A program made the position numbers and the translations under genes. A DNA stretch of 64,000 nucleotides from Chrysophaeum taylorii. Taxonomy: Eukaryota > Sar > Pelagophyceae > Pelagomonadales > Pelagomonadaceae. The stretch lies in NCBI GenBank assembly GCA_029834535.1, contig JAQMWT010000186.1:1-64000 (forward strand), given 5' to 3'. The notes beneath the pieces are model-generated. The model saw only the letters and a program-made list of their open reading frames with translations. It did not search any database and was not told where the DNA came from. Shown here piece by piece: positions 1 to 64,000 of the stretch. Within the stretch, counting starts at the first letter, position 1. Each line of letters begins with the position of its first letter.

Positions 1-545
1 AACGCGGCGGACCCGAAGGACGGCTACACCGCGCTGGCGACGGCCGCCGAGGAAGGCAATATCGAAATCGTCGCGTGGCTCGCGCGACACGGCGCGGGCA
101 TCGAGGTCACCGACAAGGATGGCAGGACGCCGCTCTTCGCGGCCGCCGTCGCTGGCCAGGCCGAGGTTGTCGACTACCTCATCCGCGAGGCCGGCGCCAA
201 CTCGGACGTCACCGACGGCTCCGGACGCCACGTCTTCTGGGTGGGTAAAGCCTTCTCTCGTTCGTCGACCCGCAACCACAGGCCTGCTGTGCGCTCGAGC
301 AGATCGACGCCGCCGCCGCGCTTCTGGATGCCACGGCCAAAAAGGGCCTGCGGCGCATCGACATAAACGCTAAGGACTTGTGCGGGCTGACCGCCCTCGA
401 CTTTGCGCGACAGAGGAATCTCGACGCCGTCGTCGACTTTCTCAAAGCTCGCGGGGCCCTCTTCAAGACCCGCATCGTCTCCAAGCGCACGCAAGAGTGG
501 GAACTCCGCGAGCTCGACTCCATCATCAACTCCTCATCCTCCTAA
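1..545 (+). CDS. Ankyrin-repeat protein, 3' end of gene (two exons visible)
   Basis: The reading frame is open from base 1, so the 5' part lies outside the window. Exon 1..240 encodes ankyrin repeats of the usual form (DGYTALATAAEEGN, then DGRTPLFAAAVAGQ). The frame then appears to hit an intron at 241..281 (41 bp, GTGGGT...CACAG). After removal the protein runs on in frame as ACCALEQIDAAAALL and a third ankyrin-like unit (NAKDLCGLTALDFARQRN), ending at TAA 543-545 after a Ser run. Without splicing the frame is lost within about 50 codons of the donor, which supports the intron. Ankyrin repeats are protein-protein interaction modules; the partner and cellular site cannot be deduced from this fragment. 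The C-terminal charged stretch (KRTQEWELRELDSII) is not a recognised domain. Confidence is high for the repeats and moderate for the exact splice sites. Confidence 0.8.
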
Positions 546-853
546 GAAAAGAAGGCATATTGTAGTGCAATCAAAAATGCCGCCTGAACGACGAATTGAA
601 TTTCCGCCGCGGGGGTGTCTGTCGTCCCTTCTCTTCTCTTTTCTTCTTCGCTTCTTTCCGACGACGCTCGAAGAAGAAGAAGAAACAACCATCCCCGCTC
701 CGTATGATGTCGCCTTCTCTCAGAGAAAGACGACGACGACGACCTTTTCTCCTTCTTTCCTTCTTCGACCGACGTCGTGGTACTGGAAAAATGTAAAGTA
801 AATCTCCGACGATACGAGAGAGAGTGCTCTCTCTCTCTCTCTCCTATACCTAC
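546..853. other. Intergenic stretch between convergent genes
   Basis: This spacer lies between the ankyrin gene and the convergent carrier gene. It holds purine/pyrimidine-skewed sequence: CTT and GAAGAA clusters at about 635-690, GACGAC around 727-742 and a (CT)n tract at 824-843. No gene was recognised. Short open frames here are low-complexity and unsupported. Confidence 0.6.
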
Positions 854-2827
854 CTACATCGGCGCCGCCGGGGGCGGAAGGTCGGCGGCGGCGGTCGAGA
901 GGACGTCGAGGGAGTAGGCGAAGTCGTCGGCGTTGACGCGAAGTCCACTCGTGAGGGCCTCGAAAGCCACGCACTGGAGGGCGATGTTCGCCCCGGAGAG
1001 GAGCGCCCTCGGCGCGGCCCCGGCAAATAGACCGGAAACTCCGGCCCTGGCGTAGAGCGCTCGGGTCGCGCCGACGACGTCTTCTTCTCCCGGCTCCTCC
1101 GTTGGCTGGTGGTTTACTCTGAGCGCCGGCCGCCTTTGTCTCGGATTTTTGTTTGAGGCCGCCGTTGCGAGGGTCGTGAAGGCGGCGTCGGCGGGCTGCG
1201 TGAGGAGGGAGGCGAGGACGCCCGCGAACACGCCGGCGGCGGCGGACGCGGCGATGGCCGCGACAAAGGTCTCCTTCAAGGTCGGGTAGGAGGCGTAGAG
1301 GGCGTTCCTCGATGCGTCGAAGGCGGAAAACTGTACTACCGCAAATGTCAAGTCTCGCGCGAGGAGAGCATCGATCGCGTCCAGGGCGAGGCGAAACTCG
1401 TTCCGGAGGCTCCACCCGCGGCGATCGTTCGCGACGGCCCTGACGCGAGCAGCCTCGAACGGCGCTCCGAGGACGGTCGCGAGGGCGTTGCCAACGAGGC
1501 TCGCGACGACGACGGTCAGGAGCGCGCTGCCGAGGCGAAGGTCGCCCTGCGCGTCGGCGAGGAGGTTTCTCACGACCGACGTAACGCCAAAGCCTGCCGC
1601 GCCGGATAGAAAGTAACCGACGAAGATCGCGTCGGCTCCGACAAAAAGCTCCGACGATGCCTCGACAGACGCGTTGAGCTGGGCCTTGACTTTGAGGACG
1701 TTAAGAGGGACGCACGCGACATTCGAGACAGACGAGCTCACGGCACCGCAGAAAAAAATCGCGGCGTACTCTCCGAGAGCGGGCCGCGCCTCGCGTACCG
1801 CGACCGCGGGGCTCGGGAAGGGCGGGGCGGGGGGCTCGCGCGCAAAGACCCACCGCCCCCCCCTGCGGAAAGGCGGCCCCGGAACGGGAATCAAGAGGGG
1901 CTGCGGCTCGTCGTCGTAGCGCTCGGCGCTCAGCGACGCGATCGCGACGGCCGGACGAGCCCCTTTTTGGACGAAAACGACGGGCGGCTCGGACGCCGAG
2001 TACCCCGCCCCTCCCGAAGTCACCTCGATAGAGCCGACCTCCAAGTCGAGCTCGGCAACGGCTTTCGCGGGCCTCGTGCAGTTAGCGCCAACGCGGACCT
2101 CCGCGGGGGCCGTCCGCGAGGAAAAGACGGAGACGTCGATCGCTACGACCGAACCGTTTCTTCGATCCAGGACCGCCGTCGCTCGCGCGCCGGAGACCTC
2201 CACAGGCGGCGGCGACGCGTAGCCCGCGCCGCCATCGACCACGCGGATAAGCAGTTTTCCGGAGGGCCTCGTCTCGGCGCGCGCGGTCGCGGTTCCTGAG
2301 ATAGAGACGATCGGATCCGAGTACCCGCTTCCGCCGTCTACGACCCGGATCGACGCGACGGACCGATTCTCCGTCTCCGAGACGAGCCGCCCCAGCAAAG
2401 GCTCGGGCTGCCTGCGGGCGAGGCTAAACGCGAGCGCGAGCTGTCTCCGAGCCGCGAGCGGCGCGAAATCCGGAAGCTCCGAGAGCCGTTCGAGCAGCCG
2501 CTCCGGGCCCCGCGCGTCCCCGTAGTTCCGCGCGAGGCTCAGCACGAGGGACGCGCGGAACGGCTCGAGTGCCTCGCGGTTTGCCTTGCGCCGCGCCGCG
2601 AGCCAGAACTTGCTTGCCTCCTCGTAAGTCAGCAACACGCGGCTCAGGTAGTCCACGCACGCTGGGCCATAGATGCGCTCCACCAGGGCGACGGCCGCCG
2701 ACGGCTTCACGTCGGTGCGCACAGGCACCGCCTGGAACACCGACGCAGCGCCCAGGGCGCGCCGACTCACGGGGACCACCCCTCCGCACCCAACAACAAC
2801 TCGCAGCACCAACACGAACACCCTCAT
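854..2827 (-). CDS. Divergent mitochondrial-carrier-family (SLC25-like) protein with N-terminal GG-x-GY repeats, probably plastid-targeted
   Basis: 657 aa, one exon, ATG at 2827. Residues 1-30 are a hydrophobic signal-like segment followed by AASVFQ, close to the ASAF-type cleavage motif of heterokont plastid presequences; plastid targeting is inferred. Residues about 160-285 carry three copies of a V-x-GG-x-GY-(S/A)-x-P motif (GGSGYSDP, GGAGYASP, GGAGYSAS). The C-terminal half (about 355-635) resembles the three-repeat SLC25 carrier fold. Its signature motifs are degraded: PLNVLKVK near residue 375 (Asp replaced by Asn), PFEAARVR near 457 (good), and PADAAFTT near 544 (basic residue lost). 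Substrate is unknown. Typical SLC25 carriers are about 300 aa, so the N-terminal half is an added module. It could be a plastid-envelope or atypical carrier. The 5' end is preceded by telomere-like boxes. Confidence 0.65.
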   Translation of the reverse strand: MRVFVLVLRVVVGCGGVVPVSRRALGAASVFQAVPVRTDVKPSAAVALVERIYGPACVDYLSRVLLTYEEASKFWLAARRKANREALEPFRASLVLSLARNYGDARGPERLLERLSELPDFAPLAARRQLALAFSLARRQPEPLLGRLVSETENRSVASIRVVDGGSGYSDPIVSISGTATARAETRPSGKLLIRVVDGGAGYASPPPVEVSGARATAVLDRRNGSVVAIDVSVFSSRTAPAEVRVGANCTRPAKAVAELDLEVGSIEVTSGGAGYSASEPPVVFVQKGARPAVAIASLSAERYDDEPQPLLIPVPGPPFRRGGRWVFAREPPAPPFPSPAVAVREARPALGEYAAIFFCGAVSSSVSNVACVPLNVLKVKAQLNASVEASSELFVGADAIFVGYFLSGAAGFGVTSVVRNLLADAQGDLRLGSALLTVVVASLVGNALATVLGAPFEAARVRAVANDRRGWSLRNEFRLALDAIDALLARDLTFAVVQFSAFDASRNALYASYPTLKETFVAAIAASAAAGVFAGVLASLLTQPADAAFTTLATAASNKNPRQRRPALRVNHQPTEEPGEEDVVGATRALYARAGVSGLFAGAAPRALLSGANIALQCVAFEALTSGLRVNADDFAYSLDVLSTAAADLPPPAAPM

Positions 2828-2831
2828 CGTC

Positions 2832-2896
2832 CCTAAACCCCAATGTGGTCGGTCGGTCTCGGTCCAGAGCGTCCGGACTTATTATTAGGGTTTAGG
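2832..2896 (-). promoter_or_regulatory. Telomere-like (telo-box) motif pair upstream of the carrier gene
   Basis: CCTAAACCC at 2832-2840 lies a few bases upstream of the ATG of the minus-strand carrier gene, and TATTAGGGTTTAGG at 2883-2896 lies about 55-70 bases upstream. Similar AAACCCTA / AGGGTTT boxes occur upstream of at least five other genes in this window. In plants the AAACCCTA telo-box is a promoter element of housekeeping genes. That it works so here is inference. Confidence 0.4.
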
Positions 2897-3048
2897 AGTA
2901 AACTAAAGGCTTCAGGGTTATTTATTTATTGTGTACAGAAGATCCCCTCTTTTCCCGTGGAACGGTCCGCGGTGCCGAGCAACGTTCTTCCCGAATTCTC
3001 GAACAACAACAACACATTCGAAACCAAAACCCGAACAAACCATATACG

Positions 3049-3642
3049 ATGATGATATTTTTCGATGAGATGTTGACGGCGCCGCTACTGCGGGCGCAGC
3101 GCCTACTCCCTCTGGACCTTGCGGAGGACGACAATGGCTTCACGATCCGAGTGGATGTTCCTGGCGTTTCGCGCGATAAACTGCGCATCGACGTCGACGA
3201 GCGCCTGACGATTCACGTCGAGAACGGCGACAGGGCGGTCTCGCGGGCCGTGCGGCTGCCGTCGACGGCCGACCTCGACACCACCACGGCTGACCTCAAG
3301 GACGGCGTCCTCGATATTCGCGTCACCAAGAAGCCGCGCCAGACGGTGCGGGGCAAGTACTCCGTCTATCTTTTCGCCGCCGCCCTCGCGGCTGTCGCCG
3401 TGATGATGGCTCTTCCCCGCGGCACCCTCACCCAGGCCGCGGCGACGCTTTTGTCGACCCTCGACGTCGCCGCCTGGATCCTCGTCTCTGTCTTCCTCCA
3501 CGTCGTGTTCTTGGACTTTGTCCTCGCCATGCTCTTCTTTCCGTGGTGGGTTTCCTTCCCTTTCTTATTCTTCCCCTTCCCTTGTTGCGCCGCGCCGGGA
3601 CCCCGCTTCGTCCGCGCCCGCCCCCAGCTCATCTGGTTCTAG
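3049..3642 (+). CDS. Small heat-shock (HSP20/alpha-crystallin) domain protein with C-terminal membrane segments
   Basis: 197 aa, starting at the ATG at 3049 (MMIFFDEMLTAPLL). The open frame extends upstream to 2929 but only from a non-ATG codon and with low-complexity sequence. Residues about 22-98 match the HSP20 core: the opening DDNGFTIRVDVPGVSRDKLRIDV is a classic alpha-crystallin A/B strand region, and KDGVLDIRV matches the end of the domain (consensus A/DGVL-x-I). The usual C-terminal I-x-I motif is absent. Instead there are strongly hydrophobic stretches (about 103-122 and 139-175, the latter very Phe-rich), so the chaperone domain is probably membrane-tethered and cytosol- or stroma-facing. 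Ordinary HSP20 proteins act as soluble ATP-independent holdases. Plant RTM2/IDM-type HSP20 proteins can carry one C-terminal anchor. Identity of the target membrane is unknown. Confidence 0.7.
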   Translation: MMIFFDEMLTAPLLRAQRLLPLDLAEDDNGFTIRVDVPGVSRDKLRIDVDERLTIHVENGDRAVSRAVRLPSTADLDTTTADLKDGVLDIRVTKKPRQTVRGKYSVYLFAAALAAVAVMMALPRGTLTQAAATLLSTLDVAAWILVSVFLHVVFLDFVLAMLFFPWWVSFPFLFFPFPCCAAPGPRFVRARPQLIWF

Positions 3643-6600
3643 CAAGAACTTTTTCCACCTTCCCCAGACGACGAGTAACGTCTCGGCTTTGCTTGCTCCA
3701 ATCTCTCTGAACCCCGCGTGCTTAAGTAAATACTAATACCAGACTCCTCCTCCTGTGACTTGCTGTGGAAGCGGCGACGGCCAATAGAGATATCAAAGGG
3801 TAGTAGGAGCAGCACGGATAATGACAGGATGAATAATAAGGTGGTCCGTCAGCATCCACGGGCACGATATGAAGACGACAACAACATTGAGAGACAGACG
3901 CGCGCGTTGAGGATCTCAACCCAAAACAGGGATCCGAGCTGTAGAGCCCCCTCAATATTATCGCGCTCGGGGGACGTGCTAAGACACCGCCTGAAGCAGG
4001 CATCTCACGTGGAGTAAGGGGGGGCGAAAAGGGCTGTGTAAAACACTGCTCGTACGAAGCTGGAAGCAGGGACCGTTAGAAGAGCACTCCGAGACTTCGA
4101 GAAGCTGTGTGAAGGATAGGAAGGACACGAGACATGCACGAGGCTAGGCACCCAATGTCATGGACAACAAACAGGTACACCAACACCCCCGAATTAGCAT
4201 ATTAACCGCCATTTGAGTGTTCCAAGGCCGGAGAAAGCTCTAAGATGGGAAAGTAAGCACGGCGATCAAGATCGACAGCGATGATGTTGGTTTAAATCCG
4301 CCGGGAAGCAACCAAGCGGATGTAGAAGCCAGTGGGGGGGTGGGAGACTTGAATGAGGAAGAAGTCCTGCCGAGTGGCAGCAGCACGAGAAACATGACAC
4401 TAGAAGCATGAGGACACACCCGTATCCAGTGATGATCCATCGTATCTTCAGAACCAGCACGTAGCGGACCCGGACAGAAACCAGCAGAAGCCTCTTCTTG
4501 AGGCTGAGGTAGCGCAAAAGACGACTACATGTCTTGACGCGACGACCCTGACAGAGTGGAGTCGGGTGAAGCGTCAAGCAAGAAAAAGGGCCATGACAAA
4601 TATTGGGGATAGCCAACGCGCTTGAAATTTGCGGATCGAAGGCTGCTGGGCACGAAGGCGGGCACATAGGTTTGTCATATTATGCGCCTTGCCGTCGCGA
4701 AAACTAATATCGAGAGACTCTCCTCATTTTGAGAATCCTAGCTCACCCAAAAACTCAGCAGCTAGCTGGAGCAGCACCGCCCATCCTTTCGTAGCGGGCT
4801 TCGGACTATGCGTCCGAGCCAGTCGGGGCGCTGTAGGGCGAAAGTGCATCCCTATAGAAGCGAAGACTCTGCGCAACAACAAGGGCCTCGAGGCTGGGAA
4901 TACGAAGCGCTGTGACAGTATGCCATTAGAATAAGTAGCAGAAACGAAATGGGAAATGTGGCAGATCTGGAAAAAAAGCGGCCCCTTCTTACCGCCGCTA
5001 CAACCGCACTTGAAAACTCAAAGCACCGAACGCGCGGGGCCTACGTCTCAGGGCCTGAGCCTTCTCGGATTGTCAACACTCACGACTTGCGACTACCGGG
5101 TACCCGCTGCCCCAGTACCCCGATGTCTCAGCACCTTTTAGCAGTCGCCCCTTTTTTACTAAACCCGTAAAAATCCCAAGGCCAGAGTGGCGTAATATAG
5201 TGCACTCCTAGGACAGCGCACAGATAAGTGCGCGAATGGTGGCAATTACGCCCCGAGACGCACCGCGAGTCTCTGTCTAGGGTTACTTCGCTCGCATTTG
5301 AGATAGATAGGGTGACCCAGAGCCGAGGATAGCACCAACTGCGGTTTTGAATGGACACATACTACTACAGTCCACTCTAATTTTGCTCATCACGTCGGTG
5401 ATTCGCTCGCCCACTGGCTCCATCCGTGTTTCTCGTCGCTCGCCATGGTCGGTGATCAGCCAACCCCATTTGGAACATTGCGTAGTCGAACCTCCTGTTC
5501 GTCCGGTGGTCCTCCTCCGACTTCCATCTTCCTTTCCCTGCTTTCGTACGCGACGAGTAGCCTTTTCTCCGTATGGCCGTGAATTGCAGGATATTAGAGT
5601 TTTGGTGAGCGCTGTCGCGGAAGACAGTGCACCAAAACCACGTCCTTGTCCTCGACACGTTCCGTGCTCTCCCAGAATCCGCCACATGGAAGGCGAGGCT
5701 GCACCTTCGATATCACGGGTAAGATTTGCTAGCGGTAGAACGCTTTTCGAGCGATTCGAAAGACCTGCAATGGACGATCCCAAACGCGGGCCTGATGACG
5801 TCGCTACGATACGAAACGCGCGACAGCATCTCGATGCACTGCCGTTGACACTTCGGCCGCGATGCTTCGATGAGCACCGACTCGAATCCGTACTACCAAA
5901 GCTGTGCGTGTGATTTCCTCACAACTTCACGAAGAATAATTTGGTCAACTTCAGGAGCCGCCTGCATGGCACTTCACCCTTACAGTCCTGTGATGCATTT
6001 GCTCGCACTGGACATGTTGTTGTGAAGACACAGCTTCTCGCACTTCTCGTGGCGGAGGAAACGTATTGTCAGATTTTGGAAACGGTCTTCTGATGTACAA
6101 CATCGAGGGAAGAGAAATTATTGCTGCAGCCTGTATCTGACCTACAATGAACCTTGGGCATTCATCCAAGGGTCGTTGGACAGGAATGCGCACTTCTTTT
6201 GCTCGACACTCATCAGTTCACCTGCGTCGAGAGTCTCGAGCATCTCGCCAATAGCCTTGTGGCGCGCTTGGGTGGTACGTTTTCGGATTGGTCCAACCGT
6301 CTTGCAAGCTTTCCTGCCATGGCCGACGTTGATTGCCGAAATATCAGCAGCAACAGCTTCGTACGGGGTGTGCTTCGCTCGCTACTTGGCTCTTGCGAGA
6401 TTCCTCGGCCCTTATATGACCGGACGTATTTTGACCACCCCTGAAGATCCTTTCTGATCCGCGCAGAGCAGTTCGAATTCCTCATACTGCAATGAGCCAC
6501 CAGGCTAAGCTTCGCCGCCTGGGGATTCGTTGTTGCGAATCGCGCAGACCGGTGATGTTACCGTTCACCTTCCATCGAATCGCTCCAACATCCTCTGACG

Positions 6601-7047
6601 TTTGGGATGCGTGGCATCGCGCTGCAGCAGCTTCGCAATATTAAGCTCTTTTCAGCTAGCTTTGCTATTAGCGCTGCTTTTGCTCTCGTTCCTCTCTCCA
6701 TTTGCTTTGCGCCTGAATCCTCATCCTCTTACCACCCACGAGTTACGTCGGTGGTCAGCTCGACGAGTGCTTGCCATACATAATCCGGTGCCGCTTGCCA
6801 TACCTGCGCTGTCCTCTTCTAGTGTCCATCATGACCTTGATTCTTCCTTCAGTCAGGCTCCATTTTCTCTGCTTCGCCTTTCTTGCCTTCTTGTCTCGAT
6901 GTTCTTCATTCGCCCCGCGCGTCGAACCGCGGTAGACTGGACAAAGCTCGCTTCATTGGGCATTATCCACACCCCGAGCGATCGGTCTTGGTCGGTTATT
7001 CAGACCAAGGAGAGTGCAAATTAGTTGGCAGCGGCGTCGTTTTGTCA
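3643..7047. other. Gene-poor block (about 3.4 kb), possibly decayed retroelement DNA
   Basis: Visibly lower in GC than the flanking genes, with only short open frames broken by stops on both strands. The longest (5347..5913, plus; 5283..5783, minus) have no recognisable domain and lack the codon bias of neighbouring genes. Plus-strand stretches at about 4284-4410 and 4400-4625 read as short acidic peptides in different frames, as if one coding segment had been frameshifted. A fragment near 6943-7062 resembles a retroviral-type integrase C-terminus (separate entry). I found no LTRs, target-site duplications or intact catalytic motifs, so only 'possible relic' is supported. Confidence 0.4.
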
Positions 7048-7062
7048 TCATTGGGACTTTCT
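6943..7062 (+). mobile_element. Possible Ty1/copia integrase C-terminal relic
   Basis: The translation KARFIGHYPHPERSVLVGYS and following residues (DQGECKLVGSGVVLSS) follow the spacing of the copia integrase tail, where a K-x-x-FLGY...YR-x-x-D-P-x-x-x-x-x-x-SRDV pattern is usual. It is a single short stretch, in a frame that runs into the 3' end of the neighbouring tRNA-modifying gene on the other strand. No integrase core or reverse transcriptase was found beside it. Resemblance is by eye only. Confidence 0.2.
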
Positions 7063-8316
7063 TTTCCCTCTGCGAGGGGTGTGCCCCTCGAGTTCGTCGG
7101 CAGTACCGCTCGCGGCCGTCTTGGCGGCGGCCCAGGTCGCGAGGTTGTCAGGAGTCGCGAGGCGGTCGAGCGCGGCGACCGCATCCTTTGAAGACCCGGC
7201 ATCCCACAGCGCCGCGGCCATGAGGTTGTGAGCCTCCGGGATCGGGCAGCGGAGGAGTTGTTCGAGGGGGTCGAGCGAGGATAACGGGCCTTCGAGCTTG
7301 ATTAACACGTCGTCGACTTCTCTCGACGACTGGACGAGCGGCCGACGCTTCGCCATGTCGCCAAACGCATCTTCGGGCAGCGGTCGCCACCTCGTCAGAA
7401 AGTCGAAGTGCCAGGGAAAAAAGTACCACGCGGCAGAGCGTCCCCTCTCGTCGTCGCCAAAGTGCGCCTTGAAGAGGGTCGCGAGGTGCCAGTAGACGTC
7501 GACACGCTCGGCCGCTCTTGGGAGCCAAACATCGCGGCTCCTTAGCTCGTCGAACAACCAGGGCGTCGTCAGCGCGCCGCGGCCGATCATGATGGCGTGT
7601 GTCGAGGGTGCGGCCTCGCGCCTCGCCTCGGCTTCGTAATAGGTCAGGATGTCGCCGTTGCCCACGACCGGCAACGGACCCCGAGCAGCAGCTTCGACCG
7701 CCGTCCAGTTCGCCGCTGTCTTGTAGCGCGCCGTAGTCGTGCGGCCGTGCACGCTTACGAAGGCCGGCGCCAAGTCACCCAACTCCGAGAGCAATTCCAA
7801 GACTTCCGGGAAGTTGACGTCGTCGTCGCCCGACGGGCTCAGTCGAATCTTGACCGACACGGCAAGATCCGACTCGGCGACGATCCCCGACACCAGTCTC
7901 GCCAGCTTGGGGGGTTTGCGCAACAGCGCGCTCCCGAGGCCGCGCCGGGTCGCCTCATAGATTGGGCACCCGCAATTCAAGTCCACCCAGTCGCATCCCC
8001 TTTCCGCAGCGACGGCGCACGCTCTCGCGCCCTCGTCGATCGTATTCGTCGCAATTTGCGCGCCAAACACCGTCTCCGACTCGTGCCGCCGCAACCGCGC
8101 TGCCTCCTTTCTGTCGCCCTTGAGCAAGAACTTGGCGAACGCCATCTCGCCCATTGTGATTTCGGCGCCGTAAGACGCGCACAACGCACGGAACGCCGGA
8201 GTGCCCCCACGCGTCAGCGGCGCGAGGATCGCCTTCCCCGCGATCGCCTCCACGATCTCCTGCGTCTTCATCGACAAGCTTCCTCCTAACAATCCGACAA
8301 TGACGAGCGACCGCAT
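7048..8316 (-). CDS. tRNA-dihydrouridine synthase (Dus family, DUS3-like)
   Basis: 422 aa from the ATG at 8316 (a second Met follows 15 residues on; the first residues are hydrophobic). FMN-dependent enzymes of this family reduce uridine to 5,6-dihydrouridine in tRNA using NADPH. The TIM-barrel motifs are present in order: ILAPLTRGGTPAFRALC near residue 31, GAEITMGEM, DLNCGCPI near 114-121 with the catalytic Cys, then RRGLGSALLRKP, SVKIRLSP, VHGRTTTARY (phosphate/tRNA binding), GNGDI and MIGRGALTTPWLF (FMN phosphate site). The GCPI...G-x-GSALL variant is closest to eukaryotic DUS3 (U47) enzymes, but the zinc-finger N-terminus of DUS3 is missing, so the subtype is tentative. The N-terminal hydrophobic segment might be an organelle signal. 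The C-terminal 60 residues (LDRLATPDNLATWAAAK) are Ala-rich and family-atypical. Confidence 0.85.
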   Translation of the reverse strand: MRSLVIVGLLGGSLSMKTQEIVEAIAGKAILAPLTRGGTPAFRALCASYGAEITMGEMAFAKFLLKGDRKEAARLRRHESETVFGAQIATNTIDEGARACAVAAERGCDWVDLNCGCPIYEATRRGLGSALLRKPPKLARLVSGIVAESDLAVSVKIRLSPSGDDDVNFPEVLELLSELGDLAPAFVSVHGRTTTARYKTAANWTAVEAAARGPLPVVGNGDILTYYEAEARREAAPSTHAIMIGRGALTTPWLFDELRSRDVWLPRAAERVDVYWHLATLFKAHFGDDERGRSAAWYFFPWHFDFLTRWRPLPEDAFGDMAKRRPLVQSSREVDDVLIKLEGPLSSLDPLEQLLRCPIPEAHNLMAAALWDAGSSKDAVAALDRLATPDNLATWAAAKTAASGTADELEGHTPRRGKRKSQ

Positions 8317-8332
8317 CACCAAACACTGCTTT

Positions 8333-8343
8333 CCTTACCCTTA
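8333..8343 (-). promoter_or_regulatory. Telo-box-like motif upstream of the dihydrouridine synthase
   Basis: CCTTACCCTTA (minus strand TAAGGGTAAGG) lies 17-27 bases upstream of the ATG at 8316. It matches the boxes upstream of the HAT/RAD54B pair and the DDT/kinesin pair. Promoter function is inferred from the recurrence only. Confidence 0.35.
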
Positions 8344-9644
8344 TGTTGGGGTTGAACTTATTAGTGCACACTCATCAGCTTTAGTATTTGAACATCAAAA
8401 AAGATCAAGCGAACCATGTCGGCAGCTCGCAGAGGATATGATCGTCGATGATATGCCCAGCACGGTCGCGCGTTTCTTGGCGAGGACTTCGCCTTGCGCC
8501 TTGAACGGCATGGCAGAGCTCGCCGAATCGGTTCGTGCAAGCAAAAAAGTCCATGGATCCCATAATAGAGTCGCCTGGAGGATGACGACTACCGCGACGA
8601 CGACGGCGCCGACCGCGTCTGCCACGAGGCTGATTCCCAAGGCGAGCTCGACGAGCCTGCCGCCCTCCTCGACCTCCTTTGTCCGGCCCAAAAACCCCGC
8701 GGCTTCGCGTCCATCGCCGAGACCCGAGGCGTCAACCAAAATTCCTGCCCGCCAGTTCACCTCGACTCCGAGAGCGTCGCCGAAGAGGCGGCCGACGAGG
8801 ACGACACCACGGTATTGCCGGTCAGGCGCCACTCTTCGCGCGTACTCAACAAATCAATCGCGGCTTCACCTCGAGAGGAGGGCCGTCTAGGAAATTGTTA
8901 CGCCGACCCGGCATTTCGCTTTAAACTCTCCTTCGACTTCGCTGATGACGACGACCTCGAAACCACCAACTGCATGGTGATCGAGTCGAGCCAGAAAAAA
9001 CTCTTCGCGATCTCGAGGTCATTGAGGTATCCGATTCAACAAACGCCAGCGGGCCAGTATTATACTAAGCGACCACACCACTCTTGAAACCGTAGTTATT
9101 ATAGGTGTCCTCCGAGAGCACCAGCGACGACCCCGATGTCGCTCCTCTCTAGGGGCACACACTTGTGACCTGAGGTTGTCTGCTCTCGCCTCCGTATTGA
9201 CGCCATCCGGCGTCCGACTTCGTCGTCGGAGAATTCGGAGGAGGCCATGAAACACTATTGAGCTCGAGGTCGCTCGGCATGTATCTTGCCTTGAGCTGAC
9301 CCTTCGATGCATGCTGGCCCTCTTGTGCTTAATCTGCACTGGAGCCCCCTGCGTACGAACTCCACGCGAAGCAAAATCTCCGCCTAGAGACCATTTGCTA
9401 CGTAGAGAAGGGTCGCTTTTCCCGCCACGTTGGCGATCTCATCGGCCCGCCAGCAACGACGACGACCACCCCCCGGCGGCCAGTCGATCTCATCTGAGTC
9501 ACCTACCCTGTGCGCGCGACGTGGCGTTCAACACCACCAACAGCACAAGATATAACGTAGACGTTGCATTCGTGCTCCTAGAAAACATCTCCAGCATTCA
9601 ATTTCGGGCGTTTCGTCTCCACAGTCTAATATTCTTACGAGGTT

Positions 9645-9705
9645 TTTTTAAAGGTCGAGGGGGGTGGCGTGTGGGGGCTTGAAGGTTTTGGTGCGCTGTG
9701 TGGGG
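9645..9705 (+). repeat. Dispersed repeat fragment, copy 1
   Basis: Shares TTTAAAGGTCG, then GTGTGGGGGCTT, then TTGGTGCGCTGTGTGGGGA with the segment at 34175-34230, in the same orientation and order, apart from small insertions (a GAAGG insert here, GGTC units there). Both copies lie in gene-poor DNA, so this is probably part of a dispersed mobile or repetitive family. Its full extent cannot be defined from two copies. Confidence 0.35.
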
Positions 9706-10854
9706 ATTTTTCGAACATGTCAAGCAAACCAAGTCGGCAGGTTATGGTCGGGCGTCGTTGTCGTCAACTTTCAGACAGACGACTTCTAAGGATGTGGTCT
9801 TGCTTGCTTGCCTATGCCAACTGCGCACGCCATACGCAAAGCAACGGCGTCGACGGCGCGGATCTCGGTCAACACCGAGACGCGGTGGCATAACGCAATG
9901 GCACATATTCGACAATCCAGCTCCGCGCCTACAACGAAGCTCATAACCAGGACGAGGTCGACAAGCCGGTGGCCCTTCACGAACTTGATCGATCAGTCCC
10001 AGGACGCTAAATTGATCGTCAGAAAATATCCGCCTCTCGGCCAGCTTGTAGACGTCACGTCGAACCTGTGCGCAAGGGGTTGCTGCTGGCACGTTAAGGA
10101 GGCCTCGCACGTAATTTGCATTCCGAGCTGTGGCGAATGCGCATTTCCTCCAGCAACAATGCGTGTCGGGTTTGAGTCTGGTGGAGGGCGATTCGATATG
10201 CTGGCGATGTGGAGACACCAATGGATCGGGATGTTCATGGCCGAAGATCTCGAGACCTTCGTCGACGGCCAATTGCATATTTAGAGCCTGACGATATTGA
10301 GGAGCTCGCTCAGGCGGGCATCGTGATTTCCGCGCACGAGATGTCAACGTGTAAAGCCAAGAGCAAAGTCACGGCTTTAAGCATGCGTGCCTCCACGGCG
10401 CGCCGCCATCGAGAGCAGCTATTATGCGTCGAAAGTAGCTATGCTGTCTCAACAAGCAACCATTGCGAGGAAAGATAGCAATGGAACGTCAAGCAACAGA
10501 AAAACGGGCAAAGAGAAATGTCAGACTGTTAAACGAGTCTCCTTTTCATTCATATTCAGACGAGTCTTCATTAAAAATCCTGGAAGTTGTGAGCACCCCT
10601 TCGAGACGCAACTTTCCGTGCTTTCGTTGGCATTTCACATCAAAGTGCCACACGAGTTCAAGTCTCGACTTGTCAAACAAGAGTTGTCGCCCCGTTGGTT
10701 GCCCTCAGTCACTTCCAGCCGGCGAGAGTGAATTGTGATTTTGAGAGTGGCGTCCCGACAACTCCAGTGTCAAGGGAGAGTCGAATGGTGCGTGGCATTA
10801 TGTCTTCGCAGTGATGCACTTCCGGACGTCGAATTTTAGACTACTACTACTCAA

Positions 10855-10962
10855 GATTGTCAGGAAGTTTGGGATCCTAATATTGACGCCCTGGTTTCGT
10901 CTAAGCGAGTCGATCATCCTGATAACACCAAACCATTCTACATTTGCGCTTATACATTGTAG
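10855..10962 (+). mobile_element. Possible Ty3/gypsy reverse transcriptase-RNase H relic
   Basis: The translation ALVSSKRVDHPDNTKPFYI resembles the gypsy RT thumb/RNase H junction, normally L-x-x-x-PVL-x-x-PDFSKPF-x-I-x-TDAS. The frame ends in a stop (TAG 10960-10962) exactly where the TDAS motif should be. Downstream sequence has several stops, so any element is dead. The match is one short block seen by eye; no RT active site (YxDD) or LTR was located. Confidence 0.3.
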
Positions 10963-11897
10963 GAAGTGCCCGTCGTTGCTGACACCTGAGCATTGCGTGC
11001 AATTCAACCGGAGGCACCTCGAACACGTGCAGCTTAGTCTATTATACGGTAGGTGTCTCAAAAGTAGCGTCATGGAACTTCTTTCGCTTCGAAGCGTCAG
11101 GCCGTTCACAAAGATGCTCTCTTATCGTGTTCACTCGCGCCTCGATTAATAATAATCCTTGAGTCGATCGATGGCTGTCTCCATGTCAATATCGGCGAAT
11201 TCTCAAGTACCTCCAGCAAAATCACGAGCAGAGTAATAATAGGAAATGCCGGTCATTTATAATTCGACCATATTGCCCGGAGTTTGACTGCGGGCGCCAT
11301 CACTCTCACCGTCCATGGGTCCTGCTGACATACTCTCTCCGAAAAACTTAGTACCCCTTGAAAGGCACACTCATTGCCCCTAAATTCTATCATGCCGCGT
11401 AAGAGTGGACGGCGAGTGTTGGGGACCTCCGTAATAGTAGGCCATAAGTAACGGACTAGCAGGCAGGTAATAAGAAGCGACTGGCAAGAGTCGTGTGCTC
11501 TCAACAAGTAAAGAAACAACTGTGTCGCGCAGGTGCGGTCTGCAATTGCATGAATCAACAACAAACGGCTCGCGTTCCACGTGAGAGGGCGGGGTTTTGT
11601 GTGCACTTGGCGCAATGCAGTGGCATGGGGTGGGAGCGTTGTTGCTGGAAACTTTCCCTCGAGGCAACGAGACGGCTAGCCTCGAGCAGACGAGGGTCTA
11701 CGAGGAATTACCACGCGTTTGCGGGAACGGGACGGCGTTCTGAGCATCGAGAATACGTCAATCTTGGGGTATTGAGGGTATGTCTTCGTTGTTCGGGCTG
11801 CTTTGTTCAAGCATGATTGTTTTTATTATTATTATTATTAAGGCACGCGATGTTGGTGGCCTCGTTGTTGCAGCGTGGCGCGCGGTGCTAGCGTTTG

Positions 11898-14800
11898 TCA
11901 ATAGTGTTCACCACTATGCGGGCGAGCTTCTGCCGGCGGTGCTTCATCGAGGCGGGTCGACCCTCTGTGGCGAATAAAGAACATTCTCTCGAGGCAATTG
12001 CAAAGTGCGACGAGCAGAGCGACGACGAGACCTAAAACGAGGAAAAAGACAACGACCAAGGCCATGGCCAACACTTCTCCCCGATCACCTTCGGAGTTGC
12101 CAAACCAGCTCGGCAAATTGCCCATAATCTTGCTAAAGATGACGGCCGCAATGAGCACTTCCTCGAAGACGAGTTCGTGCAACGCGTCGGGCACGCGCAC
12201 GATGCACGACCTGGCGCAGTAGTGAACGCTTTCACGCGAGAATTGTACGCATGCACACATGCGATATTAAAGCGCATGCGAAATAGAATAAGAGAAAACA
12301 TGGAGAAATATCAGACTCTGTGAACGACGATATGGCGAGTCCAAAGCGTGTCATGACGCGCGCGTGCCAGTTTTGATCACGGTATATCTCATCCAGATCG
12401 CTCTCGAAGAAAGGTGTGCTGGTCGTATCGTACCTCGATGCGATATCGTCTTGCAATGCGTAGGCGCCGATATGCGTGTTGGCGTAGTCGTGCGGCGACA
12501 TGAGAATCACGAAGAACGTAGGGGACTCGGGCAGCTTGGTCTTGTACGGGAAGCGGCGTCGTTTCGTCGGGTCCTCGACTTGCTTGAGTCGTTCCAACAG
12601 GAGGCTTGGGATCACGTAGTCGAACATCAGGATTTCGAGAGGAAGGATGACGCAATAGAAGAGAAAGATGGTCATGACCACACCAATCAGCCAGAGCTTG
12701 GACTTTCCTTTGCCGATGGAAGTGGCGAGTTGCATGCATAGTACTACGATGGCCGCGACGAGAAGGATTATGAACACCCAGGCGACGATATAGGTCGCGA
12801 CCAGTGGTGGTGTCTGAGGCAGCGACTTTTGCCAGAGAGCGCGCGTCATCGTTCGCTGATATATCGTTCTCTCCGTGCGGCTGAGCATCGATCTCTTCTC
12901 GGCCTCGACGAGCTTCTCGCGTCGCAAACGGCGCGTATCCTCCGCGCGAATACCACGGGTCTCGTCCAGCTCTTCTTTCAGGAGGAATGCCTCGTGCATA
13001 TGGGCTTGGATGCGTGCGTGGATGTTGACTTCCCACAGCCTCTGAGATGGGACCCACCCCCAGTCGCTTAACATCTTCATCTCGAGTCGCTTGAGTACGT
13101 TGATGGCACGGTCCGCCACGCGAGGGTCGGGAAGCCGTCGGGCCTCCGACATGCAGGCATGGAGCTCAGTTTGTCGGAGCACGATTGCCTGTCGTACTTT
13201 CTTCACGAGGGCCCGCATTTGCATTCGGCGTTCGTTTCTTGTGCTTCGCGGCAACTTCGACGCGCACAGCGCAAAATGTTGATGGCGCGCCGCGTGCCTT
13301 AAAACGAGGCGCCGCGTCGATCCTAGCGCGCGCGCCCCAACAGCAAGGGCGCCGCAGATACCCGAGATCGACTGGCTCCACGACCACGGCGCTGTCTCGG
13401 CAGACGCTTCTTCCTCCTCTACTCTCAACGTGTCCACGCACAAGTCGATGAGCGATGGGAATTCTGCTGCCGACATGAAAGTCGACCCGGAGAAACGAGT
13501 GCTTTGAATCCGCGCCTTGTATGCCGAAGCGTGCGCCATCCAAGCCTGATTGAGACGAACGATGTCTTTAGACTCGAGAGCACCGTGACCAAGTCTACTG
13601 GATGATGCTTTCGCCGCCTTCATCAAACTGCCGTCCGACACTATGTCCACTTCTTCGGGTGGTACCTGGACGAAGTCGTCCTCGTCGTCCCGATAATCGT
13701 CGCGGACCCTACTTCCTGCTTCGCTGGCGGGGAATACGAGAGCCACGTCGTCGTTGGCACAGCTTGACACGTTGCTCTCCTGCCTCAAAGCTTTTGCGAT
13801 AATCGGATCCTCGCCTCGCCCGCGGCTCCTACTGTAGTAATCGTCGCCGAACGCGGCCGCGCGATAGCCTTCGTCTCCGGCGAGAGCACCCGCGCGATAG
13901 ACCTCGTCTCCGTCGAGAGCGCCCGCGCGATAGACCTCGTCTCCGTCGAGAGCGCCCGCGCGATAGACTTCGTCTCCGTCCATCTCTGCCCTTCGTCTTC
14001 GCGACTCGCGCTCTGCATTTGAAGAAGCTTGCTCAAAGCTGTCGTGGGCGTTGGCGCTAGCGAGTGGCGCCCTGCAGCACAGACGTCGAAGCGATGGAGG
14101 GCACGGCGCCATGAGGTAGTGTTCAAACAGCCAGTCGATGAGCGAGAGGAACGGAAGCATCAGGGCCAGGACTAACATTAGTATGATGAAGTGGGTGGTC
14201 GAGTTCGCCGCGGCGCTCCCTGGTTCGTTGTCGAAACAAGCCGGACTGCCACAGTCATCCCACGAGCAAAGTCGGTGGTGCGAGATGCTTCTCGGACGGC
14301 GACAATCGCGACGAGTTTGCTTTGCGTTGCAGTCAATGTTCGGATATTCGAACAATGCTTCGAGGCCGAGCGCCGCAAAAAAGATGATAACCTCGAGCCC
14401 CAGCTTCCAAGCACGCACGCTCCTAGAAACCTCGGGGTTGTATTCTCGGAAAAAGTTGACGATTGGATGCCGGCGTGTCATAATCCGCAATATACGAGCG
14501 CTCGTCCGCGTCGAAAACACGCTGCGGGATTGTCCAGAAAAGTACTCTTCCTGAGTGGCAGGAGATCCGCCGGCAAGGTCCATCCTTGTCGGCGTTCGAT
14601 TCAGCAGACTCCTATTCGTTCCGCCCGTCTTGACTCGTTCGCGACTGTCGAGCCACACTCCGGTAAAGTGCGCGCACAGTACCAAGGTGAGAAGAACGGC
14701 GAGTGCCGTCAGAACAAGCTGCGAATCCTTGATTTTTGGAGTCGTCCTGAAAGTCCGGGTGTATAGCTCGATGGTGTCTCTTGTCTCGGCAATTGTCGAA

Positions 14801-17800
14801 TAGTCTTCGCCACCGTTAATATTCGCAGTCGGCATAGAGCAGCTGCAGGTCGTGTAGCCCTCGCGTTCAACAGCATTGCAATAATCAGGCACTATCCACA
14901 TGCTCCCGCTCGGGTCCCATGTCGAGCACACGTGCCGCGACGTACTGCACGTGAACGTGTGCAAGCCCTGTGTCCCGTTGCACCGAAGTTCGTGCAACGC
15001 ACCATCAGGACATCTCACGAGCTTGACTCCGAAAAATCCACATTCGCACTCCGCGGTCACGTTCGAAGAACTGTTGCTGACGTTAATGATGGCGTCGTTG
15101 GCCACACTTCCGCTCGCAGCCGATGCGGGGCCAACGAGAGATTGGCTTCCAGGAATGCGCAGCACGAGTCCAGTCGCGTTGCTCGCCTCAGAAGTGCCAT
15201 CCGACGTGCTGAGATGAAACCTTACGACCTGCGACACTGCCTCGTCACTGTTGTGGGGGTTGATCTCGAATTCCGTTACAGACACGCCATAGACGACGCC
15301 CTCGGCGGCAGTGATATTTGCGGACGCATTCATGAACGCACTTCCGACAGTCTGAGTCTGGGTCCCGAGTGCTGATGAAAAATTCCGACTGGCAGAGTAT
15401 AAATTTCTCGACCTGAACTCATCAACATCCTCGTTTTCGACAAGCGTGTTGCGCTGTGCGAGTGTGATAGCATCGACGGCTTCAAGAAAAACACTGCTCG
15501 CATCCGTATCATTGCGACGCGAGCGGCCAACCGTGCTGTTCGCAGTGGCGTTCGCGAATAGGTTGCTTTCCAAGAGGTTCGAGAGCACCGAGCCGGCGAC
15601 ACCAGGCGCCGTCGAACTCGAAGTTCCCAAGCCCGTCCGAACCAAAATGTCCAACGAAAGTTTCGTGAGGTCAAGAGCATCGTAAGCCGTGTCATAAAAC
15701 AGGATGTTCGGATTGGTCGTCGGTGCCAACAGAGCCGCGATTAACTGTTCAGCGATATCTTGATCGTTGTCGCCGAACTGTGCAAACGAGTCGGTGAGAT
15801 TCAGCACGAGGAGATCTAGGAGACTTGCGTCAATCCCGGCAACGCTGGCAGAGGCGGTCACGATCTGGCAGACAGTATTGAGCGAGTAATTCGCGAAGGC
15901 CGACTCAAGTGCGTCGAGCGTCAATTGGAGTAGATCGTAGCTCGACGTGTTTTGAATGTTTATTTGCTCGGTGTCGCTGCTAGATGCACCAACGGCATCA
16001 GTAACGACGACGGTCACATCGAGCCACGGTGGTGTAGTGGGAACTGGTAGCCTTGCATCCCTGAGGATGTTGTCGAGCGTGGCTGTCCGAAGGACCACGT
16101 TGTTCTCGGTTTCAAAGCGATACCTCAGAGGGGGCTCGTCTCCGACCCACCTCAGAGCCCGAAGTTCGAATAAGTCAAAAAAGGCAGCCCCGCTCGTCGG
16201 CGAGACCTCGAGCACGCCCGAGCTCGGCGGTATTCGGACTGTCAGCTCAATGTTAGCAAACCCCGTTGCGGACTCGGTAGAAGCTTCCAGTTGAAACGTA
16301 TAACTTCCGCCAGCCACGAGCGAGTCTTCCCCAATCACGAGGTCGTGCGCGTATCGCATCGAACTGCTGGATGCGCGCGACAGCTGTCTCGTGATAGATA
16401 GCGACGTCCGCGCGACTTCGTCCAGCGATCGACTCTGAGCCAGCTCGCCGTAGGTGAGAGACCACGAAGATGTGACAGTTGTCGGTTCGTCCGAATTGGC
16501 GGCCATCGCCACTTCCGTTTGGATGGTCAGCTTCGCATCTGAGTCCACAGCAGTGTCTGAACTCAGGATTTCGACGCTCGGAGGAGTCGCTTGAACAAGC
16601 CGCAAGGTCGCCGACGTATAATCGCTGCGGACCCCGTCACTCGCAGTGACTACCACTTGGAAGACGTACAAACCGGCAGACAGATTCCCAGGTTTGATTA
16701 CGAGCTGTGGGTCCCCGATGCTGTTGTAAAAGCCACAGTCAGTTCCTCCGGTTTCAATACTCAAACAGTTCCATGCGAACGAAAGACCAGCATCCTCTCC
16801 ACTTTGGACATCGCTGTCGCTTGATTCAGACGCGGAGACCAATACGGTCTCGTCCACGGAGGCACTCCGGCTGTTACCCCCAGAGATCAGCGCGACGACG
16901 TCCCCCAGTCCCACTTTGATAATCGCGGACGCAACATTCACGAGGTTGAAGGAATTGATGTGATCGATAGCCTTCGCCTGGAGTCGGTAGCTGGTGTTCG
17001 ATGCAAGCGTATACGGATCGAGGCGGTAATTCAGCGCGTTGTTAGACACCGACGGATAATCGTAAATTATTGTCCAGTCGGAAGCATCGTACAAGGTCCA
17101 CTGCATCTCGATTTGGCGGTCAGAGGCCTCTCGATTTTCGCAGTCTGTTCCGTAAGCTTCTGCAATCACCTCGAGTTCCTCGGATCGCGTGAGCGTGAAG
17201 CGTTCCCCTCCAATGATTTCAAGATATGGCAAGAAATCCGGATCGAGCTTGACATTGTGGCGATCGCTCGCCCTCTCCCCTAAGAAGTTCGACGTGTTGA
17301 GAATGAGTTCGAGTTGCGACACGCTTCCGTTGAGAAGAAGCGATTCCAACTGGTTTGAATTTGCCTGCAAAAAACTCTTTCCTCGAGCCTGCTCGGCGAT
17401 GGACACCACGACGTCATACGTCGAGTCGCCGCCCAGAGAGGAAGCGTTGGTTGTGTTGATTTTCGCACGAATTTCCCATTCGAATACCAAGTCGCGACCA
17501 CCACTTCCAGTTGACTGTTCTGCCGACACGAAGAGGTCATCGCACACGGATGTTTCTGCTGGACCCTGAAACACAACCATTGGGATGACAGGCGATGACG
17601 CCCCGGCATCAACGGTGGATTCGTTCGCAAACGGATAACAGTCACAGCGCGTGCCTTGCACACAGGCCGCTTTAGTTGTGTTTCCCACAAGAGTGATGCT
17701 AGACCCAGGCACAAACTGGAGCGCGTTGCTGACCTCCGCGTCAATTTGCGTGCTATTAACCCAGAAGCACTCAGCCTCGTCGGCGTCGTCAAACGACAGT

Positions 17801-20800
17801 AGCTCACTACATGGGAATATTGTGCTCGCAGACCAGCCTGCTTGATCGGTCGGACTGTCGAAGTCAACGAGAGTGCGCGCTCCGCTGCTTGTGAAAGCAG
17901 CCGCAGTCAAAAAAGGTGGCGACGGAAGTAGTTCATCAATCTCATCGCAAGGTCTAAGCGTGGGAATGCTCGTGGGCGAGCTCGTAGGTTCGGAAGTAGG
18001 CACGGGCGATGGCGCCATTGGCGTTGATGTGGATACCGGCGACAAAGAGGGTTCAATCGACGACAATAGGACAGGATCACTGATTTCCATCGTCGAGACT
18101 ATTGAGAAGTCGAACGAAGAGCCCAAAGCTGTAGCCCAAGTCCCGAGCGCACTGTCGAACGTCTCCGGCGATGTGCTTGACAGGGCCACCAAGACGTCTT
18201 CGGCGTAGGTCTCAGATGGTGTAACGGTGTAATCGACGACCACTAGTTCACCGTCTTCGAGTCGGCGACGACGACGCGATCCGTCCACGATAGTAAATGA
18301 AACGGTGGAAACATCAATGCCCGCCGAATCTGCAATTGCTGCCGTGATGACATCCTCGTTGCTCGCTGTGTCCGCTTCGCTAATGCCGCCGAGTTCTATT
18401 GTCCCACCGATAGTCACAAACTGCGAGCTTGTTGGCGATGGGTTAACGGCGGCGGGCACTAAAGAAGTTGATGGAGCAACGGTCGGCACTGGAGCAGGCC
18501 CGCCCGAGGGAAAAAACGCGGGCGTTGCTGTCGTTGCGGACGCTGGGGAGGGTATGCTTGGTAGAGGCGTCGTCGATGGTGACAAGAACGAAGGTATGGT
18601 CGGCTCATTAGTCGAAGTCGGAAAGGGCGACGTTAACGTGGGCTCAGGTATGGTCGGCTCTGATGATGTGGTCGAACCACCAAATAGAGTCGGAACGGGC
18701 GACGCCGGGCCAAACGTGGGCCCGAGTAAGGTCGGCACTGACGTCACGGAAGGCGCCGTTGGAGTTGACGCGGGCAACGATGTGGTCAGACCATCCAATA
18801 CAGTCGGAACGAGGGACGCCGGGCCTAGCGTGGGCCCGGGTACGGTCGGCTCTGAAGGCGTGGACGGCGTCGTCGGCGACGATGCGGGTAATGATGTGAT
18901 CGCAGCATCAAAAACAGTCGGAGCGAGTGACGCTGGGGATAATGTGGGCCCAAGTATGGTCGGCTCTAAAGGCGCGGAAGGCGCCGTCGGTGACGACAAG
19001 GGCAGCGGCACTGGTGTCTCTGAAATTGTCGTCGGGGTAGTCGGCGCTCCCGCAGACAACGGTGCGGTTGGCTCTAAAAGTACAGTCGGCAGACTTGATT
19101 CTATCATCGCCGACGGCGTAAGCGACTGCGCTGGCTGCAATACCGGAAAGGGTGACGGTCCTTGTATTTCCAACTCTGTGGGTACTACGCCAGGCGCGAT
19201 CGTGAAAGACGTCGGCCCTGGTGCGGATGTTGTCGGTCCTGACAGCGTCGGTGTGATCGGCGATGTTGGCGGCTCTGATGCCAATGGCGCCACGGGGGAA
19301 ATTGTTGTCACTACTAGAGGCGATGGCACTATCGAGGACACGGTCGGTTCCGATGCCGGCTGCGTGATCGGGGACACTGTTGACCCTGCTATCGGTGCTA
19401 GTATCGGAGACACGGTCGGCTCTGTCGCCGGCGGCACGATCGGCGACGTTGTTAGTCCTGATATTGACGACACGCTGGGGGAAAGTGTTGACCCTGCTAT
19501 CGGCGTCGTGATTGGAGACGCAGTTTCATCAGATACCGACGTCGGAGACACGGTCGGTCCAGTCGCCGGCGGCGTGATTGGAGATGCTGTCGGCCCTGGC
19601 GCCGCTGTTAAAGACACGGTAGGTTCTGGCGCCGAGGTTAAAGACACGGTAGGTTCAGATGCCGGTGGCGTGAGCGGGAATACTGTTGGCCCTGGCGCCG
19701 TTATCAGAGATGCGGTTGGCACTGGCACCGGCAGCGTGATCGGAGACAGAGTCGGCGAAAGAATTGGTGCTGGTACTGGCGTCACCGTCAAATCTGCAGC
19801 CGTCGGCGTTATTGTGGCTGCAGTCGGCACTGCTATCGGCGCAGGTATTGGAGAGACGGTCGGGTCTGTCACCGGGGGCGTGATTGATGACACTGTCGGC
19901 CCTGGTACCGCAGTTGAAGACACAGTCGGCTCTGGCGGTGTGATCGGAGATTCTGTTGGCTCCGGCGCAGCTATCAGGGACGCGGTTGGGACTTGTACCG
20001 GCGGCACGATCGGAGACGCTGTCGGCTCTGTAAACAGTGCTGGAACTGGCGGCACCGTCAAATCTGCAGCCGTCGTCGGCACTGCTATCGGTGCAGGTAT
20101 CGGAGAGACGGTCGGGTCTGTCACCGGGGGCGTGATTGATGACACTGTCGGCCCTGGTACCGCAGTTGAAGACACAGTCGGCTCTGGCGGCGTGATCGGA
20201 GATTCTGTTGGCTCCGGCGCAGCTATCAGGGACACGGTTGGGACTGGTACCGGCGGCACGATTGGAGACACTGTCGGCTCTGTGATCGGTGCTGGTATCG
20301 GAGAGAGTGTGGTCGGCTCTGTGACCGGCGGCGTGATCGGAGACGCTGTCGTGCCTGGTAGCGGCGCGGACGTCAGTGCTGGTGTGGGCGTCGTCCCTGC
20401 CAATGGTGTTGTTGCAGAAGTCGTCGGACCTGGTAGCGGCGTGGATGTTAGCGCTGGCGTTGGTGCCGTCACAAGCGGGGGTGCCGTTGCAGCCGTCGTT
20501 GGCCCTGGTAGCGGTACGGGTGCTAGAGCTGGCGTTAGTGTCGTCCCAGCCAGTGGCAGCGTAGGCGTCGTCAAGCCAGGTGTTGATGCGGACGTCGGCA
20601 CGAGCATCGGCCCAGGCGTCGCCGTCGTTGGTACCGCGACGGGCATCGGCGAGATAACAGGCGCAGGGGATCCTGTTGGCGTCGACACTGGTTCTGCCGT
20701 GAGCGCGGCAGGCGTCAGCGTGCCCGTCAAAGAAGCTGGCGTCGACCCGAGCGTCGGCGCTGGTATCAGGGCAGGTGTCGGTGCCGGTGCTGACGCCGTT

Positions 20801-23800
20801 ATAGGGGCGGGGGTGACAGGTTTCGGCGTCGGCGCGAATGTGGTGTAAGGATCCTGAAGGCGGCGGCGCACGACAGTCCCTTCATCGCGGCGTCCCGTGG
20901 TGAGTGGTGCGTGTTGATCCCAGATCTTGCTATACGGCGACCACGCCTCCCACGGTTTCACTTCGCCGTTAAAATGGAGGGCGTAGGCTTCGTGCGTCGA
21001 AAGGTTCGCCGCTGCCAGATCTTGAGGCATGATGTACCCTAATCCCTGCAGAACACCAATGCGAACGTGCCGCTCATACGCATCCAGGGATTCCCAGCAC
21101 TCGACCTCATCCTCTAGAGCCAGGTAAGCGAGGCCCAGGCCGTGCGCGAGGGAACCCGCCGGAAAGAGCCCTCGCATCTCGGCTACATTCGTCCAGGCGT
21201 GATAGACGCGCGTCAAGTTCTTCCTGCGCCACGCGTGAACATCTACAGACACGAGGCCAAAGTTCCAGGCAGGCTGGGCCGCGAGACCGCGAACTATAGC
21301 TTCGTCGTCTTCGGGGCATTCGGTTGGTACTTGGCAGCGCACATCTCTCCAGGCATCCGATAGCGATGCCAAGAACGTGGATGGCATGCAGTCATAATGA
21401 GCATCGTCGTCGCACAACGCGTCGCTCAATGCCCCGCCTGGCCGGATGCGACGAAAGCCAAAGTGTGGAGTCTCGAACACTCGGAGGAGGTGATTCGGAG
21501 TCATACGAAAAAAACCCTCGTGCGGAGAGCTGATCCAGTTCTGGCACCCGGCGAGAACGACAGCGTCTTCACCAAAGGACACGTCGTGCGCGAAGGCAAT
21601 ATCGCGTTGCACAATGACGTCGTCGTCAAGTAGCAGGAGCCGGCGCACGCCCTCGTACTCGCGCAGTAGGGGGACGTAAAAACGGGCCAGGTTGAAGGGC
21701 GACATGTGCTTTGAGGATCGGTCGCGAGCGTACTTCGGCGCAACAACTTGGTGCCATTCTGCGTTAGACCACGAGGTCCAGACAGGTCGCACGCCATGGC
21801 GGTTCAGCAGCTCGTCTTCGATGCTGGCGATCGAGCGGATTTCGAAGCGAGCACCCCAACACTCGTCGACGACGTCCTCGATCCTCCAAGTAGGATCCTC
21901 CGAGTGGTTTGGCAACACGAGATGAATAACAAGATTCGCAATGCTGGATGTGGTCGCGCACGTCGACGACAACGTTGCCGCCAGGGCGGGCGCTCGATCA
22001 GACATGATGAGAACGTGGACGTCATCCTCGATCGACGCGAGCCGCGAAGAATTCTTGGCAGCCGCGCCGCCACCAAAAGTGGGCGTGTAGTTCGAAACTA
22101 GGTTGAGGTCCTCATTCGTCAGATAGCGTTCAAAGCCGTTGACGACGAGGGCCTCGGCGACGGCATTGAAATTCAAAATGCGCTGCTCAAGAGAGACGAC
22201 AGTCCGGGTGTCGCGCGACGTCGAGTCGAAGGAAGCAGCGCCGAGTTCGTCGAGCACGCGCGCGTTGCTCTCGACCTCTAGAAACCCAAGCACTTCTTGG
22301 AAGCACGCTCTCTTATTTGCAATACAAGACTCGTATTGAACGTGTAGCACTTTGAATCTCTTTTCCGCCAATCGGTCATCGCGTTCCTCGCGCTGCCGCA
22401 GTTGCTGTCGTACGAACCGAAGGAGACGATTGACGTCTATACTCAGGCGCCCTTCGTGGGGGCTGGTAGGTTCCGCGACACGCAGGCTTACATAGGTCTC
22501 CAAGAGATTCTCGCGATCAAGCACAATGATCTTCGATCCTAGCTCCTCGAGGACGCCGGCAAGGTTATAAAAATTGTATATTTTCTTCGCTCGCGAGATC
22601 CCGTCGGAGACAGCCTCGTTGTTCAGCCAGTCATTCATGACTTTAGTTCCGGAAATCGTCGTGCTAGACGGGCAGGCGCAGGGCATCTGAAGTGAATTGC
22701 CGCCGCGCGCGAGAGCACGCCCTATCTTATCGGTCGCGTTCTGCGAGCTTAAAGCGAGAGTTGGTGGTCTGAGGTTCTCCGCGACGAAGACGCGGAACGA
22801 CTCCTGCATTACCCTGGTGATCCAGGACTCACTTCTGGTGCCGCCGCCGCCGCGGCCAAGGTCGACGGTGTTGCCCTCAACGGCCGCTGCGGCGCGCTCG
22901 AGGATGGCACACAGTGTCTCGAGGTGGATTCCATAGAAGTCGTCATACTTCATAACGCGGGCATCAAAGGTCGCGTCGCAAACTGATGGAACACCCGAGC
23001 CATCATCATCATCAAGGAGAGTTGCAAGCAATCGCGATACTTTTGCCCAGTGGCAAAGCGTCTTTGGCTGGCAGACGCGCATGTCATCCTCCTCCGACAG
23101 GTCGTGAATCGGCAGCAGCGAATCGCGCGGCCAGCCGCGCCCAGTACCTCCGGCTCCGCCGCCAGAGGCGCAGACGTTCTCGTGCTCGTCCAAGACGCTC
23201 ATGAACCATTCCGAGCCACTATGGGGCGCGGTCCAGACGACGAACGACCGCGACTTGCTGCCGATGCTGGCCAGCTCGCGCTGGGCTTCGTCAGTCTCGG
23301 TTTTTTTGATCGCAGGCGCGTACGCGAGGAAGTGTTCTTTATATTCGGGAATCGCGCCCCTCCACGCGTACGGCTTGCGATCACCGTTCCAGTGCAAGGC
23401 GTAGAAGGAAGATATCGATTCGAGCGGGATATCGCTGAGCTTAAGGTCGTCGGGCTCGACGAAGCCGAGGCCGTGGAGCACGGGCATGCCGACGTCATCC
23501 ATGCACGCAACGTCGTCGGCCAGCGTTAGATAAGGAATGCCGAGGCCGTAGGCGAGACTCGTCGTCGGAAACCAACCGAACTCTCTGTTGGCCGCGATCC
23601 AGGCGATATACCGTTCGGTGATGTTCGCGACGCGCCACGCCGTCAGGTTGAACTTGTTGAGTCCAAAGTTCCAGGCGCGCTTCGCGCGCAGCGCGTCGAG
23701 GTCGAGGCGAGTGCCCTGAATCTCGGCCGAAGCGTTCGAGAGGGAGGCAAACAAGCCGGAGGGGGCGCACCCCCTTTCGTCAGCATCTGCGCACGTGAGG

Positions 23801-24762
23801 TCTACCACCGAGCCATCGCCGCCGCGCGGCAGTGCCCCGAAGCCCATGTAGGGCACTTCGACGTACGACAGATTTGACGAGGCCTCCATGCGACCGCACG
23901 AATTCCAGATCCAATTGATGCAGCCCGCAGATAACGGCTCGCTGAGCGGGAGCTCCCAGAGGCGCGCGATATCGCCCTGCATGATGACGTCGTCGTCCAT
24001 GAAGATGATCGACTCGAGTTCGGCGAACTCGGGCAGGCGCGGCAGGTAGAACCGCAGGCAATTAAAGACCGTGTTGTGTTTTGGCGACCGGTCCCACGCG
24101 GGCGCGCGGACGCTGAGGTTAGTCGACGGCACCTCGACCTCCCACGTCACCGTCAGTCCGCTATCCCTGATGCTCTGCACGACTGCGCTTTCCGCGAGCA
24201 GCCGCCAATCCGCTCCGGCGCACTGGGATGGCATCAGTTTGACGCGCGCCTCGGCGAGCCCCGAGTCCGGCACGACGAGATGGAAGCGCAGCGCCGCGTT
24301 TGTGTTGACGCACACTGACGCCAAGACCGCCGACAACACCGCGATGCGGTCGGTCAATAAGATGACGTCGATGACGTCCGAGCGCACAACTGCGCCGTCG
24401 CCCACGTCGACCGCCGCGTCGTAAAAAAAACGAGGCCTGCGGACATCGTCGCGGCCGCGAGACGACGAGGCGTCGTCGTCGCCGCCGCCGCCACCACCAC
24501 CGCGATAGCTTGGCGTCGAGCCGCCGTCTCTATCGTCGTCGCCGCCGCCACTTGGCGGTGGTGTATGGTGGAAGTCATCGTCCGCCATCTGGCGACTCCT
24601 CCGGAGTTCGCGCCTCGATGATCCTCCTCCGCGGTTACTACTCAACACTAGGCCGTCGGTCGAGGCTGCGCAAGCGGCCGCGCGACACGGTTGAACTGAC
24701 CGCGAGCAGACGTAGGTGCAACGCAACAGGATTGAAAGCACGGTGGCAGCGATCAAGCGCAT
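11898..24762 (-). CDS. Giant fusion protein: GT8 - sulfotransferase - GT8 - mucin-like stalk - REJ/GPS-like - multipass membrane domain
   Basis: Exon 24762..12257 (ATG at 24762), intron 12256..12211 (46 bp, GTGCAT...GCCAG), exon 12210..11898; 4272 aa. A signal peptide (MRLIAATVLSILLRC) opens the protein. GT8 domain 1: DxD-type FMDDDVIMQGDI near 256 and LHWNGDRKP near 458. About 500-845 resembles Stf0-type sulfotransferases (VVWTAPHSGSEWF, then IIVLDRENLLETYVS). GT8 domain 2: LLLDDDVIVQRDI near 1048 and LHFNGEVKPWEAW near 1262. About 1305-2115 is a Pro/Thr/Ser/Val repeat stalk. About 2500-3190 resembles REJ/PKD domains of polycystin-1-like proteins. A Cys-rich GPS-like segment lies near 3235-3312, then about seven hydrophobic segments, two in the terminal part. 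The likely setting is secretory pathway or cell surface with the enzymes outside. The intron was placed because the frame resumes with membrane-type sequence; its exact ends are uncertain. Confidence 0.75.
13861..13983 (-). repeat. 33-bp coding minisatellite (DGDEVYRAGAL) in the giant gene
   Basis: Three close copies plus one diverged copy of a 33-bp unit encoding DGDEVYRAGAL, between the third and fourth hydrophobic segments of the giant membrane protein. The three good copies are nearly identical, indicating recent expansion. The loop would be cytoplasmic if the enzyme domains are extracellular. Confidence 0.8.
18420..20850 (-). repeat. Mucin-like Pro/Thr/Ser/Val repeat region of the giant gene, with an internal 252-bp-offset duplication
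   Basis: About 800 codons of short degenerate units such as PAPIAVPT, EPTVSPI and ITPPVTDPT. Blocks 19828-19981 and 20080-20233 are nearly identical at an offset of 252 bp (84 codons), showing recent in-frame duplication. The strict spacing also leaves the plus strand open for 847 codons (18305-20848, Val/Gly/Thr-rich), which is a mirror artefact. Many Thr/Ser residues make dense O-glycosylation of an extended stalk likely. Confidence 0.85.
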
Positions 24763-25995
24763 GGTCAGCACGCGCGCGCTCGCAAGGGTTGTGGCCGCGA
24801 TGCGAGACCTGAATTAATAATTTCTCCCCCTTTTTCTGTTTGCGTCTCGTAACCGCACAATATTTTTTGGGTAGAAGTATCCAGAATCTACTACCACGCC
24901 TTTCCATCCTATAGTTCTCTGAACTTGTGCTATCGAATCTTTTTCAAAACCTTGCTACATTTCCTTTAGTTCCTGACGCAGTTCATCCCGTCCATTTATT
25001 TGCATTTTCGCGCAATTCGAAACAGAGCTCAAATCTTTTTGGAACGTGTGGTCCAGAGGTTGTACCAAAACCTCGACTCGCCAACTAATCAAAAACCGTC
25101 GCCAGACGCTTTCGAGAGCGTTCGATGGGCACGCGCCCATTCGACTCTCGTCGACCAGGTGTCGTCGTCGTCGTCGTCGTCGTGAGGGTGTCGCGTTAGA
25201 GCGAGCGAGACTCAGGTTTCCTCCAACGTCGATTTTTTGCGCATCGCATCGCGGCGCGTTTGATGCTGCCTCTCTTCCAAGAAAGAGACTTTAAATCGCC
25301 GACATGTGGGGAGCACGGAAGCGAGCAGGAGGAGAGGGGTGCAGAGGCAGGCATTGGGGATAGAGTGGGCACCCTGAGACTGAGAGGCCTCGGGAGGATG
25401 CGGCGCCGGGGCAGGCAAAGAGACGAGATGGCCAGCATCTCGTTGGCATTTATTCTATGCCGTCGGATATGCACACTGATGATACTCGTCGCGTCCCCGA
25501 GGGCCGGCCATCTTAAGGTCGCGCGGGCGGGTTTGCTGCGCTCTTGAGTTGCTCCGTGTGTGTGCAACCCACGCCCCTGCTCGGCAGAGCGGCTGGCTCG
25601 CGTGCCTCGTTGAAGTTGTTTCATAAACGTATTCGATTTCGCGCCGCCGCGGGTCGGAGCTGCGGGTCAACAAGAACAACCACCACAACAACCAATGTTT
25701 TTTGCCCTTCTTTCATTCGCCTAGAAGATCTTACTTATCGCGCTCCACGAGGAGGCCAATAGTAATAATACGAAGAAGAAAGACCCCGGGCATCCTCGGA
25801 GAAGTGGTTTATTAAGACTCTGACTCTCGCAGTCTCGATCGATCAATTTTGCATCTAGGTCAACAAAGCGGTGGTAGTAGCAAATATTCGGCAGGCCCTC
25901 GTCTGCATATTCCAAAGGGGCCCTTTAGACGCACCCCTTCCGACTGACTGACTGACTGACTGACTGACTGACTGACTGACTGACTGACTGACTGA
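24763..25995. other. Intergenic region between the giant gene's 5' end and the HAT gene's 3' end
   Basis: About 1.2 kb. It contains the presumed promoter of the giant gene, with an AT-rich AATTAATAATTT near 24811-24822. There is a (GTC)n microsatellite near 25161-25182 and a (GACT)14 array at its right edge. No coding region was recognised. Confidence 0.5.
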
Positions 25996-25997
25996 CT
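25942..25997 (+). repeat. (GACT)14 tetranucleotide array touching a stop codon
   Basis: Fourteen perfect GACT units run to base 25997 and overlap the stop codon (TAG, plus-strand CTA at 25996-25998) of the minus-strand HAT gene. The whole start of its 3' UTR is therefore a perfect simple repeat. Confidence 0.95.
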
Positions 25998-28011
25998 ACA
26001 AGGGGGTCTGGTGCGTGGCGCCGCGGCGGCTGGCGGCGAGGACGGAGCGGACGACGATGCGCTGGCGTTCGACGAGGCGGGGGTCGTTGGTCTTCTCGAG
26101 GAGGGGGAGGCCGGCGAGGTGGAGGATGCTCTGGATGCCGTGGTTGAGGCGCTCGAGCTCGACCTTGGCGCCGCGCTGGAGCTCGAGATTTTCGTGCTTA
26201 ATTGCGACGAGGACCTCGGCGAGGGTGTCGCGGTCTGTCGCGGCGTCGCGGAGGCGGTCGGCCTGGGCCCTGCGGACGGCAGCGCAGGTCTCGTCGATCT
26301 CGGCGGTCTGGAGGGCTGCGACGACTCGGAGTCCTTCGACGACTTCGACTAGCGCGGGTTCCCTCGTGAGCTTGACAAAATCTGCAGTCTCTTTGGCGTC
26401 GAGGCCCGCGGTCGAGAGCGCGTTGAGGTCGGCGTCGACGGGCGCCCGCGTGAACAACATCGGTACTTCGCCGTGGTCGATCTTTTGCTTCTTGGCCGGC
26501 GGTTCGTCGTCGGCCGTCGTCGTAAACGGGATCTCCCGCGGCGCGTCGTCGTCGTCTTCGGGGGGGGGCACCTCGTCGTTTTCGTCGGGCTGCTGCTGCT
26601 GGGGCGGAAAGACCAGGTCGCGGAGCGAGTCGAGCGGAAGCTTGAGCTTTTCGGCCGCAAAAGCGGCAAAGGCGTCCCAGACGGGCTTGGCCCGCTCGTC
26701 GTCGAGGATCCGGAGAGCGCGAGCGTAGAGGTCCTTGGCGGTCTCGAGCTTGTCGCGGTCGATGGCGAACTGGGCGTAGTCGAGCCAGAACGTCGCCGAG
26801 GCGCGCGGGACCGCCGCCTGGCTCGCCGCGTCGTACACCTTCGCCGCCTGCTTGAACTGCTTGAGGCCGCGCTCGAAGCCCGCGTACGCGATGTACAGAT
26901 CCACCAGCTTGGCTTCGCGCTCGGGGTTCGAGTTCTCGTCCTCTCGCACCGCATCCTCCCACTCGAAGATCGCGCCGTCGAACACCTTGCGTGCCTCGCT
27001 CGGGTTCCCGGCGCTTCGCATGGCCGACTCCGCGCGGCGGGCTACCGCCCCCACGTCCCACGCCTCCTCCTCCTCGACGTACGCGCCGACTACCTCCATC
27101 GCGCTCTCCTCGACACCCTCGTTCGTAGTCAGCTCAAGTTCCGTGCTTGCTCGTCCAGGGACCGGCTCGGTCGTCGTCGTAGCTGCGGGCACTGATTCCG
27201 TCATCGCGGGGACTAGCTCCGCAGCAGGGACAGGCTCCATCATCGCTGCTGCGGGGGCTGACTCCTCCGTCGCCGCTGCGGCGGGGGTTGACTCCTCCGT
27301 CATCGCTGCGGCGGGGACTGGCTCCTCCGTCACCGCTGCTGCGGCGGGGACGGACTCCTCCGTATTCGTAGCCGCGGGGACTGGCTCCTCCGTCATCGCT
27401 GCGGCGGGGACTGGCTCATCCGTCACCGCTGCGACTGACTCCATCATCGCTGCTGCGAGGACTGAATCCTCCATCATCGCGGATGCGGCGTGGACTGACG
27501 CTGTCATAGCCGCTGTGTGGGCTGACTCCTCCGTCAACGCGGCTACGGCGGGGACGGACGCCTCCGTCATCGCGGTTGCACCGGGGACTGACTCCTCCGT
27601 CATCGCGGTTGCACCGGGGACGGACTCCTCCTTCATCGCGGTTGCACCGGGGACTGACTCCTCCGTCATCGCGGCTGCGGCGGGGACGGCGGACTCCTCC
27701 GCCATCGCGGTTGCGTCGGGGACTGACTCCTCCGTCATCGCTGCTGCGGCGGGGACTGACTCCTCCGTCATCGCTGCTGCGGCGGGGACGGCGGACTCCT
27801 CCGCCATCGCGGCAGCGGCGGGGACGGCGGACTCCTCCGTCATCGCGGTAGCGGCGGGGACGGACTCCTCCGTCATCGCGGCAGCGGCGGGGACGGACTC
27901 CTCCGTCATCGCGGCAGCGGCGGGGACGGACTCCTCCGTCATCGCCGCTGCCGGGACTGACTTTGTCATCGTCGTCGCAACCTCGAGGACTTGGTCGATC
28001 TCAGCGTCCAT
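25996..28011 (-). CDS. HAT-repeat (RNA-processing-type) protein with an N-terminal TEESVPAAA repeat domain
   Basis: 671 aa from the ATG at 28011 (MDAEIDQVLEVATTMTK). The frame is open further upstream, but that extension would lie across the whole 5' half of the divergent RAD54B-like gene and is rejected. Residues about 17-273 are tandem 10-12-residue units of the AMTEESVPAAA type: low-complexity, acidic, probably disordered. About 330-440 holds HAT/TPR-like helices (ARKVFDGAIFEWEDAV, then AAKVYDAASQAAVPRASATFWLDYAQF, then ETAKDLYARALRIL). Their W-x-x-Y-A-x-F and alternating Leu/Ala pattern is typical of CstF77, Clf1/Syf1 and Prp39 RNA-processing scaffolds. A basic PPAKKQKIDHG near 505 could be a nuclear localisation signal. 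The C-terminal 110 residues are charged helix. The specific complex is unknown. Confidence 0.6.
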   Translation of the reverse strand: MDAEIDQVLEVATTMTKSVPAAAMTEESVPAAAAMTEESVPAAAAMTEESVPAATAMTEESAVPAAAAMAEESAVPAAAAMTEESVPAAAAMTEESVPDATAMAEESAVPAAAAMTEESVPGATAMKEESVPGATAMTEESVPGATAMTEASVPAVAALTEESAHTAAMTASVHAASAMMEDSVLAAAMMESVAAVTDEPVPAAAMTEEPVPAATNTEESVPAAAAVTEEPVPAAAMTEESTPAAAATEESAPAAAMMEPVPAAELVPAMTESVPAATTTTEPVPGRASTELELTTNEGVEESAMEVVGAYVEEEEAWDVGAVARRAESAMRSAGNPSEARKVFDGAIFEWEDAVREDENSNPEREAKLVDLYIAYAGFERGLKQFKQAAKVYDAASQAAVPRASATFWLDYAQFAIDRDKLETAKDLYARALRILDDERAKPVWDAFAAFAAEKLKLPLDSLRDLVFPPQQQQPDENDEVPPPEDDDDAPREIPFTTTADDEPPAKKQKIDHGEVPMLFTRAPVDADLNALSTAGLDAKETADFVKLTREPALVEVVEGLRVVAALQTAEIDETCAAVRRAQADRLRDAATDRDTLAEVLVAIKHENLELQRGAKVELERLNHGIQSILHLAGLPLLEKTNDPRLVERQRIVVRSVLAASRRGATHQTPL

Positions 28012-28054
28012 CGGAAAATAAACCCTTACCCTCGCCCGTTGGAAAACTTGGACG
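28012..28054. promoter_or_regulatory. 43-bp bidirectional promoter between HAT and RAD54B-like genes
   Basis: Only 43 bases separate the two start codons. They contain AAACCCTTACCC (28020-28031), the same telo-box-like element seen at other genes. At this spacing the core promoter must overlap one or both genes, or 5' UTRs must be almost absent. Confidence 0.5.
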
Positions 28055-30526
28055 ATGCGCAAGTTCCAGCCCCTCGTCAAAGTTCCGACCCAGGCCGCGG
28101 GCTTGAAGCCCGCGGCCCCCACGCCGGCGGCCCCCACGCCGGCGCCCCCCACGCCGGCGGCCCCCACACCAACGGAGACGTGGGAGGCGTTGTACGCGAA
28201 GAAGAAAGGACCGAAGAAGCGGGTAATGTGGCACGACGGCGTGTTGCGACGCGATGGCGATCGCCTCGTCCTAATCGACGACGAGGGCGCCGTCATCAGC
28301 CGCGCCTTCGCCGCCAAGACCTCCTCTCTCGCCGAGGACACGGAGGACGACAAACTGTTCGCTGCGTATAGGGTGCAGGTCGGGTCGCGGTGTGACAAGG
28401 AGAACGCGGTACCAAGGAAGGACGGTAAGCTGTCGGCCGAAGGTCCCGCGCTCGGGCGCGCGGCCAAGCGCGTGCTGCTGCCGGCGGCCCCCAAGCGCCC
28501 CCTCCTGTCGGCGCCCGCGACCCGCGTTGCGAAGAAGAGGGTGGTGGCGCAGAAGAAGAGGCTAGAGCCCTTCGCGATCTGGGATTCGCCGAGAGTCGAG
28601 CTCGTAGGCTCCCTCGCCGCCAAGCTCCGACCGCACCAGCTCGAGGCCGTGAAATTTCTGTACGCGTGCTTGAGCGGGCGCAACGCGACGCGCTGCAACG
28701 GCGGGAGCGGCGCCATACTCGCCGACGAGCCCGGTCTCGGGAAGACTCTGACGACGCTCTCGTTGCTGCGCGTCGTCGCCAAGGCGACGGTGACGGTCAA
28801 CCGGGACGACGCCACTCCGAGGGTCCGGAAAGTCGCGATTTTGTGCCCGGCCACCATCGTTGGCCAGTGGGTGGCCGAGAATACGAGGTGGTTCGGACGA
28901 GTGTCCTCGAACGTCGCGTTCGTCGCGGCGCTCGAGGACGCGGCGTTCGACGGACGCCCGGAGACTGCCCGGGCCGCCATCTCTCGCTGGGCGGCCATGG
29001 ACGCGCGCTCGACAACCGTGGTCCTGGTCGTGTCGTACGAGACGTGCCTCCGTCATTCCCAAACAATCCTCAATCACCAGCACCTCGACGCTCTCGTGTT
29101 CGACGAAGGCCATCGCCTCAAGAAGGCTGCCGGAAAGTTGGCGACGGCGATTCGCGCGTGCCGGGCGCGGAAGCGGCTTCTCATTACCGGCACGCCGGCG
29201 ATGAACAACCTCGACGAGTTCTGGGCGTTGGCCGACATCGTCAACCCGGGCGTTCTTGGCTCGCTCGCCGACTTCAAGCGGTCGACCGGCAAGCGCATCG
29301 AGGTTGGGGCGCGCAAGGGCGCGACGCGCGTCGACGTCGACGACGCCGAGGCGGCCCGCGACGCGGTCCGCCATCAGGCGTCCGCGTGGTTCTTGCGTCG
29401 CACGCAGGCCAACGTCGTGCGAACCTCGATCCCGCCAAAAACTGAGCACGTCGTCTGTTGCCGCATGACGGTCTCGCAGAAGAACGCGTATCGCGCGGCG
29501 TGCGCGCGCGCCAAGGCGGGCGAGACCGAGCCGCTCGCCGCAGTCAACGAGCTCCGAACCCTCAGCACGCGCGGCCCCGCCGGCGACGCGTCCGACCACC
29601 ACCACCACCCCGAGTCGGGAAAACTCGACCTCGTCCTGGCCCTCGTTTCGGCAGCGATTGCCGAGGGCGACAGGCTCGTGCTGGTGTCGACGAGCACCAA
29701 AACCCTCGACGTGCTTGCCGAGCTCTGCGCATCGCGCGAGTGGCGGTGCGCGCGGCTCGACGGCTCGACGCCAGCGGACCAGCGGACCAGTCTCGTGCGC
29801 GCCTTCAACTCGCCCTCGAGCCGAGAGGCCGTCTTCTTGTTGTCGTCGCGCGCCGGCGGCTGCGGCCTCAATCTCGTCGGAGCCAACCGACTCGTGCTCG
29901 TCGACGCCGACTGGAACCCCGCGACCGACGAGCAGGCGATGGCGCGCGTGTGGCGCGACGGCCAAACCAAGCCGGTCCACATCTACCGCCTCCTCTCGGC
30001 GGCGTCCATCGACGAGAAGATCCTCCAGCGCCAGCTCGCCAAGCACGACATCGCCGACGCCGTCGTCGACGGAGCCGATGCCCGCGCCTCCTTCGACGCC
30101 GAGGACCTCAGGGCGATCTTCGACTACGACCCCGACCTCGCCTCCTCGACCTTCGGGGCCCTCTTAGCCGACGACGACGACGATAATAATAATTGGCCAC
30201 CCTTCAAAGGCGCCCGTTCGATCGACGCCGACGATGTCCTCCGCCAGGCGGCCATCGAGACGCAGCTCGTCACGTACCTCCGCTCGGCGCGTTTTCATTC
30301 TGACGGCAAGCCGCCCGTTGTTCTTGGCGCGAAGCACCCCGAGGCAACCAAACGGCCTCGAGACGACGAGGCAACCGACGACGACGACGAAGCCTCATCC
30401 GAGCCCCATGTTGCGGCGACGACATCCCAAGAGGAGGAGGAGGAGGAGGAGGAGGAGGCCCCGACGCGCCGCAGCCGCCGCCGTATCATTGAGGAGGATG
30501 AGGAGGAGGAGGACCTCTTCCGCTGA
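28055..30526 (+). CDS. RAD54B-like SNF2-family DNA translocase
   Basis: 823 aa. RAD54-type translocases remodel RAD51-DNA complexes during homologous recombination in the nucleus. Residues about 43-95 (WEALYAKKKGPKKR, then MWHDGVLRRDGDRLVL) match the small N-terminal domain of RAD54B that precedes the helicase. Walker A is ADEPGLGKT near 222 (Pro where Met is usual). Motif II is DEGH-x-LKK near 350, the RAD54 version. TGTPAMNNLDEFWALADIVNPGVLGS is typical of RAD54/RAD54B. Motifs IV-VI include LDGSTPADQR, LLSSRAGGCGLNL and QAMARVWRDGQTKPVHIYRLL (HIYR is a RAD54-group mark). The C-terminus is a long acidic tail with a nine-Glu run. One exon. An early (APTPA)n stretch is low-complexity. It shares a 43-bp promoter with the HAT gene and converges with the Rieske gene, 79 bp away. 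Confidence 0.9.
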   Translation: MRKFQPLVKVPTQAAGLKPAAPTPAAPTPAPPTPAAPTPTETWEALYAKKKGPKKRVMWHDGVLRRDGDRLVLIDDEGAVISRAFAAKTSSLAEDTEDDKLFAAYRVQVGSRCDKENAVPRKDGKLSAEGPALGRAAKRVLLPAAPKRPLLSAPATRVAKKRVVAQKKRLEPFAIWDSPRVELVGSLAAKLRPHQLEAVKFLYACLSGRNATRCNGGSGAILADEPGLGKTLTTLSLLRVVAKATVTVNRDDATPRVRKVAILCPATIVGQWVAENTRWFGRVSSNVAFVAALEDAAFDGRPETARAAISRWAAMDARSTTVVLVVSYETCLRHSQTILNHQHLDALVFDEGHRLKKAAGKLATAIRACRARKRLLITGTPAMNNLDEFWALADIVNPGVLGSLADFKRSTGKRIEVGARKGATRVDVDDAEAARDAVRHQASAWFLRRTQANVVRTSIPPKTEHVVCCRMTVSQKNAYRAACARAKAGETEPLAAVNELRTLSTRGPAGDASDHHHHPESGKLDLVLALVSAAIAEGDRLVLVSTSTKTLDVLAELCASREWRCARLDGSTPADQRTSLVRAFNSPSSREAVFLLSSRAGGCGLNLVGANRLVLVDADWNPATDEQAMARVWRDGQTKPVHIYRLLSAASIDEKILQRQLAKHDIADAVVDGADARASFDAEDLRAIFDYDPDLASSTFGALLADDDDDNNNWPPFKGARSIDADDVLRQAAIETQLVTYLRSARFHSDGKPPVVLGAKHPEATKRPRDDEATDDDDEASSEPHVAATTSQEEEEEEEEEAPTRRSRRRIIEEDEEEEDLFR

Positions 30527-30605
30527 TGGATTATCCTCAGCCCCCAATAGTCGTCAATAGACACAAACCCGCAAGCCCATTTTTAAGAGGAATGTGGAAG
30601 ACGGG

Positions 30606-32150
30606 CTAGGAGGAAGAGCCAGAAAGGTCGGGCGGAGGTTTATTAATGGGAGGAGGCGGAAGGTCAGCCGGAGCCTTGGAGATTGTGGCGCGGCGCTTTG
30701 TGTTTCGCGGCGGCGGGTAGGAGCCTCGGTCGAAAGCATCCAAGAGGGGACGGAGGAGGTATTTGCGAACCAGAAAAGCTAGCGGCGATACCATCGCGAC
30801 CGGGAAACGATAGCGAGTCGGGAGAAGAATCGCGGCGACGAGGGCAAAATGAGAGAGGACCTCGGCGACGTGAAGGGCCTGGAGGACCCGGCGTCTCGCG
30901 GCGGCGCAACTCGCGCAATGGCTCGTGTGCGCCGCGTAGCGGTCGATAATCTGGTTTCTAGAGAGGTCGCTCGGCGCGGGAACATCTCTCTTGTCGAGGG
31001 CGAGGCTCGGGGAGTAGACAACCCCCCTGCCGGCGGTGTAAGTATCGAGCCAGCGGCGAAAGGCGACGACGGTCGCGTCGGCGGACGTCGCTAGATGCCA
31101 TCTTTCGCGCCAGCGAGGCGCGAGCGCGCGTCGCGCGACGACCCCCGGGATCGCGGCCCTCGCGACGCGGTCGTAGTCGCCGTCGTCCTCGCCCACAACG
31201 ATGTCGCGGTTCATGTGGTGCAAAAAGACGTTGTCGTCCTCGAGGACGCGGTGGCTCGAGAGGTGACCGATCCAGGGCGGCGCCCGGAACGCGGTCGAGA
31301 TGAGAGCTCGTTGGATCCGGTTCGGAATTTTCGCAACTTCGAACACGACGCGCACGATCAAGCGGCATTTTCCGGGCTCGGACGGCACCGCGTACACGAC
31401 GTTCCAGTCGCGGAACGAGCGGGGCCTCTCGGTGCGCGATACGACGAGATTAGGGGCGCGCCAAGCGACGACGCCGCGCGTGCCGGGAGTCCGACGTTCG
31501 GCCGAGAACCCGTGCTTCGACGTCTCGATCGGTCCGAACGGCACCGCCCGGGCGGCGGCGCGCCGAGATATTGTCCCGTCGTGCGTGAACGGCAGGTGCG
31601 ACGGGTCCAGGACGTTCTCGATCAGCACCGTCGCGTCCATCGGCAGGTCGCGCGAGTAGTCCGTCCATACGGCCCCCGGTTCATCGACGAAGATCTCGTC
31701 GAGCGCTGCGCGCGCCAACGCCCCGTAGTCGGGCTCGTGACCGAGCCCGTAGAGGGGCGCCGTCCACGCGAACACGAGTCCGTTCCGCTCGGCCGTCTCC
31801 AGCGCCGTCGCCCCGCACCGCGCCTTGTCCGCGGGTTTCGACGCCTCCTCCTGCGGGATGGCGACGCACGCGCCCTTTCCGTCGAACCGCCACCCGTGAT
31901 ACGGACACTCGATGCCGCCCGCGACCACGCGACCCTCCGACAGCCGCGCGAACCGGTGCGGACACCGGTCGACCAACGTTCGCCACTCCTCGCCGTCGTG
32001 CCACACTACAATAGGGGCCCCCAACACCGTCTGTGCGGTGGGCGTGCGCGGGCATTGTGACGCGATCCCCACCGGCCACCACCTCGCGCCCCAGAACTCA
32101 GCGGTCGACGCCTCGAGACAAGACGCGACCTCAAACATCAACACGAACAT
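30606..32150 (-). CDS. Rieske mononuclear-iron oxygenase, pheophorbide a oxygenase (PAO/TIC55/PTC52) family
   Basis: 514 aa, ATG at 32150. The [2Fe-2S] Rieske site is C63-x-H65 (CPHRFARLSEG) and C82-x-x-H85 (CPYHGW). The mononuclear iron site follows as ENVLDPSHLPFTHDG (D-x-x-H-x-x-x-x-H). About residue 430 there is the C-x-x-C (SHCASC) that marks the PAO/TIC55/PTC52 branch. Two hydrophobic segments near 443-480 (VLSHFALVAAILL and the next) would anchor it to a plastid membrane. In plants these enzymes open the pheophorbide macrocycle or modify chlorophyll intermediates, taking electrons from ferredoxin. Which of these applies here cannot be told from sequence. The N-terminus (MFVLMFEVASCLEAST) could be a signal sequence for a complex plastid. 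A telo-box lies 11 bases upstream of the ATG. Confidence 0.85.
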   Translation of the reverse strand: MFVLMFEVASCLEASTAEFWGARWWPVGIASQCPRTPTAQTVLGAPIVVWHDGEEWRTLVDRCPHRFARLSEGRVVAGGIECPYHGWRFDGKGACVAIPQEEASKPADKARCGATALETAERNGLVFAWTAPLYGLGHEPDYGALARAALDEIFVDEPGAVWTDYSRDLPMDATVLIENVLDPSHLPFTHDGTISRRAAARAVPFGPIETSKHGFSAERRTPGTRGVVAWRAPNLVVSRTERPRSFRDWNVVYAVPSEPGKCRLIVRVVFEVAKIPNRIQRALISTAFRAPPWIGHLSSHRVLEDDNVFLHHMNRDIVVGEDDGDYDRVARAAIPGVVARRALAPRWRERWHLATSADATVVAFRRWLDTYTAGRGVVYSPSLALDKRDVPAPSDLSRNQIIDRYAAHTSHCASCAAARRRVLQALHVAEVLSHFALVAAILLPTRYRFPVAMVSPLAFLVRKYLLRPLLDAFDRGSYPPPRNTKRRATISKAPADLPPPPINKPPPDLSGSSS

Positions 32151-32951
32151 TTTTGCGTTGTAGGGTTTACTATTAGCCGGCAGGGGTTATCGAGTTCGAT
32201 AACATCAGAGTTTTTTCATGCATCACCAACACACCGGCAAGAGCACGCTCGTGTTGGCCGTCGTCGTGCCTTCGGGGGGAAAGTGCCCGCGTGGTCAAAA
32301 TCGGCCAAGAATCTCGCTCTAAGGTCGGCGTTGTGCGGATGATGTTCTCGATTACCACCGCGCATTGATATTCGAACGAGCGTCCGAGCACCTTGAGCTC
32401 CACGGAGGGCGTAGAAGAAGAAGCTGCGTGGTCCATCTCCGACTGCTATAAAAAACACTCCCTGCTAGCAAGGGAGGGCCACGGGAGGCTGGTCCGTCCG
32501 CCTTGGAAGCAAGCGAATGTGCCGCGGGCGCTCTGGCCTCTCACCAACTTATTCTTCCTCTCGCGCCACCGCTTCTGGGTGGTGCTGCTGCGAGATGCAT
32601 TCACACCGGGGCTGAATGAAGCTACCACGGCGGCTCAGTGATGATAGGAAGAAATTTTATTTCACCAAGCGCGACTACCTCCCGTAACCAGCGGCGGCCA
32701 TGGTCGCAACAGCCAGCGAGCCAGCCAGCCAGCCTGCCTCCTGATTAACAATCGTGTGATGATAAGCCGGCCACACGCGTTAATTTTCCACGTCAGTCGG
32801 CCATACTTACAGCAAATATCACCCGTCACCAGGACGTTGATCTCTTTCGCAATCACGCGTCGGTTGGTCGGGAAAAAAAAGCAAAATACGACGACGACGA
32901 CGGCGACGTTGGTTGCGAGCTCGTCGAAAAGCAGCGGTCACAGTCATATCA
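32151..32951. other. Intergenic region (about 800 bp)
   Basis: It contains the promoter of the Rieske gene at its left edge. One minus-strand ATG frame (32173..32436, 87 codons) shows a plausible but unrecognised composition and is not called. A (CCAG)n patch lies at 32714-32736 and a (GAC)n patch near 32889-32912. Confidence 0.45.
32161..32175 (-). promoter_or_regulatory. Telo-box plus TATTA element upstream of the Rieske gene
   Basis: TAGGGTTTACTATTA begins 11 bases upstream of the ATG at 32150. It combines the GGGTTT box with an adjacent TATTA, as also seen near 2883-2896 and 47850-47865. A promoter role is inferred. Confidence 0.4.
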
Positions 32952-34100
32952 TCATAGGCCGTCCGGAAGATACGCGAAGCCAAGGGTAGTCTCCTTGTGG
33001 AAGATGTTGTGGATGTTGGCTGCATACAAGATCCGCGGGGCGGCGAATTGGCGTCTGAAGATGTCATACGTGGCTATCCGGCAGTCGCGAAGGAGGGTCG
33101 CGTTGGTCGCGAGGCGAGCGGCGACAGCGTCGAGCTTGGAGGCCGCGGTAAGGGCGGGAGCGGGCGTCGTTCGGAAAATCGTGCGAAAAGTGCGGTTAGA
33201 CGAAACAAAGGCGAAGACGAGGGGCTGCCAGTAGCGGAGATCGGCGGGGTGGGAAGTCTCGGAGATGACGCAGGCCTTGTTGGCGAAGAGGACGGCGCCG
33301 CGAAAGGATTCGAAGGGACCGTCCTCGTTGGACGCGCGGTGGTGGACGAGCTGAATAGGGTGGGATTGCAGAAAGGTGCGCATCTGAATCCAATCTCCGA
33401 CGCGGCGGTGCTCCTCGCCGGTTTCCCAGAAGGCGCGGGAAGCGGCCATGTCGCGAGCGGCGTTCGTCGGATTTCGATTTCCCACGAAGCCGACTCTCGT
33501 CGAAACGGCGGGGGAATCGAGGTTGACGCCCAAATCGTACTCGGGGACGTAGCCCGGGTGCACGAGGCGGACCGAGACGCTGGACGGCCAGACGCGGCGG
33601 GCGTAGGCGACGTTGCTCGGGGAATAGTCCCAAACTTCTCGGACGCTCCACTCCGCGACAAAATAGTCCACGCGCTTTGGAGTTAGAATACGCGAACCCT
33701 TGCGGTTGAGCGCCTCGCTCTGATACAAGACGACATGCGCGTCGAGGCTTGCGATGCGACTCTCGTTCCTGGCGTTCCAGAATCCCAGCACTACGACGAT
33801 AGCGCGCTTTCCCGCTGCCCGCGCCGCCCGCACCTCCAACTCCATCTCATCGGCGCGCCGCGCCTCCTTGAACAGATACTGGTTCCCCGCGAGCCGCTCG
33901 TCCGCGTACGCCACCGTCGCGTTCACCACCTCTGACAGCCCGGACCCGAGCGTGTAGATTATGGGCAGGTATCGCCATACCTCGCCGGCGTGGAATGGGG
34001 GCGCCCAGTAGATCCAGCAGTCGAAGGGCCCCGTGGTGTCGAAGGGCCACCTCTCGCCCCCCGCAGACCTCAACAACCAAGAGATGATGACCAAAATCAT
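32952..34100 (-). CDS. Secretory-pathway protein of unknown function (possible glycosyltransferase)
   Basis: 382 aa, ATG at 34100. The first residues (MILVIISWLL) look like a short signal peptide or anchor. Recognisable stretches are a central Rossmann-like block (RAIVVVLGFWNARNESRIASLDAHVVLYQSEAL), then VDYFVAEWSVREVWDYS, VHPGYVPEYD and VGFVGNRNPTNAARD. A late acidic/His segment (VISETSHPADLRYWQPLVFAF) resembles the donor-binding E-x-x region of GT-B glycosyltransferases. N-glycosylation sequons (NAT, NES, NRT) fit a lumenal protein. I do not recognise the family with confidence; a GT-B fold is suggested by the GFVGNRN and SETSHPADLRY elements only. The gene is single-exon, oriented as the Rieske gene, with 0.8 kb between them. 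Confidence 0.5.
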   Translation of the reverse strand: MILVIISWLLRSAGGERWPFDTTGPFDCWIYWAPPFHAGEVWRYLPIIYTLGSGLSEVVNATVAYADERLAGNQYLFKEARRADEMELEVRAARAAGKRAIVVVLGFWNARNESRIASLDAHVVLYQSEALNRKGSRILTPKRVDYFVAEWSVREVWDYSPSNVAYARRVWPSSVSVRLVHPGYVPEYDLGVNLDSPAVSTRVGFVGNRNPTNAARDMAASRAFWETGEEHRRVGDWIQMRTFLQSHPIQLVHHRASNEDGPFESFRGAVLFANKACVISETSHPADLRYWQPLVFAFVSSNRTFRTIFRTTPAPALTAASKLDAVAARLATNATLLRDCRIATYDIFRRQFAAPRILYAANIHNIFHKETTLGFAYLPDGL

Positions 34101-34921
34101 CGTGTCGCATTCATTTCCGTTTTCGCCATAACTTTGTTTTCATTGATACTGCTTACTTTTGCTAAGAGGGGGGTGTTTAAAAGGTCGGTCGGTCGGTCGG
34201 TGTGGGGGCTTTGGTGCGTTGCGTGGGGACGTGAGGGATGGGTGGGGACGCGAGAAGTGTGCCAGGAAGGCGAAGGTATCTCGAGGGGCCGAGCCGAGGT
34301 CGTTCCGCGAGGCAGGCGAAGAGAAGAGGGGCACCGTCCGCAGGACGTACGCGTCCTGCCGCCTACGTACGTGCGAAAGAGTTTGACGACGTCCGTCCTG
34401 CTGGCTGCGACACATCCTGGGTAGGGCTGGCCGAGACATGACTGAGGGCGGTGAGAGCGTGCCGGGCCCATGGCAGTGTCGAGGCCCCGCTCGCGAGAGA
34501 TGCGGCGAATTGGGCCGCCTTGGCCTCGGCGAAGTGTTTGCACGGCCAATTTCAACCCACGGGCCAAGGAGTACATACATTCATCGGAGCGGTGAATCAT
34601 GAATGTTGCTCATGGTATGGCCAACCTCGCAAAGTAGAGACGACATAGGGGGGGACCCCAAGAGAACGCCGTAGACAACGAGGCCGTCGGCAAGAACAGG
34701 GGGTGCAAGTGCCATGTGGCGCAGCTCGGATGAGGTGTTGGACGATCCATATGCCACGTACTTGTGATGGGCGAGCTCGTCCATAAGCACCAACGTCCGT
34801 CCGTCCGTCCGTCCGTCCGCTTAAAAGGCAGCAGCAGCAAAAGACGAGGGTATTTATTTACATATTTATTTATTTATTTTCCGGATCCGCATATTTATTA
34901 ATAATCCAAGTCCATCTCTCT
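34101..34921. other. Intergenic, repeat-bearing region (about 820 bp)
   Basis: It holds a (GGTC)n patch at 34183-34200, a copy of the dispersed repeat shared with 9645-9705, a (GTCC)n array at 34794-34818, and a (TTTA)n tract at 34852-34879. A 70-codon minus frame (34581..34793) is open but unrecognised. No gene is supported. Confidence 0.5.
34175..34230 (+). repeat. Dispersed repeat fragment, copy 2
   Basis: Counterpart of the segment at 9645-9705. It reads TTTAAAAGGTCG with extra GGTC units, then GTGTGGGGGCT, then TTGGTGCGTTGCGTGGGGA. Same order and orientation, differing by a few substitutions and simple-repeat length. Confidence 0.35.
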
Positions 34922-35476
34922 CTAGTCGGCACTCTTGGCGGCGAGGGAGAGGGCGGATGTCGCGACGTCGTCGTCCGAGTGCGCGACGTAGGCATCCCGT
35001 TTTTCGTGGTGAACGCGGAGGACCTGGTTTTCTTCGGACGAAAGAGGTTCGCCGAGCTTCTGGAGGGCGAGGAGGATCTCGACGGTGAGGGCGACATAGG
35101 TGTCGTTTGAGATGCGGCCGAGCCTGGCGTCCTCGCGGTGCTTGTCGAGCTTTGCCCTTAGGGAATCGGGTTCGCGCTTGGCGAACATCTTGATGACCTC
35201 GGGTGTTTTGAATGCCTGTCGGATCGCGCCCTGGATCGCGAGCTGGACCGAGTTGAGCTCGGAGACGAGGGTCATGTTGCCCCTCGTGAGGTCAGCCAAG
35301 GATTCCTCGAACTCGGTGAGTTGCTGCATCGTTTCCTCTTTGGTTTCGGCGTACTCGTCGTCCTCGAGTTCCTCGCGGAGGTCTTCGAGGTCCTGGAGCT
35401 GGCTCAGGAGCCGGTTGAGCTGCTTTTCGATCGACTGCTTGAGTCGCACCGTCTCCTCGACGCCGCGGGAGGCCAT
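34922..35476 (-). CDS. LZIC: LZIC homologue (leucine zipper and ICAT-domain protein)
   Basis: 184 aa, nearly the length of animal LZIC (about 190 aa). The match is end to end: MASRG start; LKQSIEKQLNRLLSQLQDLEDLREEL as the leucine-zipper coiled coil; DDEYAETKEETMQQLTEFEESL; GNMTLVSELNSVQLAIQGAI; QAFKTPEVIKMFAKREP; then the ICAT-like helices LGRISNDTYVALTVEILLALQKLGE. ICAT-type domains bind armadillo proteins (beta-catenin), while LZIC itself has been linked to cell-cycle/DNA-damage control rather than beta-catenin. An algal copy argues for an older role. Its ATG (35476-35474) overlaps the ATG of the divergent cyclophilin-like gene within the single tetranucleotide CATG. Confidence 0.9.
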   Translation of the reverse strand: MASRGVEETVRLKQSIEKQLNRLLSQLQDLEDLREELEDDEYAETKEETMQQLTEFEESLADLTRGNMTLVSELNSVQLAIQGAIRQAFKTPEVIKMFAKREPDSLRAKLDKHREDARLGRISNDTYVALTVEILLALQKLGEPLSSEENQVLRVHHEKRDAYVAHSDDDVATSALSLAAKSAD

Positions 35477-36482
35477 GTGGGTAAGGATGAGGCTGGTGCT
35501 TGTTGTTGTTGTGGCCGTCGAGGGGGTGCAGCAGGCGTCTCGTCGGGAGTGGTTCGCCGCCGCCGCGGTGGCGTCGGTCCCCACGGCCGACTTCCTGCAG
35601 GACGTTCCGCTGGCGACGGAGGACTTCGTCGGACGCGGCGTCGATTCCCCGAGTTCTTCTTCAAGTTCCTCCCCCGAGCGGCAGCTCGCGATCGCCGTGA
35701 TCGAACGCGCGCGCTCCCGCGCGCTCAACCCGCCGCCGCAACGCCGTCCCGGGCTCGTCACCGAGACGGTCCGCGTGGGGGTCCGCGTCGCGCGGAGCGA
35801 CGGAACGTTCGCCGTTCGCGACGACGACCAAAACGGCGACTCTCCGGTCGCGGGGAACGTCGAGATAGAGATTCGCGGGAACGCCGCCCCCGCCAACGCG
35901 GCGCTCTTTCTCGAATTCGCGCTGGGGGAGGCCCCGAGCTACGGGAACTCGGTGTTCGACGAAATTCGGGGACCTCTGTTGATCGGGGGCAGGCTGCGCG
36001 GCCTCGACGAGAGAGATATATTCGGAGAAAAGGTGTTGCTTTATCGCGATCGCGAGGTTTTGGCTACCAGATCAGACCGGAAGCTGATCGATCTCGCGAG
36101 AGTCGAGCCGACGCCTGTGACCCACGACCGCGCGGGCCTCGTCACGAGAAAGCGCGCCGCGATCGGAGCAGAGTTGGTGGATTTTGCCGTCACGCTCGGT
36201 CCCGCGCCCTTGCTCGATCGCGAGTGGACCGTGGTCGGGCAAATTTCGCGAGACGAGGGGGGCCTAGTCGACGCCATTTCCCGCCTCCCCACCTACGCTG
36301 GCGAGGCCGTGGGCGAGTTCGCGAGGCAGACGCCCCTCGCGGCGGACGTTTTCAAGGCCGAGCGAGATCTGTTCCGCAGCGCCGCGGGCAAGATCGGCGA
36401 CACGCGCCTCAAAAATGTCTTTCCTGGCAAAATTTTGAGGCGCGTCGAAGTCACCCAAGTCTCCCTCCTAAAGAAGACCTAA
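35475..36482 (+). CDS. Cyclophilin-type peptidyl-prolyl isomerase-like protein, predicted thylakoid lumen
   Basis: 335 aa from ATG 35475, or 331 aa from the in-frame ATG 35487 (MRLVLVVVVAVEG). The N-terminus looks tripartite: a signal peptide, a short spacer (QQAS), then a twin-arginine lumen signal, RREWFAAAAVASVPTA. That layout suits a lumenal protein of a secondary plastid. The body is cyclophilin-like: VEIEIRGNAAPANAALFLEFA matches the first cyclophilin strand/helix. YGNSVFDEI occupies the place of Y-x-x-T-x-F-H-R, and the later FAVTLGPAPLLDREWTVVGQI...GLVDAISRLPTY matches F-x-I-T...L-D-x-x-x-x-V-F-G-x-V...V-x-x-I. The catalytic Arg and FMQGGD motif are poorly conserved, as in plant lumenal CYP28/CYP37-type proteins, so isomerase activity is doubtful. 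Confidence 0.6.
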   Translation: MWVRMRLVLVVVVAVEGVQQASRREWFAAAAVASVPTADFLQDVPLATEDFVGRGVDSPSSSSSSSPERQLAIAVIERARSRALNPPPQRRPGLVTETVRVGVRVARSDGTFAVRDDDQNGDSPVAGNVEIEIRGNAAPANAALFLEFALGEAPSYGNSVFDEIRGPLLIGGRLRGLDERDIFGEKVLLYRDREVLATRSDRKLIDLARVEPTPVTHDRAGLVTRKRAAIGAELVDFAVTLGPAPLLDREWTVVGQISRDEGGLVDAISRLPTYAGEAVGEFARQTPLAADVFKAERDLFRSAAGKIGDTRLKNVFPGKILRRVEVTQVSLLKKT

Positions 36483-36554
36483 GTATGATGAATAGAATAT
36501 ACTCTATAAATAAACGTCGTCAAGTATGATGATGTGTATGTAGTATATACGCCG

Positions 36555-37563
36555 CTAAACGTCGTCGCGGCGGCGGGCCGATAGGGTGAGGGCCTTGACC
36601 TGCGCGGCGAGGAAAGCGCGTCGGAGGGCCGACGTGGTGCTCTGGGCCTGGATCCGCTTCGTTTCGATGAGGTGCTGGCGCTTTTCGCGCCGCCTCTTGG
36701 TCGCCTCCTCCCGGGCCGTGACCTCGTCGGTGTTGTTGGCCCGCTGCTCCTTGAGGTCCGCGTTAACGTTCATGTACCTTCGGAGCTTGTTGTGCCAAAA
36801 TTTCACGCCAAAAAAGTGCTCGCGGAATTTGTGCTGGAACCGAAACGCCGGGTGGAGCACGTTAGGAAAGTTGCGGTGGATGGCCACGAACTCGTCGAAC
36901 GACAGCTTCCCGCCGTCCACGAGCTTGACCTCCTTGAGCGCCCGGGTCGCGCGACCCCGATTATTTTCGGGGTGGAGGTCGGACAACAACAACAAAAATT
37001 CGTCGTGGGATATCGAGTTCGAGTCGTCCTCGTCGAATATGCGATACGCGTAGTGCAACAACTCGCGTTCCTCGAAAAAGCAAAAACTCCCCAAGCACTT
37101 GACGACGCTCCCGAAATCGAGCTTGTTTTCGTCGAGAGGATCGGCGAGGGTCGTGAAGATTCGCCGCAAAAATTTGCAGTCTCGCCGCAGTTTCACGTGG
37201 TCCAAAATCTGCGCGATCGTCACGACGCCAGTCCTGGTGTTGTCGATGGCTTCGAAGTACCGCATCCACTTCTCCAGCTCGGCCTGCGTCAACGCGAGAA
37301 ACTCGATCGCGTACTTCAACGGATCGTTCTTGTACTTGTCCCGCTCCTCGGCTTGGGACCTCGCCTGCTCCAGCTTCTTGAGCAACTTTTGCTCCCTCGA
37401 CGCGGCCGCGGCGTCGTTCGGCCTCAGCTTCAATTCCTTGCGCGCCTGCTTGAGCTCGGCGAGGACCGCGTCGACGCTCTCGAATTTTGGCACGGCGTTC
37501 CGGTCCACCTTTTTCACCCACAACGAAACATCGCCGCCGAACAAAGAATCCCCGAAGACGGCG

Positions 37564-37599
<36 letters not shown>

Positions 37600-40500
37600 G
37601 AGGGATCCACTTTTTCGTACCCGTCTTCCACCAGTATTTCCTCGTCTTTTTGGGTGTACGACACCTCGAGGCCGCTGATGACGAAGACGGCGTCCTGGCG
37701 CCGCCGCGTCCATATCGCGAAACCCGGATCCTCGGGAGTTTCGTTCTCTAGTCGCGGATGCGTCGTCTTCTCCCACCCGCGGTGCGTCCAGTTCTTGTAG
37801 AGAGCGTGCTCGACGTTCGTCGCGGCGAGTACGAGGTCTGTGACGAATTGATCTTGGTCGGCCGTGTGTTCTATCCAGATTACGACTTGAGCCTTGAGGC
37901 CAATAGTCTTTTTGAGCCTGACGTAGTGCGGCAACGCTCGCGCGGCAAAGCTGGTCTGTTTTTCGGCAAAGGCCGAAGTCTCTTCGGCGCCAACGGTGAT
38001 GCGGACGGCGCGGATCGCCGTGACCGTGCCGATTTTCAACTTCTGGCGTCGCTGGAGCGCGTGGGCCATCGCGGTGGCTTCGTGCGTTTCGGCGGACTTG
38101 GACTCGTACCCGGTTACGGCTTTTCGGACCGCCTCGCCCACCCTGTGTTTGAGAGGCCTCGCTTTGCGTAGGGTCGGGTCCTCGAGACCCATGTCGTACA
38201 GCACGTCGTTCGCGCGGCGGACTGCCTCGGCTTCTGCTTGGCGTTTTGCTTCTTCGGCCTCGCGCCGAGCGGCCGCCTCCTGCTCGGCGAGCTTTCGCTT
38301 GGCCCGCGCCATCGCCTCCTCCTTCTTGTCCTCGCGGAGCTTGGCTTGCAGTTCCTTCTTGCGCGTCGCCTCCTCCTCGGCCTTCAACTCGGCCTCCTTT
38401 GCCAACAACAGGGACTGCCGTCGCTTCTTCCGGTCCTCGATCTTACGTAATTCGAAAGTCGTACGAGCGCGCTCGGCCTCGAGCGCCGACCGCGCGCCGT
38501 CGTCGGCTGTTGCTAATAACTCGCGGTCGATCGCTCGAACGCGGTCCTCGTTGCGCGCCGCCTGCTCGTCCTCGTCCTTGCCCTCGCGATATTCGAAGTC
38601 GGCCTTGGCCGCCTTTGTGGCCGCCGCGCGCTCGGAGGCTAAGCGGTCTTCGCGCGCCAGCTCCGCCCGGAACTCGAACAGCTGCGCCTCGAGGTGCTCG
38701 AGACTCGCACGGCGCCGCGCGCGGTCCTCCCGTAGCCTCGCGAGCTTGTCGCGTCCCGCGTTGACGACGGCCTGCGCCTCTTTTTTGGCGGCGCGGGAGG
38801 CGCCAGGATCGGCGAGCGCCGACTCGGCCTCGACCACCTTGTCTTCAAGAGCCTTTATCTCCGACGCCTCGTCCGACAACTCCTGGCGCTTCTGGTCGAC
38901 GATGCCCGCCATGTTCGCCTCGCGCACCCGCTTGACCTCGCGCTGCTCGCGCCGCCGTAGCTCGTCGACTTCCTGCCGCGCGAGCCACGGCTGCGACCGG
39001 TAGACGTCCAGCCACTGCTCCTTGTCGAAGTGCTTCTTTTCGACGCGCGAGACGCGCCGCGCCGCCGCGATCGACGCCAACGCTTCGCGCGACAGCCCCT
39101 GCGCGTCCCCTTGGAAAGCGACGTGCCGCTCGAGACACGAAGCCTCGGTCGCGCGCAGCTCCTCCAACCGAGACCGCAGTCGAGCGTGGGCGCCCTCGTG
39201 CAACGCCTCCTGCTTGTGCTTGAGCTCGGACGACGCCTCGAGCAACCGCACGGCCGCGTCCGACGACGGCGCCTCCTCGAGCCGCGCGAGTTCGAGACTA
39301 ATCTTCTCGGCATCGTACCGCACATCCAGCCGCAGCGCCTCGACGAGCTCGTCGACGACGCGCGCCGAAGCCTCGCTCGTCTCCAGGACGCTCTCGAGCT
39401 GCGCGAGATCGTCCGAGAGAACGCGCTCCTGCTCGGCGTCGAGCGCAACGCTCTGCGAAACCAGCCGAGCTTGTTGGTCCTCGAGCCACGCGATCAAGTA
39501 CCGATTCGTCAACGATTCGACCGTCCGCGCGCGTCGCGACCCGACAAATTCGCGTAGTTTCCACACCTTGTCGGCCTCGACCGAGATCCACCGTAAGTCC
39601 CGCGACGCGTCCGACGACAACAAACAACGCGCCCGGTGTCGGCGGTAGTGGCACCGCAGCGCCTCCACCCCCCACCACTGGCACGCGTCGACGGCCTCCA
39701 AAGCGTACTTGAGGTGGCCGCGCCGCGCGGCCACCCCCCTTAACGCCAAATCCAGCTCTTTGTCTCGCCCCCGCCGTCCGGACGCGTCGTCTTCGTTCTT
39801 GACGCCGCCAAGCGCCTTGAGCTCTTTCTGGAGCACCTGGGCCACGGCTTCGTTCGCAAGAGACGCGTCGGCGAGCCGGGCTCGTTTGACATCGAGCGGC
39901 GCGAGCCGCGCGTAGCAGTATGCCAGACCTGCCTCGAAGTCCGCGTCGCACCTAAGAGCGAGCGCGTGCCGATCGTGGATCGCCATCTTGCGCTCGTACG
40001 ACCGCCGTAGATCAAAGTCGCGTTCGACCCGCGCCGCCACCACCACTATACGCCGCTGCCTTTGCGTTTGCTGTTGCTCGCGATCCGCCTCTCGCTCTTC
40101 TTCTTCTTCTTCCTTCGAGACGACGACGACGACCGCGAGACCACCACCGCGTTCGTCGTAGTCGTCGTCGCGATCGTCGCGGCCCGCGTCAAACACGTCG
40201 TGCGCGGCCATGTAGAGCCGGACCGACGCCCCCCGTGTCCTCTTTTGGATGGTGGTGGCGGCGACGCGTTGGCGCGTCGATCGTCGTTTTGCTTCTTCTA
40301 TCTCGGCTGCCATTCGGGCTCTGGCGGCCGCGACGCGGACGCCGCGCCCCCGGCCGAGGGCGCACACGAGGCTTGCTGCCGCGTGGCGGTCCGCGGTCTC
40401 GGCAGCGGCAATCTTCTCGCGGCGCGACGCCTCCTTGGCCGCTTCTTCCAACGCTTTTTCGAGGCGCTTGGCCTCCTCGATCTTCTTGGCCTCCGCGTAG

Positions 40501-43500
40501 GCGGCGGCTCGATCGACCGCGAGCGCTCTCTTCGCCTGCGCAAGCCGCGCCATACCCAGCGTCGGAAGCAGGCTGGACTCCGACGACGACGACTCTGTCG
40601 GAGAGTCGCGCCACGGCATCTTCGAGACCCCACTCGAGCCGCCACCCCCCAATCCCTCGGTGTTGGAATTCCCTTCGGCAACGCGCTCGAGTTCAGCCGC
40701 TCGTCGAGCGTAGGACTCGAGGCTAATGTCGAAGTCGCTGATCGGCTCGCGATGCCGCTTTTTCCCAGCCGGTCGCGGCCACAGCACCGTTTCGCCGCCG
40801 CCGAGCACGTGCACGCGTTTGGCCGCGTTCGCCTCGACGTCAAAGCCGAAAGGCGCCTTGTCGCCGTAGACTGGAATTCGCCGCTTCCGCGACGTCTGCA
40901 GGCTGAACTCGAAGCGTGCTGCCTTTGGCGGCCGCGGCCTACTACGAGGGTCCCCCGTGCGGTGTGCGATGATACCCTGCCGAAGCGCGGCGATACGCGG
41001 GGTCATCTCGTTCAGCGCGCGCGCCGTCCGAACGTCGCTGACGGCCTCTAAGACCGGGGTGGTGTCGCCGACTTCTTTTCGATACTGCTCGGAGAGCTTG
41101 ATGTGCCTAATCGAATAGTAGATGCGCGCGTGGCGCCCGCGCCATGTCGCTTCGATCATTGTCGCCGCACCGTTGAGAAGGTCCAGCATCTCAAATATCC
41201 ATCGCGCCTTTGACGCTCGATAAAGAGACTGGATTCTTGTCGCAGCAAAGTCGCGACGCTGCACGACGTGCCGTCGATAGCCCCGCTGAATCCGCGTCGC
41301 CGAGAATCGGGTGATCATGCGGCGATAGTTTACAAGGTGAACAAAACGCGTGCGAAAGGCGTCGCATCGACGTCTGCGATATTCGCGAATCGCTCTCGCG
41401 ACGATTCTGGCCGCGAATCGGCGCCGAAACATTGCGACGGTTCGAGACCATCGAAACGCGCAAGCGATAGTCGTCGCCGAAGCTGCTTCTTGCCAGAATC
41501 GCCCATAGATCGCGTCGCGATGTTCAAAGGCTGCGGCGCCTCGCGCGGGTCGAATGCCGCCTCCGCTGCCTTCACCTTGGATGTCGGGTGTTATCCAGGC
41601 AGTCGAGTATCGTCGGGTCGCAGCGGCATGCCGGATATCCGCGGCCTCGAGCAAGGAGCACGCTGAAGCGTCGAGATCGGTCAAATTAGGTGCCGCGGCC
41701 ATAACGTGGCGAAATCCGCTCGCGTCTATCGCCTCGCACCCAGCGATTTTTAAAATGCGCAGGAAAGGCCAGGCCCGCGGGAGCTTCTCGAGGCCGATTC
41801 CCGTCAGATAATTGTGGTAGCTCAAATCGAGCCGCTCGAGCCGACGCAGATTGTTTCCAATGGCAAACAGAGCCGTGTCGGTGAGATATGCCGTCGACAC
41901 GGCAACGTGCGTCATTCCGCTCGGAGGTACCGGCCGCGCGATGGACAACATTCGTAGATCCTGGCAATATTGTGCCACTGCGCATATCGAAGCGTCGGTC
42001 GTCGCGCCGCCGAGGCCCGCGTGACTGAGGTCGAGGACGACGAGGTGCGGAAGTTTGGGGGCCAACCACGCCACGGAGCTCGCGCACATTTTCGGGCATT
42101 CGGCGAGCGTCAGCGTCCGCATGAAAGCCCTGTGGCTCGCTCGTGGTGGTTTGCTTGCGCGGCGCCGTGCTTTGTTGTGGTCGTTCGAGTTGAGCAACGG
42201 CATCGGCATCGATGCAATTGCCACCGACGGTCGAAACTGCGAGGCAGCGACCAGACTCTCAGCATGTTCCAAGGCGTTGGCCACCGTCGCGGCGTCACCA
42301 AAGGCGTTGGCGTCGGCGCCTGGCACGTGATCGAGGCGGAACGTCGCGAGCACCAAACAGAGTTCGAAGATGGCCGAGATGGCCCGCGGGCACAAATGCG
42401 TCACGCGGCGGACATCAAAATGCTCCAGCGTCTCTCTATGGCGTCGCGCGAGAATTTCAAATGCCGAACCTTTGTCGTCGGCACACAAGCGAGCGCAGCC
42501 AGACACGTCCAGCGACCGCAGTCGAACGCCCGGAGCCATCGCCAACGCACGCAGACCCTCGTCATCCATCTGAGGGCACCCGGCGACGCGCACGGCCGTC
42601 AATAACGGCGAGCACGTCGCAATCCATCGGAGCGCAGGCCTCTTGAGCGACACGCACTCGCCCAAGTCAAGCTTCGTCAGCCCAGGTCTGATGCGCACGA
42701 GCGCTACCTGGTCCTCGGCACGCGATATGCCGTCAGACCCGGCGGCGTCGGGGGCACTAGAGATGTCGGTGAAGCAGTCGCCACTCACGAGAGGACACTT
42801 AGCGACTTGCAGCTCCTGGAGCTTTGCACACAAGTCCAATACCGCCCGCAGTCCCGCGTCGGTCAGGCCCTCGCAACCGCACACCCCGAGGGTACGTAAA
42901 CGAGGGCACGCTCTCGCGACGGCCGTCAATCCGAGATTGGTGAGACCGGACCATCCGTTCAATAAGAGCGACGTCAGGGAGTTCCTTGTCTCAGCACCTA
43001 TCATTTCTGCGGCTGCGTCCCCGAACTGAGTGCAGCCTTCGAGATCCAACTGTACCAACGAGCTGCCAAAAACGCGCAAGATCGTTTCCAGACCCGAATC
43101 GGTGACGTGAAGGCAATACGCAAGTCCCAGATTCGAGAGCTCAGCGTTAGCGCATGTCGTTGCCAACAACAAAATCTCAACGTCGGTCACTGCGCAACCG
43201 AACTGCGACCCGCACGCACTCAACCTGCAATCCTCGTTTCGCTCGCAGCGCGACTCGCTGCACCGGCAAGAAGTTTTCCACGGCGCGAGGCTCGCGTGAA
43301 AAATTCCATTATTGATGCATGGAGCGAAGTCGATGCTGATGAGGGATGTTGACGTCGTGGTCAGGGTCTTTAAAGCGTCGTACAATTTTTGTGCGTCGAG
43401 CGCCCAAGCTCCAAATCTCAGATGCGAAACTGGAGTGCCGAGAACGTGCCCGCTGCTCTTGCAGAGCACTTCGAGCGTCTCTGGGAGCACGAGCCGAATT

Positions 43501-43898
43501 TGACTCGCTCGAGCGTTTTGGCGCGTCGGTCGATTCCGCAGAATTTGAGCAGCGAAATCTCGCAACCAGCACAACGCGTCCTCCTTTGCGGCCGAGTCTG
43601 CAACGTACGAAGACCACAGAAGTTTTGCAGGCATGATGGCGTCGCGCGCCTCGCCGAAAAACGTGTTGCAGGCGCCCGCCCTTGGTTCCCGCGTGAAGCT
43701 GGACTCGCGACGCGATCCACGCCTTGTGCTCATTCGCTTCGTTCGGAGCCTTGTTCGTTGCCGCTTGATCGCAGTAATGGCTCGAGTAAGCTCTGCGAAC
43801 GTCAAAGGCGCGGGCACGCTCGGAGCTGGCGGGGCGCAGAGGCCCGAAGCCCGCCGTGTAGACATTCGCCGTCGTGGCCGAGGTGCTGGTCCCTGCAT
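36555..43898 (-). CDS. Large LRR - IQ - coiled-coil - EF-hand protein
   Basis: 2447 aa from the ATG at 43898; the frame is open upstream but without an earlier ATG. Order: about 256-700, AMN1/FBXL-type leucine-rich repeats (LSNLGLAYCLHVTDSGLETIL, then LDLEGCTQFGD, GVCGCEGLTDAGL). About 810-933, at least three IQ motifs for calmodulin (ATRIQRGYRRHVVQRR, ATRIQSLYRASKAR, ATMIEATWRGRHAR). About 1113-1900, long charged coiled coils rich in Glu/Arg/Ala. About 1970-2136, a beta-rich part with LWVKKVDRN, resembling the MABP fold. About 2212-2335, EF-hand-like units, of which DEDDSNSISHDE near 2290 is a canonical Ca-binding loop; the others are degenerate. A run of Ser from a CTG array lies within the beta-rich part. 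Likely a calcium-responsive cytoskeletal or ciliary scaffold; specific role unknown. Confidence 0.75.
37568..37603 (-). repeat. (CTG/CAG)n microsatellite encoding a Ser run
   Basis: A GCTGCTG array inside the large EF-hand gene, read as AGC codons to give about twelve Ser. The same trinucleotide is read as Gln or Ala in other genes of this window, so expansion precedes choice of residue. Confidence 0.85.
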
Positions 43899-44121
43899 GC
43901 CTCTCACGTCGCGGGTGAGATACGATAATAATATCCTAAACGCCGTTGGGAGTGATGAACGGAAGTGAAGAAGAACCTTGAGGGAGGGAGGGAGGGCGGG
44001 CACCAAAAAAAAAAAAAAAAAAAAATAAATGTCGAAAAAGACTCAACACCACGCCCATATCCATATGTGGCGCGCACCCTCGTAGCAAGAAAAGTCCGAC
44101 CCCAGGATTAAAAAAAAAGGC

Positions 44122-44154
<33 letters not shown>

Positions 44155-44441
44155 TGGTTTTGTTGGATGTAAAGACTAGGAGATTAATAAATCGTCTATC
44201 TGGTGCGCAAGACGGGGCCTCGTCAGGGCGCGCTTGGTGGTTGGTTGGGTCAAAGAGCGGGCCAATGGCGGTCAAAGAAAGAAAGTCCGAGGGAACCGGG
44301 CGATTCGTGGGCGTGCAGGCGGTCCGGTCTGGGAGAAAGAAGCGCGCGCCGAAGAAAAATTTTAACTTCGAAAGTAAAGCTCGCGCCTACGGGGAAGGAA
44401 GGAGGCACAAACGCGTGAACGATCGCACCACACACATCAAC
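43899..44441. other. Intergenic region between two minus-strand genes
   Basis: About 540 bp. It contains a 21-base A tract (44005-44025), a (GGGA)n patch just left of it, and a (CAG)n array at 44122-44152. No coding region recognised. The A tract (T tract on the gene's strand) lies about 110 bases upstream of the large EF-hand gene's ATG. Confidence 0.5.
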
Positions 44442-47400
44442 TTACTCCAACGCGCGTTCCGAGGGATCGGTTGGATCGATGCTCGAGGCAAACTGACCCA
44501 CGGACGCGGCGTCGCCAAAGTAGTACCAACACGGGAGGGCAGGCCTGCGAAAAGACGTGACGCGGACAGCTAGACGAGCAGACCTCGGAGGTCGCGGCGG
44601 AGACCCGTTGTTGTTGGCGCATTGATCGGGCGGACCGTTTTGGTGGTGGACCTGCGCGAAAAAAGATTGGTGATGCACCACCACCGCCACCCAGACCTTG
44701 GGGGGTTCGGGATCCAACTGGACCCAGACGCGATGCGGGGCGTAGGAGTGCTCGCCGCTAAAGGCCCAGTAGGCCGAGCCGTAGGCGTCGCGGCCGACGA
44801 GCTCGGTGCGGAGGGGCTCGAGGCTTCGAAAGAGGTCGGTAGTGGTCTTTCTCGCTTGGCGGTCTCTAGCGCGGCGGTCGGCGGCGTCGAGGGCGAGCAT
44901 CGCCGTGACGAGGGGTCTGGCGATGGAGCGGTCCTCTCGAAAGAAGGCGGGCGAGGCGCGCGCGGCGTCGACGAGATTGCGGAGAGCGGGCAGGTTGGCC
45001 GTCGCGAGGGCCGCGGCGATCTGGGTGGAGAGGGGGTGGTCGGGGGTGGCGTCGACGACGTCGAGTCCCGCCGCCACCTCGGCGTCTCGACAGAGCTCGA
45101 GCTCCAATCGAAGGAGCCCGCGTTTTGTGGAGGCCGTTATATCGGCGATTCGCGCCACGTGGAAGAGCGACGTTGCGGCGACTTCGTCGTTTGCCGGCGT
45201 GGCCGGATAGCTCCGCGACAGCGAGGGAAGGCCGAGCTTGGAACGCGCCTTGGCGGCGACGACGCGGTTCTTGACGAAATCGTCGGCGCGCGCCTTATGC
45301 TTGTCGGCGATGACCTCGGTTTCCTTCTGGGCGAATATCTTCGCGCGGCTCTCGAGCTCGCGGCGGACGATGGCCGTGCGGAGCGACGCGTCGACCAGGA
45401 CGCGCAGCAGCGCGCACCGGCACCGCGGACTCAGCCCGCCGTAGGGGTGGCCGTTGAGGATGTGCTCGATCGCCATCCGGAGCGTCTTCTTGCCGCGGAG
45501 CGGCTTGACGTGGCCGTTCGCCGTCTCCTTCTCGTCCTCGTCGGGGCAGTCGTATTCCTCGAAGTAGTCGGTTATTCGCGCGGCCGCGGCCGCGCAGATG
45601 ACGGGCCAGTTGGTCGCGCTGACCGTCTCGAGCGGCGGCCGCGGGACGACGCGCTCGTTGTCGAGCTTGAGCAAGTTAACGAGTTCGTTCGTCTTGAGGG
45701 GCACCGTCGCGCCCGCCGACGGTCGTCCTCGCTTGGGCTTTTCCGCCATGATCGCCCGCGACCCCTTTAATTTCCGCTGCGCTTCCTCCTGCTGCGCCGT
45801 CTCCAGGTCGTTCCGCGGACGCTTGCGCTCGCGCTTGGCCCGCATCTGGACGGCGTTGAGCGAGGCGTGCGCGGCCGCCAGCGCGTCGTCCTTCGAGGCG
45901 GCGGCGACGGCGGCCTCGGCGGCGGCGACCTCGGCGACGACGCGAGCGACCTCGACCGCGCGGTCGGCGATCTGTCGTCCGCGCGCGCGGAGCTCGGCCG
46001 ACACCGCCGCGTCGCGTCGCGCTCGTTCCGCTCTCAGCTGCTCCTCGCGCTCGGCGAGCTCGGCGCGCTCTTCCGCCGACAACGGGGGGGTCGGCGCCGG
46101 CACGACCGGTGCGGGATGGTTGTTCGCGGGCACGATTGGAAGCGTGCCGCCGCCGCCGCCGCCGCCGCCGCGGGAGCTCAGCTGCGCGGCGGCCGCGGCG
46201 ATCGCGTGGACCAAAGAAGGCGACGGACTGCGGCCCATCGCCGACTCGCGGAGCACGTCGTTCGGAGCTCCGATCGCTACGGCCGCTCGGTAGAGAATGT
46301 CCTGCGCAACACACGCAGACGATCAAGGCGCAAAAAAAATAAAAAACCCGCTCACCATCGGGATGGGCGCGTTCGAGCTAATCATCGTCGCCGCGCACAG
46401 TATCGCGTCGGCCGCTTGCAGGCGCTGCGGGTCCACGCGCACGCCACCGTTTTGTTGCTGCTGGGCGGGGAAGGCTTGCTGCGGATGCGGGTGGACCTGC
46501 GGCACTAGCGGGGTCTGGTGTTGTTGTTGTTGTTGTTGTTGTTGGGGATACTGCTGGAGTTGCGGTCGCGCGAACTGGGGGTGCTGCAGCAAGCGCTGGT
46601 GGTGGAGGGCGGCCGCGGGCGAAACGAAATGGCTTGCCGCCCCGAGCTGTAGCGGTTGCTGCTGGATGAAAGAGTGCGCGGCCTGCTGGGCGTGCGCGGC
46701 GGCCGAGACGGCGAGCTGGAGGTGCGGAGGGAGCTTGGCGTTGGCGTGGTCTTGAGCGGGTCTCGACTGTTGTTGTTGTTGTTGTTGATCGACGGGCTGT
46801 TGATCGTCGTAGTTGGGGAGGTCGCGCTGGAGGACGATCGAGTGGTATTCGCGGTCCCACCAGCGCGAATTCCAAGTGCGCTTGGGGGGCGGCCACCAGA
46901 CATCGGTGGACTGGTCGACCAAGAGGAGTCTGACGAGGTGGAGGTGAACCGTGGCGACAAACCTGTGAGGATTCTCGTGATGGGGTCGTCTCTGGAGTTC
47001 CGTGTGGTTGGCCTTGAGGGCGTTGGCAAAGGTGTCGAGCTTGCAGGCCGGGAGCATCTCGAGGTTGGTCTCGTTGTGTGTCGGCAAGAATCTCGAGCCG
47101 CGAAAGGCGCACATGAACTCCCAGACGCAGAGGCAGTCCTCGATCGCGTCGGGCGTCGTGAGGCCGGCGCGCGCGAAAGCTGACTGCGCGTCGGCGACCG
47201 GGGGGCGCGGCGTGCGCCTGCGCGCGGACGGATCGTCGGCCAAGACCAAGGGGGCGAGCGCCGCGTAGCGTTCGATCGACCGCCTGTACGTATGATTATA
47301 ATCATTATCTTCGCGACGGACGACGACCGACCTAGAGAAGTCGCGGAGCCTCGCGAGGGTATCGAGGTGGCGGACCGCCCTGGAAACGGCGTCGACGCCG

Positions 47401-47765
47401 CTCCGACGCCTGCGGTATGGGTAATGGGGTCACGCCAAGGTGTCGCACCCGCGGGGGGCCAAGGCGACGTCGAGAGGTCCAGAAACATGGTCTCCGCCGA
47501 CGCGGAGGCGGACGCGGTGCGTCTTTTTGGCCGCGACCCGCGCGGCCCATCGCACCGCCGTCCTGGCCGCGTCGCGGCATTTCCTGTAGTCGTCGACGAA
47601 CCCCTCGAGCTCGGCGAGGCATTCGCGCATCGTCTCGTGCCAAATTCGGTTTCTCGCTGCCGCGGCCGTCGCGCTCGACGCGGCCTCGACGCCGTCGGCA
47701 ATCGACTCTTCCATCGCCAGCCTCGCCTCGACCGCCTCGACCATGGGCTGCAACGCCTCCTCCAT
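44442..47765 (-). CDS. DDT/WHIM-domain chromatin protein (three exons)
   Basis: 1034 aa from exons 47765..47449, 47283..46356 and 46301..44442. Introns are 47448..47284 (about 165 bp, GTGCGA...TACAG; a GTGACC donor at 47433 also keeps frame) and 46355..46302 (54 bp, GTGAGC...GCGCAG). The middle exon has a DDT motif (CLCVWEFMCAFRGSRFLPTH), then a segment ending W-x-x-R-x-x-HSIVLQRDL, then Gln/His/Pro-rich sequence. The last exon has VPLKTNELVNLL, a WHIM-like helix block, and ELVGRDAYGSAYWAF, the hallmark GRD-x-x-G-x-x-YW of WHIM2/WSD. DDT plus WHIM is the signature of ISWI remodeller partners (ACF1/BAZ, plant RLT/DDR), which contact the ISWI HAND-SANT-SLIDE region and linker DNA. No PHD or bromodomain is visible. 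It diverges from the kinesin gene. Confidence 0.7.
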
Positions 47766-47843
47766 TCGGCCGCCTCCTCCTCCTCCTCCGAAAACCAATT
47801 TATTATATCGTCTGAAACCGGCCCTCCATCGCTCGTTACCGTT

Positions 47844-47865
47844 GAGGGTAAGGGTTATTAATTAA
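47844..47865. promoter_or_regulatory. Telo-box plus TTAATTAA element in the divergent DDT/kinesin promoter
   Basis: GAGGGTAAGGGTTATTAATT lies midway in the 178 bp between the DDT-protein ATG (47765) and the kinesin ATG (47944). It repeats the GGGTTA/TATTA combination found at other starts. Shared bidirectional control is inferred. Confidence 0.4.
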
Positions 47866-47908
47866 CACGGTGGTGCCGCCGCCGCCGTTTGAACTTATTG
47901 CTTGTTCC

Positions 47909-47910
47909 CA

Positions 47911-47943
<33 letters not shown>
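47909..47943 (+). repeat. (GAC)n microsatellite directly before the kinesin ATG
   Basis: About eleven ACG/GAC units end exactly at the kinesin start codon. If an upstream non-ATG start were used they would encode a Thr run, but the motor domain begins normally at the ATG at 47944. A second GAC array inside the gene (49087-49122) encodes Asp. Confidence 0.8.
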
Positions 47944-47944
<1 letters not shown>

Positions 47945-49088
47945 TGGAGCGCGTCCGCGTCGTGGTGCGCGTGCGGCCTTCCAGCAGCGCCAAGGCAGCG
48001 GCGGCGGCGGCGGCGGCGGCGGGAACGCCGGCGGCACCACCACCGTGCGACGTCGTCGTCGCCGCCGGCCGGACGGTCCGCGTGATGGGAAGCGATTCGA
48101 CCAAGAGGTGCTTCGAGTTCGATGGCGTCCTCGATGCGCGGGCGACGCAGGCCGAGGCCTACGTGATGGCGGCCAAGCCCGTGGTCGCCCGGGTTCTCGA
48201 TGGATTCAACAGCACGATCATGGCCTACGGCCAGACGGGCTCGGGCAAGACGTACACGTTAGGTAACCCGTCGGGCGACGCGACGGCCTTTGGCCAGAGC
48301 GTGCTCGGGCGGTGCGCGGGCGAGCTGTTCGAGGCCCTCTCCGAGGAGGCCGACCGCGTCACGGTAACCTACGTCGAGGTGTACAACGAGGCCGTCTACG
48401 ACCTCTTGTCGCCCGAGGACGAGCCCTTGGCGCCGCTGTCGGTCCTGGACGACGCCAAAGGCCAGGTCGTCGTAAGGAACGTCCTCGAACGCGAGGTCAG
48501 GACCGTCGAGGCCGTCGCGAGTCTCCTGAGGGCTGGGGGCACCCGGCGGCGCGTCGGCGCGACGGCGATGAACGCCGAGTCCTCGAGATCCCACGCGATC
48601 TGCACGATCCGCGTCACGCGTCTCGACGGCAGAGACGGAAAGCTCTCGGTCGTCGACCTCGCGGGCTCGGAGCGCGCGAGGAAGACCGGCGCGCAGGGCG
48701 ACCGCCTCGCCGAGGGCATCCAGATCAACAAGGGCCTCCTGGTGCTGGGGCAGGTGATTTCGGCCCTCGCGTCAAGGGAGGACCACGCCCCCTTTCGCGA
48801 CTCGAAGCTCACGCGCCTCCTCCGCGACTCGCTGGGCGGGACGGCGACCACCGTCATGGTCGCGTGCGTCGCGCCGGAACACGACCATCGCGACGAGACC
48901 ACCAACACGCTCCGGTATGCCGCGCGGGCGCGAAACGTATCCAACGTGACGGTGCGCCACGTCGTCGCGGCCGCCGACGACAACGACGACGTTTCCGGCG
49001 CCGTCGCGGCGCTCCGGCTCGAGAACGCCGAGCTCAAGCGCGAACTCCGAGCCGCGTATGAACGTCTCGCTGCCACCCCTGAGCCGCC

Positions 49089-49122
<34 letters not shown>

Positions 49123-50818
49123 CGAGGGGGAGGAAGTCACCAGCAACAACAACAACAACAACAACAACAACACCACGCGTCGCGATATCATCATCAGAAG
49201 GACGAGCTTGGGGAGGACCCGATGATGTCGTTCTCCGAGGACGACGACGAGCCGCGACGGTTCACCGAGGAAAGCTGGGGGCACTCGGAGGAGGAGGAGT
49301 CACCGACGCTCCGCGCCAAGGTGGCAGAGGCCGTGCGGACGCTCGAGGAGGAGCTGGACTACCTCGAGCGAGCGCGCGACGAGGTCGCGGCCGAACTCAA
49401 GCAAAAGCAGGCAGCATTGTCGACGACGACAGCGCCCGCCGAGAAGCGCAAGGAGATCGAGGCGCTGCGCAAGGAGCTCGCGGCGCGCTCGAACAAACTG
49501 AACGCCAAGGCACGCGAGCTCGAGGCGGCGAGGGCCGACCGAGACCGCCTGCGGACCGAGATGGTCGAGGCGCGGGCCAAGCGCGTCGAGCTCGAGAAGC
49601 GACTGCGCGGCGAGGCGGCCGCACGGGCCAAGGGAGCGCGCGAGGCCGAGATCGCCGTACGACGCGCGACGCGCGAGACCGAAAAGTCCAAGGCAGCGCT
49701 CGTGAAACTCGAGCGCGTCCACGAGCTCCAGAAGGCGGCGCTCCGGCGCGAGCGCGACGAGACCTCGAAGCGCGCCGCGTCCGAGCGCCGCCGCAAGCTC
49801 CTCGACGACGCGGCTGGCCGCGCGCGCCGCGACAAGGTCCTCGCGCGACAGCAGCACCAGCTCAACGCGCAGCACCAAGACGACCGCGCGCGCTGGGGCG
49901 GCGACACGACGCTCGACGCCCGCCTCGAAGCGAACGTCTCGGACGACGTCGCTCGCGCCCTCAAGACCCGCGCGTCCGACGTCCCGAAGATCCACCTGCC
50001 CCCGCTGAGTGCGGCCGACGCGCGCCTCGCGCTTCGCTGGTACCACGCCGAGATCGTGCGCCTCAGGACGGCCGCGCAACGCGCGGTGAGGCCCCGTCTT
50101 TCCTCGTCCCGCCCGCGTCGACGAGCGCAACAAAAGCCGCCTGCGAGGGACAACGACAGCGAGAGCTCGTGGGTCGAGGAGGAAGAGGAGGAGGTTGTTG
50201 ATGACACGACGTATCGCCGGACGAGCAAACCCAAATCCAAGCCAAAGAAGCGAGAAAACGCCGACGAAATCGACGGCATGACCGTCGCCGAGCTCAAGAA
50301 CGCGCTCAGGGACGTTGGCCTCAAGCTCGGTGGTCGCAAGAGCGAGCTCGTCGCCCGCCTCCGCGAGCACCGTCAAGCCTCCAAAGTTGTTGTCGTCGCT
50401 GCCTACGACTGCGCCTCCGAGTGCGATGGCGAGCTCGGATTCCTCCGCGGAGACCGCATCGCCGTCGCCGAACAGAGCGACGACGGCTGGTGCGCCGCTC
50501 CTTTTTTGTTTGCAGCGAGCGATTCGCAGGTGGAAGGGTGTGCTCGAACGAACCGGCGAGACCGGCCTTTTCCCGGCGAACTACGTCGTCCTCCTCGAAC
50601 GGGGCGAGTTGCCTTCCGAACAGCCCGCCGCCGACGACAACGGCGCCTCTGCTGCCAACGATGAGAATGATCCAGGTCCTCTTTTTCATGATGAGCCTCC
50701 TCCTGCTGTAACGCCCGTCGCCGAGCGCGACGACCAGAGCAGCGACGCACCGACGAGCGACAAGAACGCCCGCGCCCCGCTCGTCGACCTCGTCCAGATC
50801 GATCCTCAGTTTGCTTGA
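47944..50818 (+). CDS. Kinesin motor with C-terminal SAP and SH3 domains
   Basis: 944 aa, exons 47944..50489 and 50530..50818. The 40-bp intron (GTGCGC...TCGCAG) splits the SH3 domain; splicing yields DDGWWKGVLERTGETGLFPANY, a textbook SH3 core, which fixes both splice sites. The motor (1-335) has the P-loop GQTGSGKT near 97, switch I NAESSRSH near 210, switch II VDLAGSE near 237, and LRYAARARNVSN closing it; an N-terminal motor with this neck resembles kinesin-4-like plus-end motors. Asp and Gln runs follow (about 382-410), then a coiled coil (about 455-650) for dimerisation. A SAP domain follows (MTVAELKNALRDVGLKLGGR, about 777-812; a DNA/RNA-binding helix pair), then SH3 (about 817-870) and an acidic tail. 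The motor could link microtubules to chromatin or RNA and to proline-rich partners. Confidence 0.9.
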
Positions 50819-52057
50819 TGCACTCCCCCGTGTCTCTCTCTGCTGCGATGGATTTTTTACCGTCATGCCTGCTGGTGTCGCTCGGGGCACTATTGATGAT
50901 GCAGCTCCTACTCCATTCCTCCTCTGCCCCTTGTCGACATATCTCTCGCTGCTACCAAACAAGCCGGCGATGGGGCGGGGACCCGACGAGCATGCATGTC
51001 AGAGGCCCTAACATCGACGGTTGCTCACGAGGTCCGTGGTTTATGAATGAAGGAACGCGCTTCAGATTTTTTTTACGACCTCGAGCTTAATAATGAAACA
51101 GCGCATCATCATGCGTGCGTGCGTGCGTTCGTTCTGGGGTCTACAGCCCCACCTCGCGAAGCGAGCAGCAGCCCACCAGTTCGAGCGCCCGTGCTGCAAA
51201 CCGCGTCACTGTAGTGGCGGCACGAATCACGACAACGCTCGCTTGCTCGTCCAACGACCATCTTATATATCTCTCTCTTAAGGGTGGTGACTAAAGTCTC
51301 AAGAAGATCACGGACGACCGCAGTAGATATCCATGGTGGCGCGATCTGGCCACAGCCGCGACCCTAGGATGCGGCGGAAACCGTGCTCCTCTAGTCGAGG
51401 CGCAGCAGCATGCCGGGAGTCGTTGACGCAAACGAGGGGTTTTTGGGGGCAGGGGCAGTCTGTCAAGCATATCGCCACGGGCGCTTACTTGTTGCTCGAA
51501 AGTGTTTGCTCGTTCCGTGGTGAACGAACGACACACGTTGGTAAGGGCCAGCATCGGCGCTCTGCCAGTTGGAATAGCACGCTGTCGCAAGAAGTACTTT
51601 CTTTGGGTACCAGGATGTGGTAAAAAAAGCAATATTGACGCAATGCCGAAGTTTGACGATTTGGTGTTATATTAAGAGCGCACACCGCGCGTTCATGCTT
51701 GGTTGTTCGAGATCGCGGATATGACATTCGACCATATTATTAAGCAAAACAACGACGGCTGCATGTCACGCGGCCTGGCGGCTCTTGAGCGATGTGCGGC
51801 GCGCTCAATGCTCGCGCCAATCCTGCGACGCTCCCACGTGGATGATGGCGTCGCCATCGCTACGTCCAGTCACATCAGCGACTTTTTTGCAAAGCGCTCC
51901 GAGGAAGACGTCAGATCACGGGTTGAACGAAATGGCGCCGCCAGCAGAAGCGCTGCCGCCACCCAGGAGTGCGTCGGTGGTCTCACGAACAAACAAAGAT
52001 CTCTCGCAATAATGTTCTCTCGCACTATCTACCCCCTCCCCAGAAGGATATAACCTG
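50819..52057. other. Intergenic region (about 1.2 kb)
   Basis: No recognised gene. One ATG frame on the plus strand (51721..52053, 110 codons, DDGVAIATSSHISDFFAKR) ends just before the prolyl-hydroxylase ATG. It might be a small protein or an upstream exon, but no domain supports it. A (CT)n tract is at 51269-51279. Confidence 0.4.
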
Positions 52058-52787
52058 ATGCGCGACGCGTTGTGCATCGAGGTGATCGCCCGGCGAGTCG
52101 AGAGCGAAGGGTACGTTGTCGTAGATTTCGCGATGGGCGCGGCGCACGCGGCGGTGCGGCTCGCACCGCACCCGCGTAAGTACGGCAACAGGAGCTCCGC
52201 GCGGAATGTGAGGCGCTCGACAAGGCCAAGGTGACCCGCCTCGGGGGTAGCGCGTCGTATCGGCGGCTCAGGCGACGATCGCGACGGGGAGTCGTCAGGC
52301 TGTTGCTGCCGAGAAGCGTGACGATCGGATCGCATGGCTTAACAAAGCGTCAACGCCGGCGATCGCGGCTCATCGTTTGTCGATGGAAGCGCTCCGCGGC
52401 GAACTGGAACGCGCGCTTGACTTGCGAACCGATGCCTCGACCTTTATGTGCGCCGAATACGCAGAGGGATCTCGCGGCTACGTGCGGCATCGCGACGCGG
52501 CGCCGACCAGGCCGTCTGGTCGCAAGCTCACGGCGATCTACTACCTCAACCCGTCGTGGTCGCCCGCCGCCGCCGGCCAGCTGCTCCTTTGGCCGAAGGA
52601 AGGAGCCAGGGTTGCGCCTGTCTCGATCGCTCCGCTGAATGATCGACTTGTTGTGTTCAAATCGTTTCTCGAGCACCAAGTCCTTCCGAGCCGCGCGCCG
52701 CGACTGGCCGTGACGGCCTGGTTCTACAATAGACTCGAGCTCGGTCTCGAACTTATCGCCGAGAAATCACGGCTCGAGGACACGTAG
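52058..52787 (+). CDS. Prolyl 4-hydroxylase of the PHD/EGLN type (2OG-Fe(II) oxygenase), three exons
   Basis: 216 aa from exons 52058..52153, 52192..52230 and 52272..52787, with phase-0 introns of 38 bp (GTGCGG...AACAG) and 41 bp (GTGACC...CTCAG). The spliced protein follows the whole PHD catalytic core: GYVVVDFAMG (G-x-x-x-x-D-x-FLG), ELRAECEALDKA, RDDRIAWLN (RGD-x-I-x-W), then GYVRHRDAA with the iron ligands H-x-D. It continues with LTAIYYLNPSW, GQLLLWP, NDRLVVFKSFLEHQVLP with the distal His, and RLAVTAWFYN with the 2-oxoglutarate Arg. Such enzymes hydroxylate proline in HIF-alpha, or in Skp1 and uS12 in protists and yeast, using O2, and can act as oxygen sensors. At about 216 aa it is a minimal catalytic domain with no MYND finger. 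The substrate is unknown. Confidence 0.85.
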
Positions 52788-53847
52788 TCTTTGCGTCCAT
52801 CAAGGGCACCTCATCATAAATGATTAGGACCCTCCCGGATGTCGTATCTCCAAGCCTCGCGCGAGTTTTCTCCTCTATTACCAACCGAGCTCGGGAGAGA
52901 CCACCATAGGTTAGATGTCGTCTCTCCGTCACCAAGCCCGCGCGCCAATTTGTTTCCTCCTCTTCGCTCGCTCGCTCGCCTGCCTGCCTGCCTCTAGTAT
53001 AAAATAAGCAAAAGAAAGACCATAGGTAAGAAACGCGGGAGATCACTCTGTGTACATGCGCAAACTAGGGGGTGCAGGGAAAACTCGTGGAGCAAGGCAT
53101 CATCATCATCATCATCATCATGAGGGGTTAACAACGGTCATTTGATGTCTGTCGCGGAGAAGGAGCGCGCGCGCGCGAGGAAGGAGAGTCGCGAGCGCGA
53201 GAAATAGAGAACCTCCTGACTACAGCAGAAACGAGGTGAGAGCAGGCAAGAAGCGGCTAGAAGTAGGCGAGCGACATGGTAGAGCGCAGCAATAATGGTC
53301 GCGGGCAAGCTAGAAGAGAGTTCCAACGACGTGATCCGGACGCGACGTTGCGCTTGGAACGACGACGACGAGGAGGAGGACGACGACGATCCGCGCGCTG
53401 AAAAATGGGAAGGCCAAGGTGGTGTGTAGTTGTTGAGGCCCCCAACATAGGGATAATGAGCGTCGCGGCAGGCGTATGGATGTGCTGCTCGATTCGAGGG
53501 AGCCCGTAGCAAAACAATGAAAAAAGAAGGGGGGACAGTCCAGTCCAGTCGAGAGGAAAAATGGAGCGGGGCGCGGTGTTAGCGCCACGCGAAGATCGCA
53601 TCTCCCGGGTTTTTATTCGGAATCACAGAGGGCCCGTGGAAGGGGCACGAGGCATCAAAAAATCAAAGGAGTCTAGTTCCTGGGTGGGTGATCAGGTAGG
53701 TGAGATACATACTTTTTGCTGGCGGCAGCAGTGACAGACAATTGCGGCGGATAACTTAAAACTGGACGGAGCCAAGATGTAGTTGGGTCGAAGTACGTGC
53801 ATAGCTTCGATTGTGTCCATGAGACAGAGACAGAGACAGACAGCGCG
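52788..53847. other. Intergenic region between convergent genes (about 1.06 kb)
   Basis: It holds a (GCCT)n patch near 52978-52992, an (ATC)n array at 53099-53121, (GC)n near 53165-53176, (GAC)-rich blocks near 53361-53392 and (GACA)n near 53822-53839. No coding region recognised. Confidence 0.5.
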
Positions 53848-54513
53848 CTAGAGCGAAAAAGAACGCGGTGCCATCGGCTTGCGAGCGGTGGCACCCCGCG
53901 CGGCCGCGACGAGGTTGATCGTGAGCGTGGGCCTGTCCGTGGCGGTGGGATTCACGGCGGCGGGTATGGCGGCGGCGGCGAGCTGCGGTTGGTGGTGGGT
54001 GTGTTCGGGAACTGCCGCGGTGCCCGGGAAGGGTTCGGGTTCTCCTTTGAGGGGCCCCGAGCTGCGAAAGAGCCTGGGCTGGACCTCGATCGACTCGTTG
54101 AGAAGACTCGAATTCTGAAACCTCGTGATCATCGACTGGCGACCTTGGATGCGGGCGTAGGTGATGGCGCAGACCTTGCCGCTCCGGAAGCAGCTCCAGC
54201 GGCGGCCGTGGAACTCCTGGTAGAACGCGGGCGCGTCGCGATAGTCGATGAGGTTGATGAAGGCGTAACCGACGTTACACTTGTTCTTGAAATCGATGGG
54301 GAGGTAGAAGAAGTCGTAGCATTTCTTAAACTTTACGTTGATCTCGTCCAGCACGGCTTGCTGCGTGTACTTGTTCGGTATGTTGCGGACCATCAACGTC
54401 GTGCGCTGGTCCGACCCGTTGACGGCGCGGTCGAAATCAAAGGCAAAGTCGGCCGGATTCGAGTTGTTCGCGGCCGCCGCGGGGGAGTAGGTGCTCGGCG
54501 ACGCCGCCCCAAA

Positions 54514-54544
<31 letters not shown>

Positions 54545-55363
54545 GTCGGGCGGGTCGTCGAGGCGCCGTCGCGGCGGCGGTTGGCTCGGCGGGACGTCGG
54601 GCTCGAGGTCTGCTGCTGCTGCTGCTGCGGGTTGGGCGCGCGACGCTGGTGGAGCAGAGCGTGGTCGGATTGGCGCAACTGCGCGGCGTCCGGGATTGGT
54701 CCCAGGATCGGCGGGCCGTTGTTACGCGCCGTCTGCGTCGTCAGGTGGCGCTGCGCTAACAGAAAATCGTCAAAACTGGCAGAATCGTCGCGACGCGCTA
54801 GGAGGGGTCCGCCGCCGTGCGAGTTGGCCGCCATCGGAGCCCAGGTCGTGTCGTCTCGCGCGTCGAAGTGGTCGGGCGGCATGTAGAGCGCGATCGGCGG
54901 CTGATGCTGGTGATGGTGTTGTTGCTGTTCGGGGGCGAAGGTCGAGGGCTCGGCGGCGGCGAAGCTCTGGCGACCGGGGTGTTGGTGCTGCAGAGGTTCG
55001 ACGAAAGCGCCGCGGATTGACGAGAGGTCCGGGCTTGCGATGTGGTGGCGGTGGTGCAAGCCACCGTCTGCGGAGTCGCTGGCGGGCACGAACGAGGGGA
55101 AGGACGAGGTGCGCGCGACCGGATCGAAGATATCGCGGTTGAGATGGAAGGGGGCGGCGGCGGGGGCGCTGGCGGCGATGGTCACGAGGTGGTCAGCGTC
55201 GCTGAAGGTGGCGCGGTCCTTGCGGCGGCCGCCGTCCTCGGAGTCGTCGAGGTGAAACGAGTAGTAGGGGTTCTCGTAGTGGTGGCGGTTCGCGCATTCG
55301 TCGATGGTTCGCAGCTCGTCGGCGCGGCGGGAAACGGGGGCCGCGAAGGAGCGGCGACCCACG

Positions 55364-55395
<32 letters not shown>

Positions 55396-56558
55396 AAGGA
55401 AAAGGGCGTCGAAGGTGGCGCGGTCCTGTGGTATGGCGGTCCTCGCGGCGGCGGCGGCGAAGTGGTGCTCGGGAAGGCTCGAGCGGACGGAGAGTTGGTC
55501 GTTGTTGTTGAAGCTGTCGCGCGAGGAGGACGAGTCGGAGCCGACGAGCGAGGACTGGGACTGGCGGGCGGTCGCGAAGGAGGAGACCATCGAGACGAAG
55601 GAGGCCCCGGCACCCGAGGGTCGCGGAGAGGTGAAGAGGCGTTCCTCTTTGCGCCAATTGTCCAAGAGAGAGCCGAGGGCGCGGAGGGTAGCGATCTCGG
55701 CATCGCTCGGGGACTGGATCGCGACGCCGAGGCCCGAGTCGTCGGCCCCGGGAGCCAGCTCGCTCACCGCGCGCTCGGCGTCGGTGCGGTTGTAAAAGGT
55801 GACGGTGAAGAGGACCGAGCCGGCGAGGGTCGCCTTGCGAACGTCCTCGATGTCGCCGTAGTGGTTCTGGTGGAAGACGGCCCGCAGGTCGGGTTCGGCG
55901 CTGTTGGCGGGCATGCCGGAGATGACGATCGTCCGCGACTCGAGGAGGAGCCAGTCGCGCGGGTCGGTGTCCTTGGTCGGCACCGGGACGTGGGCGATGC
56001 TGCGCGCCGCGACGTCGCCCGTTTGCGGAATCGCGCGACGCAGGTCGTCGGGGATCTGGCGGCGGGCGATCGCGGCGTGGCGGACGTCGGAAAACTGAAG
56101 GAAGACGAGCCCCCGCGTCGCCTGGAACTCGGTGATCGCCGCGCTCACGGTCCCGACCCGCGCCTACAAAACAAACAAAGGGGCGTCTGTCTCTCTCTCT
56201 CTCTCTCTTTGGTCGACGAAAAAACGCTCACGCTCGCGTCGTAGACGATCTGGGGCGAGGCTCGGTGCACCCCGAAGAGGACGAGGGAGCGGCTCGAGCC
56301 ATCGCTGTCGCGGAGGAGGTAGGGCGCGAGGTCGTTCGGGCAGCGGTGGGTCCAGTCCGGGCGCCGTGACTCCTCGGGGAGCGATATCTGCTCGTTTAGG
56401 TGGGGGAGCGCGTCGACGAGGTCCGACGTCTTGAAGTCCCAGGTGTCAGCGGCTGCTGCTGCTGCTGCTGCTGCTGCGAAGGGACCCACCTCCAGGAGGG
56501 GCTCGTCGTCGGGAAAGTCGCGGCGCAAAAAGTCGGGCAGCGGAGCTCCCACCATCAT
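53848..56558 (-). CDS. Mei2-like RNA-binding protein (three RRMs), two exons
   Basis: 880 aa; exons 56558..56232 and 56163..53848, intron 68 bp (GTGAGC...TGTAG, CT-rich). The junction restores RRM1: SLVLFGVHRASPQIVYDAS joined to ARVGTVSAAITEFQATRG and LVFLQF. RRM2 follows near 184-248 (RTIVISGMPANSAEPDLRAVF, then VTFYNRTDAERAV). The diagnostic Mei2 C-terminal RRM lies near 698-790: TTLMVRNIPNKYTQQ, YDFFYLPIDFKNKCNVGYAF, CAITYARIQGR and FQNSSLLNE. Mei2 family proteins bind RNA and drive meiosis in fission yeast and meiosis/development in plants. The middle (about 250-690) is Gln/His/Ala-rich and disordered, with runs from CTG/TGC arrays; an Ala run near residues 28-37 is also microsatellite-encoded. 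It diverges from the TauD-like gene by 114 bp. Confidence 0.9.
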
Positions 56559-56672
56559 GGCTGCTGCGCAAGTAGCCTACTGCCTGTAGTAGTGGCAATT
56601 TTCGCGCTAACGGACGTATGCGTGTTCTGACCCACGTGGTGTTGACCTTGAGCGAATCCTAACCACCATCTG

Positions 56673-57614
56673 ATGATCTTCGAGGGAACCGAAGCGCGAC
56701 GGGTTGCCGAAGTGGCCCAACTCGAAGCGGGGACGGCCCTCGAGTGGATCCTCGAGGCCCCGCAGCACACTCTACTCTCCGAGTCGAGCCTCCGGGCCCC
56801 CGGCGGCGAGTGCGTGGCTATTCTCGAATGCACGCCGGACTACGCGACAAAACTCGGCTCTGTGGTCCGCGGGGAGGGCGACGTCGGCCGCGCCATCGCG
56901 CCGCTCCAGACCGTCGTGCGCCGCGAGCTCGAGGCCGGGGGCTGCGTGGTCGCGCGCCGCGTGCCCCTCGACGCGAGCCATAAGTCGGCGGCGGCCGTTT
57001 GCGCGGCTTTCGGGTGCGGCGTCGAGCAGCATTCGGTCGTCGACAAACGCCTCGGCAACGACGCGCCCTATCCGGGAGCGCCGCTCGACGCGGTGTGTGT
57101 CGCCGTCGCGCGTCCGGCCTGCAAGGCGACGACGGCGCGCCTTCGCCGCGTCGACGACGTCATAAACGCCCTTTCGCCGCGCTCGCGCGCGGCCCTCGAG
57201 GATGACCTCGCCTTCGAGCTTCGCGGCGGGACCCCGCGCGCGGCGCCCGTCATTGCGCAGGATAAAAAGCGCCGACCCACCCTCCAGTTTTCCCGCGAGC
57301 TCCAGGAAAACGTCGAGTGGGCTGCGGCCGCCACCGAGGCCGTCTGCGACGCCCTCTCCGAGCTCGACCTTCTCTGTGCCGACGACACACCTTCCTTGGC
57401 CCTCGGCCTTCGGGCCAACGACATCCTCGTCATCGACGCCCGCCGCTGGCTCTACGCCATCCGCCACGACGAGCTCCCCGGCTCGGACCTCCGCTTTTCC
57501 CGGGGCATCTGGATGCCTGCGGCCGCGCTCCCCCCCCTCGAACGCGACATCGCTCCCACCGAGCCCCTCCTCCTCCGCGGCCGGATCCCCGCCGCCCCCG
57601 CCGCCGCCGCCTAA
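56673..57614 (+). CDS. TauD/clavaminate-synthase-like protein, probably catalytically dead
   Basis: 313 aa, one exon. Order of elements fits the TauD/TfdA 2-oxoglutarate oxygenase fold. CVVARRVPLD is near 91. The block DAPYPGAPLDAVCVAVARP (130-148) is where H-x-(D/E)...P-x-x-V-x-L-x-C normally lies. INALSPRSRAALEDDLAFEL is near 164-184 (typical V-x-x-ALSP...). GLRANDILVIDARRWLYA (245-262) corresponds to L-x-x-GD-x-x-x-x-DNRR-x-LHG, and R-x-SRGIW (274-280) to the terminal Arg. Both iron-binding His positions are substituted in this alignment (Leu/Gly around 127-128 and Tyr261). A loss of iron chemistry is therefore inferred, with a scaffold or sensor role possible. The family call itself rests on pattern only. 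The ATG at 56673 follows AATCCTAACC. Confidence 0.5.
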   Translation: MIFEGTEARRVAEVAQLEAGTALEWILEAPQHTLLSESSLRAPGGECVAILECTPDYATKLGSVVRGEGDVGRAIAPLQTVVRRELEAGGCVVARRVPLDASHKSAAAVCAAFGCGVEQHSVVDKRLGNDAPYPGAPLDAVCVAVARPACKATTARLRRVDDVINALSPRSRAALEDDLAFELRGGTPRAAPVIAQDKKRRPTLQFSRELQENVEWAAAATEAVCDALSELDLLCADDTPSLALGLRANDILVIDARRWLYAIRHDELPGSDLRFSRGIWMPAAALPPLERDIAPTEPLLLRGRIPAAPAAAA

Positions 57615-57742
57615 CCCGTCGGACACCAACCGTTTTTTTCCTGCTTGAATACCCTTCTTTCTTTTTTTACGACGCCGGGCCAAATCCTTACTACTAATCG
57701 GAAGATCCTTACTACTAATCGACAGATGTCTGTCTGTCTGTC

Positions 57743-57773
<31 letters not shown>

Positions 57774-58129
57774 GTGTGTGTGTCTGTCTGTAGGTGAACT
57801 TGCTGGGACCAGGTGAACTTACCGGGGTTTGAGATTGGGACGAGGTGAAAACTTAGTGACGAGGTGAGCTTACTGGGGTTTTAAGAGTAAACGCGAAGGT
57901 TAGCGGCGTGTGCGGATCGAAGCAGCTTAGATTGGCGGGGGTGAGAGCGACGAGCTCGAAGGAGAGTGGGTGTGAGCGCGAGTGGGGGCCCGCGGTTATT
58001 AAACAAGAGGTTTTTCTAGAAATATACATCGTCGTGTCATCGACGGTCAAGTTTTCTTCTCAAATTATCGGCGGCGTTTTCGGATCATCTACTAATCGCG
58101 CCTCCAAACTTAAACCCTACATCATCTCC
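57615..58129. other. Intergenic region with several simple and degenerate repeats
   Basis: Contains ATCCTTACTACTAATCG twice in tandem (57685-57721), a (GTCT)n array (57727-57792), and a degenerate 20-35-bp repeat opening AGGTGA-x-CTTA at about 57793-57880 (four copies: AGGTGAACTTGC, AGGTGAACTTAC, AGGTGAAAACTTA, AGGTGAGCTTAC). The right end carries the telo-box before the next gene. Confidence 0.6.
58110..58120 (+). promoter_or_regulatory. Telo-box upstream of the multipass membrane gene
   Basis: TTAAACCCTAC ends ten bases before the ATG at 58130, with CTACTAATC about 20 bases further upstream. The spacing is similar to that of the Rieske and carrier genes. Confidence 0.4.
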
Positions 58130-58960
58130 ATGCTGGCCAATGCATTGCGATGGCACCTTCTCCTCGCGGCGGCGCAGCTCGGTGTCCTGACGAGCTTATG
58201 CGCGAGCGTCAACGTGTGGCGGTCACCCCTGACCGCGCGGCAGTTCCCGGGTCACCTCGGGCCTGGCCTCTTCATCGCGGCTATCGGCGTCGGCGCCCTC
58301 TGCAACGAGTGGACATGGAGACGCCGATGCGAGTTCGAGGGCCGACTCTCCGTAACTGCCGCCATCGTGTACGTGACGGGCGAGACCCTCGAGGCGATGA
58401 TCTCCAAAGGCGGCCGTCTTGCCAGCTTCTACGTCAAGCACGGTCTCCACGCGTGGATGGCCTTCGTGATCGGCTTGTGCGGGCTCATGCTGCTCCTCGC
58501 CCCGCGGCTCGAGGGCTCGGTGGGCTTCAAGCTCAAGGACATGCCGCACTTGTGGTTCGCCGTCGCGTGGGCATGGTTCATCTTTAATCACAAGCAACCC
58601 AACGACTACGGCGTCAACATGCACTGGACCGCGACCGCCTGGATCATCATCGGCGGAAGCTTGCGCGTTTTCAAGCCCGACAACGCAAAAGAGTCGGGCG
58701 CGGCATACATTTTTGCGGCCTACACCTTTTTCGGCGGCCAGACCGGATTGACGCTCTGGGCTGAGGAGGCCCGCGCCAACGTCGGGAGCTACGTCCTCGC
58801 GTGGCACGCGATCCCGATCGCCGCGGTCCTTGCCTACGCGCGCGTCTTTGGGGTGCCTTGGAAGCACGGTCACCCCGTGCGCCTCGAGCAGGAGCTCGTC
58901 GCGTCGGCCGAGGACGGCCTTCTTGGGGACGCTGACGAAACGAATCGCCGCGTCTCCTGA
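58130..58960 (+). CDS. Multipass membrane protein of unknown function
   Basis: 276 aa from the ATG at 58130; the frame is open upstream but that part is weak and AT-richer. About seven hydrophobic segments are visible: LLLAAAQLGVLTSL, GPGLFIAAIGVGALC, LSVTAAIVYVTGETL, AWMAFVIGLCGLMLLLA, LWFAVAWAWFIF, WTATAWIIIGGSL, AAYIFAAYTFFG and YVLAWHAIPIAAVLAYA. Conserved-looking polar residues sit in or beside them (NEW, GETLEA, KHGLHAW, FNHKQPNDYGVNMHW), a His/Glu pattern reminiscent of metal- or haem-binding membrane proteins. No family is recognised. The C-terminus is charged and cytosol-like (HGHPVRLEQELVASAEDG). Composition and codon use match neighbouring genes, so the gene is real. Confidence 0.65.
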   Translation: MLANALRWHLLLAAAQLGVLTSLCASVNVWRSPLTARQFPGHLGPGLFIAAIGVGALCNEWTWRRRCEFEGRLSVTAAIVYVTGETLEAMISKGGRLASFYVKHGLHAWMAFVIGLCGLMLLLAPRLEGSVGFKLKDMPHLWFAVAWAWFIFNHKQPNDYGVNMHWTATAWIIIGGSLRVFKPDNAKESGAAYIFAAYTFFGGQTGLTLWAEEARANVGSYVLAWHAIPIAAVLAYARVFGVPWKHGHPVRLEQELVASAEDGLLGDADETNRRVS

Positions 58961-59248
58961 CCTTCCTCTCCGACAGATACCCCTGTTATGCAGCAACAAC
59001 AACGACAGACAGACAGCATTATCGCGCGCGCAGTATAAATTTATTTCACAGTGCGGCCGGCGGCGCTGACTCTCACGTAGGAGAAGCAAGGACTCTCGTC
59101 GTCGTCCTTGTTGTTGGCAGCAGCAGCAGCAGCAACGAAATTACAACAACACCAACAACAACAAAAACAACAACAACAACAACAACAACGGACCAATAGT
59201 AGGAGGTCCGAACAACAGAGGCTGTTGTTGTTGTTTTGACAGCAGAAC
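58961..59248. repeat. (AAC)n and (TTG)n arrays with a central hairpin upstream of the mannosidase
   Basis: An (AAC)n array (about 59142-59188) is followed by the inverted repeat CGGACC (59189 region) / GGTCCG (59205-59210) and then (TTG)n (59223-59236), ending 12 bases before the mannosidase ATG. The arms AAC and GTT are complementary, so RNA or single-stranded DNA here could fold into one long hairpin. Confidence 0.6.
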
Positions 59249-62200
59249 ATGACAGGGGCGATGATTCTGTCCGTCGCTGCTGTTCAGAGCCTGCTCGTGG
59301 GTAGGAGCGAGGCCAACGGCGCGCACGACGTGCATGGAAACCCGTTGACCGGCCTCGCCCCCCAAGAGATCGCCGTGACGGCATCCGGCTCGCTCGGGGA
59401 TCGGCCCGCGAGCATCACGTACTGGTCGGAGCGGTCGGACGCGGAAAAAGCGTCGCTCGAGCCGCCGTACTCGCCGCCGGCAAATTGGAAGTACAACACG
59501 TCGAGCGGGCCGATGCCAGGCATGATCAACGTCCACCTCGTGCCGCATAGCCACGACGACGTGAGGCTCTCGTTTGAGGAGACCGCAGTTAGTTATAGCT
59601 AAAAAGAACACCACCGCAGGTGGGGTGGCAGGTGACGGTCGACCAGTACTTTTACGAGGAGGTGTATTACATCGTGGACACGGTGACGCAGAATTTGGCG
59701 GAAAATCCCGACCGCAAGTTCATCGAGGTGGAAACGGGCTTCTTCGCGCGGTGGTGGGACGAGGCGAACGAATTCAAGCGCGAGAGAGCGCGGACGCTCG
59801 CGCGCAACGGGCAGCTCGAGTTCATAAACGGCGGGTGGTGCATGCACGACGAGGCCTCGCCGACGTGGGACGAGATGGTCGACCAGACGACGCGCGGGCA
59901 TCAGTTCTTGTTGCAGCACTTGAACGCGACGCCGAGGGGCACGTGGCAGGTCGATCCTTTCGGACACACGAACACGCAGGCGTGGTTGCTCGGGTACGAG
60001 GCGGGCATGCCTTCGCTCTATTTTGGGCGCATGGACTGGCAGGATCGCGACATGAGATTCGACGCGACCCGCGCCCCGCTCAAAGGGTTCGAGTGGATTT
60101 GGCAGGGTTCGAATAGCCTGCCCCACGCCAAGGTGTTTGGAGGCGAGCTCTTCGGATCGGGGAGCGGCGGGTACAGCACGTGGTTCAACTTCGACTCGAC
60201 CTCGCCGCAAGTTGTCGACGACCCGCAGCTCCAAGACTACAACGTCGACGAGTGGGTCGACAAGCTCGTCCAGGACGCGATGGAGCAGTACTCGCGCTCG
60301 CTCACCGAGCACCAGATGTGGGCGTGCGGCACGGACTTCAATTTCCAAAACGCGGCGCACTGGTATACGAATCTCGACAAGCTCATCCACTACGGCAACC
60401 TGAACGGCTCGGTGAACTTTTTCTACTCGACGCCCACGATTTATACGGACTGGAAGTTAAGAAACGAAAACGTCGAGTACGAGGTGCGGACGGACGACAT
60501 CATGCCGCTCGCCGACGACGCCCACGACTACTGGACGGGGTACTTCGCGTCGAGACCCGCGCTCAAGTACCAGGTGCGCACGGCGACGAATCTGCTCCAG
60601 GCCGGGCGCCTCTTGGAGGTGGTGGCGAACACGACGCTCGAAGACGTCATGGTGCTCGCGGGCGAGGCGGACGTATCTCCGCACCCGGCGCCGCGGCTCG
60701 GGAGATCGTGGACCGACGGTCTCGAGGGCGCGGTGGGGCTCGCCACCCACCACGACGGCATGTCGGGGACCGAGCGCCAGGACGTGACGGACGACTATTC
60801 GATGCGCATCTCGGAGCAAGCCGTACTCGCCGAGGTCGGCATCGCCGCGAGCGTCGCCAAGCTGACGGGCGCGAACGCGCTCGGCCTCGCCCAGTGCAAC
60901 TGCGACGGCGTCGGGGCTTGCCTCAACGCCTCGATATGCGCGGCGACGGCCGAGGCCAAGTCGACATTGACCGTCGCCGCCTGGAACTCGCTCGCGCAGC
61001 CGCGGACCGAGGTTTTGATGGTGCCCGTAGTATCGTCGTCGTGGTCGTGCGCCTTCGGCGACGAAGCGCTCCCGACGCAGATCCTGCCGCTCGACGATCG
61101 CACCAAAAGCCTGCCGTTGATGTACCTCAACTCGTACAACATGACGCCGGCCGAGGTCAAGGCTGCCGAGGCCGAGCTCGCCAACGAAGCCGACGCCATC
61201 CTCGCCGTCGAGGTGTCGCTCCCGGCCGTCGGTCTGGCCACTTTCGAGTGCGCGACCGCCGGCCGACCGCTCCAAGGTGTCGACAACCACGAAAAGCCGG
61301 CGGCGGAGCAAGAGCGAGAGCGAGAGCGAGCCGTCGTCGTGTCGAACGAACACTACGAGCTCGAGTTCGACCCGACCACGAACCTGCTGTCGCGCGTGAC
61401 GAATCTGGCGTCGGGCGTGTCGGCCAATCTCGCGGTGACGTGGGGTGCGTCTCGGAGCTTTGTTGCCTACCCTCCGAGAGTGCAACCAACCAACCAACCA
61501 ACCAACCAGGTTGGTATAATTCGTCGGTCGGCGGCACGACCGATTACCCGGCCGACATCGACCCGGCGACCGCATCCCCGGCCTACTCGAGCCAAAAGTC
61601 CGGCGCCTACATATTCCGTGCGATTTTTTTCTTTATTGGCATAATTTTTTCTTCTTACAGGCCCCAACTCGAGCGAGGTGTTTGGGTTCGAGACGTCCGA
61701 CGTGACGCTCGAGGTCGTCGAGGGCGACCTCGTCACGCAAGTGACCCAACGGTTTTCGTCGTGGGCCTCCCACGTGTTCAGGCTCTACGAGAACGCCAAC
61801 TACGTCGAGGTCGAGTTCACCGCCGGACCGATCCCCGTCGACACGCCGTGGTTCGAACCAGTCGCGTACGACGACAACGGCACGGCGCTCCCCAACAACT
61901 GGGGCAAGGAGGTCATCCTCAAGTACGCCTCGTCGCTTGCTACGAACGATACCTACTACACCGACTCGAACGGGCGCGAGATGGTCAAGCGCGTCAAAAA
62001 TAAGCGCGGGCCGTCCTACCCGGATCCCTACAACATCTCCGAGCCGGTCGCGGGCAACTTCTACCCTATCACGCAGCTCGCCTCGATCGACGACGGCGAC
62101 GTCGAGCTGGCAGTGGTGGTCGACAGGTCCGTCGGCGGCGCGTCCCTCGCCTCTGGCGAGCTCGAGTTTATGGTCCACCGCCGCATCCAGGACGACGACA

Positions 62201-62839
62201 GCCGCGGCGTCGAGGAGCCTCTCAACGAAACCATGTGAGGAGGTCCTTCGCGCGTGTTTTGTTTTGTTTTTTTTTTTTTGAACTCCCGCCCGCAGGTGCG
62301 GATGCAACGACATAAATGCCGCGCCGGGCGAAATGGGCGAGTACGGCCGAGAGGGTGATGGGGGCTGCGAATGCACGGGGCTCGCGATCCGCGGCAAGCA
62401 CTGGCTCGTCCTGGACCGAATCCAAGATTCTCGCGCCGCGCGCCGCCAGCTCGTCGAGCGGCTCAATTTCCCGCCGGTTCTCGTCTTCGATTCCGACAAC
62501 CGCGCGGCCCTCCCCTCGAGTCTCAACGTCTCGGCGATCCAGGCCGCGCTGCCGCCCAACGTCAAGCTCGCCACGATCACCTCCAATTACGCGGCGTGGC
62601 ACGACGGCGCGTGGCTCCTGCGCTTGGCGCACCTCTACGAGGTCGGCGAGCACCCGACCCTCGCTCAGCCTGTCGACGTCGACCTCACCGCCGTCTTCGC
62701 TACGGCGGGCCTCAAGATCACCGCCGCCTACGAGACGACGCTCACTGCCAACCAGCCTAAGCCCGGCTCTACCTTCGAGTTCCCCACGGCGACCGTCCGC
62801 CCCATGGAGGTCAAGACCTTCTTGGCCCACTTCGAGTGA
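59249..62839 (+). CDS. Lysosomal-type alpha-mannosidase (glycoside hydrolase family 38), five exons
   Basis: 1120 aa from exons 59249..59560, 59620..61444, 61510..61617, 61661..62234 and 62296..62839. Introns of 59, 65, 43 and 61 bp all begin GTG and end AG; each junction restores GH38 sequence in frame. The first rebuilds [20 protein letters not shown], with zinc ligands His and Asp. A signal peptide opens it (MTGAMILSVAAVQSLLVG). The nucleophile Asp216 sits in WQVDPFGHTNTQAW, followed by FGRMDWQDRDMRF, and HHDGMSGTERQDV lies near 480. GH38 enzymes of this class trim alpha-linked mannose from N-glycans in acidic vacuoles/lysosomes. The C-terminal beta domains (VFRLYENANYVEVEFTAGPIPVD, DPYNISEPVAGNFYPITQLASI, GELEFMVHRR) are complete, and the gene ends normally. 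Length is as usual for the family (about 1000-1100). Confidence 0.95.
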
Positions 62840-62896
62840 GCGTGAGCGAGGAGCCTATCATCAATCATCGTTATCACGCGTAGTATACACGCATAA

Positions 62897-62924
62897 GGCC
62901 GGCCGGCCGGCCGGCCGGCCGGCC
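62897..62924. repeat. (GGCC)7 palindromic array between convergent genes
   Basis: Seven GGCC units, each self-complementary, fill the middle of the 86-bp space between the mannosidase stop (62839) and the hydrolase stop (62926-62928). The array ends two bases from the latter. It can fold back on itself in either transcript. Confidence 0.95.
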
Positions 62925-62925
62925 G

Positions 62926-63798
62926 CTAGTTGGGATAGTGGGTGTGATCTTGGGCGAGGAAGGCGAGGAGCTCGTTGGTAAAGATACGGTAGTTCGGGCG
63001 GTCAAACGTGTTGTTGTGGCCGGCCCTGGGGAGCGGGACGAACTTGGAGCGGGGAAGGAGCCTCGCGAGTTCGCTGCCTTGCTCAAACGGCACGATTTCG
63101 TCGTGCGTCCCGTGGAGCACGAGGACGGGGGCAGAAACCGATGCCGCGACAGTTCTGGAATCGAACTTATCGAGGACGAAGAGTTCGGGTTTCGGGACGA
63201 AGGAGAAGAAGGTGCGGCACATATCCGGGATCGAGGTGAAGGGGGACAAGAGGACGCACTTGGCGCAGAGATTGACGTCCCTCGCGACGTTTAGCGCCAC
63301 CGCCGTCCCGATCGACTGGCCAAAGGCGCACACGCGGTCGCACCGCACGCCAAGCCCGCGGGTCGAGACCAAGTGCTCGACCATCCGTCGCGCCGTCCAA
63401 TTGATCGAGGCCTCGTTGGGTTCGCCCTTCATGAGCGCGTACCCCGGATATTCGATCGCCAGAAACCCCACTCCAAATTGCGAGTGGAGCGCATCGCCAA
63501 CGGCATCCCCCACGTTCCCGAGCTGGTCCGCGTTGCCGTGCCAGAAAGCGAGGGTCCAGGCGTCGGGGCTCGACGGCGGAAACCAGCAAGCGACCAGGAC
63601 CGCGGGCACGCCCTCGGGCCTGCGCTCCGCCGACACGTCCACCTCCACAACTTGCCCGCGCTGGATTGGCATCGGGTGGAGCGCGGGCCGCGGGTAGATC
63701 AGGGCGCGCTGAAACCACCATAGAGCCCCGACGAGCGCCACGAACAGCACGCCCACGAGGACGCCGCCCCCGATCACCACACGCACGATCGCGAACAT
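62926..63798 (-). CDS. Alpha/beta hydrolase of the BEM46/ABHD13 type
   Basis: 290 aa from the ATG at 63798. Residues about 5-30 (VRVVIGGGVLVGVLFVALVGALWWFQ) form an N-terminal membrane anchor, followed by FQRALIYPRP, typical of BEM46/ABHD13 and ABHD17 proteins. The hydrolase core has AFWHGNADQLGNVGD (oxyanion-hole HGN), LAIEYPGYALMKGEP, and the nucleophile elbow GQSIG with Ser near 160. It ends with VLHGTHDEIVPF with the acid Asp near 233 and RAGHNNTF with the catalytic His near 260. All triad residues are present, so it should be an active serine hydrolase; relatives include protein depalmitoylases (ABHD17). Substrate unknown. It converges with the mannosidase gene. Confidence 0.9.
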   Translation of the reverse strand: MFAIVRVVIGGGVLVGVLFVALVGALWWFQRALIYPRPALHPMPIQRGQVVEVDVSAERRPEGVPAVLVACWFPPSSPDAWTLAFWHGNADQLGNVGDAVGDALHSQFGVGFLAIEYPGYALMKGEPNEASINWTARRMVEHLVSTRGLGVRCDRVCAFGQSIGTAVALNVARDVNLCAKCVLLSPFTSIPDMCRTFFSFVPKPELFVLDKFDSRTVAASVSAPVLVLHGTHDEIVPFEQGSELARLLPRSKFVPLPRAGHNNTFDRPNYRIFTNELLAFLAQDHTHYPN

Positions 63799-64000
63799 GA
63801 CAACAACCGAAGTACTACGCGCCGCAACCCTTGCCCGTGTCCTTCTTTCGGAAACCCCCAAAAAATACGGGTAAGAGATACCTCTAGTTTTCGACCGTTT
63901 CTTACCGGTATAATAATAAGCTTTTACCAGATTCTTTTGGATTTTTTTGTTTGGCCACGTCACCTCAACCAGCACACAGCTCGAGCCCCTGGACATCGTA
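63799..64000. other. Upstream region of the hydrolase gene, window edge
   Basis: About 200 bp. It carries CGGGTAAGAG (63868-63877) and TATAATAATAAGC (63909-63921), and a T tract near 63942-63952. The frame open across 63799-63996 lacks an ATG context and is probably 5' leader. Nothing else recognised. Confidence 0.4.

Follow-up and report, generated by a model that had tools for sequence, protein, structure and literature searches.

Among stramenopiles, the Ectocarpus protein Esi0130_0068 places a REJ and GPS-type region outside the cell, followed by 6-7 predicted membrane segments, as does the protein considered here. It is set apart, by its description rather than by sequence, in being 1427 aa long with a 976-residue ectodomain, and the accessible part of that description mentions no GT8 domain, sulfotransferase or long stalk (PMC4700764). 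The animal SpREJ/PKD1 family likewise has REJ ahead of a Cys box and membrane segments, with sugar-related domains in some members; however, these are lectins rather than enzymes, and the family usually combines a GPS with a PLAT domain that follows the first transmembrane segment, and has 1-11 such segments (11 in PKD1), according to the accessible part of PMC1934368. Stf0/Sulfotransfer_3 sulfotransferases share with the enzyme family described below their 5' and 3' PAPS-type motifs, but here the domain is set between two GT8 domains, and the copy under study scores below the Pfam cut-off and lacks the loop Arg. The names 5'- and 3'-PAPS motif follow common usage for sulfotransferases. LARGE1, a separate type II Golgi enzyme that joins GT8 to GT49, is a dual glycosyltransferase making matriglycan on dystroglycan, whereas the present protein has two similar GT8 domains, a sulfotransferase between them and a receptor on the same chain. 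Searches for literature on REJ domains with glycosyltransferases and sulfotransferases, and on GT8 fusions, found no paper, and wider searches, one on pelagophytes, sulfotransferases and glycosyltransferases and one on REJ, GT8 and stramenopile lineages, gave none relevant by title among the matches listed; within this literature, the statement of the initial annotation that no such protein had been described stands. To our knowledge, this would be the first REJ-type protein with enzymes in its ectodomain.

The window, a 64,000-nucleotide stretch of contig JAQMWT010000186.1 of the marine pelagophyte Chrysophaeum taylorii, encodes from 24762 to 11898 on the minus strand a predicted protein of ~4252 aa, composed of one open frame and a putative 3' exon. 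The stop-to-stop frame of 4193 codons covers 24813..12232 (minus strand), with the first Met at 24762; it would join exon 2 in phase through a GT-AG intron (12316-12211) and end at a stop at 11898. The predicted order is a signal-like start, GT8, sulfotransferase, GT8, stalk, REJ, a GPS-like Cys box and seven hydrophobic segments, the latter defined by a 19-residue mean hydropathy of 1.5 or more:

12317..24762, minus strand: exon 1, from the first Met to the putative intron, 4148 codons plus 2 bases
24697..24762, minus strand: signal-peptide-like N-terminus (MRLIAATVLSILL...), from hydropathy
23314..24381, minus strand, approximate boundaries: GT8 domain 1, DDD motif from 24003, HWNGDRKP from 23394
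22039..23280, minus strand, approximate boundaries: candidate sulfotransferase (Sulfotransfer_3/Stf0-like), from a sub-threshold Pfam match, relatives and weak PDB profile matches
23221..23223, minus strand: CAT (His) codon in the 5'-PAPS loop, from a family alignment of 12 rows
22447..22467, minus strand: loop deletion site, TSPHEGR; ~10 residues with two Cys, retained in 10/12 rows, are gone
20887..22020, minus strand: GT8 domain 2, DDD motif from 21633, HFNGEVKPW from 20976
18424..20844, minus strand: Ser/Thr/Pro stalk, 807 residues, free of Cys and of N-glycosylation sequons
17854..18423, minus strand, boundaries by eye: small extracellular domain with RRRRRLEDGE, resembling stretches upstream of REJ in the loci C594 and C667
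15910..17121, minus strand: REJ domain, from Pfam
14821..15048, minus strand: GPS-like Cys box ahead of the first membrane segment, from Cys-box resemblance; cleavage triad absent
14662..14718, minus strand: hydrophobic segment 1, from hydropathy
14347..14403, minus strand: hydrophobic segment 2, from hydropathy
14137..14193, minus strand: hydrophobic segment 3, from hydropathy
12733..12789, minus strand: hydrophobic segment 4, past a ~450-residue loop, from hydropathy
12640..12696, minus strand: hydrophobic segment 5, from hydropathy
12211..12316, minus strand: putative 106-nt GT-AG intron, phase kept, from a sequence-based splice check
11898..12210, minus strand: putative exon 2 with hydrophobic segments 6 and 7 and the stop, like the ends of P0012 and P0014
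12120..12176, minus strand: hydrophobic segment 6, weak (1.54), exon 2, from hydropathy, coordinates from residue numbers
12003..12059, minus strand: hydrophobic segment 7, exon 2, from hydropathy, coordinates from residue numbers

The computed frame bears out the observation of one open frame running through the enzyme block, stalk, REJ domain and membrane segments. The single long frame plus short 3' exon of the initial annotation is thereby upheld, with the splice itself predicted, whereas its length of 4272 aa is revised to 4252 aa; P0012 and P0014 end in C-terminal sequences similar to the exon 2 product. A homologue search with the whole protein (P0001) recovered none of 1634 candidates at E 0.001, unlike searches with two separate parts of it, which gave matches. 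Viral and prokaryotic collections yielded 62 and 59 pattern matches, respectively, and 0 confirmed relatives.

The stalk proposed earlier was recovered as 807 residues in the frame of its flanks, with 32% Ser+Thr and 25% Pro. Over this stretch the coding frame has 0 stops and the other two forward frames 44 and 8; one antisense frame is also open (0 stops; 48 and 27 in the others), so openness alone is weak evidence over this stretch. Self-matches within the stalk (45-base windows, >=80% identity) were all offset by multiples of three, 18/18 here and 418/418 in C594, a second fusion in this genome, and mismatches in frame-keeping windows numbered 145, 143 and 237 at codon positions 1, 2 and 3 (827, 661 and 3060 in C594). 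Together, the repeat and stop statistics fit translation in the frame of the flanking domains.

The deposited annotation implies another arrangement, namely two adjacent genes, an enzyme and a REJ receptor, with an open stalk between them. The NCBI model CTAYLR_008224 (1589 aa) starts 58 residues downstream, excluding the signal-like stretch, departs from the stalk frame and ends in the stalk, missing the receptor half; at C594, CTAYLR_007697 and CTAYLR_007698 are separate proteins on one contig, and the reading frame shifts between enzyme and receptor halves. The accessible part of the genome report states that annotation drew on RNA-seq evidence (PMC10366177), and the open antisense frame lessens the weight of stalk openness. 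However, the tail of CTAYLR_008224 lies in the frame with 8 stops over the stalk, against 0 in the Ser/Thr/Pro frame, and both the three-base repeat offsets and the mismatch peak at codon position 3 argue for continuity. By eye, no signal-peptide-like start lies ahead of REJ in frame; in C594 a GT-AG pair (113583-113710, picked for consensus among 194 in-phase pairs) restores phase; and in a third fusion, C479a, the cassette and REJ share one 2913-codon frame (81968-90706) without a long stalk. We thus consider two genes very improbable and retain the single fusion gene. The skip annotated in CTAYLR_008224 (about 20952 to 20789) was rejected as a likely frame artefact.

The Pfam check suggested with the initial annotation assigned GT8 and REJ, whereas the sulfotransferase remained sub-threshold and GPS unmatched. 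GT8 (PF01501) matched in two stretches with E 4.8e-34 and 118.5 bits, and the domains scored singly reached 63.4 and 63 bits (cut-off 24.3); GT8-2 is 34% identical to GT8-1 (E 3.3e-56). In GT8 enzymes the DxD motif serves metal binding and is accompanied by a C-terminal HxNGxxKP motif. Both motifs, the former as DDD, are found in both domains of the window, which were modelled as GT8 folds with WbbM, LARGE1, LgtC and glycogenin among the fold matches of the predicted structure; a PDB profile search with the whole cassette gave nothing at E 0.01. These results support the two intact GT8 domains reported earlier and, from sequence and model, strongly suggest membership of the GT8 glycosyltransferases, with predicted activity.

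The Stf0-like sulfotransferase reported between them is recognizable through relatives over the cut-off, whereas the window copy matches Sulfotransfer_3 with E 0.0063 and 17.2 bits, under the cut-off of 27. Three of six relatives pass this threshold (the C286 and C370 domains and P0010); C594 and C479a fall below it, and P0008 has no listed match. In a second scan P0006 was over the cut-off (28.1), P0003, the whole C286 protein, was below it (25.7) and P0011 was unmatched, while the C286 domain alone scored 29.5 for Sulfotransfer_3 (cut-off 27) and 22.8 for Stf0 (cut-off 22). A PDB search with the sulfotransferase profile (E up to 1) gave 12 sulfotransferases among 16 chains, but support is weak because the best E was 0.054; in the single-sequence search with the window domain (E up to 10), none of the four chains found was a sulfotransferase. 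In fold searches of the modelled cassette, which includes the sulfotransferase only as a part, glycosyltransferases fill the best 50 listed per search, with no sulfotransferase there. The 5'-PAPS loop residue is Arg in 10/12 family rows and Lys in 1/12, and the window copy alone has neither. With His at this position and the two-Cys loop deleted, the module is probably weak or dead, and the sulfation earlier suggested as a possibility for this copy is doubtful.

Nine cassette loci were found in the genome, three running on into REJ and membrane segments and one into membrane segments only; at the other five neither REJ nor membrane segments were found, so the cassette can exist without a receptor. 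The architectures comprise GT8-ST, GT8-ST-GT8, GT8-ST-GT8 with membrane segments and GT8-ST-GT8 with REJ and membrane segments (ST, sulfotransferase), and enzyme-less REJ proteins with a related base are also encoded. The receptor half of C594, in another frame than its cassette, is 52% identical to that of the window over 2106 alignment columns, and both its GT8 sites and its sulfotransferase site are intact by motif. In C479a, which has additional membrane segments in the next frame, the active sites are altered: GT8-1 carries EDD and a Gln, and in GT8-2 Lys replaces His. A fused copy can thus persist with changed sites. Between window and C594, pairwise Nei-Gojobori dN/dS values, with dS near saturation, were 0.161/0.76 (GT8-1), 0.368/1.58 (ST), 0.235/1.23 (GT8-2), 0.36/1.83 (REJ half) and 0.389/1.52 (TM); dN is below dS in each compared domain.

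These altered copies bear on the idea that the enzyme-like domains have lost their catalytic use and instead bind glycans at the head of a surface receptor for adhesion or sensing. The REJ-fused C479a and the window copy, with its PAPS-loop His and lost Cys loop, speak for such a role. The lectin domains of animal REJ proteins are N-terminal. Their presence in some of these proteins, given in the accessible part of PMC1934368, points the same way. Nevertheless, judged by motif, neither GT8 site of the window copy and none of the three C594 sites is damaged, and the pairwise GT8 dN/dS ratio between these copies is ~0.2; we regard binding heads as rather unlikely.

The REJ domain was confirmed by Pfam PF02010 well over the cut-off (E 3.9e-38; 131.7 bits against 25; frame residues 2565-2967). 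Of the GPS-like sequence noted initially, the Cys-box resemblance remains, but PF01825 was unmatched in 14614-15936 up to E 10 and the GPS cleavage triad is absent; the genome-wide Pfam GPS search gave a single match, at C40. Hydropathy reproduced the approximately seven membrane segments in the C-terminal part, and four further windows exceeded the threshold, at the N-terminus, within GT8-1 and, twice, in the REJ region. AlphaFold gave no usable structure for the membrane part (mean pLDDT 42.1), and a PDB profile search with the REJ-TM alignment returned nothing at E 0.01. A Pfam scan (E up to 10) over the final 814 residues of the open frame, which stops short of the 104-residue product of exon 2, gave no match to PLAT or a polycystin channel domain. 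The polycystin-like character assigned earlier is not supported, and Polycystin-1 family membership is not borne out: Pfam matched neither GPS nor PLAT nor the channel domain in the regions scanned, and hydropathy gives seven segments versus 11 in PKD1.

Alternatively, the protein could be a receptor of gametes or a channel subunit of the polycystin/REJ type, its enzyme block being incidental decoration. This reading has a precedent in a male-gamete-specific brown-algal protein with REJ, GPS, 6-7 membrane segments and positive selection in REJ, according to the accessible part of PMC4700764. Yet the PLAT and channel domains are unmatched, the segments number seven, and dN is below dS pairwise in the cassette. 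The 45 REJ matches across the C. taylorii genome further suggest that REJ is a general surface platform, and a gamete receptor or channel subunit likewise appears very improbable.

We consider it slightly better than an even chance that one gene encodes a giant membrane protein, acting in the secretory pathway and at the cell surface, that builds an acidic glycan. The GT8-sulfotransferase-GT8 part would face the Golgi lumen or the outside, the two GT8 domains using nucleotide-sugar donors to make an acidic glycan for the pelagophyte cell covering or mucilage; sulfation would be performed by the module in paralogues that keep the motifs, the window copy being probably weak or dead. The stalk may act as a spacer between enzyme and membrane with a likely O- or hydroxyproline-glycosylated surface, and the REJ, GPS-like and seven-segment part may be the anchor, a load-bearing or sensing base common to the enzyme-less REJ proteins of the genome. 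In the accessible parts of two reports, material of the pelagophyte theca and mucilage derives from Golgi vesicles (PMC12168098), and C. taylorii is a named mucilage producer (PMC6521808). A more elaborate proposal, which we hold to be unlikely, is a self-decorating receptor whose head would polymerise and sulfate an acidic glycan on its own stalk while the REJ-GPS-like-7TM base would tether the cell to its own mucilage or theca and signal the tension there, by analogy with LARGE1, a sulfotransferase and dystroglycan in one chain; the enzyme block may modify its own stalk, and the REJ part may sense the glycan, as the initial annotation proposed.

Automatic annotation can hide genes of this GT8-ST-GT8-REJ kind. 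Because one genome holds several architectures, comparing them offers a test of what each part does. We know of little at the gene level on how pelagophyte and other stramenopile cell coverings and bloom mucilage are made and anchored; a single protein uniting glycan-building enzymes with a membrane scaffold would offer a direct molecular way into both processes.

Chrysophaeum taylorii is a pelagophyte; the assembly containing the window contig comprises 70.8 Mb in 697 contigs, and its gene calls are described as using RNA-seq and homology evidence (PMC10366177). In a protein search, the window cassette (GT8, sulfotransferase, GT8) matched the deposited C. taylorii protein CTAYLR_008224 (P0002; 100% identity, 96% of the query). 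The locus and two other frames in the window are as follows.

24813 to 12232, minus: 4193 codons without a stop
24762, minus: first Met, starting a hydrophobic, signal-peptide-like stretch
18424-20952, minus: stretch where CTAYLR_008224 departs from the frame, lacking the REJ-membrane half
12316-12211, minus: putative GT-AG intron, 106 nt, which would connect the frame in phase with an exon ending at 11898
25996-29052, minus: 1018-codon frame with HAT/TPR-type repeat matches under the cut-off
36555-44042, minus: open frame of 2495 codons containing leucine-rich repeats as well as weak matches to EF-hands

With this splice, supported by the resemblance of exon-2 sequence to the C-terminal ends of two related proteins (P0012 and P0014), the window protein would have 4252 aa. 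The deposited model starts 58 residues downstream of the first Met and lacks the signal-like stretch; it leaves the frame right after HFNGEVKP, from about 20952, and re-enters at 20788 in a frame carrying 8 stops. The proteins of two other cassette loci, C286 (P0003) and C479a (P0009), likewise depart from the frame near the end of the cassette.

The deposited annotation would make the locus two neighbouring genes, since CTAYLR_008224 stops short of REJ and the paralogous locus C594 is annotated as two separate proteins, CTAYLR_007697 and CTAYLR_007698. However, C479a carries GT8-ST-GT8 and REJ within one 2913-codon frame (81968-90706), with about 300 residues from the cassette end to the first similarity with the window receptor half and further membrane segments in the next frame (90343-94593). 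At C594, one frame holds cassette and stalk and REJ-TM follows in another; a GT-AG pair at 113583-113710 restores phase, but it was picked by consensus among 194 in-phase pairs. In the window, inspection of the frame by eye found no Met with a signal-peptide-like stretch ahead of REJ. We therefore regard two genes as very improbable and favor a single fused gene.

The stalk joining the two halves (frame residues 1324-2130, 807 in all) is 25% Pro and 32% Ser+Thr, and contains neither Cys nor N-glycosylation sequons. Its coding frame has no stops, against 44 and 8 in the other two forward frames; on the opposite strand one frame has none and the others 48 and 27. Every stalk self-match of a 45-base window at ≥80% identity has an offset divisible by three (18/18; 418/418 in C594). 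At ≥75% identity, mismatches at codon positions 1, 2 and 3 number 145, 143 and 237 over 51 frame-keeping windows, and 827, 661 and 3060 over 543 in C594, these windows not being independent. The direction of these statistics fits translation in the frame common to both flanks.

In the receptor half, the GPS-like box retains Cys and Trp and lacks the cleavage triad, His-Leu-Thr/Ser. Pfam GPS did not match this box, its single genome match being at contig C40. No PLAT or channel-domain match was found up to E 10 in a scan of the last 814 residues of the 4193-codon frame, which ends ahead of exon 2, and the membrane part has a predicted structure of low confidence. The closest named counterpart, likened by its published description, is Ectocarpus Esi0130_0068, with REJ, GPS and 6-7 segments (PMC4700764). 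The genome yields no fewer than 45 REJ matches, a figure that sets a minimum for matches and does not count genes. Several sit in open frames 4000-6175 codons long, and together the matches amount to a large REJ repertoire. Of the 29 other REJ loci listed, 9 were judged by eye to have a Ser/Thr/Pro-rich start (L010, L012, L023, L024, L031, L033-L036). A frame on contig C667 alternates stalks with RRRLED-type domains; L054 (C667 248000-255000) is a REJ protein with small domains between stalks, a Cys-bearing type ending YTLTMT being present twice.

A cassette search of the genome gave 14 matches at nine loci. REJ and membrane segments follow the cassette at three (C186, which is the window contig, C594 and C479a). 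At a fourth, C479b, it is followed by membrane segments, recognised by their resemblance to C479a, and no REJ. On C479, 108468-115451 (L043, L044) is one 2328-codon frame of cassette and membrane segments without REJ. Neither feature was found within the flanking stretches examined at C286, C370, C544, C529 and C575; C529 and C575, like P0010 and P0011, have GT8-ST without a second GT8. In a tree of 12 rows, the window groups with C286 (support 94/93, just below star level) and C594 with C544 (100/99, starred), both partners being unfused. The C286 frame stops about 110 stalk-like residues on, and that of C544 about 10. The tree requires three changes of fused state without giving their direction; our preferred reading is that the receptor part was lost in both C286 and C544. 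Between window and C594, dS is 0.76-1.58 for the cassette and 1.52-1.83 for the receptor half, a broadly similar synonymous depth in keeping with the halves having travelled together.

The initial annotation had called the middle domain an Stf0-like sulfotransferase. The window domain scores 17.2 bits against Sulfotransfer_3, below the cut-off of 27, which three of six relatives pass (C286 domain, 29.5; C370 domain, 31.8; P0010, 32.6); C594 (24.2) and C479a (21.5) fall below, and P0008 matches no sulfotransferase model at E ≤ 1. P0006 is over the cut-off (28.1), the whole C286 protein under it (25.7), and P0011 gives no match at E ≤ 0.1. Against the Stf0 model, too, the C286 domain is over the cut-off (22.8 vs 22). 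A six-domain profile retrieved 16 PDB chains at E ≤ 1; sulfotransferases make up 12 of these, and the best E value is 0.054. On these results the proposed identity has fair support for the family as a whole and less for the window copy. The 5'-PAPS loop reads PHSGSEW in the window and PRSGSEW in 10 of 12 rows, with Lys in P0011, and the window copy lacks about 10 residues, a stretch that in 10 of 12 rows includes two Cys. Pairwise dN/dS of the domain comes to about 0.23 with C594 and 0.32 with C286, averages over both lineages in which a recent loss would stay invisible. The window domain is probably impaired; we do not claim that it is dead.

The individual parts are known families, and we file the window protein among REJ-type membrane proteins; their joining is, to our knowledge, new. 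Literature searches for REJ combined with glycosyltransferase and sulfotransferase, and for GT8 fusions, found nothing within a coverage that mostly excluded subscription papers. The protein runs from a signal-like start through the ectodomain to a first membrane segment beyond the GPS-like box, an order that would place the enzymes in the Golgi lumen or outside. Golgi vesicles are described as the source of pelagophyte theca and mucilage material (PMC12168098), and C. taylorii is termed a mucilage producer (PMC6521808). A chain with two transferases suggests polymer building, in the manner of LARGE1 with its alternating sugars (PMC9746966), but the two similar GT8s here may share one specificity. 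In the fused paralogue C479a (81968-90706; L039, L040), motifs are altered in both GT8s and the sulfotransferase loop is intact; the window copy is the reverse, with intact GT8 motifs and an altered loop, and in C594 all three sites are intact by motif. Given these opposite alterations, the fused copies may have become specialised.
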